From Pseudorhodoplanes sp. (GTDB lineage: Bacteria; Pseudomonadota; Alphaproteobacteria; Rhizobiales; Xanthobacteraceae): a stretch of 64,000 bases of DNA. Of this stretch, positions 1-64,000 are shown in pieces. The stretch's first letter is position 1, and each line of letters starts with the position of its first letter. Below the pieces are notes generated by a model. That model searched no databases. It was not told where the DNA came from and worked only from the letters and a program-made list of their open reading frames with translations. The DNA is taken from contig JABARS010000030.1 in NCBI GenBank assembly GCA_019187085.1, positions 1-64,000 on the forward strand. Direction: 5' to 3'. A program made the position numbers and the translations under genes.

Positions 1-345
1 AAGGAAGCCGAGGCCGTGCTTGGGCCGCTTTACAGCGCCTATCTCGCGGAGACGCGCCGCACCGGCTATGTGATGTTCGAGGGCCAGTCGATCCCCAAGG
101 ACGAGGCGTACCGGCGCGGCATGGAGGCGCTGCGCCGTGGCGGCCGCTCGCTCGACGTGGCGGAGGCGTATTTCAACGCACTCATCAAGGACACGCCGGA
201 ATTCGGCGAGGGATTTTTCCAGGCCGCGCGCATTGCCGAACGCAAGGGTGCGCTCGACCGCGCCCGTACGCTCATGGCGGAAGCGAGCCGGCTCGCACCC
301 GACCACGAACTCTACCGCGCCGAAGCGCAACGGCTGCAGGGCTAA
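1..345 (+). CDS. C-terminal part of a TPR-containing protein (truncated by window edge)
   Basis: The frame is open from the first base to a TAA at 343-345, so the gene starts outside the window. The 114 visible residues are helical and end in two helix pairs typical of tetratricopeptide repeats, around AEAYFNALIKDTPEFGEGFF and ARTLMAEASRLAPDHELY. TPRs are protein-protein interaction scaffolds. Nothing in the visible part fixes a specific partner or compartment. A rhizobial-type palindromic repeat begins right after the stop codon. Confidence 0.7.
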   Translation, partial: KEAEAVLGPLYSAYLAETRRTGYVMFEGQSIPKDEAYRRGMEALRRGGRSLDVAEAYFNALIKDTPEFGEGFFQAARIAERKGALDRARTLMAEASRLAPDHELYRAEAQRLQG

Positions 346-346
346 A

Positions 347-391
347 GCATGATCCCGAAAAGTGCGAAGCGGTTTTCGGGAAAGATCATGC
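347..391. repeat. 45-nt intergenic palindromic repeat, copy 1
   Basis: The unit starts GCATGATCCCGAAAAG, has the inner arm CGGTTTTCGG and ends GATCATGC. The ends are complementary, so it can form a long imperfect hairpin. A second copy of the same 45-nt length lies at 23711-23755, just after ctrA. From memory, units of this form are abundant between genes in Bradyrhizobium and its relatives. Confidence 0.8.
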
Positions 392-401
392 CCCAGCAAA
401 G

Positions 402-448
402 CGCTAAAGCGGGATGACGATTCAAGAAAAACTCATTCCGCTTTAGCG
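402..448. repeat. Second intergenic inverted repeat (CGCTAAAGCGG / CCGCTTTAGCG)
   Basis: The arms CGCTAAAGCGG (from 402) and CCGCTTTAGCG (to 448) are perfectly complementary over 11 bases and separated by an A-rich loop. It follows the 45-nt repeat directly, so the two form a compound intergenic mosaic after the TPR gene. It could act as a transcript 3' end, but no T-run follows it. Confidence 0.65.
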
Positions 449-592
449 GCTAACCCGGGCTGTTCCGGCATGTCGATGCCGCCCGCACACGAATTGCCAT
501 CATGTTGCCACGAAAGTTCCTTGCGCCAATCGTGAACCGATCTCCCGGCGCTCCGACCAATGGGCGTAACTGCAAGCAAGGGAGATCACGTC

Positions 593-886
593 ATGCAACG
601 TCTTGTTATCGCGATGTCGCTGCTGGCCGCCTCGACGGCGCTGGCTCACGCCATGCCCCGTCACGCGCCGGTCGATGCCGAAACCATGAAATACAAGTGG
701 GGTGCGACCATCAAGGCCGGCAGCATGTGCTGGGCCGTCACGGATTCCAGCCGCGGCTTCGGCTTCTGGGATGCGTGCGATCCGTCGGTGCCGTATCCCC
801 GCGCCCTGTCGACCCGCGGAATGCGCGACACCAGCGATGGTGGCGGCTCCGGCGGTGGTGGCGGCGGCGGTGGCGGCGGCCGCTGA
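593..886 (+). CDS. Small secreted Gly-rich protein of unknown function
   Basis: The product is 97 residues if started at the ATG at 593, which has a GGAG ribosome site at 581-584. An in-frame ATG at 560 is less likely. The N-terminus (MQRLVIAMSLLAASTALAHA) is a Sec signal peptide. The short mature part contains KAGSMCWAVTDSSRGFGFWD and ends in an almost pure glycine tail, GGGSGGGGGGGGGGR. I recognise no domain. A good intrinsic terminator follows at 910-942, so the gene is probably monocistronic. Confidence 0.65.
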   Translation: MQRLVIAMSLLAASTALAHAMPRHAPVDAETMKYKWGATIKAGSMCWAVTDSSRGFGFWDACDPSVPYPRALSTRGMRDTSDGGGSGGGGGGGGGGR

Positions 887-909
887 GTGACGGCTGCACC
901 ATCTCGAAG

Positions 910-942
910 AGCGGCTTCGGTAAATGATCGAAGCTGCTTTTT
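910..942 (+). terminator. Intrinsic terminator of the small Gly-rich protein gene
   Basis: AGCGGCTTCG at 910-919 pairs with CGAAGCTGCT at 929-938 (one G-U pair) and is followed by five T at 938-942. A shorter hairpin, CCGC-CGGA-GCGG followed by CTTTTTATTTT, sits further on at 983-1004. Confidence 0.7.
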
Positions 943-1015
943 CGCTGGCGGACCGATCCGGAACGGCCGTCACAGACACGTTCCGCCGGAGCGGCTTTTT
1001 ATTTTATGCGGCGCC

Positions 1016-1044
1016 TTGATAAACGGCGGATAATCTTCTATATA
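1016..1044 (+). promoter_or_regulatory. Candidate housekeeping promoter and long leader of the cold-shock gene
   Basis: TTGATA at 1016-1021 and TATATA at 1039-1044 are exactly 17 bases apart, a good match to a sigma-70 type promoter. Transcription starting just after this would give a 5' untranslated leader of about 160 nt before the ATG at 1211. Long structured leaders are typical of cspA-type mRNAs, where they respond to temperature. The leader fold here is not established. Confidence 0.55.
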
Positions 1045-1210
1045 AACGCAGTATCGACTTTGGGCCGAACGACTGGGCCGTATCGCCTGATCACTTTGTC
1101 TGATCACTGAGCGAACCCGTTTCAGAACATTCTCCAAAATTCGACGAACGACTGGCGCGCACGCATGCGCGCCCGTCTCCATATATGCACCGTCAGTGAA
1201 AGGACGATCC

Positions 1211-1420
1211 ATGAATACGGGTATTGTGAAGTGGTTCAACAACCAGAAGGGCTTCGGCTTCATCCAGCCGGAGGACGGCAGCCGCGACGTTTTCGTGCAC
1301 ATCAGCGCGGTTGAGCGCGCCGGCCTGCAGACCCTTAACGAAGGGCAGAAGGTCACGTTCGATCTGGTTGCCGACCGCCGGACCGGAAAGTCCGCGGCAG
1401 AGAATCTGCGCGCCGCCTGA
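1211..1420 (+). CDS. cspA: Cold-shock protein, CspA family
   Basis: A 69-residue single cold-shock domain. It carries the RNA-binding motifs GFGFI (RNP1-like) and DVFVHISAV (RNP2-like) after the usual opening [10 protein letters not shown]. Such proteins bind single-stranded RNA/DNA and act as RNA chaperones in the cytoplasm. The start at 1211 fits the family length and has AAGGA at 1200-1204. An in-frame upstream ATG at 1196 would add five atypical residues. A candidate promoter lies at 1016-1044 and a strong terminator at 1483-1514, so the gene looks monocistronic. Which csp paralogue it is cannot be decided here. Confidence 0.93.
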
Positions 1421-1482
1421 CCGGCGTTACAACCGACAACGGCGCCCTGACCACGGATGTACTGGCGGGGTCAGCCGGATGG

Positions 1483-1514
1483 AGTCCCGCCGCCAATGGT
1501 GCGCGGGACTTTTT
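1483..1514 (+). terminator. Intrinsic terminator of the cold-shock gene
   Basis: AGTCCCGC at 1483-1490 pairs perfectly with GCGGGACT at 1503-1510 and runs into a T stretch to 1514. Confidence 0.85.
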
Positions 1515-1600
1515 CATGCGCGTTGGCGGAGAAGCGTTGCCGCACATGCAAACGTCGCGGCGAACGAGAAATTCTAAATAAATTCAATAGTTTGGAAGCT

Positions 1601-1677
1601 TGGTAGCGGAGGACGGATTCGAACCGCCGACACAAGGATTATGATTCCTCTGCTCTAACCAACTGAGCTACTCCGCC
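1601..1677 (-). tRNA. tRNA-Met (anticodon CAT)
   Basis: Read on the minus strand, 77 nt start GGCGGAGTAGCTCAGTTGG and end CTCCGCTACCA with an encoded CCA. The D-arm (AGCTCAGTTGGTTAGAGC), a CAT anticodon inside AATCATAATCC, and the T-arm (GGTTCGAATCC) are all in place. A CAT anticodon could be initiator, elongator or Ile2 (modified C34). The G-U first acceptor pair and overall similarity to rhizobial elongator tRNA-Met favour elongator Met. Confidence 0.93.
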
Positions 1678-1910
1678 AGACCGTCGCATCCCACGGGCCC
1701 GCAGGCGCATGGGGGTTCGGCAAGCCTTTTCCGCCGCGGATATAGGAAGCCGGGGGAAATGGTGTCAAGCAATCCGGCCGAAAAGTCGCTCCGGCTGCCG
1801 GCAGTGCGTCCCGTCCCGCGGCGAGGTCGAATTCCCCCGCAGGTTCGGCAAGCCCGTCTGCGGCCCGCACATCCCCGATCGTCGCAATTGCGGTAGCCTG
1901 CCTGTCTTCC

Positions 1911-2555
1911 TCAAGAGGCGAGCTTGCCGATCCGGATCAGCGAAAAATGTCCGAGGGGCGGCATCGGCTTTCGCTCCAGCACGCGCATGGTCGGGTGCAC
2001 GTCGACCCAGGCCTTGATGCGCGCCCAGGGGAATTCCGGCCGCCAGCCGAGCCGGCGCGCGACCGGCGCGAAAGCAAGCTCGAAGCTCCGGCGCAGGCCC
2101 TGCTCGGCTCCGATATGGTTCACGAGGATGATCTCGCCGCCGGGGCGCACGACGCGCATGAACTCGTCGAGCGCGGCCTCCGGGTCGGGCACCGCGGTGA
2201 TGACGTATTGGGCGATCACGACGTCGAAGGAATTGTCGGGGAAGGCGAGATGGTTGACGTCCATCACCGACAGCGCCTCGACATACGTCAGGCCGAACTC
2301 GCGCACCCGCCCCATGGCCTTGCGCAGCATCGGCTCGGATATGTCGATGCCGACCAGCCGGTTGGAACGGGCATAATCGGGCAGCGAAATGCCGGTGCCG
2401 ACGCCGACCTCCAGGATCCGCCCGCCGATCCGTTCGGCCGCCGCGATCGAAGCCTTGCGCCCGCGCTCGAACACCGCGCCGAATACGAAATCGTAGACCG
2501 GTGCCCAGCGCGCATACGCCTTCGCGACCGCATTCCTGTCGAGTTCGGCCCCCAA
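1911..2555 (-). CDS. pmtA: Phosphatidylethanolamine N-methyltransferase-like class I SAM methyltransferase
   Basis: A 214-residue class I methyltransferase. Residues 45-60 hold the SAM-binding motif I, ILEVGVGTGISLPDY, followed by an acidic end of strand 2 (VGIDISEPML) and a DVVIAQYVITAVPDPE motif. This arrangement matches the Rhodobacter sphaeroides type PmtA, which methylates phosphatidylethanolamine stepwise towards phosphatidylcholine at the inner membrane. The start is a TTG at 2555, since no ATG lies close upstream. It lies 33 bp downstream of mnmA on the same strand and could be cotranscribed. Another lipid or quinone methyltransferase is possible. Confidence 0.72.
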   Translation of the reverse strand: MGAELDRNAVAKAYARWAPVYDFVFGAVFERGRKASIAAAERIGGRILEVGVGTGISLPDYARSNRLVGIDISEPMLRKAMGRVREFGLTYVEALSVMDVNHLAFPDNSFDVVIAQYVITAVPDPEAALDEFMRVVRPGGEIILVNHIGAEQGLRRSFELAFAPVARRLGWRPEFPWARIKAWVDVHPTMRVLERKPMPPLGHFSLIRIGKLAS

Positions 2556-2588
2556 ATGTCGCCCCTGTTCTGAAAACCCGTCCGCGCC

Positions 2589-3782
2589 TCAGCCGCCGAT
2601 CGCGGCGACGGCCGCTCCCGCCGCGGTCTGCTCCGGCTTCACATATTCGCCGGCCGCCGTGCGCGCGATGAAGCCGCCGCCGAGCACGCGCGCCTGGCCT
2701 TCGGGCGCATCATAGAAGACGCAGGCCTGTCCGGGCGAGACCCCGTCCTCGCCCTCGGTGAGATCGACGACGACCTCGCCATCCTCGCAGGCGATCCAGG
2801 CCGGCGTCGGCGCGCGGGTCGAGCGCACCTTCACGAAGGCGGGCAGCCGGCCATGGCCGAGCGCCTCCTCGATCGCGCCCTCGCCGATCCAGTTGACCTC
2901 GCGCAACACCATGCGATGGGTGCGCAACTGTTCGCGCGGGCCGACGATCACGCGGTTGGTCGCCGCATCGAGCCGCAGCACATACAGCGGTTCGCGCGCG
3001 GGAATGCCGAGCCCCTTGCGCTGGCCGATGGTGAAATTGATGATGCCGTTGTGCCGGCCAAGCACCTTGCCGCTCTGGTCGACGATCTCGCCGGGGGCCG
3101 CAACCCCGGGCTTCAGCCGCTCGATGATGTCGGTGTAGCGGCCGGTCGGCACGAAGCAGATATCCTGGCTGTCCTGCTTGTCGGCCACGGTCAGCCCGAA
3201 GCGGCGCGCCAGTTCGCGCGTCTGCGCCTTGGTCAGGTCGCCGAGCGGGAAGCGGACATCGGCGAGCTGGGCGCGCGTCGTCGTAAACAGGAAATAGCTC
3301 TGGTCGCGCTCTTCCTCGCGGGCGCGATACAGCGCCCGCCCGCCCGGTACAGCACGCGAAACGACATAATGGCCGGTCGCCATCACCCGGGCGCCAAGCT
3401 CGCGCGCAGTGTCGAGCAGGTCGTGAAACTTGATCGACTGGTTGCAGGCGACGCAGGGCACCGGCGTTTCGCCGGCGACATAGCTGTCGGCGAAATTCTC
3501 GATCACCGCTTCGCGGAAGCGGCTTTCGTAGTTGAGGACATAATGGGGAATCCCGATCCGCTCGGCGACGGCGCGCGCATCGTGGATGTCGCGGCCGGCG
3601 CAGCAGGCACCCTTGCGATGGGTCGCGGCCCCATGGTCGTAGAGCTGCAGCGTCACGCCCACGACGTCATAGCCTTCGGCCGCGAGCAGAGCCGCGGTCA
3701 CCGAGGAATCGACGCCGCCCGACATGGCGACGACGACCCGGGTGTCCTGCGGGCGTCCCTCGATGTCCAGACTGTTGAGCAT
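2589..3782 (-). CDS. mnmA: tRNA-specific 2-thiouridylase MnmA
   Basis: MnmA adds sulfur to U34 of tRNA-Lys, -Glu and -Gln in the cytoplasm. The 397-residue product has the PP-loop ATP-binding motif [13 protein letters not shown] near its N-terminus. Its two catalytic cysteines lie in the contexts [10 protein letters not shown] and [10 protein letters not shown]. The C-terminal beta domain includes [11 protein letters not shown]. The ATG at 3782 ([16 protein letters not shown]) matches the usual start of rhizobial MnmA; an in-frame ATG at 3806 would add eight residues. It is divergent from the fliK region and lies upstream of pmtA. Confidence 0.95.
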
Positions 3783-4048
3783 CGCTGTCACGGCTTTCGG
3801 CCGCACTCCCCTGTTCCGATCCGGTCCAATCCGGCAGTGCCGGCCCGCGCTTTATGTATAGAGCCTGCGTCGCATTTCAAAACCCGGGCGGCAGCGCAGG
3901 CGAAAACCCGCCACCCGGACACGGATCGCCGGACCTCGCGCCCGTTCGGCCCGGCAAAATCTGCAGTGGCATGTTCAATATCACCCCTAGCCGATCCGGC
4001 CCCTTGATTCAAATCATTGTTTCCATTGGAGAAATTCTAGAGAAACAG

Positions 4049-4064
4049 TGGCGCGAGGCTTGCA
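4049..4064 (+). promoter_or_regulatory. Sigma-54 promoter of the fliK-flgD operon
   Basis: TGGCGCGAGGCTTGCA matches the -24/-12 consensus TGGCAC-N5-TTGC closely, with GG (4050-4051) and GC (4062-4063) separated by exactly 10 bases. It lies 40 bp upstream of the fliK start. The sigma-54 activator FlbD is encoded at 11175-12545, so late flagellar control by FlbD is the likely mode. Confidence 0.75.
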
Positions 4065-4103
4065 AGTCGAAGCGGCAGCGAAATTTTCTGCCGAGGTTTA
4101 ACC

Positions 4104-5435
4104 GTGCCGACCGTCGCGTCCGAAGCGTCCGTCTCTCCTTTGCGTTCCCTGACCGGCCTGCGGCCCAACGGCAGCCAGTCCGAAAGCCAGGACGGGGCAA
4201 GCCCGTTCTCCATGTTCCTGAAGACGGAGCCGCCGGCACCCTCGCGCAGGCCCGACCCCGCACGCACCGAACGACCGGACCGCCCGGCTGCCGACGCCCC
4301 GCAGGGGGCGGCGAGTTCCGATCCCGCCGCCGGCAGCCCGCCCCGCGACACCGCGACGAAATCCGACGCGGCACCGGACACCGCCGACGCCGGAAGCACG
4401 GACGCCGCCCCAAGCGAGACCGTCAAATCTGCAGACCAGGCAGGCGATCAGCCGGACAATGCCGAGGCGGCCGTCGTGATCGTTCCGGTCACGCCGACTG
4501 CGGCGCCGGTAACGGCGGTCGTGGCGCTTGCGCCCGACGCGGCGGCGAGCGTCGCAACCGACGCCACTGCCCCGGTCGCCCCAGCAGCCGATGCCGCCGC
4601 GGCGATGCCGGCGGCGGCGCCTGCGGCCGAAGCCGTGCCGCAGGAAGCGAAGGCCACCGGTAACGTCCCGGCTCAGGCCGCGACCGCCGCCGCGGCCAAG
4701 CATGCAGCCGGCGCGCCGGCCGACCCGGCCATGCCGGAAGCCCCCGAAACAAACCCGTTGCCGGTCAAGACCGAAGCTGCGCCCGAAACCGGCAAGGACG
4801 AAACGAATATGCCCGCCCCGGCGAAGCCGGAAGCCGCGGCCAGGCCGCAGTCCGAGGCGGAGGCGCCGCGTCACGACTGGCGCAGCGACCACCAGGCGCT
4901 CGATCCGAAGCCGCACGCCGATCCGGCCCAGTCGGCGAACATCGCGACGGCGCACGCTTCGTCCGCGCATGCCGCGACAGGCGCGCAGGCCAATGCGCAG
5001 CCGCAACAGGCCGCGCCGGTCGTGCCGCTTGCCGGCCTTGCCGTCGAAATCGCCGCGCAGGCCCGCGCCGGCAAGAACCGCTTCGAGATCCGTCTCGATC
5101 CGCCGGAGCTCGGCCGCATCGATGTACGCCTCGACGTCGACCGCGAAGGCAATGTCACCTCGCGGCTCGTGGTCGAGCGTGCCGAAACGCTCGACCTGTT
5201 GCGGCGCGACGCCCACGCGCTCGAGCGCGCGCTCAACCAGGCCGGGCTGAAGACGTCGGACAATGCGCTCCAATTCTCGCTGCGCGACCAGAATGGCAGC
5301 CAGAACCAGAATGGTCAGGAAACGGCGGGCGGCGAGCGCGTCGTGATCGGCGACGAGGAAGGCACGCTTGCCGCGCCCGTGCGCGGCTACGGCCTGCTGC
5401 TCGGACAGGGCAAGGGCCTCGACATCCGGATCTGA
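4104..5435 (+). CDS. fliK: Flagellar hook-length control protein FliK
   Basis: FliK measures hook length and switches the export specificity of the flagellar type III apparatus. The 443-residue product has the family layout. Roughly residues 1-300 are a disordered Ala/Pro-rich part. The C-terminal hook-length domain holds FEIRLDPPELGRIDVRLDVD and LDLLRRDAHALERALNQAGL. The start is a GTG at 4104 with GAGG at 4093-4096. flgD follows after 11 bp, so hook-assembly genes are cotranscribed, most likely from the sigma-54 promoter at 4049-4064. The name rests on the C-terminal domain; the N-terminal part is poorly conserved in this family. Confidence 0.9.
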   Translation: MPTVASEASVSPLRSLTGLRPNGSQSESQDGASPFSMFLKTEPPAPSRRPDPARTERPDRPAADAPQGAASSDPAAGSPPRDTATKSDAAPDTADAGSTDAAPSETVKSADQAGDQPDNAEAAVVIVPVTPTAAPVTAVVALAPDAAASVATDATAPVAPAADAAAAMPAAAPAAEAVPQEAKATGNVPAQAATAAAAKHAAGAPADPAMPEAPETNPLPVKTEAAPETGKDETNMPAPAKPEAAARPQSEAEAPRHDWRSDHQALDPKPHADPAQSANIATAHASSAHAATGAQANAQPQQAAPVVPLAGLAVEIAAQARAGKNRFEIRLDPPELGRIDVRLDVDREGNVTSRLVVERAETLDLLRRDAHALERALNQAGLKTSDNALQFSLRDQNGSQNQNGQETAGGERVVIGDEEGTLAAPVRGYGLLLGQGKGLDIRI

Positions 5436-5446
5436 GGAACACGACC

Positions 5447-6136
5447 ATGGCGACCATCAATGCAGGCGTAACCTCGAACGTCACGGCCACGACCGGGACG
5501 TCCTCCACGTCGAGCGCGGTCAATTCGAACACGCTCGCCAGCAACTTCACGACCTTCCTGCAGTTGCTCACCACACAGCTCAAGAACCAGAACCCGCTCG
5601 ATCCGCTCGACACCAACCAGTTCACCCAGCAGCTCGTGCAGTTCGCGCAGGTCGAACAGCAGCTCAAGTCGAACGATCAGCTCGCCACCCTCGTCTCGTT
5701 GCAGCAGGCGGTGCAGCAGACGCAGGCGCTCGGCTTCGTCGGCATGACGGTCGCGGTCGACGGCTCCTCCGCGCAGCTCGCGAACGGCAACGCGGCCTGG
5801 GGCTTTTCGATCAGCAAGCCGGCATCGGCGACGGTCAACATCACCAATTCGGCGGGCGCGCTCGTCTATACCGGCACCTTCTCGGTCAATGCCGGCACGC
5901 AGAATTTCGTCTGGGACGGCCGCAACAATGCCGGCGTGCTGCAGCCCGACGGCGCCTACAAGCTTTCGGTCACCGCCAAGGATGCGAGCGGCCAGACGGT
6001 CGGCGCTGCGACCGAAACCATCGGCGTCGTCGATTCCGTCGACATGACGCAGACGCCGCCGAAGCTCAATATCGGCGGCACCGATTACACGCTCGACAAG
6101 ATCAAGCGCGTGGTGCGCCAGGCAACGTCGGGCTGA
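5447..6136 (+). CDS. flgD: Flagellar hook capping protein FlgD
   Basis: FlgD caps the growing hook and guides assembly of FlgE outside the cell. The 229-residue product has the N-terminal FlgD signature FLQLLTTQLKNQNPLDPLD followed by QFTQQLVQFAQVEQQ. A C-terminal beta-rich FlgD Ig/tudor-like part (residues about 85-200) contains FVWDGRNNAGVLQPDGAY. It has no signal peptide, as expected for a type III export substrate. It sits directly behind fliK. Confidence 0.95.
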   Translation: MATINAGVTSNVTATTGTSSTSSAVNSNTLASNFTTFLQLLTTQLKNQNPLDPLDTNQFTQQLVQFAQVEQQLKSNDQLATLVSLQQAVQQTQALGFVGMTVAVDGSSAQLANGNAAWGFSISKPASATVNITNSAGALVYTGTFSVNAGTQNFVWDGRNNAGVLQPDGAYKLSVTAKDASGQTVGAATETIGVVDSVDMTQTPPKLNIGGTDYTLDKIKRVVRQATSG

Positions 6137-6171
6137 CGCGCCCATAACGCCGCGCCGGATGGCGCGCCGCC

Positions 6172-6186
6172 TTAACGACCTCTTAA
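6172..6186 (+). promoter_or_regulatory. Perfect CtrA-type box upstream of sciP
   Basis: TTAACGACCTCTTAA is an exact TTAA-N7-TTAA, the CtrA consensus core. It sits 120 bp upstream of sciP, a gene that CtrA activates in Caulobacter. Confidence 0.65.
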
Positions 6187-6236
6187 GCGCGGCGCCAGAC
6201 TGGCGCGGCAGGAATTTCCCATTTGAAAACTTTTGC

Positions 6237-6251
6237 TTAGGCAAATCTTAA
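6237..6251 (+). promoter_or_regulatory. Second CtrA-like box upstream of sciP
   Basis: TTAGGCAAATCTTAA is TTAG-N7-TTAA, one mismatch from the CtrA core. It lies 55 bp upstream of the sciP start, where a promoter would be expected. Confidence 0.5.
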
Positions 6252-6305
6252 GCGCCGCCGCTTACTCTCCGCCACAGTTGTGTCAGTGAGTTTGCGAGTT
6301 TGCCT

Positions 6306-6581
6306 ATGACTGAGCCCCACCGCCCGAGGGTGAAGTATGTCATCGGGCCCGATGGCAGTCCGCTTACGATTGCGGACCTGCCGCCGCCCACGACCAAGCG
6401 CTGGGTCATCCGCCGCAAGGCGGAAGTCGTGGCAGCCGTTCGCGGCGGCTTGCTCTCGCTTGAGGAAGCCTGCAACCGCTATACGCTGACGACTGAAGAA
6501 TTCCTGTCCTGGCAATTCTCCATCGACCAGCACGGCCTCGCCGGACTGCGCACGACCCGCATCCAGCAATATCGCCAATAA
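6306..6581 (+). CDS. sciP: SciP, CtrA-inhibitory DUF1153 protein
   Basis: The 91-residue product matches the DUF1153 family almost throughout: PRVKYVIGPDGSPLT, PPPTTKRWVIRRKAEVVAAV, a helix-turn-helix around LSLEEACNRYTLT, and the tail GLAGLRTTRIQQY. In Caulobacter this protein (SciP) binds CtrA and DNA and blocks CtrA-dependent transcription in G1. The ATG at 6306 gives the conserved start MTEPHRPRV. Two CtrA-like boxes precede it (6172-6186, 6237-6251), suggesting feedback. It lies between flgD and fliF, and ctrA itself is at 23006. A GCCGG hairpin plus T-run follows at 6611-6635. Confidence 0.9.
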   Translation: MTEPHRPRVKYVIGPDGSPLTIADLPPPTTKRWVIRRKAEVVAAVRGGLLSLEEACNRYTLTTEEFLSWQFSIDQHGLAGLRTTRIQQYRQ

Positions 6582-6610
6582 GCCGCCCGCTCGCCCGCTT
6601 CCGACCGATC

Positions 6611-6635
6611 GCCGGCCGCTGCGCACCGGCTTTTT
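6611..6635 (+). terminator. Probable terminator after sciP
   Basis: GCCGG at 6611-6615 pairs with CCGGC at 6626-6630 and is followed by TTTTT. The stem is only 5 bp but fully GC. Confidence 0.5.
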
Positions 6636-6713
6636 CCGCGTTCGCCATCTTCCCGACGCCCCGGCCGGCTGGAGTTCCGGCTGTCGCAGCGCTATGTCTC
6701 GGGCAGTCGCCTG

Positions 6714-6741
6714 GAGCATGATCCCGGACAGGATCGTGCTC
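6714..6741. repeat. Inverted repeat related to the GCATGATCC palindromes
   Basis: GAGCATGATCC at 6714-6724 and GGATCGTGCTC at 6731-6741 can pair over 11 bases with one G-U pair. The arm shares GCATGATCC with the 45-nt repeats at 347 and 23711, so this looks like a short relative. It ends 29 bp upstream of the next start codon and would lie in that gene's leader or promoter. Confidence 0.6.
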
Positions 6742-6770
6742 ATCCCGCCTCAGGGACGGAGATGCCTGCC

Positions 6771-7184
6771 ATGACGCCTGCCAGAACGCTTTCCATGCCG
6801 CTTTCCATGCCGTTCGCCCTGATCCTTGCCGCCGGCCTGACGATTGGCGCAACGCCGGCTGCCGCCCAGCCGCTCGCGGTCGGCGAAGTCATCCCGCTGA
6901 CCCCGCCGCCGGGCTGGGCCTATCGTGCGGTCTATACCGAGCCGGCGATGCACAGCCGCTGGACGCCGACCGATACCAGCTCCGGCAAAACCTTCCGCGA
7001 GCCGCTCTATGTAGCGCCGCCCGGCTATGTCTATCGCCATGTGCGCGGCTATCAGCTTGTGCGCCTGCCCGATCCCGTCGCGCGCCCTGTTGTGCGCAAG
7101 CCTTCTGTGAAAAAGGCGCGCCGGACCGCCAACCCGCGCTGCGTCACCGATCTCGGCTACGGCCGCATCGATTTCTGCGACTGA
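6771..7184 (+). CDS. Secreted protein of unknown function, Tyr/Pro-rich
   Basis: The product is 137 residues. The ATG at 6771 is preferred over 6762 because GGAG at 6758-6761 is correctly spaced only for 6771. The signal peptide is about 33 residues, ending in TPAAAQP. The mature part has two copies of an AP(P)GY/PPGWAYR-like element, a basic patch KKARRT and the end NPRCVTDLGYGRIDFCD, whose two cysteines could form a disulfide. I do not recognise the family. A strong terminator follows, so it is probably expressed alone. Confidence 0.7.
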   Translation: MTPARTLSMPLSMPFALILAAGLTIGATPAAAQPLAVGEVIPLTPPPGWAYRAVYTEPAMHSRWTPTDTSSGKTFREPLYVAPPGYVYRHVRGYQLVRLPDPVARPVVRKPSVKKARRTANPRCVTDLGYGRIDFCD

Positions 7185-7210
7185 CGGCGCGCTGATACGC
7201 CCTCTGACGA

Positions 7211-7237
7211 GGCGGGCCGACGGGCCCGCCTTTTTTA
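7211..7237 (+). terminator. Strong intrinsic terminator
   Basis: GGCGGGCC at 7211-7218 pairs with GGCCCGCC around 7223-7230 with a tiny loop, then TTTTTTATT. It insulates the 6771 gene from the fliF operon. Confidence 0.85.
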
Positions 7238-7268
7238 TTGTCCCGATCCGGCACGAACGCTGCCGGCA

Positions 7269-7306
7269 TTAACCGGTTGGAAACCATAAACCGGGCAATT
7301 TTTGCC
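7269..7306 (+). promoter_or_regulatory. Flagellar promoter module with CtrA-like box, upstream of fliF
   Basis: TTAA at 7269-7272, seven bases, then GAAAC at 7280-7284 resembles a CtrA box with two mismatches. The whole 38-bp stretch to 7306 is 31/38 identical to the stretch at 16245-16282 upstream of flhA, including an ACCATA core and a CAA-N3/4-TTGCC end. It lies 39-76 bp upstream of the fliF GTG. Confidence 0.6.
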
Positions 7307-7344
7307 GGGGGGCGCGAGGTGGCGTCCGATGTCAGAGGATTCCC

Positions 7345-9054
7345 GTGCAAGGTCTTACCGAGTTTCTGAAGACGCTGGGCGTCACGCGCATCGCCGCGAT
7401 GGCCGCCGTCACCGCCGCGCTCATCGGGTTTTTCGTATTCCTCATGCTGCGGGTGACCTCGCCCGCCATGATGACGCTGTTCACGGACCTGTCGTTCGAG
7501 GATTCCTCGGCGATCATTAAGGACCTCGAGCGCCAGGGCATCCCTTTCGAACTGCGCAATGACGGCGCGGCGATCCTCGTTCCGAAAGCCAATGTCACGC
7601 GCCTGCGCATGAAGCTCGCCGAAAGCGGCCTGCCCAAGGGCGGCGGCATCGGCTACGAAATCTTCGACAAGTCGGACGCGCTCGGCACAACGAGTTTCGT
7701 CCAGAATATCAATCACTTGCGCGCGCTCGAGGGCGAGCTGTCGCGCACCATCCGCGCCATCGAACGCGTGCAGGCCGCCCGCGTCCATCTCGTGATCCCG
7801 GAGCGCCCGCTTTTCTCGCGCGACAAGGTCGAGCCGTCCGCCTCGATCGTGCTGCGGGTGCGCGGCGCGCTGGAAGCCCAGCAGGTGCGCGCGGTCCGCC
7901 ATCTGGTCGCCTCCGCGGTCAACGGCCTCAAGCCCGCGCGCGTATCGGTCGTCGACGAGAACGGCCGCCTCCTCGCCGACGGCACCGCCGACGACGGCGC
8001 CGGCGGCAACAGCGCCGACGAACGGCGGATCGCCTTCGAGCGGCGCATGCGCGAGCAGGTCGAGGCCATCGTCTCCTCGGTGGTGGGACCAGGCCGCGCC
8101 CACGTCCAGCTCTCCGCCGATTTCGATTTCAACCGCATCACCCAGACCTCCGACAAGTTCGACCCCGAAGGCCGGGTGGTGCGCTCGAGCCAGATCCGCG
8201 AGGAAGCGAGCAATACCGACAATCGCGAAGGCCAGGTCACGGTCGGCAACGAATTGCCGGGCGCCGCGCCGCGAGCGCAGCCGGGCCAGCCGCCCGCCGA
8301 AGGCACCACCCGCAACGACCAGGCGCGCAAGACCGAGGAAATCGTCAATTACGAGATTTCCCGCACCACCAAGACCGAGGTCATCGAGGGCGGCCGCGTC
8401 AACCGCATCTCGGTCGCGGTGGTCGTCGACGGCATCTATAACCGCAACGATCGCGGCGAAATGACCTACGCCCCGCGCGCGCCCGAGGAGATCGACCGCA
8501 TCGCGGCCCTGGTGCGCTCGGCCATCGGCTTCGACCAGCGGCGCGGCGACCAGGTGGAGGTCGTCAACCTGCGCCTTGCCGAAACGCCGCAGAACAAGAT
8601 CGACGGCCCCAAGACCTGGCTCGACTATTTCGCCTTCACCAAGGACGACATCATGCGCGGCGTCGAGCTCGGCGTCATGCTGCTGCTCGGCCTGATCGTG
8701 CTGCTGATCGTCGTGCGCCCGCTGGTGCGGCGCATGATCACCCCGGAAAAGGCCGGCGCCGACGGCCTCGTTGCGGTGCCCGGCATGCCCGGTCTCGTGA
8801 TGGGCCCCAACGGCGTGACCACGATCGCCGGCGGCGCGGGAACGTTGACCACCGGCGCCGGCGGCCCCAACGTCATCGTCGGCGGCGATCAGACCACCGC
8901 CACCATCTCCACCCACACCTCGCAGATGATCGATATCGCCCAGGTCCAGGGCCAGGTGCACGCGCAGTCGGTCCAGAAGGTCGGCGAGCTCGCCGAGCGC
9001 AATCCGCACGAGACCGTCGCCATCGTGCGTTCCTGGCTGCACGAAGCCGCGTAA
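7345..9054 (+). CDS. fliF: Flagellar MS-ring protein FliF
   Basis: FliF forms the MS ring of the flagellar basal body in the inner membrane. The 569-residue product has a first membrane helix (about 15-37, AAMAAVTAALIGFFVFLML), then the YscJ/FliF domains with GIPFELRNDGAAILVP and ESGLPKGGGIGYEIFD. A second membrane helix lies near 440 (GVMLLLGLIVLLIVV), and a cytoplasmic FliG-binding tail ends ETVAIVRSWLHEA. The start is a GTG at 7345 with AGAGGA just upstream. fliG follows after 12 bp. It heads the operon fliF-fliG-fliH-fliN-flbD. Confidence 0.97.
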   Translation: MQGLTEFLKTLGVTRIAAMAAVTAALIGFFVFLMLRVTSPAMMTLFTDLSFEDSSAIIKDLERQGIPFELRNDGAAILVPKANVTRLRMKLAESGLPKGGGIGYEIFDKSDALGTTSFVQNINHLRALEGELSRTIRAIERVQAARVHLVIPERPLFSRDKVEPSASIVLRVRGALEAQQVRAVRHLVASAVNGLKPARVSVVDENGRLLADGTADDGAGGNSADERRIAFERRMREQVEAIVSSVVGPGRAHVQLSADFDFNRITQTSDKFDPEGRVVRSSQIREEASNTDNREGQVTVGNELPGAAPRAQPGQPPAEGTTRNDQARKTEEIVNYEISRTTKTEVIEGGRVNRISVAVVVDGIYNRNDRGEMTYAPRAPEEIDRIAALVRSAIGFDQRRGDQVEVVNLRLAETPQNKIDGPKTWLDYFAFTKDDIMRGVELGVMLLLGLIVLLIVVRPLVRRMITPEKAGADGLVAVPGMPGLVMGPNGVTTIAGGAGTLTTGAGGPNVIVGGDQTTATISTHTSQMIDIAQVQGQVHAQSVQKVGELAERNPHETVAIVRSWLHEAA

Positions 9055-9066
9055 CGGACGATCGCC

Positions 9067-10158
9067 ATGGCCGCAGCCGCAAAAAAAGAAAACCCCAACG
9101 ACATTGCAAGCCTGGTCGCCACGCTGGCCAGCCGCCAGGCCGAGAACAATGCGCCACCGACCCGCCCCCTGAGCGGGCCGGAGCGCGCCGCCGTGCTGAT
9201 GCTCGCGCTCGGCGAGCAATATGGCGGGAAGATCTGGGGCCTGCTCGACGACGACGAACTGCGCCAGCTCTCCATCGTCATGTCGACGCTCGGCACCGTC
9301 GAGGCGCCGCAGGTGGAAGGGCTGCTGCTCGAATTCGTCGGCCGGCTGTCGGCGTCGGGTTCGCTGATGGGCAACTATGACGCGACCGAGCGGCTGCTGC
9401 AGCAATTTCTGCCGCCCGAGCGCGTCGGCGGCATCATGGACGAAATCCGCGGCCCCGCCGGCCGCAACATGTGGGAGAAGCTCTCCAACGTCCAGGAAGA
9501 GGTTCTCGCCAACTACCTGAAGAACGAATACCCGCAGACGATCGCGGTGGTGCTGTCGAAAATCCGCCCCGAGCACGCCGCACGCGTGCTCTCGATCCTG
9601 CCGGAGGAGCTGGCGCTCGACGTCGTCAGCCGCATGCTGCGCATGGAGGCGGTGCAGAAGGACGTGATCGAGCGCGTCGAGCAGACGCTGCGCACCGAAT
9701 TCATGTCGAACCTGTCGCAGACCCGCCGCCGCGACGCCCACGAGGTGATGGCGGAAATCTTCAACAATTTCGACCGCCAGACCGAAACCCGCTTCCTGAC
9801 CGCGCTCGAAGAGGCCAACCGCGAAAGCGCCGAGCGCATCAAGACGTTGATGTTCACCTTCGACGACCTGATCAAGCTCGATGCCGGCTCCGCGCAGACG
9901 CTGATGCGCCACATCGACAAGGACAAGCTCGCCGTCGCGCTCAAGGGCGCGTCCGAGCCGGTCCGGCAATTCTTCCTCAGCAACATGTCGACGCGTGCCG
10001 CCAAGATGCTGGTCGACGACATGCAGGCCATGGGCCCGGTCCGCCTGCGCGACGTCGACGAGGCGCAGGTGCTGCTGGTCAATCTCGCCAAGGACCTTGC
10101 GGCCAAGGGCGAGCTGGTCATCACCAAGCAGCGCGGCGACGAAGAGCTGATTTACTGA
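9067..10158 (+). CDS. fliG: Flagellar motor switch protein FliG
   Basis: FliG links the MS ring to the C ring and receives torque from the stator. The 363-residue product has the middle-domain motif [19 protein letters not shown] (the usual EHPQ is EYPQ here). In the C-terminal torque helix region, [20 protein letters not shown] carries the charged residues. Length and order are standard. It lies between fliF and fliH in one operon. Confidence 0.96.
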
Positions 10159-10166
10159 GACGGCCG

Positions 10167-10814
10167 ATGAACGCACCCGCCAAATATCTTTTCGAGCTGG
10201 ACTTCGCGCCCGCACCGAAGGCGCCGACGACCGTGCCGATATCCGAGCACAGGAGCGCGCTCGCCGAAGCGGAAGCGCGCGGCTATCGCTCGGGCTTCCA
10301 GGCCGCCGAGGCGGAAATGCGCGCCGACACCGAGCGCCGGCTCGCCGCATCGCTCGAGCAGATGCAGCACATGCTCGCCGGGCTGGCGCAGGGGCTGCAG
10401 GGGGTCGAAGCACGGCTCGAGGCGGAGGCCGTCGAGGTCGCCTGCGCGATCGCCGGCAAGCTCGCCCCGGCGCTGATCGCGCGCGAGCCGCTCGCCGAAC
10501 TGTCGGCGCTCGTCACCGGCAACATCCGCCATCTGCTCAAGGCCCCGCACATCGCCGTGCGCCTGAGCGAACCCCTTTACGAGCCCGCGCGCGCCAGGCT
10601 CGACACGATCGCGCGCCAGGCCGGATTCGAAGGCCGCCTCGTGCTGCTCGCCGATCCCGACATCGCCGACGGCGACTGCCGGATCGAATGGGCCGACGGC
10701 GGCATCACGCGCGACCGCGCCGCGGTGGAAGCCGCGATCGCCGAGACGGTCGGACGATTCATCGCCGCCCGGCGCAACGTGGCGGACGGTTTTCTGAAAG
10801 GTGCTGAGACATGA
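10167..10814 (+). CDS. fliH: Flagellar assembly protein FliH
   Basis: FliH is the stator-like regulator of the export ATPase FliI. The 215-residue product starts at the ATG at 10167, 9 bp after the fliG stop. It has a central helical stretch (AEAEARGYRSGFQAAEAEMR) and a C-terminal V-ATPase E-subunit-like part with GRLVLLADPDIADGDCRIEW. The stop overlaps the fliN start (ATGA at 10811), implying translational coupling. Sequence conservation of FliH is low, and the call leans on position and the DPDIADGDCRIEW motif. The partner ATPase gene fliI is at 21302-22627. Confidence 0.87.
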   Translation: MNAPAKYLFELDFAPAPKAPTTVPISEHRSALAEAEARGYRSGFQAAEAEMRADTERRLAASLEQMQHMLAGLAQGLQGVEARLEAEAVEVACAIAGKLAPALIAREPLAELSALVTGNIRHLLKAPHIAVRLSEPLYEPARARLDTIARQAGFEGRLVLLADPDIADGDCRIEWADGGITRDRAAVEAAIAETVGRFIAARRNVADGFLKGAET

Positions 10815-11170
10815 GTGACAGCGAGAGCAAGGTCCCCCTCCCCGATCTCGAGACGGCCCAGGCGCCGATGGTGCCTGAACCGGTGCCGCCGGTCACCGGC
10901 GACGCCGAAACCGGGACCAAGACCGCCGCCGACCTCGAGGCCATGTTCGACGTGCCGGTGCAGGTTTCGGCCGTGCTCGGCCGCACCCGCATGGACGTCT
11001 CGCAACTTCTCCGGCTCGGGCCGGGCGCGGTGCTCGAACTCGACCGCAAGGTCGGCGAGGCCATCGACATCTACGTCAACAACCGGCTCGTCGCACGCGG
11101 CGAGGTGGTGCTCGTCGAGGAAAAACTCGGCGTGACCATGACCGAAATCATCAAGACCGATCGGAGCTGA
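10811..11170 (+). CDS. fliN: Flagellar motor switch protein FliN
   Basis: FliN forms the base of the C ring and takes part in CheY-P switching. The 119-residue product has a variable acidic N-terminus and a C-terminal SpoA domain: FDVPVQVSAVLGRTRMDVSQ, LLRLGPGAVLELDRKVGEAI and NNRLVARGEVVLVEEKLGV. Its ATG overlaps the fliH stop by four bases. Confidence 0.96.
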   Translation: MSDSESKVPLPDLETAQAPMVPEPVPPVTGDAETGTKTAADLEAMFDVPVQVSAVLGRTRMDVSQLLRLGPGAVLELDRKVGEAIDIYVNNRLVARGEVVLVEEKLGVTMTEIIKTDRS

Positions 11171-11174
11171 AACC

Positions 11175-12545
<1,371 letters not shown>

Positions 12546-12564
12546 GGGAGACTGGAGTATTACG

Positions 12565-12768
12565 ATGGCTGACGATATCCGCCGGACACGGCACCTGCGC
12601 GAGCTGGAGGAACTGTTCGCGCCGGACTACGACGCCGGCAACATGCCTTCGCCCGACAAGCGGTCGGCCTACGCACTCGAGCACATCGCCTATCGGATGG
12701 GCAAGCTCGACCAGAAGCTGAGCGAGGTGCTGATCGCGCTGGCGAGCCTCGCGACGGCGCCGCGTTGA
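12565..12768 (+). CDS. Small conserved protein of unknown function after flbD
   Basis: A 67-residue soluble protein from the ATG at 12565, with GGAG at 12554-12557. It begins MADDIRRTRHLRELEELF and is acidic at first and helical at the end (AYRMGKLDQKLSEVLIALAS). It has no signal peptide and no recognised domain. It lies 19 bp after flbD in the flagellar operon, and its stop overlaps the next start. Its place suggests cotranscription with motility genes, not a known role. Confidence 0.65.
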   Translation: MADDIRRTRHLRELEELFAPDYDAGNMPSPDKRSAYALEHIAYRMGKLDQKLSEVLIALASLATAPR

Positions 12769-13127
12769 ACGCGGAACGAACTGCGCCGTTGCTGATCTAT
12801 AAAATCTGTCCCGCCGCGCTCTGGCGGGAGGCGGAAGCCGCGGGCGTCTTTCGCGGCGCGCCGGTCGATCTCGCCGACGGCTTCATCCATTTCTCGACCG
12901 CCGCGCAGGTCGTCGAGACCGCCGCGAAGCACTTTGCCGGACAGCGCGATCTTGTTCTCGTCGCGGTCGAGGCCGGGCGGCTCGGCGGCGCGCTGAGATG
13001 GGAGCCCTCGCGCGGCGGCGCGCTGTTTCCGCATCTCCATGCGCCGCTGGACCCCGGCGCGGCCGTCAGCGTCGTGCCGCTGCCGCTTGGCGACGACGGC
13101 CGCCACGCCTTCCCGCCGCTGCGCTGA
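12765..13127 (+). CDS. DUF952 family protein
   Basis: The 120-residue product contains the DUF952 pattern: LIYKICPAALWREAEAAG, DLADGFIHFSTAAQVVETA and LRWEPSRGGALFPHLHAPLD. DUF952 proteins resemble a glutathione S-transferase-adjacent or ADP-ribosyl-type fold; the function is not established. A TTG at 12765 overlaps the stop of the preceding gene (TTGA), which fits translational coupling. Another TTG at 12789 would shorten it by eight residues. Confidence 0.8.
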   Translation: MNAERTAPLLIYKICPAALWREAEAAGVFRGAPVDLADGFIHFSTAAQVVETAAKHFAGQRDLVLVAVEAGRLGGALRWEPSRGGALFPHLHAPLDPGAAVSVVPLPLGDDGRHAFPPLR

Positions 13128-13174
13128 CGCGTCTCCGGGGCACCGGCATGACGCTGCCGGGCACAAGCGGCGCC

Positions 13175-13666
13175 TCAGACTTCGCGGTCGCCCCGGAAGC
13201 GGCCGTAGGAGGTCGCGCCCGGCGCCCCGAACAGGATCACGTCGTAGATCTCCGGCGCGCCGCCCATGCCCGGCGATCCGGCCGGCATGCCGGGCACGGC
13301 GAGGCCGCGCGCGTCCGGCCGTTCGGCGAGAAGACGCGCGATCGCCCGCGCGGGGACATGGCCTTCGATCACATAACGTCCGGGTTCGGTGGCAAGTTCG
13401 GTGGCAAGTTCGGCGGTGTGGCAGGAGGCGAGCGCCTCCGGCACGCCGAGCCGTACCTTCAGCGGCGCAAGGTCGGCCGTCTCGCGGACGGTGACGTCGA
13501 AGCCGGCGCGGCGCAGGTGCTCCACCCAGCCGTCACAGCAGCCGCAATCGGGATCCTTGTGGACCATGAGCGCGGGCGGACTTGCGGCATGGGCAACGTC
13601 GCCGGCCGCAACCAAGACGGCAAGGCTCAGGAGCATGTGACGGCGCGACAAGGTCGGAAGTGTCAT
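13175..13666 (-). CDS. Exported DUF411 metal-binding protein
   Basis: The 163-residue product has a signal segment (residues 1-27, with RRHMLLSLAVLVAA) and the DUF411 signature HKDPDCGCCDGWVEHLRRAG, a Cys-rich site found in proteins thought to handle copper or other metals in the periplasm. GYVIEGHVPARAI-like and YDVILFGAPGATSYGRFRG parts complete the family. The RR near the N-terminus could be a Tat signal. Residues around ELATELATE come from a 12-bp tandem duplication at about 13385-13415. The start at 13666 follows the family; the frame stays open upstream only by chance. Confidence 0.82.
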   Translation of the reverse strand: MTLPTLSRRHMLLSLAVLVAAGDVAHAASPPALMVHKDPDCGCCDGWVEHLRRAGFDVTVRETADLAPLKVRLGVPEALASCHTAELATELATEPGRYVIEGHVPARAIARLLAERPDARGLAVPGMPAGSPGMGGAPEIYDVILFGAPGATSYGRFRGDREV

Positions 13667-13870
13667 GCAGCCTCGCTTTTGCCGGCCTCGACGGACAGGC
13701 CGTTTTCGGGGAGACTTGAAACATCGATTCAGCCCGCCCGTCCTTGATCTGGATCGGACGGACCCCCGACATGTGAGCGTCGCTGCCGCGGTCCAGGCCA
13801 GGATACCGGGCGTGCCGCTCGACGACTGGCCGGTGCTATACCGGGCCGAACGCAAATAGAGGGACGAACG

Positions 13871-14440
13871 ATGCGCCTTGCGACGGGTGTACTTTTGGCA
13901 GCCGCCCTGTTTGCGACGCCGGCCGGCGCGCGCTCCGGCTGCGAACTTGCGAAGGCCGACACGGTGGTACACGGTATCAGGCTCGGCGACGCACAGAGCA
14001 CGATCCGCGTCCTCGGCCGCGACTACCGGACCGTCATCGACGATCCGGCGGGCGATTTCCAGTGGCAGGTATTCGCCTCGCGCGACAACAAGCAGCTCCT
14101 GATGCTGCGCCATCATGCCGGCGACCTGCAGCACTCCTTCCGCGAAATCGAGATCAAGTTCGGCCGCCACAGCCGCAATCCGCTCAAGCTGCCGGTCTAC
14201 GAATTCATCACCGGCAACGGCACCAGGCTCGGCCAGTGGCGGCGCACCATCGTCGCGCGCATGGGCTCGTGCTTCAAAAGCACGCGCAAGGGCGACGTCG
14301 AAATCCTGCGCTACGAACTCGCCGAAGAGAAACCACAGAGCGGCATTCTGAAGGCAACCAACATGCCGCAATATTATGCCGAGTTCGAATTCTATAACGG
14401 CCGCCTGCATCGCTACCGCTTCGGACACGATCCGGTCTGA
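13871..14440 (+). CDS. Exported protein of unknown function
   Basis: A 189-residue product with a signal peptide (MRLATGVLLAAALFATPAGA). The mature sequence opens with RSGCELAKADTVVHGIRLGD, continues with a beta-rich part including VFASRDNKQLLMLRHHAGD, and has a second cysteine in MGSCFKSTRKGD, so one disulfide is possible. The start of the mature part, GIRLGDAQSTIRVLG, resembles the beginning of small periplasmic repeat domains. I cannot name the family. It is followed after 23 bp by chrA on the same strand. Confidence 0.72.
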   Translation: MRLATGVLLAAALFATPAGARSGCELAKADTVVHGIRLGDAQSTIRVLGRDYRTVIDDPAGDFQWQVFASRDNKQLLMLRHHAGDLQHSFREIEIKFGRHSRNPLKLPVYEFITGNGTRLGQWRRTIVARMGSCFKSTRKGDVEILRYELAEEKPQSGILKATNMPQYYAEFEFYNGRLHRYRFGHDPV

Positions 14441-14463
14441 CGCGCGAACCCGCCGGGTGCGCA

Positions 14464-15672
14464 ATGAACCATGATGGACCCGCGGCGGCTGCCGGTTCGC
14501 CGCTCGAAGTGCTGACGGTCTTTCTGCGCCTCGGCCTGACCAGCTTCGGCGGCCCGGTCGCGCATCTGGGCTATTTTCGCGAGGAGTTCGTGGTCCGCCG
14601 CCGCTGGCTCGACGACGAGACCTATGCCGATCTTGTCGCGTTGTGCCAGTTCCTGCCCGGGCCGGCGAGCAGCCAGGTCGGTATCGCCATCGGGCTGTCG
14701 CGCGCGGGCTATGCCGGCGCGCTCGCCGCCTGGGCGGGATTTACGTTGCCGTCGGCGATCGTGCTGGTGCTGTTCGCTTACGGCCTGAGCGCGTTCGGGG
14801 ACGCGCTCGGCGGCTTCTGGCTGCACGGACTGAAGGTCGCCGCGGTCGCCGTCGTCGCGCTCGCCGTGCTCGGCATGTTGCGCACGCTCGCGCCCGACCG
14901 CACGCGCGCGACGCTTGCGGTCGCCGCCGCGGCGATCGTTCTGGTTTTCGCCAATATCTGGGGCCAGATGGCCGCGCTCATCTTCGGAGCGGTAGCCGGG
15001 CTGCTGTTGCTGCGCGACGCGGACGGGCGGCCAAGAAAGCCGCGCCCCGCCATCGTCAGCCGCGGCGTGGCGCTCGTTTCGCTCGCCGTCTTCTTCGGGC
15101 TGCTCGTGGCGCTGCCGCTGGTGGCGACGGCAACCGACAGTCAACCGTTGCATCTGGTCGATGCGTTCTACCGCGCCGGCTCGCTGGTTTTCGGCGGCGG
15201 GCATGTGGTGCTGCCGCTGTTGCAGGCGGAAGTGGTGCCGTCCGGATGGGTGGGCAACGACGCCTTCCTCGCCGGCTATGGCGCGGCGCAGGCCGTGCCC
15301 GGGCCGCTTTTCACCTTTGCCGCCTTTCTCGGCGCAATCATGAATGTCGCTCCGGGCGGCCTGGCCGGTGCGGCACTCTGTCTCGTCGCAATCTTCGCGC
15401 CCTCGTTTCTGCTCGTCATCGGCGCCCTGCCGTTCTGGGACGGTCTGCGCACGCAGCCGCTCGCCCAGTCCGCGCTCAAGGGCGTCAATGCTGCCGTGGT
15501 CGGCCTCCTGATCGCGGCACTCTACGATCCGGTCTTTGTCGCCGGCATCACGCGCGCGGCCGACTTCGCGCTGGCGTCGGCCGCCTTCCTGCTGCTCTAT
15601 CTGTGGAAGACGCCGCCCTGGCTTGTCGTCGCCTTGTGCGCCGTCGGCGCGACGATCACCGCCGCGCTCTGA
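14464..15672 (+). CDS. chrA: Chromate transporter ChrA family
   Basis: ChrA-family proteins are inner-membrane transporters, many of which export chromate. The 402-residue product is the full two-domain form. The N-terminal half has LTSFGGPVAHLGYFREEFV and CQFLPGPASSQVGIAIGL. The C-terminal half repeats the pattern as LVFGGGHVVLPLLQAEVV and AQAVPGPLFTFAAFLGAI. About ten to twelve hydrophobic segments are visible. Substrate cannot be read from sequence alone, and family members may transport other oxyanions. The DUF411 gene nearby adds a metal-handling flavour. Confidence 0.88.
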   Translation: MNHDGPAAAAGSPLEVLTVFLRLGLTSFGGPVAHLGYFREEFVVRRRWLDDETYADLVALCQFLPGPASSQVGIAIGLSRAGYAGALAAWAGFTLPSAIVLVLFAYGLSAFGDALGGFWLHGLKVAAVAVVALAVLGMLRTLAPDRTRATLAVAAAAIVLVFANIWGQMAALIFGAVAGLLLLRDADGRPRKPRPAIVSRGVALVSLAVFFGLLVALPLVATATDSQPLHLVDAFYRAGSLVFGGGHVVLPLLQAEVVPSGWVGNDAFLAGYGAAQAVPGPLFTFAAFLGAIMNVAPGGLAGAALCLVAIFAPSFLLVIGALPFWDGLRTQPLAQSALKGVNAAVVGLLIAALYDPVFVAGITRAADFALASAAFLLLYLWKTPPWLVVALCAVGATITAAL

Positions 15673-15701
15673 AGCGGTGTTCGGCGCAAGGCCCGCGCGC
15701 C

Positions 15702-16184
15702 CTACAGTAGCGCATAGGCGCTCGAGACGATGGCGACCGGCTTGTTGTCGGCGGCACTCGTCAGGGTCACGCGCCCGAACGCCATGCTCCTGCCGAGCCG
15801 CGCGATGCGGGCGTCCGCCAGCACGTCGGCACTCGACACCGGTTTGAGGAAATGCGTGGTCTGGTCGACCGTGGTCATCGGCCGGTAGCGGCCGGAGGCG
15901 GTCGATACCGCAAGCATCATGGCGGTGTCGGCAAAGGCCATCAAAGCCTGCCCGCAGACGACGCCGCCTTCGCGGCAGAGCCGGTCCGAAAACCTCATCC
16001 GCAGCAGCGCGCCTGGCTCCCCGCCCGCGCCTGCGTCAATTCGCTCCACGCTCAGCCCGAGGTCGCACACCCAGGGCGCGAAGGCCTCCGCCAGGAGCCG
16101 CTGCGCCGCCGCAAGATCAAAGCCCGCCGCCCCCGCGGCCGCGCCGCCGCCGGCCGTCATCCCTTCCCGCTCCGCCATTTCCAT
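15702..16184 (-). CDS. PaaI-family hotdog thioesterase
   Basis: A 160-residue single hotdog-fold protein with the motif GGVVCGQALMAFADTAMMLAV, in which the Asp after ALMAFA is the family's catalytic acid, and the beta strand TVDQTTHFLKPVSSADVLADA. Such enzymes hydrolyse acyl-CoA thioesters, often phenylacetyl-type. An alternative ATG at 16178 has better-spaced AAGGG than the one at 16184. It is convergent with chrA and divergent from flhA. The specific substrate is unknown. Confidence 0.82.
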   Translation of the reverse strand: MEMAEREGMTAGGGAAAGAAGFDLAAAQRLLAEAFAPWVCDLGLSVERIDAGAGGEPGALLRMRFSDRLCREGGVVCGQALMAFADTAMMLAVSTASGRYRPMTTVDQTTHFLKPVSSADVLADARIARLGRSMAFGRVTLTSAADNKPVAIVSSAYALL

Positions 16185-16244
16185 CCCTTTTCGTACCCGA
16201 TTGAGCCGGTTTGCCGCCGGATCGAGCCCCGGGCAAGCGCGGCG

Positions 16245-16282
16245 TTAACCGGCTGCTAACCATATACCCGGCAAATCTTGCC
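16245..16282 (+). promoter_or_regulatory. Flagellar promoter module with CtrA-like box, upstream of flhA
   Basis: TTAA at 16245-16248, seven bases, then CTAAC at 16256-16260 is a CtrA box with one mismatch. The following ACCATATACCCGGC and CTTGCC align with the fliF upstream module at 7269-7306 (31/38 identical). The module ends 17 bp before the flhA ATG. Confidence 0.65.
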
Positions 16283-16299
16283 CACAGGGTCCGGGGTCA

Positions 16300-18417
16300 A
16301 TGTCCGACATCACGGCAGCATCAAATTCCGGCGGCGGTTTCAAGCTGCCCCAGTTGGGCGACATCGTCGCCACGCTGCGGCGCGGCGACATCGCGCTCGC
16401 CATCGGGGTCATGACCATCCTGGTGGTCCTGATCCTGCCGCTGCCGCCGGTCCTGCTCGACATCTTCCTCGCCTTCTCGATCATCATCTCGGTGCTGATC
16501 CTGATGACTGCGCTGTTCATCCGTGCGCCGCTGGAATTCTCGTCCTTCCCGACCGTGCTCCTGATCGCGACCATGCTGCGGCTCGCGCTCAACCTGGCCT
16601 CGACCCGCCTGATCCTCTCGCATGGCCACGAAGGCACCGCCGCCGCCGGCCACGTGATCGAGGCGTTCGGCAATTTCGTCATGGCCGGCAATTTCGTGAT
16701 CGGCATCATCGTGTTCACGATCCTGATCATCGTGAATTTCGTGGTCATCACCAAAGGCTCCGGCCGCATCGCCGAGGTCGCGGCCCGCTTCCACCTCGAT
16801 GCCATGCCCGGCAAGCAGATGGCGATCGACGCCGACCTGTCCGCCGGCCTGATCGACGAGCAGGACGCGCGCCGCCGCCGCAGGACGCTCGAGGACGAGA
16901 GCGGCTTCTTCGGCGCCATGGACGGCGCCTCCAAGTTCGTGCGCGGCGACGCCATTGCCGGCCTGCTGGTCGTGTTCATCAACGTGATCGGCGGCATGGT
17001 CATCGGCATCGCCCAGCAGGGCATGCCGTTCATGGAAGCTGCCCGCACCTACACGCTGCTCACCGTCGGCGACGGCCTTGTCACGCAGGTGCCCGCGCTC
17101 ATCGTCTCGACCGCCGCGGGCCTGCTCGTCTCCAAGGCCGGCATCAGCGGCGCCGCCGACGAGGCGCTGATCAAGCAGCTCTCCGGCTATCCCAAGGCGC
17201 TCGGCATGTCGGCGGCGGTGATGCTCATCATGGCGGTGCTGCCGGGCATTCCGGCACTGCCGTTCCTGGTGCTGGGCGGCGGCGCCGGCACGCTCGCCTA
17301 TGTCATCGACAAGCGCAACAAGGCAGACGCCGCGGCCCAGAAGGTCAAGGACGCCGCCGCGGCCGCGCCGGTGCAGGGCGAGGAGCCGATCTCGGCGGCG
17401 CTCAAGATCGACGACCTGAAGATCGAGCTCGGCTATGCGCTGCTGCCGCTCGTCAATTCACAGGACGGCAGCGACCGGCTGACCGAGCAGATCAAGGCGC
17501 TGCGGCGTGCGCTTGCGATCGAGATGGGCTTCGTCATGCCGGCGGTGCGCATCCTCGACAATGTCCAGCTCGAGGCCAATTCCTACGTCATCAAGATCAA
17601 GGAAGTGGATGCCGGCACCGGCCGGCTGTGGCCGGGCCAGTTCATGGTCATGGACCCGGCCGGCGGACAGGTGAACCTGCCCGGCGTGCACACCGTGGAG
17701 CCGACCTTCGGCCTGCCGGCGACCTGGGTCGACATGGCGGCCAAGGAAGAAGCGGCGGTCAAGGGCTATACGGTCGTGGACGCCGCCACGGTCCTCTCCA
17801 CGCACCTCACCGAACTGCTCAAGAGCAACACCGCCGAGCTCCTCTCCTACGGCGAGGTGCAGAAGCTCATCAAGGAACTGCCGAAGGAGCAGGGCGAACT
17901 GGTCAAGGACATCATCCCGGGCCAGATCACGGTCTCCGGCGTGCAGCGCGTGCTGCAGCTCCTGCTGGCCGAACGCATCTCGATCCGCGACCTCTCGACC
18001 ATCCTCGAAGGCATCGCCGACGCGCTGTCGTTCACGCGCAACCCCTCGATCGTCGTCGAGCATGTGCGCACCCGGCTCGCGCGCCAGATCTGCGCGCAAT
18101 ACACCACGCCGAGCGGCTATCTGCCGCTCATCGCGCTCTCGGCCAAGTGGGAGCAGGCGTTCCAGGACTCCCTCGTCGGCCAGGGCGACGAGCGCAGCCT
18201 CGCCATGCAGCCCTCGCGCCTGTCGGAATTCATCACGCTCGTGCGCGAGCGCTTCGAGGAGGCCGCGCGCGAGGGCGAAGCGCCGGTACTCGTGACCTCG
18301 GGCACGATTCGCCCGTTCGTGCGCAGCATCGTCGAGCGCTTCCGCCAGCAGACGAGCGTGATCTCGCAGGCGGAGATCCATCCGCGCGTGCGCCTGAAGA
18401 CCGTCGGCAGCATCTGA
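16300..18417 (+). CDS. flhA: Flagellar export gate protein FlhA
   Basis: FlhA is the large membrane component of the flagellar type III export gate. The 705-residue product has about eight N-terminal membrane helices and the FHIPEP-region motif RLALNLASTRLILSHG. Its soluble C-terminal domain binds export chaperones and includes RVLQLLLAERISIRDLSTIL. Length is typical. It has its own promoter module shared with fliF and no flagellar gene directly behind it. Confidence 0.97.
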   Translation: MSDITAASNSGGGFKLPQLGDIVATLRRGDIALAIGVMTILVVLILPLPPVLLDIFLAFSIIISVLILMTALFIRAPLEFSSFPTVLLIATMLRLALNLASTRLILSHGHEGTAAAGHVIEAFGNFVMAGNFVIGIIVFTILIIVNFVVITKGSGRIAEVAARFHLDAMPGKQMAIDADLSAGLIDEQDARRRRRTLEDESGFFGAMDGASKFVRGDAIAGLLVVFINVIGGMVIGIAQQGMPFMEAARTYTLLTVGDGLVTQVPALIVSTAAGLLVSKAGISGAADEALIKQLSGYPKALGMSAAVMLIMAVLPGIPALPFLVLGGGAGTLAYVIDKRNKADAAAQKVKDAAAAAPVQGEEPISAALKIDDLKIELGYALLPLVNSQDGSDRLTEQIKALRRALAIEMGFVMPAVRILDNVQLEANSYVIKIKEVDAGTGRLWPGQFMVMDPAGGQVNLPGVHTVEPTFGLPATWVDMAAKEEAAVKGYTVVDAATVLSTHLTELLKSNTAELLSYGEVQKLIKELPKEQGELVKDIIPGQITVSGVQRVLQLLLAERISIRDLSTILEGIADALSFTRNPSIVVEHVRTRLARQICAQYTTPSGYLPLIALSAKWEQAFQDSLVGQGDERSLAMQPSRLSEFITLVRERFEEAAREGEAPVLVTSGTIRPFVRSIVERFRQQTSVISQAEIHPRVRLKTVGSI

Positions 18418-18784
18418 GCCGGAGGCTCATACGACGAGCCCTTGATCGCGACCTGTTCGCACCACCATTGCCGGACCATCGGGTCCGATCGCCGGCCGAT
18501 CCCGGTCGCAAACCTGCCCCGGCGATCCATCATTTTGAACTATCTCTTCTTTTCCGAAACCGGCGTCCCTGGTTCACGTCTCTTCAAGCAAACGTGAGCC
18601 GCCCCTGGAACCCGGGGGCGGGTTCCTACGTTTTACGCCTGTCACGATCGCCTCGGCCTGACGGCGAAACCTGCAAGCATGCTGGTTTCGCAAGGAAATC
18701 CCGCGTGCGCACGGATTTGAACCGGCGGCCGGCCGTTCGCGACAGATAGTCGAATCCGGGAACGCCCGGGAGCGGGAGAGCGTC
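18418..18784. other. Intergenic stretch after flhA, no gene seen
   Basis: I see no supported coding or RNA gene here. GGAACCCG at 18607-18614 and CGGGTTCC at 18619-18626 form an 8-bp inverted repeat followed by TACGTTTTA, a weak candidate transcript end. A T-arm-like GGATTTGAACC near 18714 is not part of a complete tRNA. Confidence 0.5.
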
Positions 18785-19009
18785 ATGAACAATTCCTCGC
18801 TGCTGAGCGCCAACAGCGCGACCCATATCAAGATCGTGGCGGTGGCTCTGGTCGCCGGCATCCTGGTGGTCGGCGTGGGGCTGGCCGCGCGCCACGACCT
18901 CGGCACCGACGTCATGGTTTCGGGCACGCCGCGCCTTGAGGCGCAGGGCCCCATCATCAGAGCTGGCGAGCCGCGCGTGATCGCGGGCGAGCATCGCATG
19001 ATCCGCTGA
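18785..19009 (+). CDS. Small single-pass membrane protein of unknown function
   Basis: The 74-residue product has one hydrophobic helix (about 15-35, IKIVAVALVAGILVVGVGLA) and a short, mostly periplasmic tail with GTPRLEAQGPIIRAGEPR. The ATG at 18785 has GGGAGAG upstream. It has no recognised domain. A perfect 11-bp terminator hairpin follows at 19044, supporting a discrete small transcript. Confidence 0.6.
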   Translation: MNNSSLLSANSATHIKIVAVALVAGILVVGVGLAARHDLGTDVMVSGTPRLEAQGPIIRAGEPRVIAGEHRMIR

Positions 19010-19043
19010 GCATTCTTCAGGGTCTGAACCTCCCTGACTTCAG

Positions 19044-19077
19044 GGGTGCGTCTCGCAAGAGACGCACCCTTCTTATT
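19044..19077 (+). terminator. Strong intrinsic terminator
   Basis: GGGTGCGTCTC at 19044-19054 pairs perfectly with GAGACGCACCC at 19059-19069 across a GCAA tetraloop, followed by TTCTTATTT. Confidence 0.9.
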
Positions 19078-19110
19078 TGAGCCGCGGGGCTTCCGCCGGC
19101 GGGGAACCGG

Positions 19111-19503
19111 GTGTACACACCCACCGTGCCCACGAAGCCTGCCCGATTTCGCCTCGCCCGCGCCGTGACCGCAATCACGGCTGCCTATGCGGTTGCCTTG
19201 CAGATTCTGCTCGGCGCCGTCCTCGGGGCGCAGGCCAATGCACAGATCGGCAATTCCTTCGTCATCTGCTACGGCCTGACGCCGCAATCGGACGACGGCC
19301 CGACAGCACCGGCAAGGATCGATCACGACCTCTGTGCGCTCGCCTGCGCCCATGCGCTTGCAGGCACAGCCGTCCTCCCGGCAAGTGCGATCGTCGCGCC
19401 CGCCGCCGTCAGGGAAGCGGTGCGCGAAGGCCGGCCTGCGGTTTTCGCCCTGGCCCGCATTCCCTCCCCACGTCTGTCGCAAGGCCCTCCTCACCGCGCG
19501 TGA
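19111..19503 (+). CDS. Small exported Cys-containing protein upstream of the copper chaperone fusion
   Basis: The 130-residue product starts at a GTG at 19111. It has a hydrophobic segment ending ANAQIG (about 20-45), then FVICYGLTPQSDD and DHDLCALACAHALAG. The closely spaced Cys/His (H, C-x3-C-x-H) recall DUF2946-type small proteins, which often accompany copper genes. This assignment is tentative. It lies 52 bp upstream of the DUF1775-PCuAC gene on the same strand. Confidence 0.55.
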   Translation: MYTPTVPTKPARFRLARAVTAITAAYAVALQILLGAVLGAQANAQIGNSFVICYGLTPQSDDGPTAPARIDHDLCALACAHALAGTAVLPASAIVAPAAVREAVREGRPAVFALARIPSPRLSQGPPHRA

Positions 19504-19555
19504 ATGCACGCCGCCGGACACGGCGGCTCATCCCATGCCGATTGAGGAGAAAATC

Positions 19556-20527
19556 ATGTCACGTCGTTCCCGCGCCATGCGCGCGTTTCCTGTCGCGTTC
19601 TCATTCCTGTTCACCACCGTCGCCGTCGCCCATGTCACGCTCGACGTGCGCGAGGCGAAAGCCGGAACACCCTACAGGGCGGTGCTGAAGGTGCCGCACG
19701 GCTGCGACGGCTCGCCGACCGTCAAGCTGCATGTGCGCATTCCGCAGGGCGTCATCGCCGTCAAGCCGATGCCCAAGCCGGGCTGGCAAATCGAGACCGT
19801 CCGTGGCGCGTACGGCAGGAGCTATCCCTATTATCACGACGACATCACCGAAGGCGTGAAGGAGATCGTGTGGCGCGGCCGGCTGGCGGACGACAATTAC
19901 GACGAGTTCGTGTTCGCGGGCTTCATCGCCCGCGACATGAAGCCGGGCCCGATCCATGTCCCGGTCACCCAGACCTGCGAAAAGGGCGAGACCGCCTGGA
20001 CCGAGATCCCCGCGCCCGGCCAGGACGCGCATGCGCTCAAGGCACCGGCGCCCGCCCTTCTCATCCTCGCGCAGGCGACGCAGCCCGCTTCCGACACCAA
20101 GACCTACAAGGCCGGCAATCTCGTCATCGCAACTCCCTGGTCGCGCGCGACGCCGGGCGGCGCCAGGGTCGCCGGCGGCTACATGAAGATCGTCAATGCC
20201 GGCCAGCAGGCCGACCGCCTGGTCGGCGGCAGCTTCGTGCGCGCGGGCCGTTTCGAGGTGCATGAAATGGCGATGGAAGGCGGCATCATGAAGATGCGGC
20301 CGCTCGCCAGGGGCCTCGAAATCCCGGCCGGCGCGACGATCGAGCTGAAGCCCGGCGGCTACCACGCCATGTTCATGGATCTCAGGGACGGCCTGAAGGA
20401 AGGCGAGACCGTCAAGGGCACGCTGGTGTTCGAGAAGGCCGGCACCGTCGAGATCGAATACCGCGTGGGTCCGATCGGCGGCGGCGCACCGTCAGGCGAC
20501 GCAAAGGGCGGGCACTCGCATCGTTGA
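19556..20527 (+). CDS. DUF1775 (YcnI-like) - PCuAC copper chaperone fusion
   Basis: The 323-residue exported protein joins two copper domains. Residues about 26-165 are DUF1775. Cleavage after AVA would leave HVTLDV with an N-terminal His, the monohistidine brace known from YcnI. Residues about 190-305 are PCuAC, with H-x10-M (HEMAMEGGIMKM) and H-x-M (YHAMFM) ligands. PCuAC proteins deliver Cu(I) to CuA or CuB sites of cytochrome oxidases. The tail GGHSHR adds His. The start at 19556 has GAGGAGA upstream. The two domains are usually encoded by separate neighbouring genes. A link to the cco oxidase in this window is possible but inferred. Confidence 0.88.
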   Translation: MSRRSRAMRAFPVAFSFLFTTVAVAHVTLDVREAKAGTPYRAVLKVPHGCDGSPTVKLHVRIPQGVIAVKPMPKPGWQIETVRGAYGRSYPYYHDDITEGVKEIVWRGRLADDNYDEFVFAGFIARDMKPGPIHVPVTQTCEKGETAWTEIPAPGQDAHALKAPAPALLILAQATQPASDTKTYKAGNLVIATPWSRATPGGARVAGGYMKIVNAGQQADRLVGGSFVRAGRFEVHEMAMEGGIMKMRPLARGLEIPAGATIELKPGGYHAMFMDLRDGLKEGETVKGTLVFEKAGTVEIEYRVGPIGGGAPSGDAKGGHSHR

Positions 20528-20557
20528 GGTTCGACCTTCATCCTGTCGAAGTTCGCC

Positions 20558-20732
20558 CCTCATCCTGAGGCGCCGCGCCAACGGGTCCGCGCGAAGCGCG
20601 GCCCGATGATAAACTCCGCGCGGCGTCTCGAAGGATGCGGCCGCATGCGCACCCGCAACGGCAACGCTGCGGCCTCAGGGCTGCGATCCCATGGTTCGAG
20701 ACGCGCCGCAGGCGGCGCTCCTCGCCATGAGG
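20558..20732. repeat. Dispersed intergenic repeat with CCTCATCC / CCATGAGG ends, copy 1
   Basis: It begins CCTCATCCTGAGG, contains GGCGTCTCGAAGGATG and ends with the arm CATGGTTCGAGACGCGCCGC to CCATGAGG at 20732. Copies with the same arms are at 23884-23981 and 24073-24118. No gene is seen between 20528 and 20746. Confidence 0.7.
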
Positions 20733-20746
20733 ACCGGGAGGAAGCG

Positions 20747-21166
20747 TCACGCCCTTGCGGCGTTGCGGATGCGCATGATGCCGATCGAGTCGAGCGCGCG
20801 CTGCTCGGCGGCGTCTTCCGCGGCGCGCTCGCTGGCGAGATCGCGCTCGTTGAGCAGTTCGACCTTCTTGAGTTCCTCGAACGCCTCGCCGAGCTCGGCC
20901 TTGGCGTCGTCGAGCTGCGCTCTCAGTTCGTCGATCGAGCGCTTGAGGTTGTCGCGGCGCTGGGCGGCCGCCTTGGCATAGGTCGGATAGGCGAAGTGCG
21001 ACGGATCGTGGATGCCGGCGCGTTCCTGCTCGGTCTTGATCTCGCGTTCGAGCTCGACGCTCATGCGGTCGAACTCGGCGATCATGCTTTCGATCTGGGC
21101 CGTGCGGCGACGCTTCTCGTCGACCTGAAACTTGCGCAGCCGGATCAATGTCTCGCGTGACTTCAT
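20747..21166 (-). CDS. fliJ: Flagellar export protein FliJ
   Basis: FliJ is the small coiled-coil chaperone/rotor subunit of the flagellar export ATPase ring. The 139-residue product from the ATG at 21166 begins MKSRETLIRLRKFQVDEKRR and is helical throughout, with heptad-like RRRTAQIESMIAEFDRMSVE and QLDDAKAELGEAFEELKKVE. FliJ is poorly conserved, and the call rests on the N-terminal pattern, size and position behind fliI. Confidence 0.87.
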   Translation of the reverse strand: MKSRETLIRLRKFQVDEKRRRTAQIESMIAEFDRMSVELEREIKTEQERAGIHDPSHFAYPTYAKAAAQRRDNLKRSIDELRAQLDDAKAELGEAFEELKKVELLNERDLASERAAEDAAEQRALDSIGIMRIRNAARA

Positions 21167-21301
21167 CGACTCATACTCCCCCGAAGCCCCGCATCGTGCG
21201 CGCCTGAAATCCGCCTCCAGAACGGAATGAGACCGGCGCAAGGCCGGGCGCGACGCCGTGGCTGTCCTACAACAGACGGCGCGCAGTCTGCCGGGATAAC
21301 G

Positions 21302-22627
21302 TTAGTTTTCTGTTGCCGGCGGCGGTAGAATTTTCTCAAGGCGCTGATATCCCTCGGCAAGCCCGGTGGCGTCTTCCTTGGCCTGGGCGAGGAAGGCCTC
21401 CAGCGGCCCGTGCAGGCGGATGGCCTCGTCCACCTCCGGGCTGGACCCGGGCCGGTAGGCGCCGAGCCGGATCAGCTCTTCCATGTCGGCATAGGTCGCC
21501 ATCACCTGGCGGGCCCGCATGATGACGGGCAGATAGGCGGGGTCGGCCGCGCGCGGCATGGTGCGCGACACCGACTTGAGAATGTTAATGGCCGGGTAAC
21601 GTCCGCGCTCGGCGATAGCGCGTTCCATCACGATATGGCCGTCGAGGATGCCGCGCACGGCGTCCGCCACCGGCTCATTATGGTCGTCGCCGTCGACCAG
21701 CACCGTGAACAGGCCGGTGATGCTCCCCTGCCCTTCGGTGCCGGGGCCGGCGCGCTCCAGAAGCCGCGGCAGCTCGGTGAAGACGGTCGGCGTATAGCCC
21801 TTGGCGGTCGGCGGCTCGCCGGCCGAAAGCCCGATCTCGCGCTGGGCCATGGCGAAACGGGTCACCGAATCCATCAGCGCCAGCACGTCGCGGCCCTCGT
21901 CGCGGAAGTACTCGGCGATGGCGAGCGTCAGATAGGCGGCCTGGCGGCGCATCAGCGCCGGCTCGTCGGAGGTGGCGACCACGACCACCGAGCGGGCGAG
22001 CCCCGCCTCGCCGAGATCGTCCTGCAGGAATTCCTGCACCTCGCGGCCGCGCTCGCCGACCAGCCCGATCACGATGACGTCGGCCTGCACGTTGCGCGCC
22101 AGCATGGACAGCAGCACCGACTTGCCGACGCCGGAGCCCGCGAAAATGCCCATGCGCTGGCCGCGGCAGCAAGTGGTGAAGGTATTGAGCGCGCGCACCC
22201 CGAGATCGAGCGGGGCGCCGACGCGCTTGCGGGCATGGGCGGACGGGGGCGCGTTGCGGAAGGGATAGGGCGAGAGGCCGGGCGGCAGGTCGCCCTTGCC
22301 GTCGACCGGCTGGCCCATGGCGTTGACGACGCGGCCGAGCCAGCCCTCGGACGGCCGCACCTGGCCGGCGACCGAGGATACCACCGCCCGGCAGCCGCGC
22401 CGCACGCCCTCGAGCGCGGCAAAGGGCATCAGCAGCGCGTGGTCGCCGTCGAAGCCCACCACCTCGCAGGGGATCGGCCGTCCCCCGGTCTCGATCGTCA
22501 CCCGTGCGCCGACCGACATGGCATGGACGGGACCGGCCGCCTCCACCATCAGCCCGCGCACGCCCATCACGCGGCCATAGACCTCGGCGGCGTCGAGTTC
22601 GGCGATCTGCTCGGCAAGAGCCTTCAT
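21302..22627 (-). CDS. fliI: Flagellum-specific ATP synthase FliI
   Basis: FliI is the ATPase of the flagellar type III export apparatus. The 441-residue product has the Walker A motif [26 protein letters not shown], Walker B-like [16 protein letters not shown], and the conserved [12 protein letters not shown] and [21 protein letters not shown] CtrA-like box lies 38-53 bp upstream of its ATG. The gene pair fliI-fliJ is divergent from ctrA. Confidence 0.97.
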
Positions 22628-22664
22628 GATTCCCTATCGAAAAGGTTCACGTCGGCGGCGGCCC

Positions 22665-22680
22665 TTAACCCGGTGTTTAC
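22665..22680 (-). promoter_or_regulatory. CtrA-like box between fliI and ctrA (fliI-proximal)
   Basis: TTAA at 22665-22668, seven bases, TTTAC at 22676-22680: one or two mismatches from TTAA-N7-TTAAC. It is 38 bp from the fliI start, so fliI is the likely target. A lone GTTAAT follows near 22688. Confidence 0.5.
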
Positions 22681-22753
22681 CCGCGTCGTTAATCATTGCG
22701 TCACCGTTCTTGCGGCTTACGCGGACGGCTCGTCCCGGGTGAAGTTCCGGGCC

Positions 22754-22925
22754 GAGTCTTGAGAGTCGGTTAGGCCCGACTCTTAAAGTGGAACATGAGT
22801 TGCGGACTGGGTAGAAAACCTGAGGACCAGCAAGATTTTAGGCCGATTCGACCTTTTTTGGCCAGGGAATGCTTGCGAAGCAGAATCAGGTTTTGTTAAC
22901 CATGTCGAAATAGTGTTCCCGAATC
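22754..22925 (+). promoter_or_regulatory. GANTC-rich upstream region of ctrA
   Basis: Six GANTC sites, the target of the cell-cycle methylase CcrM, start at 22754, 22763, 22778, 22845, 22883 and 22921. The second and third lie in an inverted repeat: TTGAGAGTCGG at 22759 pairs with CCGACTCTTAA ending at 22785, with one mismatch. In Caulobacter, GANTC methylation state controls the ctrA P1 promoter. Confidence 0.6.
22896..22910 (+). promoter_or_regulatory. CtrA-like box upstream of ctrA
   Basis: TTAA at 22896-22899, seven bases, GAAA at 22907-22910 is the same variant as upstream of fliF. At 96 bp before the ctrA ATG it could serve autoregulation. On its own it is a weak match. Confidence 0.35.
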
Positions 22926-23005
22926 GTGTGGTTGCAAGGCGTTTCGAGGGCCGCCGCTTGGCGTGCCGACCTTAAAGCCCCGCAGCGGCGAAGAAGGGGA
23001 CGGGC

Positions 23006-23707
<702 letters not shown>

Positions 23708-23710
23708 GGC

Positions 23711-23755
23711 GCATGATCCCGAAAAGCGGGAACCGGTTTTCGGACCGGATCATGC
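23711..23755. repeat. 45-nt intergenic palindromic repeat, copy 2
   Basis: Same length and arms as 347-391 (starts GCATGATCCCGAAAAG, ends GATCATGC), with changes confined to the central loop and one arm. It starts 4 bp after the ctrA stop. Confidence 0.85.
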
Positions 23756-23772
23756 GCAAAATGAAATAGTCC

Positions 23773-23792
23773 GTCCCCGCGAAAGCGGGGAC
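23773..23792. repeat. Short perfect hairpin between ctrA and its terminator
   Basis: GTCCCCGC pairs with GCGGGGAC across a GAAA tetraloop. There is no T-run, so it is more likely a repeat element than a terminator. Confidence 0.6.
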
Positions 23793-23844
23793 CGCGCGCC
23801 GCAAGCGTCGCCAGTTTCTTCGAAGCCCGCTCCCAGCACTGCAG

Positions 23845-23873
23845 CCCCGCCGGAAACGGCGGGGTTTTTGTTT
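23845..23873 (+). terminator. Intrinsic terminator of ctrA
   Basis: CCCCGCCG at 23845-23852 pairs perfectly with CGGCGGGG at 23857-23864 across GAAA, then TTTTTGTTT. Confidence 0.9.
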
Positions 23874-23883
23874 AGGCGACCCG

Positions 23884-23981
23884 CCTCATCCTGAGGAGCG
23901 CTTGAAGGGCGCGTCTCGAAGGATGAGGCGGCCCCTGGTTCGAGACGCCCGCACTCGCTTCGCTCGGCGGGCTCCTCACCA
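23884..23981. repeat. Dispersed intergenic repeat, copy 2
   Basis: It starts CCTCATCCTGAGGAGCGC, has GCGTCTCGAAGGATGAGG at about 23911-23928, then CTGGTTCGAGACGCCCGC and ends CTCCTCACCA. The first half is itself an inverted repeat (CCTCATCC...GGATGAGG). Confidence 0.7.
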
Positions 23982-24072
23982 CTTTCCGTGGGGCAGACGG
24001 GAACGATCCCGGATCGCGCTGACGTGCGTCCGGGATGAGGAATAATGAAAAGGCAAGACCGGTTTGCCCGAT

Positions 24073-24118
24073 CCTCATGGTGAGGAGCGCCGCTTGCGGC
24101 GCGTCTCGAACCATGAGG
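24073..24118. repeat. Dispersed intergenic repeat, copy 3
   Basis: CCTCATGG at 24073 and CCATGAGG at 24111-24118 form the ends of an inverted repeat enclosing TGAGGAGCGCCGCTTGCGGC and GCGTCTCGAA, the same core as the other two copies. Confidence 0.7.
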
Positions 24119-24569
24119 CCGGGTGAGGCTTCATAGACCTCTTGACTTTATTCCTATTCTCTGATGAAAGTTGCGCGATCCCATCCACCGCGGGGCGTTT
24201 TCATGAGACGTCGTGAAGGCGGGATGGGTGCGGCGCCTGCGGGCGGGGTTCGTGGCCCCGCACCCGGGCGGCGTCGGGGCACCGCCCGGGGCCACTACGA
24301 GCCCCTGCCGGGAGCCGGCTGACACGCCGGGCGCAAATGCCCGCCGGGAAAGCGCGGCCCGACGCCGGAGTGAGAACGCCGCGGTGGCGCGCCGCAAGGC
24401 GGCGTGCGCCCGAAGGCCTGCACAGGCAGGCCCGCGCCGGGCGCGCGCTTCGGATGGATACCCGCGCCTTGCGGCGCGCCATCCTCCCACTTTTCAAGGA
24501 AGTCACGGATCGCAAGGCAGGCGGACCCGGCGCCTTTCAAACAATACGGGCGCTTTCGCGCGCCTACGT
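24119..24569. other. GC-rich non-coding block, probable dispersed repeat element
   Basis: About 450 bp between the ctrA-side repeats and the cheR stop with no believable gene, although several frames are open. It is full of short GC inverted repeats, for example CACCCGGGCGG / CCGCCCGGGG around 24262-24296 and GCGCGCCGCAAGGCGGCGTG near 24390. From memory, translated pieces of such blocks occur as many spurious small proteins in Bradyrhizobium-type genomes. A genome-wide repeat search would settle this. Confidence 0.5.
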
Positions 24570-25451
24570 TCAGCGCAAACCGCCGGCGGCGAAGGCGGGT
24601 TGCGCCAGCGGCCGCGGCAGCGGCGTCGCAGTGCGCGCAGCCTCGTTGGGCTCATAGACACCGCGGCGTCCGGACACCGACTTGAAGCTGTCGGTAAGGC
24701 CGACCACCGTCTCGGCCGCGCCGAGCGAGAGGAAGCCGTCGGGCGCGGTGATCTTGGCAATGCGGTTGATCACGTCGATCTTGGTCTTCTCGTCGAAATA
24801 GATCAGCACGTTGCGGCAGAACACCACGTCGAGCGTACCCAGATGCGAGAAATCGTTGAGCAGGTTGAGCGTGCGGAACTGCACCATGGCGCGAATGTCG
24901 GGCGACACCTGCCACATCTCGCCGACCTGCGTGAAGTTCTTCACCAGCATCTGGATCGGCAGCCCGCGCTGCACCTCGAACTGGCTGTAGAGGCCGGACT
25001 TCGCCTTCTCCAGGATTTCGTTGGACAGGTCGGTGGCGATGATCTCGATGCGGAAGCCCGCGAGCTTGGAACCCATCTCCTTGAGGATCATGGCGAGCGA
25101 GTACGGCTCCTGGCCGGAGGCGGCCGCCGCGCACCAGATGCGGATGCGCTTTTGCACAGCACGCGCGGTCACGAGGTGCGGGATCATCAGGTTCTGGAAA
25201 TGCTCGAACGGCAGCTTGTCGCGGAAGAAGAACGACTCGTTCGTGGTCATGGCCTCGACCACGTCGACGGTCAGGGGCTCGGCGCCGGGGCTGCGCAGCT
25301 TCTGCACCAGTTCGCTCAGGCCCGCGAGGCCATGCTTGCGCGCAACCGGCAGCAGGCGGCTTTCCAGCAGATAATGCTTCTCGGCCGACAGCACGAGGCC
25401 GGACCGCTCCTTCAGAAGCTTGCGAAGGAAATCGTACTCGATCGGCGTCAC
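24570..25451 (-). CDS. cheR: Chemotaxis protein methyltransferase CheR
   Basis: CheR methylates glutamates of chemoreceptors using SAM. The 293-residue product has an N-terminal helical domain (FLRKLLKERSGLVLSAEKHY) and the catalytic domain with TTNESFFFRDKLPFEHF, RIWCAAAASGQEPYSLAMIL and VVFCRNVLIYFDEKTK. The start is a GTG at 25451 overlapping the cheB stop (GTGA). It is the last gene of the che operon and convergent with ctrA. Confidence 0.96.
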   Translation of the reverse strand: MTPIEYDFLRKLLKERSGLVLSAEKHYLLESRLLPVARKHGLAGLSELVQKLRSPGAEPLTVDVVEAMTTNESFFFRDKLPFEHFQNLMIPHLVTARAVQKRIRIWCAAAASGQEPYSLAMILKEMGSKLAGFRIEIIATDLSNEILEKAKSGLYSQFEVQRGLPIQMLVKNFTQVGEMWQVSPDIRAMVQFRTLNLLNDFSHLGTLDVVFCRNVLIYFDEKTKIDVINRIAKITAPDGFLSLGAAETVVGLTDSFKSVSGRRGVYEPNEAARTATPLPRPLAQPAFAAGGLR

Positions 25452-26656
25452 GGCCGCTCTCCACTAAAATACCTGACAATCTTCCCGGCCATGCCTTCGA
25501 GCGGCAGCACCGCCGAACACAGGCCGGCTTCGGCGGCCGAACCGGGCATGCCCCAGACCACGCTGGTCGGCTCGTCCTGCGCGATCACCGCGCCGCCCGC
25601 CGCCACGATGCGCTGCGCGCCGTCGGTGCCGTCGGAGCCCATGCCGGTCAGGATCACCGCAAAGGCATGCCGCCCCCAGATGGCGGCGGCCGACTCGAAC
25701 AGCGGGTCCACCGCCGGCCGGCAGAAATGCACGTGCGGCCCCTCGTCGAGCGCAATCGTGGGAGCCCCGTCGCCGCGGACGACGCGCATGTGCAGGCCGC
25801 CGGGCGCCAGATACACGCGGCCGGGCAGGACCGGCTCGCCGTGCACCGCCTCGTGCACGGACTTGCCGCTCGCACGCGAAAGATGCTCGGCCAGAATGGT
25901 GGTGAAGGTCGGCGGCATGTGCTGGGTGATCAGTACCGGAACGCGGTCGATCACGGGCGCCAGTCCCGGCACGACGACGTGCAGCGCCTGCGGACCGCCG
26001 GTCGAGGAGCCGATCAGGACCACCTTGGGCTGCGTTTTCGGGAACGGGCGCGTATGCACCGCCGCGGCACGGGCGGCCGCCGGGATATGGCCCGGCGCGA
26101 GACCGGGCGCGTGCGCAACATGCGGCAGCCGCGCCGTCGGGGTCGCCGGCGCGGCCGGCATCCGCGTGCGCGGCACGGCGCGTCCGCGCCGAAGCGAGCG
26201 GCGGCCGAGCGCGCGGATCTTGTTGATCAGCTCGTGGCGGTATTCACGCGAGGCGTCGCGGGTGTTGCCGTCCGGCTTGGGGATGCAGTCGAGCGCGCCG
26301 AGCGCGAGCGCCTTCATGCTGATCTCGGCGTTGCGGCGCGTGAGCGTCGACGCCATGATGATCGCGACGTTCGGCTTCTTCTGCAGCAGCAGCGGCAGCG
26401 CCGTCAGACCGTCGACATCGGGCATTTCGATGTCGAGCACAATCACGTCCGGATTGACGGCTTCGATGCGATCGATGGCCTCGCGGCCGTCGCGCAGCGA
26501 TGCCACAAGCTCGAGATCGGGCTCGGCATCGACCCAGCGCTTGACGAAACCACGCGCCACCAGCGCGTCGTCGACGATCATGATGCGGACCGGGCGAGGC
26601 GATCCGGAACCGATCTCGGCCGCTTTGGCGGGAGCTGACACTGTCACGATACGCAC
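25448..26656 (-). CDS. cheB: Chemotaxis protein-glutamate methylesterase CheB
   Basis: CheB demethylates and deamidates chemoreceptors and is activated by CheA phosphorylation. The 402-residue product has an N-terminal receiver (IMIVDDALVARGF; acceptor Asp in VIVLDIEMPDVDG). A basic Pro/Ala-rich linker of about 60 residues follows, then the methylesterase domain with its catalytic triad: Ser in GSSTGGPQAL, His in ITQHMPPTF, Asp in TGMGSDGTDGA. The start is a GTG at 26656. The family is usually about 350 residues; the surplus is the linker. Confidence 0.95.
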   Translation of the reverse strand: MRIVTVSAPAKAAEIGSGSPRPVRIMIVDDALVARGFVKRWVDAEPDLELVASLRDGREAIDRIEAVNPDVIVLDIEMPDVDGLTALPLLLQKKPNVAIIMASTLTRRNAEISMKALALGALDCIPKPDGNTRDASREYRHELINKIRALGRRSLRRGRAVPRTRMPAAPATPTARLPHVAHAPGLAPGHIPAAARAAAVHTRPFPKTQPKVVLIGSSTGGPQALHVVVPGLAPVIDRVPVLITQHMPPTFTTILAEHLSRASGKSVHEAVHGEPVLPGRVYLAPGGLHMRVVRGDGAPTIALDEGPHVHFCRPAVDPLFESAAAIWGRHAFAVILTGMGSDGTDGAQRIVAAGGAVIAQDEPTSVVWGMPGSAAEAGLCSAVLPLEGMAGKIVRYFSGERP

Positions 26657-26693
26657 TACTCGAGGCTGGATGACGATAAGCCGGCCTATGGCT

Positions 26694-27059
26694 TCAGATC
26701 AGGCCGACTTCCTGGAACTTGGCCTCGACGATATCCTTGTCGAACGGCTTCATGATGTATTCGTTCGCACCGGCATGCAGCGCGCGCGCGATGTGCGCGA
26801 CATCGTTCTCGGTCGTGCAGAACACGACTTTCGGGCGATCGCCGCCGGGCAGGCGCCGCAGCGCCTTCAGGAAGTCATAGCCGTCCATTTTCGGCATGTT
26901 CCAGTCGAGCAGGATCGCGTCCGGCAGCAGCTTCTGGCAGGACTCGAGGGCCTGCTGGCCATCCTCGGCTTCGACGATCTGGAAGTCGAAACCTTCCAGA
27001 ATGCGCCGCGCCACTTTGCGGATGACGCTGGAATCGTCAACAACAAGACAGGTTTTCAT
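26694..27059 (-). CDS. cheY: Chemotaxis response regulator CheY
   Basis: A 121-residue stand-alone receiver. It has the acidic pair in CLVVDDSSVIRKVARRIL, the acceptor Asp in AILLDWNMPKMDGYDFL, T in VFCTTENDV, and K in EYIMKPFDKDIV. CheY-P binds the FliM/FliN switch to change rotation. It lies between cheW and cheB in one operon. Rhizobia often have two CheYs; this form could be motor-binding or a phosphate sink. Confidence 0.93.
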   Translation of the reverse strand: MKTCLVVDDSSVIRKVARRILEGFDFQIVEAEDGQQALESCQKLLPDAILLDWNMPKMDGYDFLKALRRLPGGDRPKVVFCTTENDVAHIARALHAGANEYIMKPFDKDIVEAKFQEVGLI

Positions 27060-27127
27060 CGCACATCCTCACCTTCACTCAGACAGCGCGGTGCCAAGCC
27101 GCGCCAACGATCTCAAAACGCACAACC

Positions 27128-27595
27128 TCAGGCGGCCTTCGCGCTCGGACGCAGGTCGAGCAGCCGGCCGATATCGAGCACGACCAGCAATTCCTGTTCG
27201 AGGCGATGCACGCAGCTCGCCACGCGCGCGAGGCGCTCATCGAGATTGACCGGCACCGGCTCGCGGGTCTGTTCGCCGAGCCGCAGCACCTCGCCAACCG
27301 AATCGATGATCAGGCCGTACGACTCCCCGTCGCAGTCGATGCCGACCGCCATCGGCTCGTCCTTCTCCTCGCGCTCGGGCAATCCGAGCCGGCGGCGCAT
27401 GTCGATGGCCGTGACGATGCGCCCGCGCAGATTGAGCACGCCGGCAATTTCCGGCGACGACAGCGGCACGGGCGTCAGATTGCCCGGCATGAAGACGTCG
27501 TGCACGCGCTCGATCGGCAGGCCGAAAAGCTGCTTGCCGATCAGCACGGTCACATATTCGATTTCGTTCTCGGGCGCGTGGTCGTTCATGGTCAT
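27128..27595 (-). CDS. cheW: Chemotaxis coupling protein CheW
   Basis: CheW bridges chemoreceptors and CheA in the polar array. The 155-residue single CheW domain has YVTVLIGKQLFGLPIERVHD, the conserved IAGVLNLRGRIVTAIDMR, and a C-terminal LLVVLDIGRLLDL. It lies 10 bp downstream of cheA. Confidence 0.95.
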   Translation of the reverse strand: MTMNDHAPENEIEYVTVLIGKQLFGLPIERVHDVFMPGNLTPVPLSSPEIAGVLNLRGRIVTAIDMRRRLGLPEREEKDEPMAVGIDCDGESYGLIIDSVGEVLRLGEQTREPVPVNLDERLARVASCVHRLEQELLVVLDIGRLLDLRPSAKAA

Positions 27596-27605
27596 GCTTG
27601 CATTC

Positions 27606-30278
27606 TCAGGCGGCCTGGATCAGTTCGGCGCTCTGTTCCTTGAGCGCGGCGACGAGGCCCTGACGGTCGAACTTGGCGACGAAGTCGTGGAAACCGGCCT
27701 TGCGGACGCGGGCGATCACCTCCGGCGAGGTCATCGACGACAGGGCGATGATCGGCGTATCGGTGCCGTTCTTGTGCGCATGGATCGCCTGCGCCAGCGC
27801 AAAGCCGTCCATCGTCGGCATTTCGAGATCGGTCACCACGATGTCGAAGCGCTTGCCGGACTTGAGCATGGCAAGCGCCTCTTCGCCGCCGCCGAGCGCG
27901 GTGACGTCGTAGCCGGCCGCGCGCAGGACGGGCGTCAGCATGTTGCGGAAGAACGCGGAGTCCTCGACGAAGAGCAGGCTGCGACGGCCGCCGGCCGCGC
28001 CCTTCTCCTCGCCGCGGAACCAGTCCGCGAACGCCTGCGGCAGGAAATAGCCGACGTCGACGATCTCGGTCGCCTCGTTCTTGATCACCGCCGAGCCGAG
28101 AATGCCCGGCTGCTCGCTCGGGATTTCGATGCTGAGCTTGTCCTCGACGATGTCCACGATCTCGTCGACGGCGAGCGCCATGCAGCGCAGGCCGTCGGAG
28201 AAGACGAGCAGCGACTGGGTGCCGTCGTCGCGGATGCGCACGGCATCGTTGACGCGGATCAGCGGCATGAGCTGGCCGCGATACTGCAGCAGATGACGGC
28301 CGTTCGACAGCTCGATCTTGCGGGCCTCGACCTCTTCGAGGCGCGTCACGAGCGACAGCGGCACCGCCTTGGGCTGCGGCGAGCCGGCGCGGAACAACAG
28401 CAGCGAGGTGCGCGCCTCGGTCTGCCCGGCATCGGCGGTGTCCGCGGCATGCTCGTGGGCGAGCGAGGCGGAGGTGGCATTCGAGCCGACCGCTTCGGCG
28501 ATCCCGTTCGGGTCGAGGATCATGATCACCGAGCCGTCGCCGAGAATCGTGTTGCCCGAGAAGGCCGCGATGTGGCGCAGCTTGGTGGCCATCGGTTTGA
28601 CCACGATTTCCTCGGTGTGGAAGACGCCGTCCACCACGATGCCGAACACGCGGCTGCCGACCTGGGTCACCACGATGAACCCGGACTCGACATTCTTCTC
28701 GGTGTCGCTGTCGAGGTTGAGCAGGCGGCCGAGATGGATGAGCGGCAGCAGCTTATTGCGCAGACGCAGGACAGGCGTGTCCTTGATGTATTCGATACGG
28801 TGCTCGGTATCGTTCTTCACCCGCACCAGCTCGATCACGGCAAGCTGCGGCACCGCGAAGCGCTCGCCGCCGGCCTCGATGATCAGCGCCGAGATGATGG
28901 CGAGCGTGAGCGGGATCTTGATCGTGAAGATCGAACCTTCGCCGGCGATCGACTTGACGTCGACCGAGCCGCCGATCTGGTCGATATTGTTCAGCACGAC
29001 GTCCATGCCGACGCCGCGGCCGGATACGCTCGTGACCTTGGTCGCCGTCGAGAAGCCGGGCGCGAAGATGAAGCGGTGGATCTGCGCCTCCGACATCTTG
29101 TCGAGCTCGCTCTGGGTCGTCAGACCCTTGGCGATGGCGTTGGCCTTGATCTTCTGGATGTCGAGGCCGCGGCCATCGTCGGCAATCTCGATGATGATAT
29201 GGCCGCCCTCGTGGTAGGCGGAGAGGCGGATCGTGCCCTTCTCCGGCTTGCCGGCCGCGAGCCGCTCGTGCGGCGTCTCCAGTCCATGGTCCGCGGAGTT
29301 GCGGACCATGTGCGTAAGCGGGTCCTTGATCTTGTCGAGCACCTGGCGGTCGAGTTCGGTCTCCGCCCCGTGCATCTCAAGCTCGATCTGCTTGCCGAGC
29401 TCGGCCGACAGATCGCGCACGACGCGCGGCAGTTTCTGCCAGGCATTGCCGACCGGCTGCATGCGCGTCTTCATCACGCTTTCCTGCAGTTCGGCGGTCA
29501 CGTTGGAGAGGCGCTGCAGCGGGCCCTTGAATTCGGAATCGGCCTGCCGGCGCGCCATTTCAAGCAACTGATTGCGCGTGAGCACCAGCTCCGACACCAT
29601 CGTCATCAGCTTCTCGAGCGTGTCGAGATTGACGCGGATCGACTGGCTGGCGATCTTGGCTTCCGTCTTCTCGTCGTCCTTGGCCGCTTTCTTAACCGTT
29701 TCCTTGGCGGATGCGGTCGCCTTGGCTGGCGAGGCGGCAGCCGACGGCTTGTGATCCACCTCGGGGCCGGACGCCTCGCGGAAGGCGCGTTCGAGATCGT
29801 CGAGCGAGACTTCACCGGGCTGCAGCGGGCGCTCAAGCGTCTGCTCCACGAGCGTGCCGACGGTATGGACGCCGGACTGCGACGGCGCGGCGGCGGGAAC
29901 GACGCCCTGCACCGCCATGCGGTCGAGCGCCTGGATCAGGTCGCCGTCGGCGCCATCCGGCTCATGGTGGAACTGTTCGAGGACGTCGAGGATTTCCTTG
30001 ATGCGGTCGATCGTCGCCAGGATCACGGTGACGGCTTCGCCGGTCACCGGCATGCCGTCGCGGAATTTCCCCATCAGGGTTTCGGCCGCATGCGCAAGCG
30101 TGGCAAGGCGCGGCAGACCGAGGAATCCGCAGGTCCCCTTGATGGTGTGAACGAGGCGGAAGACGTTGTCGAGGATCTTGGCGTTGTTTGGATCCTGCTC
30201 GAACCGCACAAGCTCGACATTGACGACATCGAGGCTTTCGTTGGTTTCGGTCAGGAATTCCCGGAGCAGATCATCCAT
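27606..30278 (-). CDS. cheA: Hybrid chemotaxis histidine kinase CheA with C-terminal receiver
   Basis: The 890-residue kinase has an HPt domain with phospho-His H44 (FRLVHTIKGTCGFLGLPRLA). A linker and dimerisation part follow near 215-275 (LDTLEKLMTMVSELVLTRNQ). The ATPase domain spans about 280-420 (HMVRNSADHGLETPHER, DDGRGLD, GRGVGMDVV). Two CheW-like domains (about 425-560 and 590-740) and a receiver (about 765-885, acceptor in VVTDLEMPTMDGF) follow. The extra CheW plus receiver is beyond the classical CheA. The ATG at 30278 fits MDDLLREFLTE; the upstream in-frame extension is atypical. It heads cheA-cheW-cheY-cheB-cheR. Confidence 0.95.
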   Translation of the reverse strand: MDDLLREFLTETNESLDVVNVELVRFEQDPNNAKILDNVFRLVHTIKGTCGFLGLPRLATLAHAAETLMGKFRDGMPVTGEAVTVILATIDRIKEILDVLEQFHHEPDGADGDLIQALDRMAVQGVVPAAAPSQSGVHTVGTLVEQTLERPLQPGEVSLDDLERAFREASGPEVDHKPSAAASPAKATASAKETVKKAAKDDEKTEAKIASQSIRVNLDTLEKLMTMVSELVLTRNQLLEMARRQADSEFKGPLQRLSNVTAELQESVMKTRMQPVGNAWQKLPRVVRDLSAELGKQIELEMHGAETELDRQVLDKIKDPLTHMVRNSADHGLETPHERLAAGKPEKGTIRLSAYHEGGHIIIEIADDGRGLDIQKIKANAIAKGLTTQSELDKMSEAQIHRFIFAPGFSTATKVTSVSGRGVGMDVVLNNIDQIGGSVDVKSIAGEGSIFTIKIPLTLAIISALIIEAGGERFAVPQLAVIELVRVKNDTEHRIEYIKDTPVLRLRNKLLPLIHLGRLLNLDSDTEKNVESGFIVVTQVGSRVFGIVVDGVFHTEEIVVKPMATKLRHIAAFSGNTILGDGSVIMILDPNGIAEAVGSNATSASLAHEHAADTADAGQTEARTSLLLFRAGSPQPKAVPLSLVTRLEEVEARKIELSNGRHLLQYRGQLMPLIRVNDAVRIRDDGTQSLLVFSDGLRCMALAVDEIVDIVEDKLSIEIPSEQPGILGSAVIKNEATEIVDVGYFLPQAFADWFRGEEKGAAGGRRSLLFVEDSAFFRNMLTPVLRAAGYDVTALGGGEEALAMLKSGKRFDIVVTDLEMPTMDGFALAQAIHAHKNGTDTPIIALSSMTSPEVIARVRKAGFHDFVAKFDRQGLVAALKEQSAELIQAA

Positions 30279-30365
30279 GCAAAATGCCTTCTGCGCCGAA
30301 GGAAAGCTCCGGCGACACACATGCAGGGATTGTGGTTGGTAAGCGTTTAATTTTGGTTGCTGTAG

Positions 30366-30398
30366 GGTACTACCCGTACCGCTTTAGCAATTCTTAAC
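30366..30398 (-). promoter_or_regulatory. Regulatory region of the che operon: inverted repeat and CtrA-like box
   Basis: GGTAC at 30366-30370 and GTACC at 30376-30380 form an inverted repeat with 5-base spacing. Directly after, TTTA at 30383-30386, seven bases and TTAAC at 30394-30398 make a one-mismatch CtrA box. Both lie 90-120 bp upstream of the cheA start. Confidence 0.45.
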
Positions 30399-30479
30399 GA
30401 GTGTAAAGAATTCATGAATGCCCGTCGCCACTGCGCCAGGGTTGCGCGCGCAACCGGCGAGCCGGGCACGCGGCGCGGA

Positions 30480-31115
30480 TCAATGCGCAAGCAGGGCGAC
30501 GGCCTCACCCTCGGGCGCGATGCCGACGGTCATTCCGCAGGCGCGCGCGAGCAGGCCTGTATAATAAGGCTGGATCGCATGAGCATCGACGGTGCTGCCC
30601 GCGCCGCCGGCCAGCAGGGGTGGGACCGCCTGCGGGATTTTGGGATTGGTGCCGGTGACGGTGATCTTGAATCCCATCGTGTCGCCGCTGCCTTCGGCAT
30701 CGACCGTGACGACGCCGCCGCGCGGAATGACCTGGCCCGCGATGACCAGCATGTTGAGCAGAAGCTTCACGCGATTTTTCGCCAGCAGGACGCGCGGCAA
30801 GTTCCAGGCGAGCTTGGTCTTGTCGTCCTCCAGAAAGCCGCGCCCCACTTTCTCGGCATCGCCCAGATCGATCTGCGTGGTGGCGGAACCCGCCGCGCCG
30901 AAGGCGATCCGGCAGAATTGCAGGCGGGCGGACGCGGTCTTGATGCTTTTCTTGATGAGGTCGAGCGCGAAGGCGTTGGTCTCTTCGTCCTTGCCGTCCT
31001 CCATCACCTCCAGGCCGTTGACGATGGCGCCGACCGGGCTGATCAGGTCGTGGCAGACGCGCGAACACAACAGGGCGGCCAAGTCGAGAGCTTCAAGATC
31101 GGCTGTGCCGGACAT
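30480..31115 (-). CDS. chpT: Histidine phosphotransferase ChpT
   Basis: ChpT passes phosphate from the kinase CckA to CtrA and CpdR. The 211-residue product has the DHp-type helix with phospho-His H22 (CSRVCHDLISPVGAIVNGLE), followed by a degenerate Bergerat-type domain lacking ATP-binding motifs (LLLNMLVIAGQVIPRGGVVT). The ATG at 31115 is chosen because residues before it are unrelated to the family. It lies upstream of cheA on the same strand with a 200-bp gap. Its presence beside the chemotaxis operon and near ctrA and sciP puts three CtrA-circuit genes in one segment. Confidence 0.92.
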   Translation of the reverse strand: MSGTADLEALDLAALLCSRVCHDLISPVGAIVNGLEVMEDGKDEETNAFALDLIKKSIKTASARLQFCRIAFGAAGSATTQIDLGDAEKVGRGFLEDDKTKLAWNLPRVLLAKNRVKLLLNMLVIAGQVIPRGGVVTVDAEGSGDTMGFKITVTGTNPKIPQAVPPLLAGGAGSTVDAHAIQPYYTGLLARACGMTVGIAPEGEAVALLAH

Positions 31116-31234
31116 CGGTTGGCTCCGGGAAAGGATGGCGGGAGTTGCAGGCAGAACGCAACGCGACCGTTGGCGAATCGTTTTTGTGATACACCGCACC
31201 TGAATATAGGCTAAGGCCAAGGACGCAACCGTCC

Positions 31235-32068
31235 ATGCCCACCGATCCCGCTGCCGACCTCAAAACCGACACGCTGCTCGACGAACTGACCGCGCTGGCG
31301 TCGCGCGCTGCCGCCGAAATCCTGCGGGTCCGGCAGGGCGCGATCGGCGCGCGCATGAAAGCCGACGCCTCGCCGGTGACGCTCGCCGACGAAGCGTCGG
31401 AAGCGCTGCTGCTCGACGGTCTTGCCCGCATTCTGCCGGGTGTTCCGGTCATCTCCGAGGAGGCCACCGCGCGTGGCGGCGCGGTGTATGTGGACACGAC
31501 CTTCGTACTCGTCGATCCGCTCGACGGCACCCGCGAATTCGTTGCCGGACGCGACGAATTCACCATCAACATTGCGCTCATCCATGCGCGGCGGCCGGTC
31601 GCCGGCCTGCTTGCCGCACCTTTGCGCGGACGAATCTGGCGCGCCGCCGCCGGCCGCGGGGCAAGCGTCGTCCATGTCGCGGCCGGCGAAGCGCCCGGCA
31701 AGACCACCGCCGTCGAGCCGGTGCGTTGCCGCGCCTGGCCGGCGCAGCCGGTTGCGCTCGTCAGCCGGTCGCATCTGGATGCGAACACGGAAGGATTCCT
31801 CGCCACCTGCACGCCCGCGCGCGTGCTCGCCTGCGGATCCGCGCTCAAGTTCGCCCTGATCGCGCAGGGCGAAGCCGATATCTATCCGCGGCTTGCGCCG
31901 ACCCGGGAATGGGACATCGCGGCGGGCGACGCCATTGTCGCCGCCGGCGGCGGGTGCGTCGTCGATCCGCAAGGCGAACCGCTGCTTTACGGCGGGGCTG
32001 AGCGCGATTTCGGCGTGCCGGGATTCATCGCCTGGGGCGACGCCGCGCGCGCCGGCAAGGCGGCTTGA
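31235..32068 (+). CDS. cysQ: 3'(2'),5'-bisphosphate nucleotidase CysQ
   Basis: CysQ hydrolyses 3'-phosphoadenosine 5'-phosphate, a by-product of sulfate assimilation. The 277-residue inositol-monophosphatase-fold product has the metal sites VISEEATA and the signature VLVDPLDGTREFVAGRDEFT. The second metal motif is EWDIAAGDAIVAAGGG. It diverges from chpT. A related inositol phosphatase is possible, but GTREF is typical of CysQ. Confidence 0.92.
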   Translation: MPTDPAADLKTDTLLDELTALASRAAAEILRVRQGAIGARMKADASPVTLADEASEALLLDGLARILPGVPVISEEATARGGAVYVDTTFVLVDPLDGTREFVAGRDEFTINIALIHARRPVAGLLAAPLRGRIWRAAAGRGASVVHVAAGEAPGKTTAVEPVRCRAWPAQPVALVSRSHLDANTEGFLATCTPARVLACGSALKFALIAQGEADIYPRLAPTREWDIAAGDAIVAAGGGCVVDPQGEPLLYGGAERDFGVPGFIAWGDAARAGKAA

Positions 32069-32078
32069 GACGACGGGC

Positions 32079-32603
32079 TCAGGGAACGAGCGTCCGCAAT
32101 ACCTCCGCCCAGCGGTCTTCGGCACGGTCGGCAATGGCATTGGGGTCGGCGGCGAATTCCTTCCGGGCTGCTTCCGAGAAAAAAAGATAAAGGCGCCGGT
32201 CGTGGATCAGCCAGAGCCGCGGATGGCCCGGCGTCGCCGTCCCGCGCGCAACACCGGTCGGATCGTAACCGCCGAATTGCGGCATATAGACCTCGGGATC
32301 GGCAGCGAATGCAGCGAGATTGCCCTCGTTGCGGAATCGCCAGGTCACGCCATCCGCCTGGTGCTCGTGTTCCGGCTGGCCGATCCGGGCTTGCCCATCG
32401 GTAAAATAGGCAACCGGATCGAAACCGCTGATGGCGAGCCCGGTATGACGGTCGACCACAATCCGTTCGGTGGTCGCGGCCGCGCGCGCCCCTTCAAACG
32501 ATACCGTGGCCACGATCGCGGTCAGACCCGCGAGGGTTGCGCCGAATGCGACGGCCGCCATCGACCGCCTGCGCAGCCTTTGTTGACGGAATAAAATGAT
32601 CAT
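32079..32603 (-). CDS. Exported YHS-domain protein
   Basis: The 174-residue product has a basic start (MIILFRQQRLRRRSM) and a hydrophobic segment ending GARAAATT, so it is exported or membrane-anchored. Its YHS domain runs from about 60 to 130: LAISGFDPVAYFTDGQARIG and WRFRNEGNLAAFAADPEVYM, then QFGGYDPTGVARG. YHS domains are short metal- or ligand-binding modules of uncertain role. The ATG at 32603 is the first sensible start. It is convergent with cysQ and divergent from eipA. Confidence 0.82.
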   Translation of the reverse strand: MIILFRQQRLRRRSMAAVAFGATLAGLTAIVATVSFEGARAAATTERIVVDRHTGLAISGFDPVAYFTDGQARIGQPEHEHQADGVTWRFRNEGNLAAFAADPEVYMPQFGGYDPTGVARGTATPGHPRLWLIHDRRLYLFFSEAARKEFAADPNAIADRAEDRWAEVLRTLVP

Positions 32604-32727
32604 GATTCGGTCTTCGGGTGTTCCGATTCGTGTGCGGGGCCTATGCCGGAGCGCCATTGAGCCTAGCAAGGCCCGCGTGAGTAACACGTTAAGCGACGAG
32701 CCCACCCGCCGAACCGGGGAGCCCCCG

Positions 32728-33288
32728 ATGCACGCCATTCTCCGAATCCTGTCCCTCGCGGCGGTGCTCGCCTGCCTCTCCGCCCCGCCCGCGGTCGCCC
32801 AGCAGAACCAGTTCTCGCCCAACGAAGTGATCGAGGCCGGGCACCGGTTTTTCGGCACGGTCTCGCGCGGCCTCGCCCAGGTCGTCGAGAAAGCGGTGAG
32901 CCAATGGGGACTGCCGAACGGCTATATCCTCGGCGAGGAAGCCGGCGGCGCGTTCGTGGCCGGATTGCGGTATGGCGAAGGAACCCTGTTTACAAAGAAT
33001 GCCGGCGATTTGCGGGTATTCTGGCAGGGCCCCTCGATCGGATTCGACGCCGGCGGCGACGGCGCGCGCACCATGATGCTCGTCTATAATCTGCCTTCGA
33101 CCGACGCGATCTATCATCGGTTCGCGGGGATCGATGGTTCCGCCTATTTTATCGGCGGCTTCGGCATGACCGCGCTCACCGCCAACGGCGTCGTGCTCGT
33201 CCCGATCCGTTCCGGCGTCGGTTTCCGTCTGGGTGCGAATGTCGGCTACCTCAAATTTACGCCGCGCCCGACCTGGAATCCTTTTTGA
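32728..33288 (+). CDS. eipA: EipA / DUF1134 envelope protein
   Basis: The 186-residue product has a signal peptide (RILSLAAVLACLSAPPAVAQ) and a DUF1134 body: VEKAVSQWGLPNGYILGEEA, GGAFVAGLRYGEGTLFTKN, and GFRLGANVGYLKFTPRPTWN. In Brucella the DUF1134 protein EipA is a periplasmic small beta-barrel needed for envelope integrity. The ATG at 32728 has GGGGA at 32716-32720. Confidence 0.9.
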   Translation: MHAILRILSLAAVLACLSAPPAVAQQNQFSPNEVIEAGHRFFGTVSRGLAQVVEKAVSQWGLPNGYILGEEAGGAFVAGLRYGEGTLFTKNAGDLRVFWQGPSIGFDAGGDGARTMMLVYNLPSTDAIYHRFAGIDGSAYFIGGFGMTALTANGVVLVPIRSGVGFRLGANVGYLKFTPRPTWNPF

Positions 33289-33463
33289 CCATGGCGACCC
33301 GCCGGCGGGCCGCCACGTGACGTTTCCGCGGCCCGGTCGACACGAATCCGCTTTCGCAATGCACCAGCGGAGTTTAGGTTAACCGACGGGGATGCTGGAA
33401 CAATCCGGCCCAATCATGCCACTCTAGAATACCATCTGTATTGTCCGCGTCAGGGTAGCCGTC

Positions 33464-34738
33464 ATGATCGAACCGGTGATGTATTTTGCGATCGGGTTCC
33501 TGATCGCAAGTCTATTGGGCATCATCTTCGTTCCTCTCGTCCACAATCGTGCCGTACGCCTGACCATCCGGCGCCTTGAGGCCTCGACGCCGCTGTCGAT
33601 GGCCGAAATCCAGGCCGACAAGGACCAGTTGCGCGCCGAATTCGCCATGTCCACGCGGCGGCTGGAAATGAGCGTCGAGCAGATGAAGGGCAAGACCACG
33701 AGCCAGTTGGCCGAGCTTGGCAAGAAGACCGACGCCATCAACCGCCTCAAGGTCGAACTGGGCGAAAAGAGCGCGACCATTTTCGCGCTCGAAGCGCGGG
33801 AAAAAGCGCTGAAGGAACAATTGCGTTCGACGGAAGAGGAATACGCCGCCAAGACCGCGGCCTTGCGCGAAACGGAAGCGACGCTGGCCGATAAGGTCTC
33901 CGAATTCACCCGCCAGTCGCATACGCTCGACGAGAAATCCGCCACCGCCGACAGCCAGCGCATCGAGATCGTCGCCCTGAAGACCCAGATCGACGCCCTG
34001 AAGGAGCGCATTGGAGACTACGAGCGCGAGATCAAGATCACGTCCGACCGGCTCGACCGCGAACGCATCGAGGCCGAGAACGCTTCGCACGAATTGATGC
34101 AGGAGCGCGGCCGGGTCGAGAATCTCGGCAAGCGCGTCAGCGAGCTCGAACAGCAACTCGCCACGCAAACCACCGAGACGGATGCGCTCGCACGGCGCGC
34201 GCAGGAGCTTGAAAGCCGGGTCGGCGAACAGGGTCGGCTGCTGCGCGAGCGCGAGGATGAATGTACCCGGCTGGAGGCCGTGCTTGCCCAGGCGGGCCGC
34301 ACCGAGGCCGACTTGCGCGCGGAAATCGCGCGCAGCAGCGATCTCAGCAAGGATGAAGTCAGCAGCCTGATGAACGAAAAATCGCTGCTGGCGCAGGAAC
34401 TAGAAGCGGCGAAAGCCGAGCGCGTGCGCCTGCTCGGCGAGATCAGCGCCATGCGACGGGAAGCGGAAGCGTCCTGGGCATCGGAGCGCGTGGAAAACGC
34501 GCTGCTGCGGGAACGCATCAACGACATCGCCGCCGAGGTCGCCCGCATGACCGCGGTGCTGGATGGCCCGGATTCGCCGATCGATGCGATCCTCGCCGGC
34601 CAAGCGCCGCTGCAGGTGCAGGCCAATGGCGGAGGACAGGCGGCCAAGACCGGCGACGCCGGCGATCTCAAGAGCAATCTCGCCGAGCGGATGCGCGCCC
34701 TGCAGACACGAGCCTCGCGCCTGCCGTCCACGACATAA
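33464..34738 (+). CDS. Membrane-anchored long coiled-coil protein
   Basis: The 424-residue product has one N-terminal membrane helix (MYFAIGFLIASLLGIIFVPL). A basic VRLTIRRLEASTPLSMAEIQ motif follows, then about 320 residues of charged coiled coil rich in E, R, K, A and L (for example LDRERIEAENASHELMQERG). The form is that of an inner-membrane protein with a long cytoplasmic coil, as in RmuC- or YhcB-like proteins. I do not recognise the exact family. The next gene starts 67 bp later. Confidence 0.85.
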   Translation: MIEPVMYFAIGFLIASLLGIIFVPLVHNRAVRLTIRRLEASTPLSMAEIQADKDQLRAEFAMSTRRLEMSVEQMKGKTTSQLAELGKKTDAINRLKVELGEKSATIFALEAREKALKEQLRSTEEEYAAKTAALRETEATLADKVSEFTRQSHTLDEKSATADSQRIEIVALKTQIDALKERIGDYEREIKITSDRLDRERIEAENASHELMQERGRVENLGKRVSELEQQLATQTTETDALARRAQELESRVGEQGRLLREREDECTRLEAVLAQAGRTEADLRAEIARSSDLSKDEVSSLMNEKSLLAQELEAAKAERVRLLGEISAMRREAEASWASERVENALLRERINDIAAEVARMTAVLDGPDSPIDAILAGQAPLQVQANGGGQAAKTGDAGDLKSNLAERMRALQTRASRLPSTT

Positions 34739-34805
34739 TGTACCGCAAGCCGCCCGGCACGGCACGAGGGACACAGGGGGCGGCACGGGTGGCCGGAGCA
34801 CGACA

Positions 34806-35612
34806 TTGACAAAGGTCGGCAAGCGGGGATGCCGCCTGCTCGCCGCCACGCTGCTCGTGGCCGCGGTCGCCGCCGCCTCCGCGGCGGCACGAGCGGAGAA
34901 TGCCGATATTGCCCGCAACCGGGCGACCGAACGCAAATCCTTCACCGATGCGCAGATCGCCGACGGCCTGTTCAAGATCGCATTCGGGGCGGAATTCAGT
35001 GTCGCCGGCCGCGTCGACCGCATCCGCCGCTTCGAGAAGCCGATCCGGGTCTTCATCGACAATCAGGGCCAGCCCGACCGGCGCGCGCAGGTCGCCGCCG
35101 TGGTCGAGGATATCCGCCGCCGTATCGAGCATATCGACATCGCCCTCACCCGGGATGCCGGAGAGGCAAACGTCGTGGTCACGCTCGTGCGCGACCGCGA
35201 CCTGCAGCGCATAATCCGCAAGCGCTACGGCGCCAAGCGCGCGCGCCAAATCCAGACCTCGCTCGAGCCGCAATGTCTGTCCGGTTTCCGCAAGGACGAC
35301 ATGTTTCGTATCGTACGATCCGATGTCCTGCTCGTCTCCGACGTCGGGGATTACATCTTCTATGACTGCGCCTATGAAGAATTGCTGCAGGCGCTCGGCC
35401 CCATCAACGACGACGAGAGCGTACCCTGGACCATGTTCAACGACAACGTCCAGATGGGTTTTTTCGACGTCTACGATCAGTATCTGCTCAACGTCATCTA
35501 TCATCCGCGCGTGCGCGCAGGTATGACGCGCGAGGACGTGCGTGCGCTGCTGCCGGACATCATGCCCGAGGTCCGCGCTTTCGTGGCGCGCATCAACAAG
35601 CTCGGGGAATGA
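34806..35612 (+). CDS. Exported DUF2927 protein
   Basis: The 268-residue product starts at a TTG at 34806, chosen because GGAG at 34794-34797 is well spaced and the signal peptide (CRLLAATLLVAAVAAASAAA) starts right behind it. The DUF2927 region includes RFEKPIRVFIDNQGQPDRRA, QCLSGFRKDDMFRIVRSDVL, YDCAYEELLQALGPINDDES and NVIYHPRVRAGMTREDVRAL. DUF2927 recalls secreted metallo-hydrolase-like folds, but function is unknown. The frame runs open far upstream within the previous gene, which I take as chance. Confidence 0.82.
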   Translation: MTKVGKRGCRLLAATLLVAAVAAASAAARAENADIARNRATERKSFTDAQIADGLFKIAFGAEFSVAGRVDRIRRFEKPIRVFIDNQGQPDRRAQVAAVVEDIRRRIEHIDIALTRDAGEANVVVTLVRDRDLQRIIRKRYGAKRARQIQTSLEPQCLSGFRKDDMFRIVRSDVLLVSDVGDYIFYDCAYEELLQALGPINDDESVPWTMFNDNVQMGFFDVYDQYLLNVIYHPRVRAGMTREDVRALLPDIMPEVRAFVARINKLGE

Positions 35613-35624
35613 CGGTGCGCTTGT

Positions 35625-36413
35625 CTACAGTGATTTCAGCCAATCGATGATCGCACCGCGCGCCTGGAAAGGCGTCGTCAGATGCAGGCCCGGGATCACG
35701 AGATATTTGCTCTTGGGATGCTTGGCCGCGAGATCGAAGGCGTAGTCGCGACCGTGAAAGAAGATCGGATCGGCGACGCCCACCACCCACAGAAACGGCA
35801 CCTCGCCCATCGCCGCGGCATTCCTCGGAATAACCGCGGGCCCTTCGGGATCGAACATGCTCAGATAGACGAGCGGCGTCGCCGTCACGACGAACGGAAT
35901 GCCCTGTGCGAGATCGGGAAACGAGCCCGGCACATCGCCCTTTCCGACCGCGACCAGCTTCCGGGCACGCGTAAGCGCACTCTTGGTGCGCAGGCGCAGC
36001 GCCCATGCTTCCGGCAGATGCCCCGGCGCGAGCGCTATGACGGCGAACAGACCTTCACGCCGCGCCGCGTATCCGATCGCCGCATTAGCCCCGAGGCTGT
36101 GGCCGGCGATGACGATCCGCGTTGCACCGGCCCATTTCAGTTTCTGAACGGCGAGATCGATCTCGGCCATCGCCTGGTCGTAGGTCGCATCATACATGCG
36201 CCGCCGTGACCAGGGCAGTTCGGGCGCCTCGACAAGCGCGTCCTCCTTGCGCAGCGACTCGGCCAGGCCCTCGATCATCGAGGTCGGCGATCCGCCCTTG
36301 CCGTGCAGCAGCACGATTCCGAATCCCTTCAGGCTCGGCGCCTGGGCCCGCACGTCCGTGGCCGACGCTGCAAAGAGCGCCAGCAACGCGAACAATCTCA
36401 AGGCCATCGTCAT
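35625..36413 (-). CDS. Exported alpha/beta-hydrolase
   Basis: The 262-residue product has a signal peptide (MALRLFALLALFAASATDVRA), GIVLLHGKGGSPTSMIEGLA for the oxyanion region, the nucleophile elbow IVIAGHSLGANAAIG (Ser in GHSLG), a likely acid in VVGVADPIFF and a His in VIPGLHLTTPFQAR. It resembles dienelactone-hydrolase or lipase-like periplasmic hydrolases. The substrate is unknown. It starts at 36413 (or 36407) and is convergent with the DUF2927 gene. Confidence 0.82.
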   Translation of the reverse strand: MTMALRLFALLALFAASATDVRAQAPSLKGFGIVLLHGKGGSPTSMIEGLAESLRKEDALVEAPELPWSRRRMYDATYDQAMAEIDLAVQKLKWAGATRIVIAGHSLGANAAIGYAARREGLFAVIALAPGHLPEAWALRLRTKSALTRARKLVAVGKGDVPGSFPDLAQGIPFVVTATPLVYLSMFDPEGPAVIPRNAAAMGEVPFLWVVGVADPIFFHGRDYAFDLAAKHPKSKYLVIPGLHLTTPFQARGAIIDWLKSL

Positions 36414-36666
36414 GATAACTCTTGCGAATCGCCAGGGTCGGTCATGCGTAGCGCTTCGTCCCCAAAACACAAGTTAACCTTTGCGCTGCGGAACGAGTGC
36501 GCTGCGGAGCGAGGCCAGCCCATCCGTCATCCGCTCTTGCGCCGCCGGCGACCGCACGATCGCAGATAACTGGGAAATGCAGGCAGCGGGCGTTGACGCT
36601 GCGAATCCCGAACGCCTTAATTTACCGATCCTGAGTCGGCATTTCGCCGGCCAAAAGGGGCAGACC

Positions 36667-36852
36667 ATGGCCAAGCGCACGACCCACCGCAGCACGAAGG
36701 GCAAGAAACTCTACGCCGTCCGCGACAAGGAAGGCCGCTTCAAGGACATTCAGACCTACAAGCGGGCGCACAGCCAGGACATCAAGCGCAAGAGCAAGGC
36801 GGAAGCCGGCAAGACCACCACGAAGGCCAAGAAAGCCAAAAAGAAAAAGTAA
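36667..36852 (+). CDS. Small Lys-rich basic protein
   Basis: A 61-residue, strongly basic cytoplasmic protein starting MAKRTTHRSTKGKKLYAVRD, with RFKDIQTYKRAHSQDIKRKS and ending in KKAKKKK. AAGGGG precedes the ATG at 36667. Composition suggests nucleic-acid binding, but no family is recognised. It stands alone between the hydrolase and fixJ. Confidence 0.7.
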   Translation: MAKRTTHRSTKGKKLYAVRDKEGRFKDIQTYKRAHSQDIKRKSKAEAGKTTTKAKKAKKKK

Positions 36853-36894
36853 TCGCTCGACGATACGCGGCTGGCCGGCCCGATTTGCGCCGCT

Positions 36895-37518
36895 TCAGGC
36901 GCCGGTTTCAGTCCCTTTGCACACAAGCACCATGCGAACGAGATCGGACAGGCTGTTCGCCTGCATCTTGTCCATGACATTGGCCCGATAAACCTCAACC
37001 GTCCGCGGACTGATCCCGAGATCGAATGCAATCGTCTTGTTGGGATGGCCGGCCACGAGCCCGTCGAGCACCTGCCGCTCGCGCTGCGAAAGGCTCGCCA
37101 GACGCTCGGCAATGGCGGAAATTTCGTTCGCGCGTTCGCCCACTTCGCGGCTGCGTTCGAGCGCCGAGCGGATCGCCGTCAGGATGCGGCGGTCTTCGAA
37201 CGGCTTCTCCAGAAACTCGAAAGCCCCGAGCTTCATGGCCTCGACGGCGAGCGGAATGTCGCCGTGGCCGGTGATGACGATCACCGGGATGTCGTACTTG
37301 ACCTCGGCCAGCGAGCGCAGCAGATCGATGCCGCTCATGCCGGGCATGCGGATATCCGTCACCACACAGCCGCGCGGCCGGTCTTTCAGGCCGGACAAGA
37401 AGGCCGTCGCGGATTCATAGGTCCGCACCTCGAGCGACGACGCCTTCAGCAGGAAGGCCAGCGAGTCGCGCATCGCCTCATCGTCGTCGATGACATGGAC
37501 CAGTCCGCTGTCAGCCAT
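36895..37518 (-). CDS. fixJ: Oxygen-response regulator FixJ
   Basis: FixJ activates fixK when phosphorylated by FixL under low oxygen. The 207-residue product has a receiver ([20 protein letters not shown]; acceptor D55 in [20 protein letters not shown] in FLEKPFED) and a LuxR-type HTH ([20 protein letters not shown] and [19 protein letters not shown]). It overlaps the fixL end by eight bases. Confidence 0.94.
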
Positions 37519-39016
37519 TTCCCACTTCCTCCCCGCTTACGGTCTGCAGGGTGAAACGGAAAATCGTACCCCCGCCGGGATTCGGTCCGACCCAGATGCG
37601 CCCCCCATGGGCGTCCACAATCGTCTTGGAGATCGAGAGGCCGACGCCCATCCCCTGCCGCTTGGTGGTGACGAACGGTTGGAACAACTGGCCAGAAATT
37701 TCCGGCGCAATGCCCGGCCCGGTATCTGCGACGTTGATCTGCACCATGTTGTCATGGCCCGCCTTTGACGAAACGATGAGTTCACGGCGCTGCGATTCCG
37801 TCATGGCGTCGACGGCATTGCGGATCAAATTCAGCAGCACCTGCTGTATCTGGACCTTGTCGACCAGAACAAGGTCGCGTTCGGGATCGAGCTGCAATTT
37901 GACCCGAATTCCCTGCTCCTTGGCGCCGACGAGCGCCAGCGCGCTCGCCTCCTCGACGAGTTTCGACAGGCTTTCGACCTTGCGGTCGCTTTCGCCGCGG
38001 GCGACGAAATCACGCAGTCTGCGGATGATCTGACCAGCCCGCAGCGCTTGGTCGGCCGCCTTGTCGAGGGCCTCACGCACCACATTGACCTGCGAGTCGG
38101 AACTCGCCTCCAGCAGCCGCCGCGAACCGCGCAGGTAATTTGAGATCGCCGCCAATGGCTGGTTGAGCTCGTGCGCCAGGGTCGAGGCCATCTCACCCAT
38201 CGCGGTCAGCCGCGAGATATGGACAAGTTCGGACTGAAGCTCCTGCAGGCGCGCTTCGGTCTCCTGACGTTCCGTCAGATCGCGGATGAAGCCGGTGAAA
38301 AACCGCCGCCGGTTGGACTTCATCTCGCCGACCGCGAGCTCCATCGGAAAAGTCGAGCCGTCCTTGCGCTCGCCGACGACGACGCGGCCGATGCCGATGA
38401 TGCGGCGCTCCCCGGTCCCCAGATAACGCTCGAGATAGCTGTCATGCCCCTCCCGATAGGGGCTCGGCATCAGCATCTTGACGTTCTTGCCGATGACCTC
38501 GGGGGCGACGTAGCCGAACAGGCGTTCGGCGGCCGAACTGAACGACTGGATCGTCCCCTTCTCGTCGATGACGATCATCGCTTCCGGGATGGTGTCGAGG
38601 ATCGAACGCAGATGCGCTTCCCGGGACAGGAGATCCTGGGTCATGACGTCCGCATACTGGCGCGAGCGCTGCACACGTCCGCCGAGCCACGCAACCCCGA
38701 GGCCAATGGCCCCGAATGCAGCGGCTTTGACCAGCTCGAGCTGGGTGGGGACAAAGCCGATCGTGACGAACCCCAGCAGGATGCTCAACAGCGTCGCCAG
38801 AGATGCCGGCCAGAACCCGCCCAGTGCGCTCGCGGCCAGGATCGCCGGGATGAAAAACAGATAGATCGGCCCGGTCTCGAACGGCGTTTCGAGCACGCGC
38901 AGGATCAGGAACGCCGCCACCACCATGCTCAGGGCAAGGCCGTAGATGATCAGATGATGGCGCAATCGCATCGCGGCGGAGCCGGACGGCAACAGGGGAG
39001 TCGTGTCCACGGCCAA
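37511..39016 (-). CDS. fixL: Haem-based oxygen sensor kinase FixL
   Basis: The 501-residue kinase has N-terminal membrane helices (about 20-110, including [20 protein letters not shown]) and a haem PAS domain with H191 ([14 protein letters not shown]) and R211 ([20 protein letters not shown]). The phospho-His is H282 ([19 protein letters not shown]), and a HATPase domain contains [10 protein letters not shown] and DTGPGIAPE. These three residues are each nine positions before H200, R220 and H291 of Bradyrhizobium FixL. O2 bound to haem inhibits the kinase. The start is a TTG at 39016 with AGGAAG upstream. Unlike the soluble B. japonicum FixL this one is membrane-bound, as in Sinorhizobium. 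Confidence 0.93.
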
Positions 39017-39246
39017 GTCGGCGCTTCCTTCGGTCAGATCGCTTCGTACCTGCTCGGGTGCAATCTACCCGGTCTGAGGTGGTCGTAAAGCAAACTTATA
39101 GTATTGATTTGAAAGGGTTTCTCAAGCGTACCCGGCGCGGCGCGCACGTATGCCGCGGGACCTCCGGGATTTCCCTTAGGTGCAATATCCGAATTTCCCG
39201 ATTCCGGGCCGGCTCATATCGAGGGGTGCATAGGGAGACATGAGCC

Positions 39247-39930
39247 ATGCGCACACAGACCGCCATTCGGACGCAGTTCCCCCAGTCATCCTCGAACGCC
39301 GCTGTGCGGACCTTCGTGCCGGAACAGACGCTGTTCGGCTCGATTGAACTTGCCGGCGCACCGATGTCTTTCACCAAGGGTGCGGAAATCTACGGCGAGG
39401 ATGAGCCGTCCGACTATGTTTACAAGATCGTCAAGGGCGCGGTCCGCAGCTACCGCATTCTGAGCGACGGCCGCCGCCAGATCGAGGGCTTCTATTTCCC
39501 CGGCGATGTGTTCGGCCTTGAGGCGGGCGACGCACACGGTTCGTCCGCGGAAGCGGTATCCGATTCGATTATTCTGGTCGTGCGCCGCTCCACCATTCTT
39601 GATACCGCCCAGCGGGACAGCGATGTCGCCACCCAGCTCTGGTCATGCACGGCCTGCGAATTGTCCCGCGCGCGCGATCATGCCCTGCTTCTTGTCAAGA
39701 CGGCACAGGAGCGCGTGGCCGCATTCCTCCTTGATCTTGCGAACCGTTTCTCCGGCAATTCCGTCGAGTTGCCGATGTCGCGTCAGGACATCGCCGATTA
39801 TCTCGGCCTGACGATCGAAACCGTCTCGCGGACGCTGACCCAGTTTCAGGACAATGCCGCAATCGAACTGCCGACGTCGCGGCGAGTGGTGCTGCGCAAT
39901 CGTGGTGCACTGCACACCCTGAATTCGTAA
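39247..39930 (+). CDS. fixK: CRP/FNR-family regulator FixK
   Basis: FixK activates microaerobic genes such as ccoNOQP at TTGA-N6-TCAA boxes. The 227-residue product has a cyclic-nucleotide-type beta barrel (GAEIYGEDEPSDYVYKIVKG) and a C-terminal HTH with the FNR-like recognition helix LPMSRQDIADYLGLTIETVS. It lacks the N-terminal cysteine cluster of FNR, hence FixK. A Cys pair, C134-x2-C137 (LWSCTACELS), lies before the dimerisation helix. It is divergent from fixL. No FixJ site could be assigned with confidence in the 230 bp between them. Confidence 0.88.
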   Translation: MRTQTAIRTQFPQSSSNAAVRTFVPEQTLFGSIELAGAPMSFTKGAEIYGEDEPSDYVYKIVKGAVRSYRILSDGRRQIEGFYFPGDVFGLEAGDAHGSSAEAVSDSIILVVRRSTILDTAQRDSDVATQLWSCTACELSRARDHALLLVKTAQERVAAFLLDLANRFSGNSVELPMSRQDIADYLGLTIETVSRTLTQFQDNAAIELPTSRRVVLRNRGALHTLNS

Positions 39931-39950
39931 GAATCACGAGACCCGCGGTT

Positions 39951-39965
39951 GCGTAACCCGGTTAC
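39951..39965. promoter_or_regulatory. 15-bp perfect palindrome after fixK
   Basis: CGTAACCCGGTTACG is a perfect inverted repeat around a central C, 21 bp after the fixK stop and between convergent genes. Without a T-run it is not an obvious terminator; it may be an operator-like site or a short hairpin. Confidence 0.35.
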
Positions 39966-40090
39966 GTGATTTGCGCTGTGGCGTGAAAGTAAAATTGGCG
40001 TGAGTGAAGCAACGGGGCCCGATCCGCGACAGCGGACCGGACCCGTGTATTGTCCTCGACCGCACACACGCCCCGCAGGAGCGCTGCCCC

Positions 40091-40435
40091 TCAGTCGAGC
40101 GATTTCAGGAAATTGAGGAAATCGCCAATCTGGTCCGGCGCGAACCGGAATTCGGGCATGGTCGGATGGCCGGTCACAAGGCCCTCGGCCAGCGCTTCCT
40201 CTAGACGCTCCAGCGGATAGAGCTTGTGCAGATCGCGGAAAGCCGGCGCGATGGTGATCGGGCTCGGGCTGACCTTGTCGATCGAATGACAGCGCGCGCA
40301 ATAGGTGCGCGCGAGGACGACACCACGCTGGGCACTGGGCGACAACGTACCCGACGACTGTGCCAGACAATCCGACGGCAGCATCAGGGATGCTGCCGCC
40401 GCAATCATGAAACTGAACCGCCCCAGACTGGCCAT
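40091..40435 (-). CDS. Small exported mono-haem cytochrome c
   Basis: The 114-residue product has a signal peptide (FSFMIAAAASLMLPSDCLAQ) and one haem c site C46-A-R-C-H50 in RTYCARCHSI. A likely Met ligand lies in GHPTMPEFRF. Start 40435 is chosen because the ATG overlaps the stop of the preceding gene (TGATG), a coupling signal. It is periplasmic, with an unknown electron partner. Its pairing with a DUF6455 gene next to fixK suggests microaerobic use. Confidence 0.87.
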   Translation of the reverse strand: MASLGRFSFMIAAAASLMLPSDCLAQSSGTLSPSAQRGVVLARTYCARCHSIDKVSPSPITIAPAFRDLHKLYPLERLEEALAEGLVTGHPTMPEFRFAPDQIGDFLNFLKSLD

Positions 40436-40842
40436 CAATGACATTTCATTGTTGTCAATGCGTCCAGTGTATCCCGATTCGGGCAATACTTCGGCCATGC
40501 CGCGTTTTTGGGCTTGTCTTCCAGCTCATGTTCGCATTGAGCTTTGCTCTCACAGATCGAGCAGCAGCGCTGCAGGTCCCTGAGAACGACGGCGTCGATC
40601 CGGTCAGGATCAATGCCCAATTCAGCCAGCCGTCGCTCGAGCATGTCGGCGGAATTGGCGCCGCATTTGGCGACCGCGATCAGGTCGGCCACGTTCAGAC
40701 CCGCATCCTGGGCGATCCGGTTCAGTTCGCCGACATCGATGGCGCCAAGCTCGTCGAGCCCGGCCCGGCGCTGCCAGTATCTCGAAAAATTCCTGCGTAT
40801 GGCCTCGAAGAAGCCGGTTTTTGCCTGGACCTGCATGATCAT
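40435..40842 (-). CDS. DUF6455-type Cys-rich protein
   Basis: The 135-residue soluble protein has helices (SRYWQRRAGLDELGAIDVGE, VADLIAVAKCGANSADMLER) and a Cys-rich C-terminus with LQRCCSICESKAQCEHELED, then WPKYCPNRDTL and a final KCH. The pattern matches DUF6455 proteins and suggests metal binding. Start 40842 has AGGA nearby; a GTG at 40845 and an ATG at 40836 are alternatives. Its stop overlaps the cytochrome start. An imperfect FixK box lies 76 bp upstream. Confidence 0.8.
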   Translation of the reverse strand: MIMQVQAKTGFFEAIRRNFSRYWQRRAGLDELGAIDVGELNRIAQDAGLNVADLIAVAKCGANSADMLERRLAELGIDPDRIDAVVLRDLQRCCSICESKAQCEHELEDKPKNAAWPKYCPNRDTLDALTTMKCH

Positions 40843-40917
40843 CACATCCTGGTTCGCGCTTTGCGCGTTATACCCTTCTATTTAATCATAAAATTGCAGC
40901 CTCTGGTCGAAAATGCA

Positions 40918-40931
40918 TTGAGCTAGGTCAA
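40918..40931 (-). promoter_or_regulatory. Candidate FixK/FNR box upstream of the DUF6455-cytochrome pair
   Basis: TTGAGCTAGGTCAA fits the core TTGA-N6-TCAA used by FixK-type proteins, with one mismatch to the stricter TTGAY-N4-RTCAA. It could serve the minus-strand pair or the small plus-strand frame at 41000. Confidence 0.55.
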
Positions 40932-40999
40932 AGCGCCCTTTGACCTTTCGCAATGCGCTTTATCCGCAGACGCGCAAATAAAAACAAAAGGAAAATGCA

Positions 41000-41206
41000 A
41001 TGCCTGTGCTGAACGCCATTCTGGGTTTTGCCAGACGCCTGATCGGCCGGCTCATCCGGGCAGGTGATCTGCGACCGCGTTCCGACGCCGAGCCTACGAA
41101 CGGCGCTGGCGCTGGCGCTTCCGAGCAAAGTCTATCCAACAACAAAGCGCGCGACTCCGTCGGAGCCGTCGTGCGGGCCGTATTTCCGAACAGGCGCTTT
41201 TCCTGA
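41000..41206 (+). CDS. Possible small protein upstream of ccoN
   Basis: The 68-residue frame has a good ribosome site (AAGG at 40989-40992) and starts MPVLNAILGFARRLIGRLIR, which could form an amphipathic helix. The rest is Ala/Ser-rich and ends VVRAVFPNRRFS. There is no recognised family. It lies between two FixK-type boxes, so if real it may be microaerobically expressed. Low confidence. Confidence 0.35.
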   Translation: MPVLNAILGFARRLIGRLIRAGDLRPRSDAEPTNGAGAGASEQSLSNNKARDSVGAVVRAVFPNRRFS

Positions 41207-41305
41207 ATGCAGACCAAAATCACCGGCACGTAAACAAGCCTGCCGCTTCATTCATCGCCGCTCTGCGTTTGCCCTTCGCCACCGTCCCAACGGTGCAGAG
41301 CGAGA

Positions 41306-41319
41306 TTGATCTGTATCAA
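41306..41319 (+). promoter_or_regulatory. FixK/FNR box (anaerobox) of the cco operon
   Basis: TTGATCTGTATCAA is a perfect TTGAT-N4-ATCAA palindrome. Its centre is about 90 bp upstream of the ccoN ATG, which fits activation with the box near -41 and a leader of about 50 nt. A TTG start for ccoN inside this box can be ruled out. Confidence 0.85.
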
Positions 41320-41401
41320 TGCCTCTTACCGATCGGCTACGCATGTTTTTCATGGTTTTTCGCGTGCCGCGTTCCTTTCCTCTTATAAACAGCGCAACCT
41401 C

Positions 41402-43063
41402 ATGACCCGTCCAGAAAGCCTGACACACAAATCGATGACTCTCGGCGAAGCCGGCGCAGCGCTTGCGTTCGGACTTCTGGCATTCCTGTCGCTTCTGATC
41501 GCGGCGAAAGCGCATACGTCGGAGTATGCCTTTCATGCCTATCTGTTCGCCGCCGGCAGCATCGCCGCTGTCTTTGCGATCATCGATCGCTATTACAACC
41601 GGCCGGCGGAAAAAGCGCCGCTGACGATCGACGGCAAGCCAAACTACAATATGGGACCGGTGAAAGTCGCGACCGTTGCCGCGATGCTCTGGGGCATTGC
41701 CGGTTTCACAATCGGCCTGTTGGCCGCGCTGCAGCTCGCCTTCCCGGTGCTCAATTTCGATCTGTCGTGGCTGTCATTCGGCCGCATCCGGCCGCTGCAC
41801 ACGTCCGCCGTCATTTTTGCGTTCGGCGGCAATGTTCTGATCGCAACGTCTTTCTATGTTGTGCAGCGCACCTGCCGCGCGCGGCTTGCCGGCGACCTCG
41901 CACCCTGGTTCGTCGTCCTCGGCTACAACTTCTTCATCTTGATCGCCGGCACCGGCTATCTTCTGGGCATCACCCAATCGAAGGAATATGCCGAACCGGA
42001 ATGGTACGCCGATCTTTGGCTGACGGTCGTGTGGGTCGTCTATTTCCTGGTTTTCCTCGGCACAATCATTCGCCGGAGCGAACCGCATATCTACGTCGCC
42101 AACTGGTTCTATATCGCCTTCATTCTGACGATCGCGGTCCTGCATCTTGGCAACAACGCGGCGATTCCGGTTTCGATCTTCTCGCCGAAATCCTACATCG
42201 TCTGGTCGGGCGTGCAGGACGCTATGGTCCAGTGGTGGTACGGCCACAACGCGGTCGGTTTCTTCCTGACCGCCGGCTTCCTGGCCATCATGTATTACTT
42301 CATCCCGAAGCGGGTGGAGCGGCCGGTCTATTCGTACCGGCTGTCGATCATCCATTTCTGGGCGCTGATCTTCCTCTATATCTGGGCCGGCCCGCATCAC
42401 CTGCATTATACGGCGCTGCCTGACTGGGCGCAGACCCTCGGCATGACCTTCTCGGTGATGCTGTGGATGCCGTCCTGGGGCGGCATGATCAACGGCCTGA
42501 TGACACTGTCGGGCGCGTGGGACAAGCTGCGGACCGACCCCGTGCTTCGCATGATGGTCGTGTCGGTCGCCTTCTACGGCATGTCGACCTTCGAGGGGCC
42601 GCTCATGTCGATCAAGGCGGTCAACTCACTGTCGCACTACACGGACTGGACCATCGGCCACGTGCATTCCGGCGCTCTCGGCTGGGTCGCGTTCGTCTCC
42701 TTCGGCGCGGTTTACTGCCTTGTTCCGTGGCTGTGGAACCGCAAGGGCCTCTATTCGCTCAAGCTCGTGAACTGGCACTTCTGGATCTCGACGATCGGCA
42801 TCGTGCTCTACATCTCCGCGATGTGGGTGTCGGGCATCCTGCAGGGATTGATGTGGCGCGCCTACACCAATCTCGGCTTCCTCGAATACTCCTTCATCGA
42901 GACCGTCGAGGCCATGCATCCGTTCTACGTCATCCGCGCACTGGGCGGCGCACTGTTCCTGATCGGCTCGTGCCTGATGGTCTTCAATCTGTGGATGACC
43001 GTCCGGTCCGGCGACACGGAAATCACCACCCAGTCTGAGCCTTCCCTCGTTCCGGCAGAATAA
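41402..43063 (+). CDS. ccoN: cbb3-type cytochrome c oxidase subunit I CcoN
   Basis: CcoN is the catalytic subunit of the high-affinity cbb3 oxidase, holding haem b and the haem b3-CuB site. The 553-residue product has about twelve membrane helices. CuB/haem ligands lie in [35 protein letters not shown] and [16 protein letters not shown]. The ATG at 41402 ([18 protein letters not shown]) is chosen because the frame upstream runs through the FixK box. It heads ccoN-O-Q-P-G-H-I-S. Confidence 0.97.
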
Positions 43064-43065
43064 CC

Positions 43066-43800
43066 ATGTCGCTCTGGTCAAAGCATAAGCTTCTCGAAAA
43101 GAACTCGATCTTCATGTCGATCGGCGTTCTGATTGTGATCTCGATCGGCGGCCTCGTCGAAATCGTGCCTCTGTTCTATCTCAAGAGCACGATCGAGAAA
43201 GTCGAAGGCATGCGGCCCTATACGCCGCTCGAACTCGCGGGCCGCAACATCTATGTCCGCGAGGGCTGCTACAATTGCCACTCGCAGATGGTGCGTCCGC
43301 TGCGCGACGAGGTCGAGCGTTACGGTCATTATTCACTTGCGGCCGAAAGCATGTACGACCGTCCGTTCCAATGGGGCTCAAAGCGGACCGGCCCGGACCT
43401 TGCCCGCGTCGGCGGAAAGTATTCGGACGAATGGCATCGCGACCACCTCAACCAGCCCAGGTCGGTGGTGCCGGGAACGGTCATGCCGGCCTATCCGTGG
43501 CTCGCGAAAACGGATCTTGATTTCGAGCATATTGCGAACGACCTCAAGGTCCAGACCCAGCTCGGCGTACCCTACACGCCCGAGATGATCGCAAATGCGG
43601 GCGCGGACATCCGGATCCAGGCGACGCCCGACCATCCCGACGCGGATGCGTTGAGCAAGCGTTACCCGAAGGTTCAGTCACGCGATTTCGACGGCGATCC
43701 CAAGCGCATCACCGAAGCGGACGCGCTCATTGCGTATCTGCAGCTCCTGGGCACGCTCGTTGATTTCAAGCTCTACAATGACAAAGCCAATATCCGGTGA
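43066..43800 (+). CDS. ccoO: cbb3 oxidase mono-haem subunit II CcoO
   Basis: CcoO is a membrane-anchored mono-haem cytochrome c that passes electrons to CcoN. The 244-residue product has an N-terminal membrane helix ([20 protein letters not shown]), the haem site [13 protein letters not shown] and a Met ligand in [12 protein letters not shown]. It starts 2 bp after ccoN. Confidence 0.97.
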
Positions 43801-43809
43801 GAACTGCAC

Positions 43810-43965
43810 ATGTCAGCAACCTACAGGTTTCTCGCCGAGTTCGCCCAATCCTGGGGGCTCGTCTACTTCGTCACCGTTTTCATGATTGTCGTCGCCTATG
43901 CGCTGTGGCCGTCGAACAAGCAGAAGTTCGACGAGGCCAGCCGTATGCCGCTGAGGGAGGATTAA
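43810..43965 (+). CDS. ccoQ: cbb3 oxidase small subunit CcoQ
   Basis: A 51-residue single-helix protein starting at the ATG at 43810. It reads MSATYRFLAEFAQSWGLVYF, continues through the membrane helix VTVFMIVVAYALW, and ends with the basic/acidic tail MPLRED. Size and position between ccoO and ccoP identify it as CcoQ (FixQ), which stabilises the oxidase. ccoP starts 1 bp after its stop. Confidence 0.93.
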   Translation: MSATYRFLAEFAQSWGLVYFVTVFMIVVAYALWPSNKQKFDEASRMPLRED

Positions 43966-43966
43966 G

Positions 43967-44848
43967 ATGGCACGTCAGCAGGGCAACGACATCGATGCAC
44001 TGACCGGAACCGAGACCACCGGTCATGTCTGGGACGGGATTCGTGAGCTGAACACCCCGCTGCCGCGCTGGTGGCTCTGGTTGTTCTACGTCACCATCGT
44101 CTGGTCGATCGGCTACTGGATCGTCTATCCGGCCTGGCCACTGGTCAGCTCCTATACGACTGGCTATTTTAACTGGCATTCGCGTCAGGCGATCGTCGAG
44201 GACCTTGCTGCGCTGAAAGCCAAGCGTGCAACGATGACCGATCGCATCGCGCAGACGCCGCTTGAGGGCATCCTGGCCGATTCGGCACTGCTCGACTTCG
44301 CGCGCGCCTACGGACGCGCCGCGTTCGCGGATAATTGCGCTCCCTGTCACGGAGCCGGCGGTGGCGGCGTCAAGGGCTACCCCAACCTCAACGATGACGA
44401 TTGGCTGTGGGGCGGGAAGCTCGAAGACATCGTGCAGACGATCCGTCACGGCATCCGTGCTGCCGACAACGACACCCGTCAAGGGTCGATGCCGGCATTC
44501 GGCCGCGACAAGATGATGGAGCGCGGCGACATCCTGGTGGTTGCCGACTATGTCCGTTCGCTCGCCCGGCTTCAGGTTCCGGCCAATACCGACCTCGCCA
44601 AGGGCCAAAAGCTCTTTGCGGAGAATTGCGTGTCCTGCCATGGCGATAACGGCAAGGGCAACCGCGAGCTTGGCGCACCTGACCTGACCGACCAGATATG
44701 GCTCTACGGGTCGAGCAAGGATACGATTATCGAGGGTCTGATGAACGGCCGCGGCGCGGTGATGCCGGCCTGGAACCAGCGCCTCGACGATACGACGATC
44801 AAGGCGCTGACGGTCTATGTCCATACGCTCGGAGGCGGAGAAAAATAG
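43967..44848 (+). CDS. ccoP: cbb3 oxidase di-haem subunit III CcoP
   Basis: CcoP is a membrane-anchored di-haem cytochrome c, the entry point for electrons. The 293-residue product has an N-terminal membrane segment (RWWLWLFYVTIVWSIGYWIV) and two haem sites, NCAPCHGAGGGG and NCVSCHGDNGKGN, with Met ligands in QGSMPAFGRD and GAVMPAWNQR. It lies between ccoQ and ccoG. Confidence 0.97.
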   Translation: MARQQGNDIDALTGTETTGHVWDGIRELNTPLPRWWLWLFYVTIVWSIGYWIVYPAWPLVSSYTTGYFNWHSRQAIVEDLAALKAKRATMTDRIAQTPLEGILADSALLDFARAYGRAAFADNCAPCHGAGGGGVKGYPNLNDDDWLWGGKLEDIVQTIRHGIRAADNDTRQGSMPAFGRDKMMERGDILVVADYVRSLARLQVPANTDLAKGQKLFAENCVSCHGDNGKGNRELGAPDLTDQIWLYGSSKDTIIEGLMNGRGAVMPAWNQRLDDTTIKALTVYVHTLGGGEK

Positions 44849-44852
44849 GGCG

Positions 44853-46355
44853 ATGGACACAGCGTATGCCGAGCGCAAACCGAAAGAGGTCGTTACGCCC
44901 AAAAAGGAAGGTTTCGATCCCGGTCCGCACGACGATGGGAACGTGCCGCTCTATGCGGCACGCAAGAAGGTCTATCCGCAAAGCGTCACGGGAACGTTTC
45001 GCAGGATCAAGTGGACCGTCCTCATCGTCACGCTCGGCATCTATTATCTGCTGCCGTTCGTACGCTGGAACCGCGGACCGAATGCGCCCGACCAGGCCGT
45101 CCTGATCGATTTTCCGGGACGCCGCTTCTACTTCTTCTTCATCGAAATCTGGCCGCAGGAAGTCTATTTCTTCACCGGCCTACTGATCGTCGCGGCCATG
45201 GCGCTGTTCCTGATGAACGCGGTCGCCGGCCGCCTGTGGTGCGGCTATCTCTGCCCGCAAACGGTCTGGACCGACCTGTTCCTCGCGATCGAACGGCTGG
45301 TGGAAGGCGATCGTCGCGCCCGTATGATCGCCGACGCCGGCCCCTGGACATTCGAGCGGGTGGCGCGCGCGGCGGTGAAGCATTTTCTGTGGCTGATGGT
45401 GGCCTGGTGGACCGGTGGCGCCTGGGTCCTCTACTTTGCCGACGCCCCCACGCTGGTCTGGGATCTCGCAACCGGATACGCGCCGTTTATCGCCTATCTG
45501 TGGATCGGCATCCTGACCTGCACGACCTATCTGCTCGCCGGCCATATGCGCGAGCAGGTCTGTACCTATATGTGTCCCTGGCCGCGCATCCAGGCCGCGC
45601 TGACCGACGAGCATGCGCTCAACGTCACCTATCGATACGATCGCGGCGAGCCGCGCGGATCGATCAAGAAAAGCGAGCAATTGCGCCAGCAGGGATTGCC
45701 GGCCGGCGACTGCGTCGATTGCATGCAATGCGTCAACGTTTGCCCGACCGGAATCGACATCCGCAACGGCGCACAGCTCGAATGTATCCAGTGCGGCCTG
45801 TGCATCGACGCCTGCGACAGCGTCATGACCAGGATCGGACGCCCGACGCGCCTGATCGGCTATGACAGCGACATCAATATCGAGCAGCGTCTCCTCGGCG
45901 AGGAGCGGCGTTTTCAGCTTATTCGGCCGCGCACGGTCCTGTATGCATCGATCATTGCTGTCGTCGGCTCCTTGATGCTCTATGTCCTGCTCACGCGACA
46001 CGATTTTTCTGTCGCAGTGATCCACGACCGCAATCCCGTCTTCGTGCGCCTGACCGACGGCGCGATCCGCAACGGCTACACCCTACGGGTGCTCAACAAG
46101 CGGCTGGAGCCTCGTCGGTTCGCGCTGTCGCTTGACGGTCTTGCCGGCAGCGTGGTCGAGGTCGCGGGTCTTCCGCTCGGGTCCTCGAACATTCTCGAAG
46201 TGGGACCGGACCAGACACGCGAATTCCGCGTCCTTGTCTCCGAATACACCTTCTCGCCGGCGCCCAGCACGGCGATCACCTTCCATCTCACGGATATCGA
46301 ATCTGAGGAGCGCGCCTCGGCGTCTGATAATTTCCGCGCCCCACAGGGGGATTAG
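44853..46355 (+). CDS. ccoG: cbb3 assembly ferredoxin-type protein CcoG
   Basis: CcoG (FixG) is a membrane Fe-S protein that reduces copper for cbb3 assembly. The 500-residue product has membrane helices, the motifs WCGYLCPQTVW and CTYMCPWPRIQ, and two 4Fe-4S clusters in CVDCMQCVNVCPTGIDI and CIQCGLCIDACDSVM. The periplasmic C-terminal domain has an Ig-like fold. The ATG at 44853 (MDTAYAERKPKE) is the family-like start. It follows ccoP after 4 bp. Confidence 0.96.
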   Translation: MDTAYAERKPKEVVTPKKEGFDPGPHDDGNVPLYAARKKVYPQSVTGTFRRIKWTVLIVTLGIYYLLPFVRWNRGPNAPDQAVLIDFPGRRFYFFFIEIWPQEVYFFTGLLIVAAMALFLMNAVAGRLWCGYLCPQTVWTDLFLAIERLVEGDRRARMIADAGPWTFERVARAAVKHFLWLMVAWWTGGAWVLYFADAPTLVWDLATGYAPFIAYLWIGILTCTTYLLAGHMREQVCTYMCPWPRIQAALTDEHALNVTYRYDRGEPRGSIKKSEQLRQQGLPAGDCVDCMQCVNVCPTGIDIRNGAQLECIQCGLCIDACDSVMTRIGRPTRLIGYDSDINIEQRLLGEERRFQLIRPRTVLYASIIAVVGSLMLYVLLTRHDFSVAVIHDRNPVFVRLTDGAIRNGYTLRVLNKRLEPRRFALSLDGLAGSVVEVAGLPLGSSNILEVGPDQTREFRVLVSEYTFSPAPSTAITFHLTDIESEERASASDNFRAPQGD

Positions 46356-46862
46356 ATGCAGGACGACACGCACGCCATCGGGTCCTCGCGCGAGTTGACC
46401 GGCCGCCGGGTCTTTGTTTATTTTGTCGCCTTTTTTGCAGTTGTGTTCGCGGCCAATTTCGTCATGTTCCGCGCGGCGACCTCCACCTTCGGCGGCCTCG
46501 AAACCGAGAGCGCCTATAAAGCCGGTCTTGCCTTCAAGCAGGAACTCGCCGCCGTCCGCGCGCAGGATGGCCTGAAGTGGCAAGTGAATGCTCATGTCGA
46601 ACGCAACGCAGCCGGCGAGGCGACCGTTTCAGTCGACGTGCGGGACCAGCGCGGCATGCCGGTATCGTCTCTCGACGTTAGGGCAAGCCTGCTGCATCCA
46701 CTGATGTCGCGTTACGACCAACCGGTCGTGCTAAGCCATGCACAGCCCGGCCGGTTCGTCGGAAACGCCCCGCTCGCCGCCGGACAATGGACGCTCGCGA
46801 TCGACATCATGCGCGGCGACGAACGCGTATTCCGCTCCAGAAGCCGGGTGGTGCTGAAATGA
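46356..46862 (+). CDS. ccoH: cbb3 assembly protein CcoH
   Basis: CcoH (FixH) is a single-span membrane protein needed for cbb3 assembly. The 168-residue product has the helix VFVYFVAFFAVVFAANFVMF followed by the typical ESAYKAGLAFKQELAAVRAQ, and then a periplasmic beta domain with QPGRFVGNAPLAAGQWTLAI. It starts directly after ccoG, and its stop overlaps the ccoI start (ATGA). Confidence 0.94.
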   Translation: MQDDTHAIGSSRELTGRRVFVYFVAFFAVVFAANFVMFRAATSTFGGLETESAYKAGLAFKQELAAVRAQDGLKWQVNAHVERNAAGEATVSVDVRDQRGMPVSSLDVRASLLHPLMSRYDQPVVLSHAQPGRFVGNAPLAAGQWTLAIDIMRGDERVFRSRSRVVLK

Positions 46863-49090
46863 GCCTCGCCGAAGCCACCGATCTTTCGCCGTTCACCCAT
46901 CGCCACAGCGATGGCACCGCCAGCATGGAGTTCGCGGTCGAGGGCATCAATTGCGGAGGCTGCATCGGGCGGATCGAAAAGTCTCTGAAGCAGTTGAGCG
47001 GCGTCGACGACGCCCGCCTGAATTTCACCAACCGCCGCCTCACCATCGCCTGGACCGATCCGCATTTCGATCCATCGCAAGCGGTCGAGACGCTCGCCCG
47101 CATGGGCTATCGCGCCCATCCGTTCCGCCAGCGGGCCAGCGAGGAATACGAAGCGCAAGAAGCGCAAAGCCTGCTGCGCTACCTCGCCGTCGCCGGCTTC
47201 GCGGCGATGAACATCATGCTGCTGTCGGTTTCCGTCTGGTCCGGCAACGTCACCGACATCACGCCCGAGACGCGCGACCTCTTCCACTGGCTGTCGGCCG
47301 CGATCGCGCTGCCGGCGGCCGCCTATGCGGGCCAGCCATTCTTCCGCAGCGCGCTCTCGGCGCTGCGTGTACGCCAGGTCAATATGGACGTGCCGATCTC
47401 GCTCGGCATCCTGCTCGCGCTCGGAATGTCCCTCGTCGAGACGGCCAACCATACCGAGCATGCCTATTTCGACTCGGCGGTGATGCTGATCTTCTTTCTG
47501 CTATGCGGTCGCTATCTCGACCAGGCCATGCGCCGGCGCACGCGTGCAGTGGCCGGCAATCTGGCCGCGCTGAAAGCGGAGTTTGCGCATCGCCTGCTAG
47601 AGAGCGGCGAAGTGGTCCGCATTCCGGCGTCGGCTGTCCATGTCAACGACCGCCTGCTGATCCGTCCGGGCGAACGTATCCCTGCCGACGGCGTGGTCGT
47701 CGGCGGCCAGTCGCATGTGGACGAGAGCCTCGTCACCGGCGAGACGGCGCCGCGCATGGCCGAAGCCGGCGCGACCTTGTATGCCGGTAGCATCAACCTC
47801 GCGGGCGCGATCACGCTGCGCGTCACGGCCGCTGGACACAACACCCTGCTCGACGAAATCGACCGGCTGCTGGACAAGGCGGTCAAGGACAAGTCGCGCT
47901 ATGTCCAGCTCGCCGACCGCGCGGCCCGCTATTATGCACCGGTCGTGCACACGGCGGCGGCGGCCACCTTCGTCGGCTGGATGCTTGCCGGCCAATCGAC
48001 CCACTTCGCGATCATCACCGCGATCTCGGTTCTGATCATTACCTGCCCGTGCGCGCTCGCGCTCGCCATCCCGGCCGTGCAGGTGGTGGCGGCGGGCACG
48101 TTGTTCCGTAGCGGGATTTTCCTCAATGCCGGAAACGCGATCGAACGCCTCGCCGAGGTCGACACGATCGTCTTCGACAAGACAGGCACTCTGACCCTGC
48201 CCGAACCCTGCGTCGTCAATGCGGGGGAGATCGACACGCTTCTGCTCGATCATGCGGCACGGCTTGCGCTGTCGAGCCGCCATCCGCTCGCGGGTGCGCT
48301 CGCGCGCTATCGCGGCCAGCGTGAACCTTTCCCCGACGTCGCCGAAGAACCCGGCCAGGGCATTCGCACGACCTTCGAAGGCAAGGAGATGCGTCTGGGC
48401 AGCGCCGCCTTCTGCGGCCTGAGCGTACCGCAGGAGCTTACGGACCGTTATCCGGGCGCCTCGCTCATCGCGTTCCGCCATGGGAACAGGGAAGCCGTGC
48501 TTGCGATCCACCAGGCCTTGCGGCCGGACGCCGCCGAAACGGTGCGGGCACTGGCTGCACAGGGCATTACGCTTTCGATCCTGTCCGGCGACCGGGCTGC
48601 CGCCGTCGAGCCGGTGGCGCGCGATCTCGGCATCACCGATTGGCGCGCCGGGCTCAACCCGGCCGAAAAGGTCGCCATGCTGTTCGGACTGAAGGCACGC
48701 GGGCGTCACGTCCTGATGGTCGGCGACGGGATCAACGACGCGCCGTCGCTTGCCTCTGCCGATGTCTCGATGTCGCCCATCACGGCGGCCGATATTTCGC
48801 AGGCCCAGGCCGATGCCGTGTTCGTCAGCGACCGTCTCGAACCGGTGCTGCAGGCCGTGGTCATGGCGCGCAAGGCGCGGCGCCTGATGCGCGAAAACCT
48901 GTGGCTCGCGGCGGTCTATAATGCGTTCGCCGTTCCGATCGCCATGGCGGGCTTCGTCACGCCGCTGATCGCAGCCGCGGCAATGTCGGGATCGTCCCTT
49001 CTTGTGACCCTGAATGCCCTGCGCGCGCGCACTTTGCGCCAGCGCCCCGTCGAACGCGAAAGCGCACCCGCAAGGGAGGTTACGGCATGA
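46859..49090 (+). CDS. ccoI: Copper-transporting P1B-type ATPase CcoI
   Basis: CcoI (FixI) exports copper for cbb3 oxidase maturation. The 743-residue product has an N-terminal heavy-metal domain with C32-x2-C35 (EGINCGGCIGRIEKSLKQL), the transport motif ITCPCALALAIPAV, phosphorylation site VFDKTGTLTLPE and VGDGINDAPSLASADVSMS. The start at 46859 overlaps the ccoH stop. Upstream in-frame ATGs would lie inside ccoH. Confidence 0.96.
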   Translation: MSLAEATDLSPFTHRHSDGTASMEFAVEGINCGGCIGRIEKSLKQLSGVDDARLNFTNRRLTIAWTDPHFDPSQAVETLARMGYRAHPFRQRASEEYEAQEAQSLLRYLAVAGFAAMNIMLLSVSVWSGNVTDITPETRDLFHWLSAAIALPAAAYAGQPFFRSALSALRVRQVNMDVPISLGILLALGMSLVETANHTEHAYFDSAVMLIFFLLCGRYLDQAMRRRTRAVAGNLAALKAEFAHRLLESGEVVRIPASAVHVNDRLLIRPGERIPADGVVVGGQSHVDESLVTGETAPRMAEAGATLYAGSINLAGAITLRVTAAGHNTLLDEIDRLLDKAVKDKSRYVQLADRAARYYAPVVHTAAAATFVGWMLAGQSTHFAIITAISVLIITCPCALALAIPAVQVVAAGTLFRSGIFLNAGNAIERLAEVDTIVFDKTGTLTLPEPCVVNAGEIDTLLLDHAARLALSSRHPLAGALARYRGQREPFPDVAEEPGQGIRTTFEGKEMRLGSAAFCGLSVPQELTDRYPGASLIAFRHGNREAVLAIHQALRPDAAETVRALAAQGITLSILSGDRAAAVEPVARDLGITDWRAGLNPAEKVAMLFGLKARGRHVLMVGDGINDAPSLASADVSMSPITAADISQAQADAVFVSDRLEPVLQAVVMARKARRLMRENLWLAAVYNAFAVPIAMAGFVTPLIAAAAMSGSSLLVTLNALRARTLRQRPVERESAPAREVTA

Positions 49091-49248
49091 GCGTGCTCGT
49101 TTATCTCGTCCCCATCGCCCTTGGCCTCGGACTGACCGGGCTGTTCGCCTTCCTGTGGTCGCTGCGCGCCGGCCAATACGACGATCTTGACGGCGCCGCG
49201 CTGCGCATTCTCGAAGACGACGATCTGCGGGACTCGAACCACGCCTGA
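49087..49248 (+). CDS. ccoS: cbb3 maturation protein CcoS
   Basis: A 53-residue membrane protein starting MSVLVYLVPIALGLGLTGLF, followed by FLWSLRAGQYDDLDGAALRI, the CcoS signature (Gln-Tyr-Asp-Asp-Leu-Asp-Gly). It is required to insert cofactors into cbb3 oxidase. Its ATG overlaps the ccoI stop (ATGA). It is the last gene of the cco operon. Confidence 0.95.
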   Translation: MSVLVYLVPIALGLGLTGLFAFLWSLRAGQYDDLDGAALRILEDDDLRDSNHA

Positions 49249-49551
49249 TCCCGCGCCGCTCTTCCCCACGGCACCGGGTAGGCCCTTGAACGCGGGTCCT
49301 TGCTGCGGGCTCCCGGTGCAGGCTTTTGGCCGCCCAACCCGTCCGGCCGATAAATCGCCTTAAAGCGGGGCTGGCGGGCCGGAGATGGCGACCGGACAAT
49401 GCATCCGGGCTTGGACTGGCCAGCCTCGCCCTCGCTGGCGCAGATTTACCGGTTATAGTAATTTCAGTGCGGCTGAATCGACGGTTGCACATAATAAGTA
49501 CGCGTCGCCCTCAGCCCCGGTCCGCGGCCGGAAACCAGAGGGGCTTGCCCG
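49249..49551. other. Intergenic stretch after the cco operon
   Basis: No gene is supported. GCACCGGG at 49271-49278 and CCCGGTGC at 49312-49319 form a perfect inverted repeat with a 33-nt loop, followed by AGGCTTTTGG. This is a possible but weak end of the cco transcript. The sequence near 49450-49500 is less GC-rich and could hold the promoter of the next small gene. Confidence 0.45.
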
Positions 49552-49887
49552 ATGCCGATATTGTTTTCTTCATTCGTCCTGACGGCGACGCTGCTGTCGG
49601 GCTCCCCGGTGACGACCGCCGGAATAACCGTGGCGGACGGCGATACGTTCGCGCCCGTCATTCTCGTCCAGTCCGGCTCGCAGGTCGCTCCGCGCGATGG
49701 CGGCGGATCGGCCAGCGTCGGCTCCGACGATCCGGCGCCGCGTGCCGCAAAACCCAAGCGGAGACCCGCCCCGGCAGCGGCTGCCCCGGTCGAAAGCTAT
49801 CACCTCAATTGCGCATCGCCGACCGGACTGGCAGGCTGCGTCAATCGCGCCCTCAATAACGAGCTTCGCGGTTTCCGCTATCGCTGA
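49552..49887 (+). CDS. Small exported protein of unknown function
   Basis: The 111-residue product has a hydrophobic N-terminus (MPILFSSFVLTATLLSGSPV), a low-complexity middle with KPKRRPAPAAAAPVE, and a C-terminus with two Cys (YHLNCASPTGLAGCVNRALN). It has no recognised domain. It is convergent with the DUF4189 gene and the first of the run of exported proteins up to 63.6 kb. Confidence 0.55.
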   Translation: MPILFSSFVLTATLLSGSPVTTAGITVADGDTFAPVILVQSGSQVAPRDGGGSASVGSDDPAPRAAKPKRRPAPAAAAPVESYHLNCASPTGLAGCVNRALNNELRGFRYR

Positions 49888-49997
49888 CCGTTTCCGGACG
49901 ACTGCGCCGCAAATGACCCTGCCTGCGCAGGGTATCGAGCCTGCATGGCGTGCGCAGGCTTATACGGACGCTCACAGGAAAAGTTGAGGCGCTAGCG

Positions 49998-51089
49998 CTA
50001 ATAGATGCAGCCGCCGATCGGCGGTTTGCAGTTATAGCCATTGGCGCGGCATTTCCGCAGCGTCTCATCGTAATCGGCCGACGAGTTCCAGCCGGCGCCG
50101 CGCGTATTGCTTCCGACCGTGATGTAGACGCACCCGGAACTCCAGGCACCGGTCGCCTTGCAGTTCGGGCCGCCCGCCGACCGGCACTGCGCCAAAGCGA
50201 TCGTCTTGGCTTCCGACTCCGACGAGACAATGCCGGAATAGCCGATGGCGACGCGCACGCGGCCGCGGACCTTCCACACCGCACCGGCAACCGAATTCCA
50301 GCGCTCGACCGGCTTCGGCGGCGGGGCCAGCGCGGCAAGCGTGGAGCCTTCCGAGCGCAGGCGGTTGGCCAGATCGCCGGTCAGGTAGAGCGATGCCGGG
50401 AAGCCATTGGCCGCCGCATACTGCTTGAGATAATTGCGCTCCACCCCGGACAGGGACGAACGCAATTCGGGCTCGGCGGAGGAGCCGGAATAGCGTTTGC
50501 TGAGCGCCCAGCGGATCATCTTGAGATCGGAATCGGACAGCCTGAGCGCCTGCTCGGCCCGCTCGCGCGCCGATATCGCCGCATCCGACATCATCGATTC
50601 GGCATCGAAAGGACAATGCTTCTCGATCGCCGCGAGCAGCGCGTCGAAATCGAGATTGTCGTAACGGCTGCTGACATACTTGCTGGAATCGCTTCGCTTC
50701 GCGGTCACAAAGAACAATTGCTGCGACCGGAACATCTTCCCCATTTCCGACGTCAGGAATTGCCGCGTGCTCGCCTTGTCAGTCCGGAACGCGACCCGGG
50801 CGTTGTTCTGGACAAAGACCGGATTTGCGAACTGCGCCTCGTTCTCCACGCCGAACGAGAGGCGATCCATGCCGTCGGTGACAAAAGTGAGCCGCGGGGC
50901 CTGGCTGCCGCCGTGTGTCTGGGTCGGAACGAATGCGATCATGCAGCTGCGCGAACTGCGCGGCCCGCTACCGGAGATTTCCAGCTTGGCGTCGGACAAG
51001 AAAACCTCCGCGCCGGCGCCGCTCGCAAACATCGCCGTCGCAGCACAAGCAATCATTCCGACGAAACGCAATTGCATCAGGCGCGACAT
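49998..51089 (-). CDS. Exported protein with C-terminal DUF4189 domain
   Basis: The 363-residue product has a signal peptide ending ASGAGAEV and an N-terminal beta-rich region with RSSRSCMIAFVPTQTHGGS and a patterned VFVQNNARVAFRTD. A middle peptidoglycan-binding-like helical part follows (SDLKMIRWALSKRYSGS). The C-terminal DUF4189 has SESEAKTIALAQCRSAGGPN, SGCVYITVGSN and six or more Cys. DUF4189 domains are small disulfide-rich secreted modules of unknown role. It lies 108 bp downstream of the DUF1598-like gene on the same strand. Confidence 0.78.
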   Translation of the reverse strand: MSRLMQLRFVGMIACAATAMFASGAGAEVFLSDAKLEISGSGPRSSRSCMIAFVPTQTHGGSQAPRLTFVTDGMDRLSFGVENEAQFANPVFVQNNARVAFRTDKASTRQFLTSEMGKMFRSQQLFFVTAKRSDSSKYVSSRYDNLDFDALLAAIEKHCPFDAESMMSDAAISARERAEQALRLSDSDLKMIRWALSKRYSGSSAEPELRSSLSGVERNYLKQYAAANGFPASLYLTGDLANRLRSEGSTLAALAPPPKPVERWNSVAGAVWKVRGRVRVAIGYSGIVSSESEAKTIALAQCRSAGGPNCKATGAWSSGCVYITVGSNTRGAGWNSSADYDETLRKCRANGYNCKPPIGGCIY

Positions 51090-51197
51090 GCGAACTTGCT
51101 ATTCCCCTTCACCGAATTCTGGACGGTATCCTGTCCCCGGCGGCAAATTCTGGCGTGGACTGAAGTGGCTGTCTAGGCGAACGTTTGAGCGGTCGCT

Positions 51198-52574
51198 TCA
51201 GGTTTTGAACAGGTCTTTCAGCGAGCCGGGCGGCTTGGGCTTGCCAACATCGGGGGTGCTCGGCGCCGCCGGGGCAGTGGCCGGCGATTTCGGCCGCGAA
51301 CGGTCGAAAATCCCCTTCAGCACCGCCGGCGATACCGGCCAACTGACCGCTGCCATCTCGGGCGGCTTGGCCGCGATCACGGTGCGACCGGACGAGGAGG
51401 TCTCGGTCGCGACTTCGGTCGTGTCGATCGGCTTCGTAAAGCCCACCGTCACGCCGCCGCAAACCCAGTTGGTATAGAGGGTGGAGCTCCTGCGCTCGCG
51501 CTTGTTGTATTCTTCCCAGCGGCCGAGACCCGGCAAAGATTTCGGAACCGGCACAACCGGAAGTTCGTAGCGGTCCAGCAGCATATCCTGCGCGAAAGCG
51601 ACCTCCCGGAACGCCTTGCGGTCGGCGATGATCCGCGAGACCGCGAACAGGCGGAAAATGTTGTGCATGTCGCGCCAGATCGGCTCGGCGCGATAGGTGT
51701 CCTCCATGCGGGCCGTCCATGCGCAAGCGAATTCCCGCGATATGGGATCGACCTTCCCGGATGCGATGTTTGTATTCGACCGCTGGTCCTCGTCCCGCAG
51801 CACCACCTGCGCGGTGTCGAGGAAGACGGTGTCGGCCTCTTCGGAATACTGGTAGCTGAAACGACCGGGTTCAAACCAGTAACGCGTTTTATGGCCGGGC
51901 CCGAGATCGGCGCCGCGATCGATACGATTGCGCCATTCACGCAGCCGGACGGTATAGGTGCCGGGGAATGGCGAAGCGATCGGCAGTATCACGTCGCCCT
52001 GGCTCACCATCTTCATGCGATAGTCGGCTTCGACCAGTACCTTGGCGACACGGGAATTATGCGGCATGCCTTCGACGCGCACCGTCTGCGGGCGCGCGCA
52101 GATGGCTGCATGCTTTGCCTTGCGGGCGGGGTCGCGGACGGCAATCTTGTCGAGCTCGCGATAGACATTGAGATCGGGATCGATCGAAATCAGCGGATTC
52201 ACGATATAGGTCACGCCGTCGCGCTTCTCGTAATAACGGCCATGGGCCGCCCGTAGCGCGACCACGAGATCGGGAAGGTGCAGCTCGGGCTGGTTGCGTT
52301 CCGAAAGACCCCACAGAATGACGTCCTGGTTTTCCTTGTCCAGGATGAAGCCGTCGAGACGAGTCAGTCCTTCGAGACGCGCGGGCTTTCCGGCCTTCAT
52401 TGCTTCCGACAGCCGACGCAACGAGACCGCGCGCTCGGGCTTCGCCGTGGCCGGCCGCGGCCTGGGATCGCAGGCGAGCTCGAGCGCGGCACTGGCCGGC
52501 CCGCTCAGGAAGGGCGTCAGGCCGGCCGCGAGGCCGCCAGCGACGATATGACGGCGATTGAGTTCAAAGCGCAT
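51198..52574 (-). CDS. Tat-exported DUF1598-like protein
   Basis: The 458-residue product has a twin-arginine signal (NRRHIVAGGLAAGLTPFLSG). A DUF1598-like region at about 65-135 reads GLTRLDGFILDKENQDVILW, then LHLPDLVVALRAAHGRYY and PLISIDPDLNVY. A beta-rich middle contains TYRMKM-type strands and RYWFEPGRFSYQYSEEADTV, and the tail is Pro-rich (KPKPPGSLKDLF). The family is known mainly by sequence and its function is not established. Tat export implies folding, perhaps with a cofactor, before transport. Confidence 0.75.
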   Translation of the reverse strand: MRFELNRRHIVAGGLAAGLTPFLSGPASAALELACDPRPRPATAKPERAVSLRRLSEAMKAGKPARLEGLTRLDGFILDKENQDVILWGLSERNQPELHLPDLVVALRAAHGRYYEKRDGVTYIVNPLISIDPDLNVYRELDKIAVRDPARKAKHAAICARPQTVRVEGMPHNSRVAKVLVEADYRMKMVSQGDVILPIASPFPGTYTVRLREWRNRIDRGADLGPGHKTRYWFEPGRFSYQYSEEADTVFLDTAQVVLRDEDQRSNTNIASGKVDPISREFACAWTARMEDTYRAEPIWRDMHNIFRLFAVSRIIADRKAFREVAFAQDMLLDRYELPVVPVPKSLPGLGRWEEYNKRERRSSTLYTNWVCGGVTVGFTKPIDTTEVATETSSSGRTVIAAKPPEMAAVSWPVSPAVLKGIFDRSRPKSPATAPAAPSTPDVGKPKPPGSLKDLFKT

Positions 52575-52745
52575 GCGTGACGTCCGAGATGATGACGATC
52601 GAGAAATGCGAACCGGATCGGTCGTCCAGCCGGGGAACGATTACCGACCGCGACGCAACCGCAGTTCACGATCGAAGAGCCGTTTGCCGGCCAATGCGAT
52701 GGCGTAGAATGCAAGCTATCCCTGCGGTCATTCTTCACCCTGAAA

Positions 52746-53984
52746 CTAGTAAGCGGAATTGCGGCCGCGCAGGATATCGCGCCGCAGATTGACGAGATCT
52801 TCGCTCGTTTCCGAACGGGTCGGCGCCGGATTGAGGCGGATGCCGCCCGGCGCGGGACCGGCGCTGACGTCGGAGCCGGGAGCGGTGCGTCCCGGGGACA
52901 GCCCCGCAGTCGGCGGCGGCGCTGACGGCTCCGAGGCCGAAGGCGCAGTCGGCGCAGAAACGGAAGGCTCATGCGTCGGCGGCGCGGTCGGAGCGCTGAC
53001 CGAGGGCTCCCGGGCCGGCGGCGCGGTCGGTGCGGTTACGCTTGGCTCCCGCATTGTGGGCGCGGTCGGGGCCGGAATCGCGGCTATCGGCGGCGTGCGC
53101 GGAGGCGTGACCGTCACCGGAGGGGATGGCACACGCGGCGGCGGGGACGGACTGACCGTCGCGCCCGGTGTCCGCGGCGGCGAAGGTGACGTAATCGTCG
53201 AGGGGCGATCCGGCAGCGGCGTCGGGCCGCTGATGGTCGACGAAGGCGGCCGCGTTCCAGGCGCCGTGCTGACCGGCGGCGGCGTATAGCGCGGCGGGGT
53301 GTAATGCGGTGCCGGTCGCGTTGCCGGACCGTAATGCACAGTCGGCGTCGTGCGTCCCGATACGGTAGACGAGCGATAGGGCGGCGCCGGTGCATACGAA
53401 ACCACCTTGCCGAAACACAATTCGATGCATCCGAACTCGGGAGCCGCTTTCATGACCGGCCGGCGGCGGGAGTGTTTGCGGATCGCCTCCTCCATCAGCC
53501 GCTCGTCGCTCTTATCGAGCAACTCTTCGGCGTGCTCGAATGCAGAATCGATCATCCGGGTCAGGCCCCAGAGCAACGCTTTGCGTGCCGGAAACGGCAC
53601 GTGGTAATATTTGTCGAGCAGGGTGTCGGCGGCAAGCAATCCGAATTCACGCCAGCGCTCGGGCGAAGACGGATCGCTGGAATAGAAATCCAGCACCGTT
53701 TTGGCGTCTCCGATCCGCTTGGGTGCCTTGTCCCAGCCATACTCGATGGCAAGGTCGACCGCATCGCCCAGCATTTTGAGATCTTCCTTGCCCGCCGGGG
53801 TCTTGAAATACTCGCGGACCGGCTTGAAGGTATCAAGCGCAGCGAGCTCTGCGGACTCACGGGCAGGAACGGTACGCCCGGCGCCGTCGGGCATCAGGGC
53901 CGGACGGGCATGCAACGTCGCCGCAAAGCCGACAAGCGACGCAACGCATACGGGAACGAAAGAGAAAAGCGTTCTTGAACGCAT
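52746..53984 (-). CDS. Exported Pro-rich repeat protein
   Basis: The 412-residue product has a signal peptide (LFSFVPVCVASLVGFAATLH), a helical domain (about 40-175) with YYHVPFPARKALLWGLTRMI, and a conserved Cys pair in EFGCIELCFGKVV. About 210 residues of low-complexity Pro/Thr/Ser follow. Within these, a 15-residue unit of the type EPSV(T/S)APTAPP repeats about four times. The start at 53984 has GAGG upstream. It is divergent from the TPR gene. The Pro-rich part could span the cell wall. There is no family match. Confidence 0.78.
   Translation of the reverse strand: MRSRTLFSFVPVCVASLVGFAATLHARPALMPDGAGRTVPARESAELAALDTFKPVREYFKTPAGKEDLKMLGDAVDLAIEYGWDKAPKRIGDAKTVLDFYSSDPSSPERWREFGLLAADTLLDKYYHVPFPARKALLWGLTRMIDSAFEHAEELLDKSDERLMEEAIRKHSRRRPVMKAAPEFGCIELCFGKVVSYAPAPPYRSSTVSGRTTPTVHYGPATRPAPHYTPPRYTPPPVSTAPGTRPPSSTISGPTPLPDRPSTITSPSPPRTPGATVSPSPPPRVPSPPVTVTPPRTPPIAAIPAPTAPTMREPSVTAPTAPPAREPSVSAPTAPPTHEPSVSAPTAPSASEPSAPPPTAGLSPGRTAPGSDVSAGPAPGGIRLNPAPTRSETSEDLVNLRRDILRGRNSAY
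52927..53072. repeat. Coding tandem repeats in the Pro-rich protein
   Basis: Units of about 45 bp encode EPSVTAPTAPPAR-like blocks on the minus strand, about four in a row with small changes. The plus strand shows recurring GGCTCC and GGCGCGGTCGG at matching intervals. Confidence 0.65.
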
Positions 53985-54137
53985 CGCCCCGCCTCGTTGG
54001 AAATTCAAAGATTATCAAATCAGGCAAAGCCTAATTGACCCCTCTCGATGTCGTCAAGGGCGTATCTTCCGCCCCCACAGCGTGCTATCCTATTATAAAT
54101 ACGTCAGAAATTAACTCCCACTGGCTCTTGCACGACC

Positions 54138-55610
54138 ATGACTTTACGAACCTTTTTTCTTTGTCTCGCTGCCGGCCTGATACCGCTGTGCGGACCGGCG
54201 ACCGTCTTCGGTCAGGGCAACGCGCAGGCCGACTTCGATCTCTGCAAGAACGCGACGCGCGGTCGAAACGCCGACCCAAGCATCCTTGCCTGCACGCGGC
54301 TTCTCAACATCGAAATCCGCGAATCGGCCCACCGGCGCGCCGTCATGCTATCGTTCCGCGCACTCGGCTGGAAGGCCAAGGGCGACGTCAAGCGTGCCAC
54401 GGCCGACCTGACCGAAGCGATCGGCCTCGATGCTGGCTTCGCGCCGGCCTATGAGGCACGCGCCGACATCCAGCGCGAGAGCGACCAGTGCGACCGCGCG
54501 CGGCCGGACTACGATCAGGCCATCAAGCTGGCGCCGGACCGCGCGGGCGCCCGGTTCGGGCGCGCGCTGTGCCATGCCGAAGAAAAGAAAATCAAGGAGG
54601 CGATTGCCGATCTGGACGAGGCGATCAAGATCGATCCCGACAACGGCAAAGGCGTTGCCGCGCTCGCATGGAGCATGAAAGCGCGCCTGAACGTCACAGG
54701 CGGCAATATCGAGGCTGCGCTGGCGGCGTTCGAGGCCGCGGTCAAACTCGACCCGAAGCGTGCCGATCTCTATCTCGAACGCGCCCTCGTACTTGCCGGC
54801 CAGGGCAATGAGGAGCGCGCGCTTGCCGATTATGACCGCACGATCGAGCTTGGCGACAAGCGCTATGCCAGTGCCGCCTGGAGCGGCAAGGCCGCCCTGC
54901 ATGCGCGCAAGGAACGTTTTGACGCTGCGATCGCGGCCTACGACCAGGCGATCAATGCCGATCCCACGCATGCCGCCGCCTATGTGAGCCGCGCCGCGCT
55001 CCGCACGCGAAAGGGCGACCGCACGGGCGCACTGGCCGACCTCGATGCCGCAATTGCCCGTAATCCGGCCGTACCGACGCTCTACAAGGCGCGCGGTGAC
55101 TTCCACCGCGCGCAGCGCAACTACGTCAAGGCGCTTGCTGATTACGATCAGGCCATCGCGCTGCAGCCCGATTTCATCATCGCCTATGGCGACCGCGCGC
55201 TGCTGCGCTATTACATGGGCGATTTCGAGAAATCCGTCGACGATTTCCGGCACGTCAACGAACAGCAACCCAACGGCTATTCGGTGCTTTTCCATTATCT
55301 CGCCGCCACGCGCTCGGGTAAAGCCGTCGCTGCGGAGGAATTCAGCAAATCTATAAGTGCCCTGAAGCCTGCCGACTGGCCCTATCCCATTATCGAAGTC
55401 TTCCTCGGGAAGAAGAACGCCGAGACGCTCCAGAAGGAGGCGACCAAGCCGGCGGAGCGCTGCGAGGCGCACTTTTATCTGGGCGCATTCCAGCTCACGC
55501 GCGACCTCAAGGATCAGGCCGTCAAGGAACTGCGTGCCGCGGTCGCGAACTGCCCTGAGGATTTTGTCGAGTTTCGCGCCGCCGACGAAGATCTCAAACG
55601 GCTGAATTGA
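54138..55610 (+). CDS. Exported TPR-repeat protein
   Basis: The 490-residue product has a signal peptide (FFLCLAAGLIPLCGPATVFG) and an opening with DFDLCKNATRGRNADPSILA, resembling Sel1/TPR periplasmic proteins. Eight or so consecutive 34-residue TPRs follow, for example AIADLDEAIKIDPDNGKGVA, AIAAYDQAINADPTHAAAYV and ALADYDQAIALQPDFIIAYG. The C-terminal part (EVFLGKKNAETLQKEATKPA) continues helically. It is the only plus-strand gene among the exported set and is convergent with the second vWA gene. It is likely a periplasmic scaffold. Confidence 0.88.
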   Translation: MTLRTFFLCLAAGLIPLCGPATVFGQGNAQADFDLCKNATRGRNADPSILACTRLLNIEIRESAHRRAVMLSFRALGWKAKGDVKRATADLTEAIGLDAGFAPAYEARADIQRESDQCDRARPDYDQAIKLAPDRAGARFGRALCHAEEKKIKEAIADLDEAIKIDPDNGKGVAALAWSMKARLNVTGGNIEAALAAFEAAVKLDPKRADLYLERALVLAGQGNEERALADYDRTIELGDKRYASAAWSGKAALHARKERFDAAIAAYDQAINADPTHAAAYVSRAALRTRKGDRTGALADLDAAIARNPAVPTLYKARGDFHRAQRNYVKALADYDQAIALQPDFIIAYGDRALLRYYMGDFEKSVDDFRHVNEQQPNGYSVLFHYLAATRSGKAVAAEEFSKSISALKPADWPYPIIEVFLGKKNAETLQKEATKPAERCEAHFYLGAFQLTRDLKDQAVKELRAAVANCPEDFVEFRAADEDLKRLN

Positions 55611-55764
55611 CGGACCGGAACGGCCACCATCCGGAAAGCCGGGTCACACGGTCAGGAACCGATCAATTTCGCCGATCCGTCGGCAAACGCCGCCGAACAA
55701 AAACCCGACACGATGGCGACGACCCGACTTCCGACGCACCTGATCTCCGCCGACCGTATCGCGC

Positions 55765-57183
55765 CTACCGCTTGATCTCGCTCATAATCAGGTTGTCGAG
55801 CGTCACCCACAGACGCACCGTGTACCAGTCGGCGTTCAGCGCATAATTCTGTCGCGACGGCAGGGTCGAGGTCGATCGCAGCACCCGCGGTAGGATCGCC
55901 AGCATTTTCTGCTGGTGGGCCGCCGTGGCCACCGGCACGAACTGCTTCGGATCGAGATCGGCATCGCGCCGGCCTTCGGCCGCGCGCACGAGCTCCTGCA
56001 CGAGATCCGCGCCGAGCGTGTCGGAGAACTCGACATAGCGCGCGATCGCCACATTGCGCAGCTTCTGGTTCACCGTGCGAAGCGACTCGCCCGGCTCCGG
56101 CGTGACTTGCGCGAAAACGGCAACCGAGTTCTCCGGCAGATTGAGGTCGAGATTATCGGCGGAGACCAATTTTCCGAGCGCGGTAACGTGGCCGGAACTG
56201 TCCACATCCGCGCCGGACAAGACCACGAGAGTCGGAATGGCGCCGCCGTCGCGTTTTGCTTTCTGCATCGCCGACGCGATCCCCTCCAGCAGCGGCTCGC
56301 GATCGCCGCGTTCCGGCTTGTCGGCGCCAAGCGCCCGCCAGTTGACCGTCTGCAGATCCTTCAAGGCGACGTTGCTGGCGGCGGAGGACTTTTGCGCAAA
56401 ACCGCTTCCGAAATGCGTGATGGAAACGGAGCGGATTCGATCCTTCAGCGCATCGTTGCGCACCGCGAGCTTTGCGAAATCCGACAGCGCGGCATCTAGG
56501 AATCCTTTCGCACTGCTGCTGACGTCCAGCACGAAATACAGATCGAGCTTGCGGTCGCCGCCGGTCTTGGCGTTCTCGAACGCATCATACATCTGCTTGG
56601 AGATCGGCAGCATCACGGAAGCGATGCGCACCTGGCGGTCGCCGCCGAGCAAATCGAGCGTGTCAAGGCCGACCACCGGCAAGCGCAACGAAAAATTGGG
56701 GGCGGTCTCGAAAAATTCCTCGAAGTCCCATCGCGCCGCCGCCGTATTGATGCCGGACAGGAAGTCGTTCAGCTTGGTGGAGCTTTCCCAGAACCGGATG
56801 CGGGCACGCTCGCTGCGCATGAAATTGTCGGAGCTGGTGATCCAGTTCGGGACGTTCACGACCGTGACATGGGCAAGCCGCACATAAGCGAGTTTTCCGC
56901 TCTTGAGCTTGAGCTTGGCAGATTCGGCGCTCTGCTCGACAACCTCATAAGCGACGCCGAAATCGAAATTCTCCGAACGCCCCCTGGTGAGCGCGGCATC
57001 GTCGAAGACCATGAGCGGGCTTGCCTTGGCGAAAGCCTGGGCGACCGCAGTCTGCGCCGAAGATGGAACGCTGAAACCCAGCAGCAGGATTGCAACGGCG
57101 ACACCGGCGGCGATGGATCGCACGCAACCACCGCACCCGCGCCACCTGCTCCAGGTAAACATCGGCCATTCGCTCCATGACAT
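55765..57183 (-). CDS. Exported vWA-domain protein with SH3-like N-terminus
   Basis: The 472-residue product has a signal/anchor (GVAVAILLLGFSVPSSAQ). An SH3-like beta segment (about 70-110, VAYEVVEQSAESAKLKLKSG) follows, then a von Willebrand A domain from about 213 with an intact MIDAS start DVSSS (D220-x-S222-x-S224 in DLYFVLDVSSSAKGFL) and later VVLSGADVDSSG. A MIDAS binds a divalent metal and often a partner's acidic residue. A start at 57162 is also possible. It is the last gene of the four-gene strand and has the same order of domains as the 61707-63590 product. Confidence 0.85.
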   Translation of the reverse strand: MSWSEWPMFTWSRWRGCGGCVRSIAAGVAVAILLLGFSVPSSAQTAVAQAFAKASPLMVFDDAALTRGRSENFDFGVAYEVVEQSAESAKLKLKSGKLAYVRLAHVTVVNVPNWITSSDNFMRSERARIRFWESSTKLNDFLSGINTAAARWDFEEFFETAPNFSLRLPVVGLDTLDLLGGDRQVRIASVMLPISKQMYDAFENAKTGGDRKLDLYFVLDVSSSAKGFLDAALSDFAKLAVRNDALKDRIRSVSITHFGSGFAQKSSAASNVALKDLQTVNWRALGADKPERGDREPLLEGIASAMQKAKRDGGAIPTLVVLSGADVDSSGHVTALGKLVSADNLDLNLPENSVAVFAQVTPEPGESLRTVNQKLRNVAIARYVEFSDTLGADLVQELVRAAEGRRDADLDPKQFVPVATAAHQQKMLAILPRVLRSTSTLPSRQNYALNADWYTVRLWVTLDNLIMSEIKR

Positions 57184-57303
57184 GGTTTCCGACCCCGTTC
57201 GGCCTCTGCGTATTATTGTCCGGCTCTTTCAATCCCGGCGCAATCCCGCTCCTGCAGATCGCGCCCGGCCTGTCCCCGATCCCCGGGATATTCGTTGCAT
57301 CCG

Positions 57304-59433
57304 TTACAGTTTCGGGAATCCAAGGGATTCCTCCGTCACGAAAGTCAGCGCACAGCTCTGCTCGGTACCGGCTTCGGCGAGTTTCGCATTGCTCTGAACG
57401 AGCTTTTCCACGCCCGCTGCGTACCGGGACACGAACGAATAAGCCGCCAGGCTCTCGGTGGCGTTGAGGTCCTTGAGCGGCTTGCGGATCCAGTCCGGCA
57501 GCCCCCGGGGCAGTTTAAGGCTCACACCTCCCGGCAAATCCTGCAGAACATCATTCAGGCTCGGCGCGCTCTTTTTCAATCGCCCCGCCGTCTCCTTCAG
57601 GGCGCTTTCCTTCACCGAAGCCGCCCCCTCGGTCGCGGTCCATAATTGCTGGACGGCCCGCAGACCGGCGCGCAGGGTGTTCGCCGCGTCAGGCGCGAGG
57701 AGATAGCCGCGCTGATCGAAAAGGTCCTTGGCGGAGTGAACGAGCCTGCCCGTCAGACTCGGCGTATCGGAGCTCGGCGCGGGCGCGGGTTGCGCCGCGA
57801 GCCGCATCGCCGCAGAAGCGCGCAGGCGCACCGCCACCATATTGGGATCGTCGATGAAGCGCCTGCTCTCGGTTTTGGAATCAATCTCCTCGATCACGTC
57901 GCCGATCTGCATCGAATAGACCGGCTCCTTCAGGTAGGCGATGCTGAAACCCGGCATGCGCGCCGTGATGACCCCCAGCCATTTTCCGACATTGCCGTTG
58001 GGCGCGCGCACGACGGCCTTGCTTTCGGAGACCGCATTGAGGAGACGCTCGAACCGGGCCGGGAAACTGCTCGGCAAGGAATAGGCGCCCTTGAGCCAGT
58101 AGACCTTGTCGATCGGCATCGTCTGCGACGTCAGCAGGCGCTCGATGCCGTCGAGTAAGGTCTCGATCTGCCCCTGAGTCAGAGCTGCCGGCCGGCCGTC
58201 CCCCACCCGCTCGGACGCCGCCTTGATCAGGTCCTCGAACGAATTGTATTGCGCCACCAGACGCGTGGCGCCGGAATTCTCGATCGTATACCAGGCGATC
58301 TCGACCGGTGCCGGACCCCGGCTGATCTTTCGCAATTCCGCGGAGACACGGTCGAAACCGGAATAAACGACCTCCGGCGCGCCGCCGATCACGATCATCT
58401 TGAGCGTCACCGGCGCGGGCCGCGGCGCTTTCGGGTTTGCGACGGGCCGGGGCTGTCCCGGTAACGACACCCATGTCAGGTCCGAGCCCTTGACGGCTCC
58501 GGTGACATTCGACACCGGTTCATAGGTTGTCAGCTTGCCGACGCTGTCGGTCACGTCGAATGCATAATCCAGCGGAATGAGATCGCCGGAGACATTGAGA
58601 TAGTCGGACCCGCCGACTTCGGTGCGCTGGTTGCGCAGGCCGACAAGCTGCAGATTGGCGAGCGCCCCCTCGTCCAGCGCTTCCAGCGGCTGCAGCGTAC
58701 CGGCGTCGCAGACCGCATGGGCCTTCCTGGGGGCTGGCTTTGCGGCATCCGGCGCCACCGCGCGCCGGATGGCTTCGGCCATCGACTCGGTCGGCGGCGT
58801 ATCAGGTGGCGTATTCTTGCGTATGGGGCCGGGCTCGACGGCGGCTTCGCCCATCGATTTCTTCAGCGATTTCGGTGCTTCTGCCGCCTTCGGCTTCGCC
58901 GGCTCACTCGTCACACCCTTGTTGTATTTGTCCGCCAGATCGGACAGCGGCTTTTCCGGCTCGCGCGACACGCTCAGGGGCGGGCTTATCGGCCGCGCGC
59001 CGGGTTCACCCGACGGACACGTGATGGAGCGATACCCCTGTATCGCGCGCGCATCCAGATCGGCCCAACCCATGGTTACTTTTATCGACGTCTGTTCGCC
59101 GTCAGGCACGAAATCGATCGTATCGCCGGCTGGAACGGTGAACCCCAGACGGAGATATGGATCGACGAAGAACGCGGCCAGCATGGTGCTCTGCGCGATA
59201 AACCAGCCGGGCACCGTTCTTCCCTTAACGGCATTGCGGCCCCGGAAATAATATCCGCGTTTGAATTCCGCGAGATGTAATTTCCTTTGCCCCGGTCGCG
59301 TTACGTGAATTGGGCTCCAGTATTCGCACGTGTCCGGCCCCTCGATTGAGCTCGAACCGGCGACGGGCTCGGCACGAACCGAAGCGGCGCCGATCAGCAG
59401 AGCAACGCTGGCGAACAGGCAAGGCCGGATCAT
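57304..59433 (-). CDS. Large exported protein of unknown function
   Basis: The 709-residue product has a signal peptide (LFASVALLIGAASVRAEP). A beta-rich N-terminal domain contains GYYFRGRNAVKGRTVPGWFI and GFTVPAGDTIDFVPDGEQTS. A charged linker (about 155-240) follows, then a middle part with YLNVSGDLIPLDYAFDVTD. An alpha/beta domain (about 345-480) begins VTLKMIVIGGAPEVVYSGFD, and a helical C-terminus ends with LDFV-type residues. The alpha/beta part has the order of a vWA fold but no DxSxS, so it may be a metal-free relative. It starts 20 bp after the ABC transporter gene, implying one transcript. Not recognised as a family. Confidence 0.78.
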   Translation of the reverse strand: MIRPCLFASVALLIGAASVRAEPVAGSSSIEGPDTCEYWSPIHVTRPGQRKLHLAEFKRGYYFRGRNAVKGRTVPGWFIAQSTMLAAFFVDPYLRLGFTVPAGDTIDFVPDGEQTSIKVTMGWADLDARAIQGYRSITCPSGEPGARPISPPLSVSREPEKPLSDLADKYNKGVTSEPAKPKAAEAPKSLKKSMGEAAVEPGPIRKNTPPDTPPTESMAEAIRRAVAPDAAKPAPRKAHAVCDAGTLQPLEALDEGALANLQLVGLRNQRTEVGGSDYLNVSGDLIPLDYAFDVTDSVGKLTTYEPVSNVTGAVKGSDLTWVSLPGQPRPVANPKAPRPAPVTLKMIVIGGAPEVVYSGFDRVSAELRKISRGPAPVEIAWYTIENSGATRLVAQYNSFEDLIKAASERVGDGRPAALTQGQIETLLDGIERLLTSQTMPIDKVYWLKGAYSLPSSFPARFERLLNAVSESKAVVRAPNGNVGKWLGVITARMPGFSIAYLKEPVYSMQIGDVIEEIDSKTESRRFIDDPNMVAVRLRASAAMRLAAQPAPAPSSDTPSLTGRLVHSAKDLFDQRGYLLAPDAANTLRAGLRAVQQLWTATEGAASVKESALKETAGRLKKSAPSLNDVLQDLPGGVSLKLPRGLPDWIRKPLKDLNATESLAAYSFVSRYAAGVEKLVQSNAKLAEAGTEQSCALTFVTEESLGFPKL

Positions 59434-59452
59434 CGCATTTTGATCCCTGAAG

Positions 59453-61621
59453 TCAGGATTGCAGCACCTTCGCCGGATCAGAATGGGCCGTCTTCACGGC
59501 CGGATAGATGGCAGCGAGCACGCCGACGACCACGGAACACACGATAATCACGACGAAGAACTGCCCGATGGGCGCGAACACCGCCTCGAAACCGGCGTCG
59601 GGATTCTGTTCGGCCAGGAAGCCGCGCGCGCTGTCGATCAGGGTCGACGCGATCGCAAGTCCCACCAATGTGCCGCACAGCACCATCAGGGCGGTCGAGA
59701 CCACCTGGGTCGCGACCAGATCGCCGCGCCGCATTCCGAGGACGCGCCAGAGCGCGAATTCGGTCTCGCGCAGCTTGGCGCTGGAGAACAAATTCGTCGC
59801 CACGGTCAAGCTGACCGCGAGCACGATGAGAACGAGCAGAGGCACGAAAATATTCCAGGCCAGGTCCCGCAGGTCGAGCACCCATTTGTAGTTCCAGATG
59901 TCGGAAGCCGGCTTGTAGCCGAGCTGCGACAATTGCTGGAACACCGGAATGATGTCGCGTATTTCCTTGGTGTAGACCTGAAGCTGGTCTTCCCACGGAA
60001 ACGCCGCGATGCGCGCGATCTCGGCGCGGTCGCCTTCCCAGGAATCCCCCGTCGTATTGACCGGCAGGTTGACGGAGCCGTCACGATCCATCTTGAAGCG
60101 GTCGAAGACGAGCTGCGTGCGGTTCGGCAAATACATGCGCCGGCCGCCCTCCGCATGCAGGATGAGTCCGACGACTTTGAGCTGAATACGCCGCGCGCGC
60201 GCGGTCAGTTCCTGGCCGGTTCGCGAGAATTGCGGCAATTCGATCGTGATCGCCCGCCCGATGAAGTCAGCGTATTTCAGTTGCCCCTCGGCGAGCTTGT
60301 CCGCATCGGCAAAAACGTCGGGCAACAGCCCGACCGTCGCGATGATTTCCAGCTCCTCGTTGCTCGGGCTGAAGCGCCCGCCGGCGACGAAATCGAGCAG
60401 GCGATATTCGGGATCGTCCGGATGCAGCCCGAGCGCCGACGTCACCAGCTTCTCGCCACCACGATCGATCAGGCGTGCCAGCGTCGCGCGCCGCGGGACG
60501 ATCGCCTGCACGTTCGGCCAGGACTTGATCGTGTCAATGACGGGGAAGCGGTTCTCGAGATTGAGGTCGTTGACCCGCGGCTTCACCTCCAGCCGGTTGA
60601 GACGCGAACCGCGCGTCATGGCGTCGTCGAGGAATCCCTGCGCGCCGAGAATGACCGACGTGAAGACGCCGATCTGGCAGACGCCGACGCACAACGACAC
60701 CACCACCAGGAAGAGGAAGATCGGACGCAGGAAGGCTTCGCGCATCGCCTGCCTGAGCAGGATGGAAAGCGGCGCGCGCGGCCGCCAGCCGTAAAAAATA
60801 GCCCGCTCGTTGGCGGGCGCACGAAGCGGAATTTCGACGCTGCTCTTGTGTGTGTCGCCGGCCAGCTCCTTCAGGACGCCGCCGGACAATTCGAATTGCC
60901 GGCCGTGCTGATAAAAGACCTTGTCGTGGGAAACGATGATGACGGTATGCCCTTCGTCGCAAAGCGACATCATCAGCTTGAGGATTTCCTGCTTGCGGCT
61001 CTCGTCGAGACTCGCGGTCGGCTCATCGGCCAGGATGATCGCGGGCTTGGTCACCACCGAACGCAGGATCGCCGCGCGCTGCTTCTGGCCGCCCGAGACC
61101 TGCGCCGGACGGTTCGACAGGATGTGATTGCTCAGTTCCTCGACGGTGAAGAAGCGCGGCGCCATGGCGTCGACCGTCTGACGCAGCGCGCGACGCTCGC
61201 TTTCGGTCCCCTGCAGGCGGACCGGCAACGACACATTGTCCCGGATCGACAGATGCTCGAACAGCCGCCCTTCCTGGAAAATGAAGCCGATATTGTTCGC
61301 GCGCAATTCGTCGCGCTGCCAGTCGGCTTTCGCTTTCACGTCGGCGCCGAGAAAGATGTAGTCGCCCTCGAAATCGCTATCCAGCATGCCAAGAATGCGA
61401 AGCAGCGAGGTTTTCCCCGAGCCGCTTTCGCCGCGGATCACGTTGAACGAACCGGCCCTGATCTCGAGATTGAGGCCCTTGAGCACCTCCACCACTTCGC
61501 CGGTCGCGCTGGTATAGGACTTGTAGACATTGCGCAGCGCCACGACCGTCGCGGGCGCGCCGTCAGAATTGGCGTCCGGGCCCGCGCCGGGCTGCTGCCA
61601 GTTTCCCCTCTTGTCAAGCAT
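59453..61621 (-). CDS. MacB-like ABC transporter (ATPase fused to FtsX-type permease)
   Basis: The 722-residue product joins an ATPase (about 25-255) to a permease. The ATPase has Walker A GESGSGKT, Q-loop FIFQEGRLF, signature VSGGQKQR, Walker B IILADEPT and H-loop VSHD. The permease has one helix near 300 (IFLFLVVVSLCVGVCQIGVF), a periplasmic domain of about 260 residues, then three helices near the end (IFVPLLVLIVLAVSLTVATN, LMVLCGTLVGLAIASTLI, FVVIIVCSVVVGVLAAIYPA). This is the MacB type VII layout, used for mechanotransmission in lipoprotein handling, peptide efflux or cell-wall control. No MacA or TolC partner is encoded here. It lies between the first vWA gene and the 709-residue gene. 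Confidence 0.88.
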   Translation of the reverse strand: MLDKRGNWQQPGAGPDANSDGAPATVVALRNVYKSYTSATGEVVEVLKGLNLEIRAGSFNVIRGESGSGKTSLLRILGMLDSDFEGDYIFLGADVKAKADWQRDELRANNIGFIFQEGRLFEHLSIRDNVSLPVRLQGTESERRALRQTVDAMAPRFFTVEELSNHILSNRPAQVSGGQKQRAAILRSVVTKPAIILADEPTASLDESRKQEILKLMMSLCDEGHTVIIVSHDKVFYQHGRQFELSGGVLKELAGDTHKSSVEIPLRAPANERAIFYGWRPRAPLSILLRQAMREAFLRPIFLFLVVVSLCVGVCQIGVFTSVILGAQGFLDDAMTRGSRLNRLEVKPRVNDLNLENRFPVIDTIKSWPNVQAIVPRRATLARLIDRGGEKLVTSALGLHPDDPEYRLLDFVAGGRFSPSNEELEIIATVGLLPDVFADADKLAEGQLKYADFIGRAITIELPQFSRTGQELTARARRIQLKVVGLILHAEGGRRMYLPNRTQLVFDRFKMDRDGSVNLPVNTTGDSWEGDRAEIARIAAFPWEDQLQVYTKEIRDIIPVFQQLSQLGYKPASDIWNYKWVLDLRDLAWNIFVPLLVLIVLAVSLTVATNLFSSAKLRETEFALWRVLGMRRGDLVATQVVSTALMVLCGTLVGLAIASTLIDSARGFLAEQNPDAGFEAVFAPIGQFFVVIIVCSVVVGVLAAIYPAVKTAHSDPAKVLQS

Positions 61622-61706
61622 GCAGGCAGATCGCCTCCGGTACGAGCTTCAAGACACGTTTTATGAATACACGCCGATGCGCTGCCTGATGCGCGGACGA
61701 CAAGAC

Positions 61707-63590
61707 TCAAGGCAATTGCGAGACCGGCATCCACACCGCCGGGGTCTTATCGAAAGCCTCGAGGTTCGCCTCCAGGTACTGGCTGAGCAGGGTGCCGGCG
61801 TTCTGGATGCGCTTTGTCATGGCAAGGCGCTCTTCGCGATTCATGCCTGCAAGATATTCGAGGTTGAAATCGAGCAGCTTGGTGCGGAACTGGATGCCCA
61901 GACGTTTGCGGATGGTCGCCTCGATGCTCTCTTTCGGATCGAATCCCTCGCCCGCAATGGCGGCGAGCGCGCGCGAAGCGCTCTCCTTCATCGCATTGAC
62001 GTCGACGCCGGCCACGCCGAGCGCCGAGAACAGCGTCACGAGATTTTCGAGCGTGCGCTTCTCGATCTGGATCTGCGGTTCGAGCAGATCGTTGTTCTCG
62101 AGGATATAGCCCTCACGGATAAGGACGCCGCCTTTGCCCGGATCGATATTGAAATTGATGCCGGCCGTGCGCAGACGGTTGAGCTTCTCGCCGTCGAGGA
62201 CGGCGAGCGGAATGGTGGCATAACCGCGATAGTCGAATTCGAGCTTCGAGAGGTCCTTGCGTCCCTCCTCGGCAGTTTTCTTCATGGTGGTGGCGAGCTG
62301 GGCGGCCACGGCCGCCGTCACTTTCTTGGTGCGCTCGTCGCCACCTTTGCCCCACTCGACGAAGGTGCCGCCGGTGGTTTCGGCGAGCGTGGTCAGCACC
62401 GGCACCAGATTCGAGCCGGCATTCGGACCAGCCTGGACGGTAATGACCTGGATACCGCTGGCGAGCAAATCGCCGGCAATACGGGCGGGATCGAGCCCGG
62501 GCGGAACGCGATTGTCGATCTTGCCTGTCGTCTGCGGTTTGGCGTCGTCGTTGAGCACCGCAAGGATGACTCGGCGTCCCGACCCCTGATGGCCGGCACT
62601 CCAGTCGAAAATATTGTGGGCGAGATAGACGGCGTCGAGCACGGGTTCGGCGGCGTCACCACCACCCTGCATGTATCCCTTGCTCGCGGCTTCCTGCAGC
62701 GCCTTGGTTGCGTCTGCGACCGTTTGCGGCTTCACGATCACGACCTTTTCGTCGTCGTCCTCGTCGCGGAAAAAGACGAAGCCGATGCTCGAGCCCTTGG
62801 TGACCTCGGGCGGCAGCGAATCGAAGGCGACCTTGATGTCGCGCGCGATTTCCTTGGCGAAGTCCGACATCGACGCCGTGGCATCGAAGGCGATCACGAA
62901 CGTCGCGCTCGTCATCGTCTTGTCGAGCTTGGCCGTCACGGCGGTCTTGTTCTCGCCTTCCTTCGGCGCGATCACGACCTTGGCTTCCGGCGGCAGCGCG
63001 GCCGGCAGCAGGACGTTGAAGACCCGCTTCTCGACGCTCTTGCGCAGCAGGCGGGTCTTGCTGGTGAGCACCGGATAGGGACGCGTCGAGCGCTCGCGCT
63101 TCAGGGTGCTTTCGAGATTCTCGCGGAACGCCGGCGGCGCGACTTTCTGGTTGCCGGTGTCGAGAAACTTGCCGAGCACATCCTCATCGTCCCAGGCCAC
63201 GATCTCCGGGCGGTCACCGCTGAAGGCGACGACGCTGAAATTCAGCGCTTCGCGCGTCGGCCAGGGATGAACCTGTTCCTTGAGGACGAACCCGACCTTG
63301 CCGGTCTCGGCCTGGGCGACCGTTTCGGCCGGAAGATCGGTGATCTTGTAGAACTGATCGACCTCGCAGATGACGAAATAAGGAGCCAGCAACTCGAGCG
63401 TGAAGGCGACGTCCTTCGAGCCGGGCGTCTTCTTGGCTTCGACGTTGTTGGAGCCGCCGACAACCTTGTAAATGAAGCCGCTCTCGGTCGTCTTCATCTT
63501 CTCGGCGGTACAGGCCAGAGCGACGTTTCCGAGACCAAGAAAGGCAAACAAAACGACCGACAGCCTGATGAAAAAATTATCGGACGGCAT
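61707..63590 (-). CDS. Exported vWA-domain protein with SH3-like N-terminus
   Basis: The 627-residue product has a signal peptide (SVVLFAFLGLGNVALA). An SH3-like part (about 38-115, GFIYKVVGGSNNVEAKKTPG, ending GFVLKEQVHPW) follows, then a vWA domain from about 228 with MIDAS D236-x-T238-x-S240 (FVIAFDATASMSDFA), GGGDAAEPVLDAVY and VILAVLNDD, and a long helical C-terminus. The SH3-like plus vWA order resembles, from memory, the C-terminal region of PpkA-type kinases, but there is no kinase domain here. The ATG at 63590 has GAGGGGTGAG upstream. It is the first gene of the four-gene strand. Confidence 0.87.
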   Translation of the reverse strand: MPSDNFFIRLSVVLFAFLGLGNVALACTAEKMKTTESGFIYKVVGGSNNVEAKKTPGSKDVAFTLELLAPYFVICEVDQFYKITDLPAETVAQAETGKVGFVLKEQVHPWPTREALNFSVVAFSGDRPEIVAWDDEDVLGKFLDTGNQKVAPPAFRENLESTLKRERSTRPYPVLTSKTRLLRKSVEKRVFNVLLPAALPPEAKVVIAPKEGENKTAVTAKLDKTMTSATFVIAFDATASMSDFAKEIARDIKVAFDSLPPEVTKGSSIGFVFFRDEDDDEKVVIVKPQTVADATKALQEAASKGYMQGGGDAAEPVLDAVYLAHNIFDWSAGHQGSGRRVILAVLNDDAKPQTTGKIDNRVPPGLDPARIAGDLLASGIQVITVQAGPNAGSNLVPVLTTLAETTGGTFVEWGKGGDERTKKVTAAVAAQLATTMKKTAEEGRKDLSKLEFDYRGYATIPLAVLDGEKLNRLRTAGINFNIDPGKGGVLIREGYILENNDLLEPQIQIEKRTLENLVTLFSALGVAGVDVNAMKESASRALAAIAGEGFDPKESIEATIRKRLGIQFRTKLLDFNLEYLAGMNREERLAMTKRIQNAGTLLSQYLEANLEAFDKTPAVWMPVSQLP

Positions 63591-64000
63591 CAGCTCACCC
63601 CTCAATATTGGTTGCTAAAAACTAGCCCACATTCCGAGCGCGTTGCAATATGGCCACCGGTATCGGCCAAGCCTTTGCAGCGGCCGACCCGCTTAACCGC
63701 CTGCTGAGTATCCTGGGATTCCAGAGTACCCCGGCAGCGGTCCGGCAATTGCCAACCTACGCGGCGGGATAGAGCGAACTTACGGGCGCCTGGGCTCCTG
63801 GATGTCAATGATCCGCCCGCGTGCTCCGGGTTCCAAAACTCAACCCTGAAGCATCCAGACCTGCGCATGACGCCCAAAAGCCGGTCTGACGGCGTGCCTT
63901 TTATCGCGCCGGATATGTTGATTATGCCGATTATAATGTGGGGGGTAACCATACCCCGGCTCCTGGCCATTTTGCAGCGCGGCAACGGTCGCGGCCAAAG
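63591..64000. other. Intergenic stretch at window end
   Basis: No supported gene. A minus-strand open frame across much of it overlaps the start of the vWA gene and has no signal, motif or good ribosome site. The AT-richer part near 63900-63950 (with TTATAATG) could hold the promoter of the four-gene strand, about 320 bp upstream, but no -35/-10 pair is convincing. Confidence 0.4.

Follow-up and report, generated by a model that had tools for sequence, protein, structure and literature searches.

A rare envelope locus of Pseudorhodoplanes combining a MacB-type ABC protein with vWA-fold proteins and a candidate C-terminal client tag

The stretch of 64,000 nucleotides of Pseudorhodoplanes sp. 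analysed here (the window) carries a four-gene operon, coding for the proteins vWA1, ABC, P709 and vWA2, which is real, coding and, as measured against the relative L006, under purifying selection. Together with genes for exported proteins close by it might encode a mechanotransmission machine of the Type VII ABC type (MacB, FtsEX, LolCDE) in which vWA/MIDAS proteins grip tagged periplasmic clients, a reading that is possible and is preferred here, if only tentatively. The features of the locus are the following:

61707 to 63605, minus strand: vWA1, 632 aa from a TTG, the ATG at 63590 being an equally good start
59453 to 61621, minus strand: ABC, a MacB-type ATPase/permease of 722 aa
57304 to 59433, minus strand: P709, a 709-aa protein with homologs in L006, L008 (two copies) and L007
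58930 to 58950, minus strand: degenerate tag-like motif PLSDLAD, residues 162-168 of P709, in its disordered linker
55765 to 57162, minus strand (open reading frame called as 55765-57183): vWA2, an exported vWA protein with homologs in all five operon genomes
54138 to 55610, plus strand, opposite to the operon: TPR protein, probably a bystander
52746 to 53990, minus strand: Pro-rich exported protein, kept only in Pseudorhodoplanes SB26, of uncertain status
51198 to 52574, minus strand: DUF1598 protein, Tat-exported, a candidate client with the tail GSLKDLFKT
51201 to 51224, minus strand: C-terminal tag SLKDLFKT, followed by the stop codon at 51198-51200
49998 to 51089, minus strand: N-domain protein, Sec-exported, its C-terminal module here being DUF4189

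Operon structure and distribution

The four close genes that the initial annotation had described on the minus strand (vWA, ABC, 709-aa, vWA) are confirmed by their open reading frames and by dN/dS values against L006 of 0.04 for vWA1, 0.08 for ABC, 0.22 for P709 and 0.10 for vWA2. They follow one another in this order with intergenic gaps of 85, 19 and 141 bp, and because of a stop codon in L006 the start of vWA2 has to be placed at the ATG at 57162 and not at 57183.

The system is rare and patchy, with operon genomes found in 2 of 296 genomes of the family, 1 of 385 of the class, 1 of 349 of the phylum and 2 of 149 Rhodobacterales, and it is not spread across the Hyphomicrobiales. In Bradyrhizobium sp. 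YR681 the operon has the same order with one truncated duplicate inserted, and in the two Rhodobacterales genomes, Rhodobacteraceae HTCC2150 and a genome here called G1384, the adjacency of vWA1 and ABC is kept, as it is in all five operon genomes at ABC identities of 36-69%. That a MacB-type ABC protein and vWA proteins form the basis of an envelope system whose genes are inherited together is supported by the conserved order: the original proposal had been staked beforehand on gene order persisting past close relatives, and it does so in Bradyrhizobium and the two Rhodobacterales. The conserved set comprises ABC, vWA1, vWA2 and the N-domain protein, with P709 present in four of the five genomes, and no described complex with all of these members was found. 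A plasmid-borne system was rejected, there being no match to vWA1, P709 or the DUF1598 protein in 72,556 plasmids, as was a defence system, for which PADLOC gave just generic ATPase matches, on ABC; viral contigs yielded no vWA1 relative.

The proteins of the locus and their neighbours

The ABC protein has the defining features of MacB and the Type VII class, i.e., an N-terminal nucleotide-binding domain (ABC_tran, residues 47-203, 1.8e-25), four transmembrane segments (hydrophobic at 292-328, 581-615, 635-665 and 676-712), a periplasmic domain (residues 329-580, approximately) that separates segments one and two by some 250 aa and an FtsX-like permease domain (FtsX, 596-713, 7.8e-9). It is not recognised as a MacB macrolide exporter by the equivalog model (170 bits where the cut-off is 966), MacB_PCD is not among its Pfam matches, and the best plasmid matches of the MacB family share only 25-31% identity with it. 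The absence of MacA and TolC already noted in the initial annotation extends to the conserved gene set at the loci of the five operon genomes.

vWA1 consists of an exported N-terminal small beta barrel with two invariant cysteines, a vWA domain with an intact metal site (D-x-T-x-S) and a conserved C-terminal domain, and its vWA fold is evident from structure comparison (Z 17.3, rmsd 2.8, 177 residues). An SH3-like identity of the N-terminal domain, based on weak matches only, is plausible. Across the five operon genomes vWA1 is 94-46% identical, and in the comparison with G1384 it reaches 46.3% overall and 47-51% by domain as against 43.7% for the ABC nucleotide-binding domain; by this measure its conservation is on a par with that of the latter, and vWA1 is, as far as the alignments indicate, the slowest-evolving soluble part of the system. 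The MIDAS residues are kept everywhere except in the duplicate copy vWA1b, where they are lost. vWA2, which is assigned to the vWA proteins by motif, vWA1 and P709 being assigned by fold, has D-x-S-x-S at the expected place in the window and D-x-S-x-Y in G1384, where it is fused to a long coiled coil; its identity to the homologs in the operon genomes ranges from 86 to 18%. Many vWA-only matches in the family (about 1e-8 to 4e-5), in which only the vWA domain is covered, were dismissed as other proteins.

P709 is predicted to be a third protein of vWA fold, in which the metal site is degenerate, so that the two vWA proteins claimed initially are retained as vWA1 and vWA2 but their number was too low. 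It comprises a signal peptide, an N-terminal beta domain, a disordered linker (residues 141-340), a vWA-fold domain without the metal-site motif (about 341-550) and a C-terminal domain. Overall confidence of the model is modest, the mean pLDDT being 57, though values between 60 and 88 prevail in the vWA part; the listed structure matches of the fold (Z 9.4, rmsd 3.3, 155 residues) are vWA domains.

With respect to the neighbouring genes, the exported proteins reported initially do exist (TPR, Pro-rich, Tat-signal DUF1598 with 2.2e-9 and DUF4189 with 9.8e-7), and their suggested role as partners holds for the DUF4189 and DUF1598 proteins and fails for the other two. The TPR gene, with no match in any relative locus, was rejected as a member of the system, the Pro-rich protein is 57.8% identical to a protein in L072 and has no match in the other loci, and on this comparison both genes look like bystanders. 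Judging from the loci compared, the DUF4189 gene is part of the system, since copies of its N-domain protein, composed of a conserved N-terminal domain (approximately residues 1-255) and a swappable C-terminal module (DUF4189, PAN, WG repeats or other), occur in every complete operon locus; a peptidoglycan-binding fold suggested by eye was rejected for lack of Pfam or hhalign support. Next to the system in G1384 are HlyD, M50-HlyD and SecA-like genes, of which the latter two were rejected as parts because they adjoin it only there; three operon genomes (that of the window, SB26 and YR681) lack the M50-HlyD gene, and HTCC2150 has it in another part of its genome. The interior of the HTCC2150 locus codes for a CAP protein containing SLSDLA and for two proteins with PG_binding_1, the Bradyrhizobium locus adjoins a lytic transglycosylase with PG_binding_1, and a transposase-like gene lies near the L007 locus.

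A shared C-terminal tag

The best clue to the mechanism is the shared SLxDLF tag, overlooked in the initial annotation, which is located at the C-terminus of exported proteins accompanying the system and has the consensus S-[LI]-x-[DE]-[LM]-F-[KR]-T (SLKDLFKT, SLRELFRT and similar). Each of the five DUF1598 copies, among them an unlinked paralog on contig C1, ends exactly with this tag, and the motif is repeated two or three times within a tail that follows a Pro/Ala-rich linker and has neither a transmembrane helix nor a basic end; in one copy the last motif (SLQGLFKT) is without the acid, which SLEEMF in the same tail keeps. In HTCC2150 the tag is found on an exported protein that is non-homologous to DUF1598 and encoded directly after P709, behind the operon. 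When the four genomes with P709 were searched for the pattern, the matches that were read had C-terminal copies only on these two kinds of protein, and the strict motif is found in none of the vWA1, ABC, vWA2 or N-domain proteins. The P709 linkers of relatives contain the tag-like motifs RLIDLF, KISDLF and GLGDLF, which are clearer than PLSDLAD in the window's own, degenerate linker, and by shuffling the P709 linkers and the HTCC2150 tagged protein 0.024 occurrences of [LI]x[DE][LM]F are expected where 5 are observed. Tagged DUF1598 proteins occur in three of three operon-bearing genomes in contrast to none of the 148 other genomes of the family (Fisher's exact test, 1.8e-6), and on the strength of this restriction to operon-bearing genomes the DUF1598 protein is to be considered part of the system. 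G1384, however, has the core machine with no P709 or C-terminal tag detected, and therefore tag handling cannot be its sole role.

C-terminal sorting tags such as PEP-CTERM, LPXTG and the type IX CTD are recognised by a dedicated machine. The tag described here resembles them as a short conserved motif at the extreme C-terminus of otherwise differing proteins, placed behind a Pro/Ala-rich linker, but differs in its repetition and in the lack of helix and basic tail; a sortase, exosortase or PorU gene was not seen in the locus.

A possible machine and its alternatives

In the preferred reading, i.e., mechanotransmission acting on tagged clients, cytoplasmic ATP binding and hydrolysis would close and open the stalks and periplasmic domains of an ABC dimer, and this motion would be passed to vWA1. 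The MIDAS of vWA1 and/or vWA2 would hold the tag by its conserved Asp/Glu, which would serve as the sixth ligand of the metal, and with every ATP cycle a tagged client, which might be the Tat-exported DUF1598 protein in the window and the other exported protein in HTCC2150, would be pulled, delivered or released. The tag-like linker of P709 might serve as an internal ligand or scaffold in competition with the clients, and the N-domain protein may, via its swapped modules, connect the machine with ligands that change, in the envelope or outside the cell. Sequence comparison shows conservation both of the MIDAS residues and of the tag's acid. Among known systems, NorQ-NorD (PMC9976466) and CbbQ-CbbO (PMC4660213) are established examples of an ATPase-coupled MIDAS that grips an acid, as MacB (PMC5985334) and YbbAP-TesA (PMC12646458) are of mechanotransmission.

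As in other Type VII ABC proteins (MacB, FtsEX, LolCDE, YbbAP-TesA), no substrate need cross the membrane and the periplasmic partners are encoded alongside, but where these are elsewhere MacA, EnvC, LolA or TesA, here they are three vWA-fold proteins, the N-domain protein and tagged exported proteins. With the MoxR remodellers (NorQ-NorD, CbbQ-CbbO, RavA-ViaA) the locus shares an ATPase combined with a vWA protein with MIDAS, for which an acid of the target is the sixth ligand, here only putatively so; these remodellers are, however, cytoplasmic AAA+ hexamers, whereas the present locus combines exported vWA proteins with a membrane ABC protein as ATPase, and the conserved set has no AAA+ MoxR gene. 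That the locus represents an undescribed Type VII ABC class, in which mechanotransmission drives a periplasmic vWA/MIDAS gripper on exported SLx[DE]LF[KR]T-tagged proteins as a counterpart of the AAA+/vWA remodellers that has a sorting or docking signal of its own, is a more doubtful proposition. In its three-part exported architecture vWA1 also resembles TssR of the Bacteroidota type VI membrane complex, an exported protein with an N-terminal domain, a central vWA domain and a further domain (PMC10781749). The TssR barrel model PF17643 matched the N-terminus of one of three vWA1 sequences tested, that of HTCC2150, below threshold (E 0.03, 14.8 bits, cut-off 25.7), and the TssR models did not match the other two or the vWA and C-terminal parts. 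TssR is a lipoprotein with TssNQOP genes as neighbours, none of which were seen in the loci here.

It is rather unlikely that the system serves trans-envelope signalling, with N-domain proteins sensing surface ligands, vWA proteins relaying, the ATPase state of ABC signalling to the cytoplasm and tagged proteins as sensor parts, although PAN, WG repeats and DUF4189 are typical binding modules and TagQRST-PpkA of type VI secretion likewise has, besides an inner-membrane ABC transporter, parts in the periplasm and a vWA domain outside the cell. Neither a kinase gene, such as that of the Ser/Thr kinase PpkA, nor a histidine kinase, FHA or regulator gene is in the conserved set, the nine locus proteins scanned contain no domain of these kinds, the phosphatase (PppA), TagQ and TagR are missing, and ABC is one fused MacB-type chain as opposed to the separate TagT and TagS. 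Extraction or export of a lipid, lipoprotein or peptide, with vWA proteins as carriers or outer parts as in LolCDE-LolA, YbbAP-TesA or MacAB-TolC, would fit the class, which includes LolCDE, YbbAP and MacB (PMC5985334, PMC12646458), and the HlyD, M50-HlyD and SecA-like genes of G1384. This, too, is unlikely, as the conserved set includes none of MacA, TolC, LolA-like or hydrolase genes, MacB_PCD was not detected, the HlyD-like genes adjoin the system in that genome only, and M50-HlyD is distributed as described above.

A cell-wall regulator in which ABC switches peptidoglycan-acting partners via vWA adaptors would have its precedent in FtsEX, the best-studied mechanotransmitter (PMC11491553), and might explain the PG_binding_1 and CAP/SLSDLA proteins in HTCC2150 and the lytic transglycosylase beside the Bradyrhizobium locus. 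It is quite improbable in view of the window's locus, which keeps none of these genes and has no gene for a coiled-coil partner like EnvC, of the ABC protein, which is fused where FtsE and FtsX are separate, and of the N-domain protein, which has no PG_binding match by Pfam or hhalign. Very improbable is an island that moves laterally and brings together unrelated envelope genes, with the tag reflecting common descent of tails and no machine. The patchy distribution, the transposase-like gene near L007 and the HTCC2150 vWA1, which has 54.7% identity to that of the window and 46.7% to that of the other Rhodobacterales, are in its favour; the strong purifying selection, the vWA1-ABC adjacency that is fixed in spite of the ABC divergence, the unlinked DUF1598 paralog that occurs along with the system and the presence of the tag on proteins that are not homologous speak against it.

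The periplasm is devoid of ATP, and how proteins are remodelled or moved there with energy is a standing question, to which Type VII ABC proteins are among the few known answers. The locus adds a new set of partners for this class together with a short candidate client tag, and, if the tag binds the metal site of a vWA protein, this would be a simple and transplantable means of letting ATP consumed in the cytoplasm act on a periplasmic protein of choice.

Operon genes, their conservation and their distribution

In agreement with the initial annotation, four close genes coding for a vWA protein, an ABC protein, a 709-aa protein (P709) and a second vWA protein were found at the claimed places on the minus strand of the window (contig C17, in a genome of 3.7 Mb):

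61707-63605, minus strand, open reading frame of the vWA1 gene
59453-61621, minus strand, open reading frame of the ABC gene
57304-59433, minus strand, open reading frame of the P709 gene (709 aa)
55765-57162, minus strand, open reading frame of the vWA2 gene

A copper-type P-ATPase gene (46787-49090), which by eye we take to be FixI-like, lies just before the cluster, and an old-yellow-enzyme-like gene (L075:4309-5421) is the next on its other side. With respect to the nearest relative, Pseudorhodoplanes sp. SB26 (locus L006), dN/dS is 0.04 for vWA1, 0.08 for ABC, 0.22 for P709 and 0.10 for vWA2, and 0.09, 0.15 and 0.22 for the neighbouring DUF1598, DUF4189 and Pro-rich genes, respectively. 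Purifying selection acts on all genes compared, the core being under tight constraint and the outer parts evolving faster.

A vWA1 scan of 84,980 genomes, which relies on exact peptide seeds that divergent copies can escape, returned SB26, Rhodobacteraceae HTCC2150 and Bradyrhizobium YR681. By profile search, full-length vWA1 turned up in 2 of the 296 family genomes, in 1 of 385 at class level, in 1 of 349 at phylum level and in 2 of 149 from the order of HTCC2150 (the second being G1384). These samples overlap, each of the first three counts includes the genome of the window itself, and all counts are lower bounds, as groups were sampled and few candidates scored per genome.

In all five operon genomes vWA1 adjoins ABC. 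The gene-order search beyond close relatives suggested by the initial annotation recovers the complete order vWA1-ABC-P709-vWA2-N-domain protein in YR681, where vWA1 and P709 are also duplicated, and the vWA1-ABC pair also in HTCC2150 (vWA1-ABC-P709, vWA2 just upstream) and G1384 (facing an N-domain protein-vWA2 pair). P709 was not detected in G1384 but evolves fast and may be there unrecognised. Genes for a GAF-HlyD-like protein, an M50-HlyD fusion and a SecA-like ATPase (L090:192-4300 and L088:810-2807) lie directly upstream of the latter pair in G1384, a Rhodobacterales genome; in HTCC2150, M50-HlyD is found elsewhere in the genome. Since the vWA1 of HTCC2150 is nearer to that of the window (54.7% identity) than to that of G1384 (46.7%), despite the shared taxonomic order, the sequences point to lateral transfer or differential loss in the history of the operon.

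The vWA and ABC proteins

In the predicted structure of vWA1 a vWA domain is clearly recognised (Z 17.3, rmsd 2.8, 177 residues), and in that of P709, a protein without any family match, the structural matches listed for the central domain are vWA domains (Z 9.4), although five sequences stand behind each model and overall confidence is modest. The P709 domain lacks the metal-site motif. Therefore, one ABC protein is accompanied by three vWA proteins, vWA2 being assigned by its D-x-S-x-S motif and its position, not by a model. In G1384, vWA2 is fused to a coiled coil (L088:4064-7837; roughly 700 aa) which by its length could in principle span the periplasm.

The vWA1 motifs D-x-T-x-S, GGGD and DDAK are kept in the six sequences compared, except that the Bradyrhizobium duplicate has lost the last Ser of the first. 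This second YR681 vWA1 (L008:8079-9938), with the broken metal site D-x-T-x-D, adjoins a divergent second P709 (L008:5538-7892), as though the two genes had given rise to a paired set of paralogs. The conservation of vWA1 equals that of the ABC nucleotide-binding domain, which is unusual in a soluble exported protein. The first domain of vWA1 probably forms a small beta barrel and carries two invariant cysteines; to that extent the proposed SH3-like label is plausible, but no family match passes the cut-off. The HTCC2150 vWA1 N-terminus (L007:9962-11800) matches the N-terminal barrel of TssR below threshold (E 0.03); TssR, from the type VI membrane complex of Bacteroidota, has a central vWA domain, as has vWA1.

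That the ABC protein is MacB-like is borne out by its Pfam matches (ABC ATPase and FtsX-type permease domains) and by its four hydrophobic segments, the first two of which lie about 250 residues apart, i.e., the MacB topology (PMC5985334). MacB_PCD gave no Pfam match in this protein, and its best MacB-family matches from plasmids are 25-31% identical. A MacB ortholog is ruled out (170 bits versus an equivalog cut-off of 966).

Exported partners and a C-terminal tag

The first 250 residues of the N-domain protein, encoded in the window by the DUF4189 gene, are present in every complete locus (three copies in YR681), whereas the C-terminal module behind them differs each time: the Pseudorhodoplanes proteins have DUF4189, the three of YR681 have PAN, unknown repeats and an unassigned module, that of HTCC2150 has WG repeats, and that of G1384 has a sub-threshold IalB match. 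This gene thus belongs to the system, as does within the family, by co-occurrence with the operon (Fisher's exact test, 1.8e-6), that of the Tat-exported DUF1598 protein, which has two copies each in the window's genome (one in the window, one on contig C1) and SB26 and one beside the operon in YR681, and is absent from all 148 other genomes of the family. The tagged copy on contig C1 (L044:73-1527 and L082) lies apart from the operon contig, followed by genes presumably coding, by eye, for a thermonuclease-like protein and an M48-type protease. The TPR and Pro-rich genes look more like bystanders: for the former none of the loci compared holds a relative, for the latter SB26 alone does.

The five DUF1598 proteins share one motif at the very C-terminus (SLKDLFKT twice, SLQELFKT, SLQGLFKT and SLRELFRT), which is often repeated once or twice further upstream in the Pro/Ala-rich tail. 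DUF1598 is absent from HTCC2150, where the gene directly after P709 codes for a non-homologous exported protein with a C-terminal GSLSDLFKTD and another copy 28 residues before. When the four genomes with P709 were searched with a degenerate DNA pattern, which misses SLQGLFKT, 52 matches resulted; among those read in frame, C-terminal copies occur only on these proteins. Among the pattern matches of G1384, none places a C-terminal tag on a plausible gene. Looser copies are found in the predicted disordered linker of P709 (RLIDLF, KISDLF, GLGDLF, PLSDLA), in a CAP protein encoded at the HTCC2150 locus (SLSDLA) and in a truncated P709 duplicate (SIGELL); the latter, from YR681 (L008:14170-14901), comprises 243 aa of the P709 N-terminus with a near-identical signal peptide and ends near this motif.

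In P709 linkers and the HTCC2150 tagged protein, [LI]x[DE][LM]F occurs 5 times versus 0.024 expected from shuffling. This comparison gauges how strong the signal is but does not discover it independently, because the tag was first spotted by eye in these proteins; co-occurrence and C-terminal position are the stronger evidence. Since the strict motif is absent from vWA1, ABC, vWA2 and the N-domain proteins, it appears to behave like a ligand, with the candidate receptor most likely among those four.

A possible tag-gripping machine

In Type VII ABC proteins ATP moves periplasmic domains, and periplasmic partners convert this motion to work (PMC5985334, PMC12646458). In the ATPase/vWA pairs NorQ-NorD (PMC9976466) and CbbQ-CbbO (PMC4660213) the metal site takes hold of an acidic residue on its target, and mutation of either one abolishes function. 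By analogy, ABC might drive vWA1 and vWA2, whose metal site would grip the Asp/Glu of SLx[DE]LF, so that ATP cycling would remodel, deliver or release tagged clients, with P709 as a scaffold with built-in ligands and the N-domain proteins connecting the machine to varied ligands. As a whole, this scheme is tentative and rather less than an even bet, its main rivals being TagQRST-PpkA-like signalling, transport and cell-wall control.

The ABC type and the vWA fold are already known, as is the general idea of coupling an ATPase to a vWA gripper. In the open-licence literature searched, neither the combination nor three vWA proteins beside one membrane ABC protein, the modular N-domain proteins or the C-terminal tag were found.
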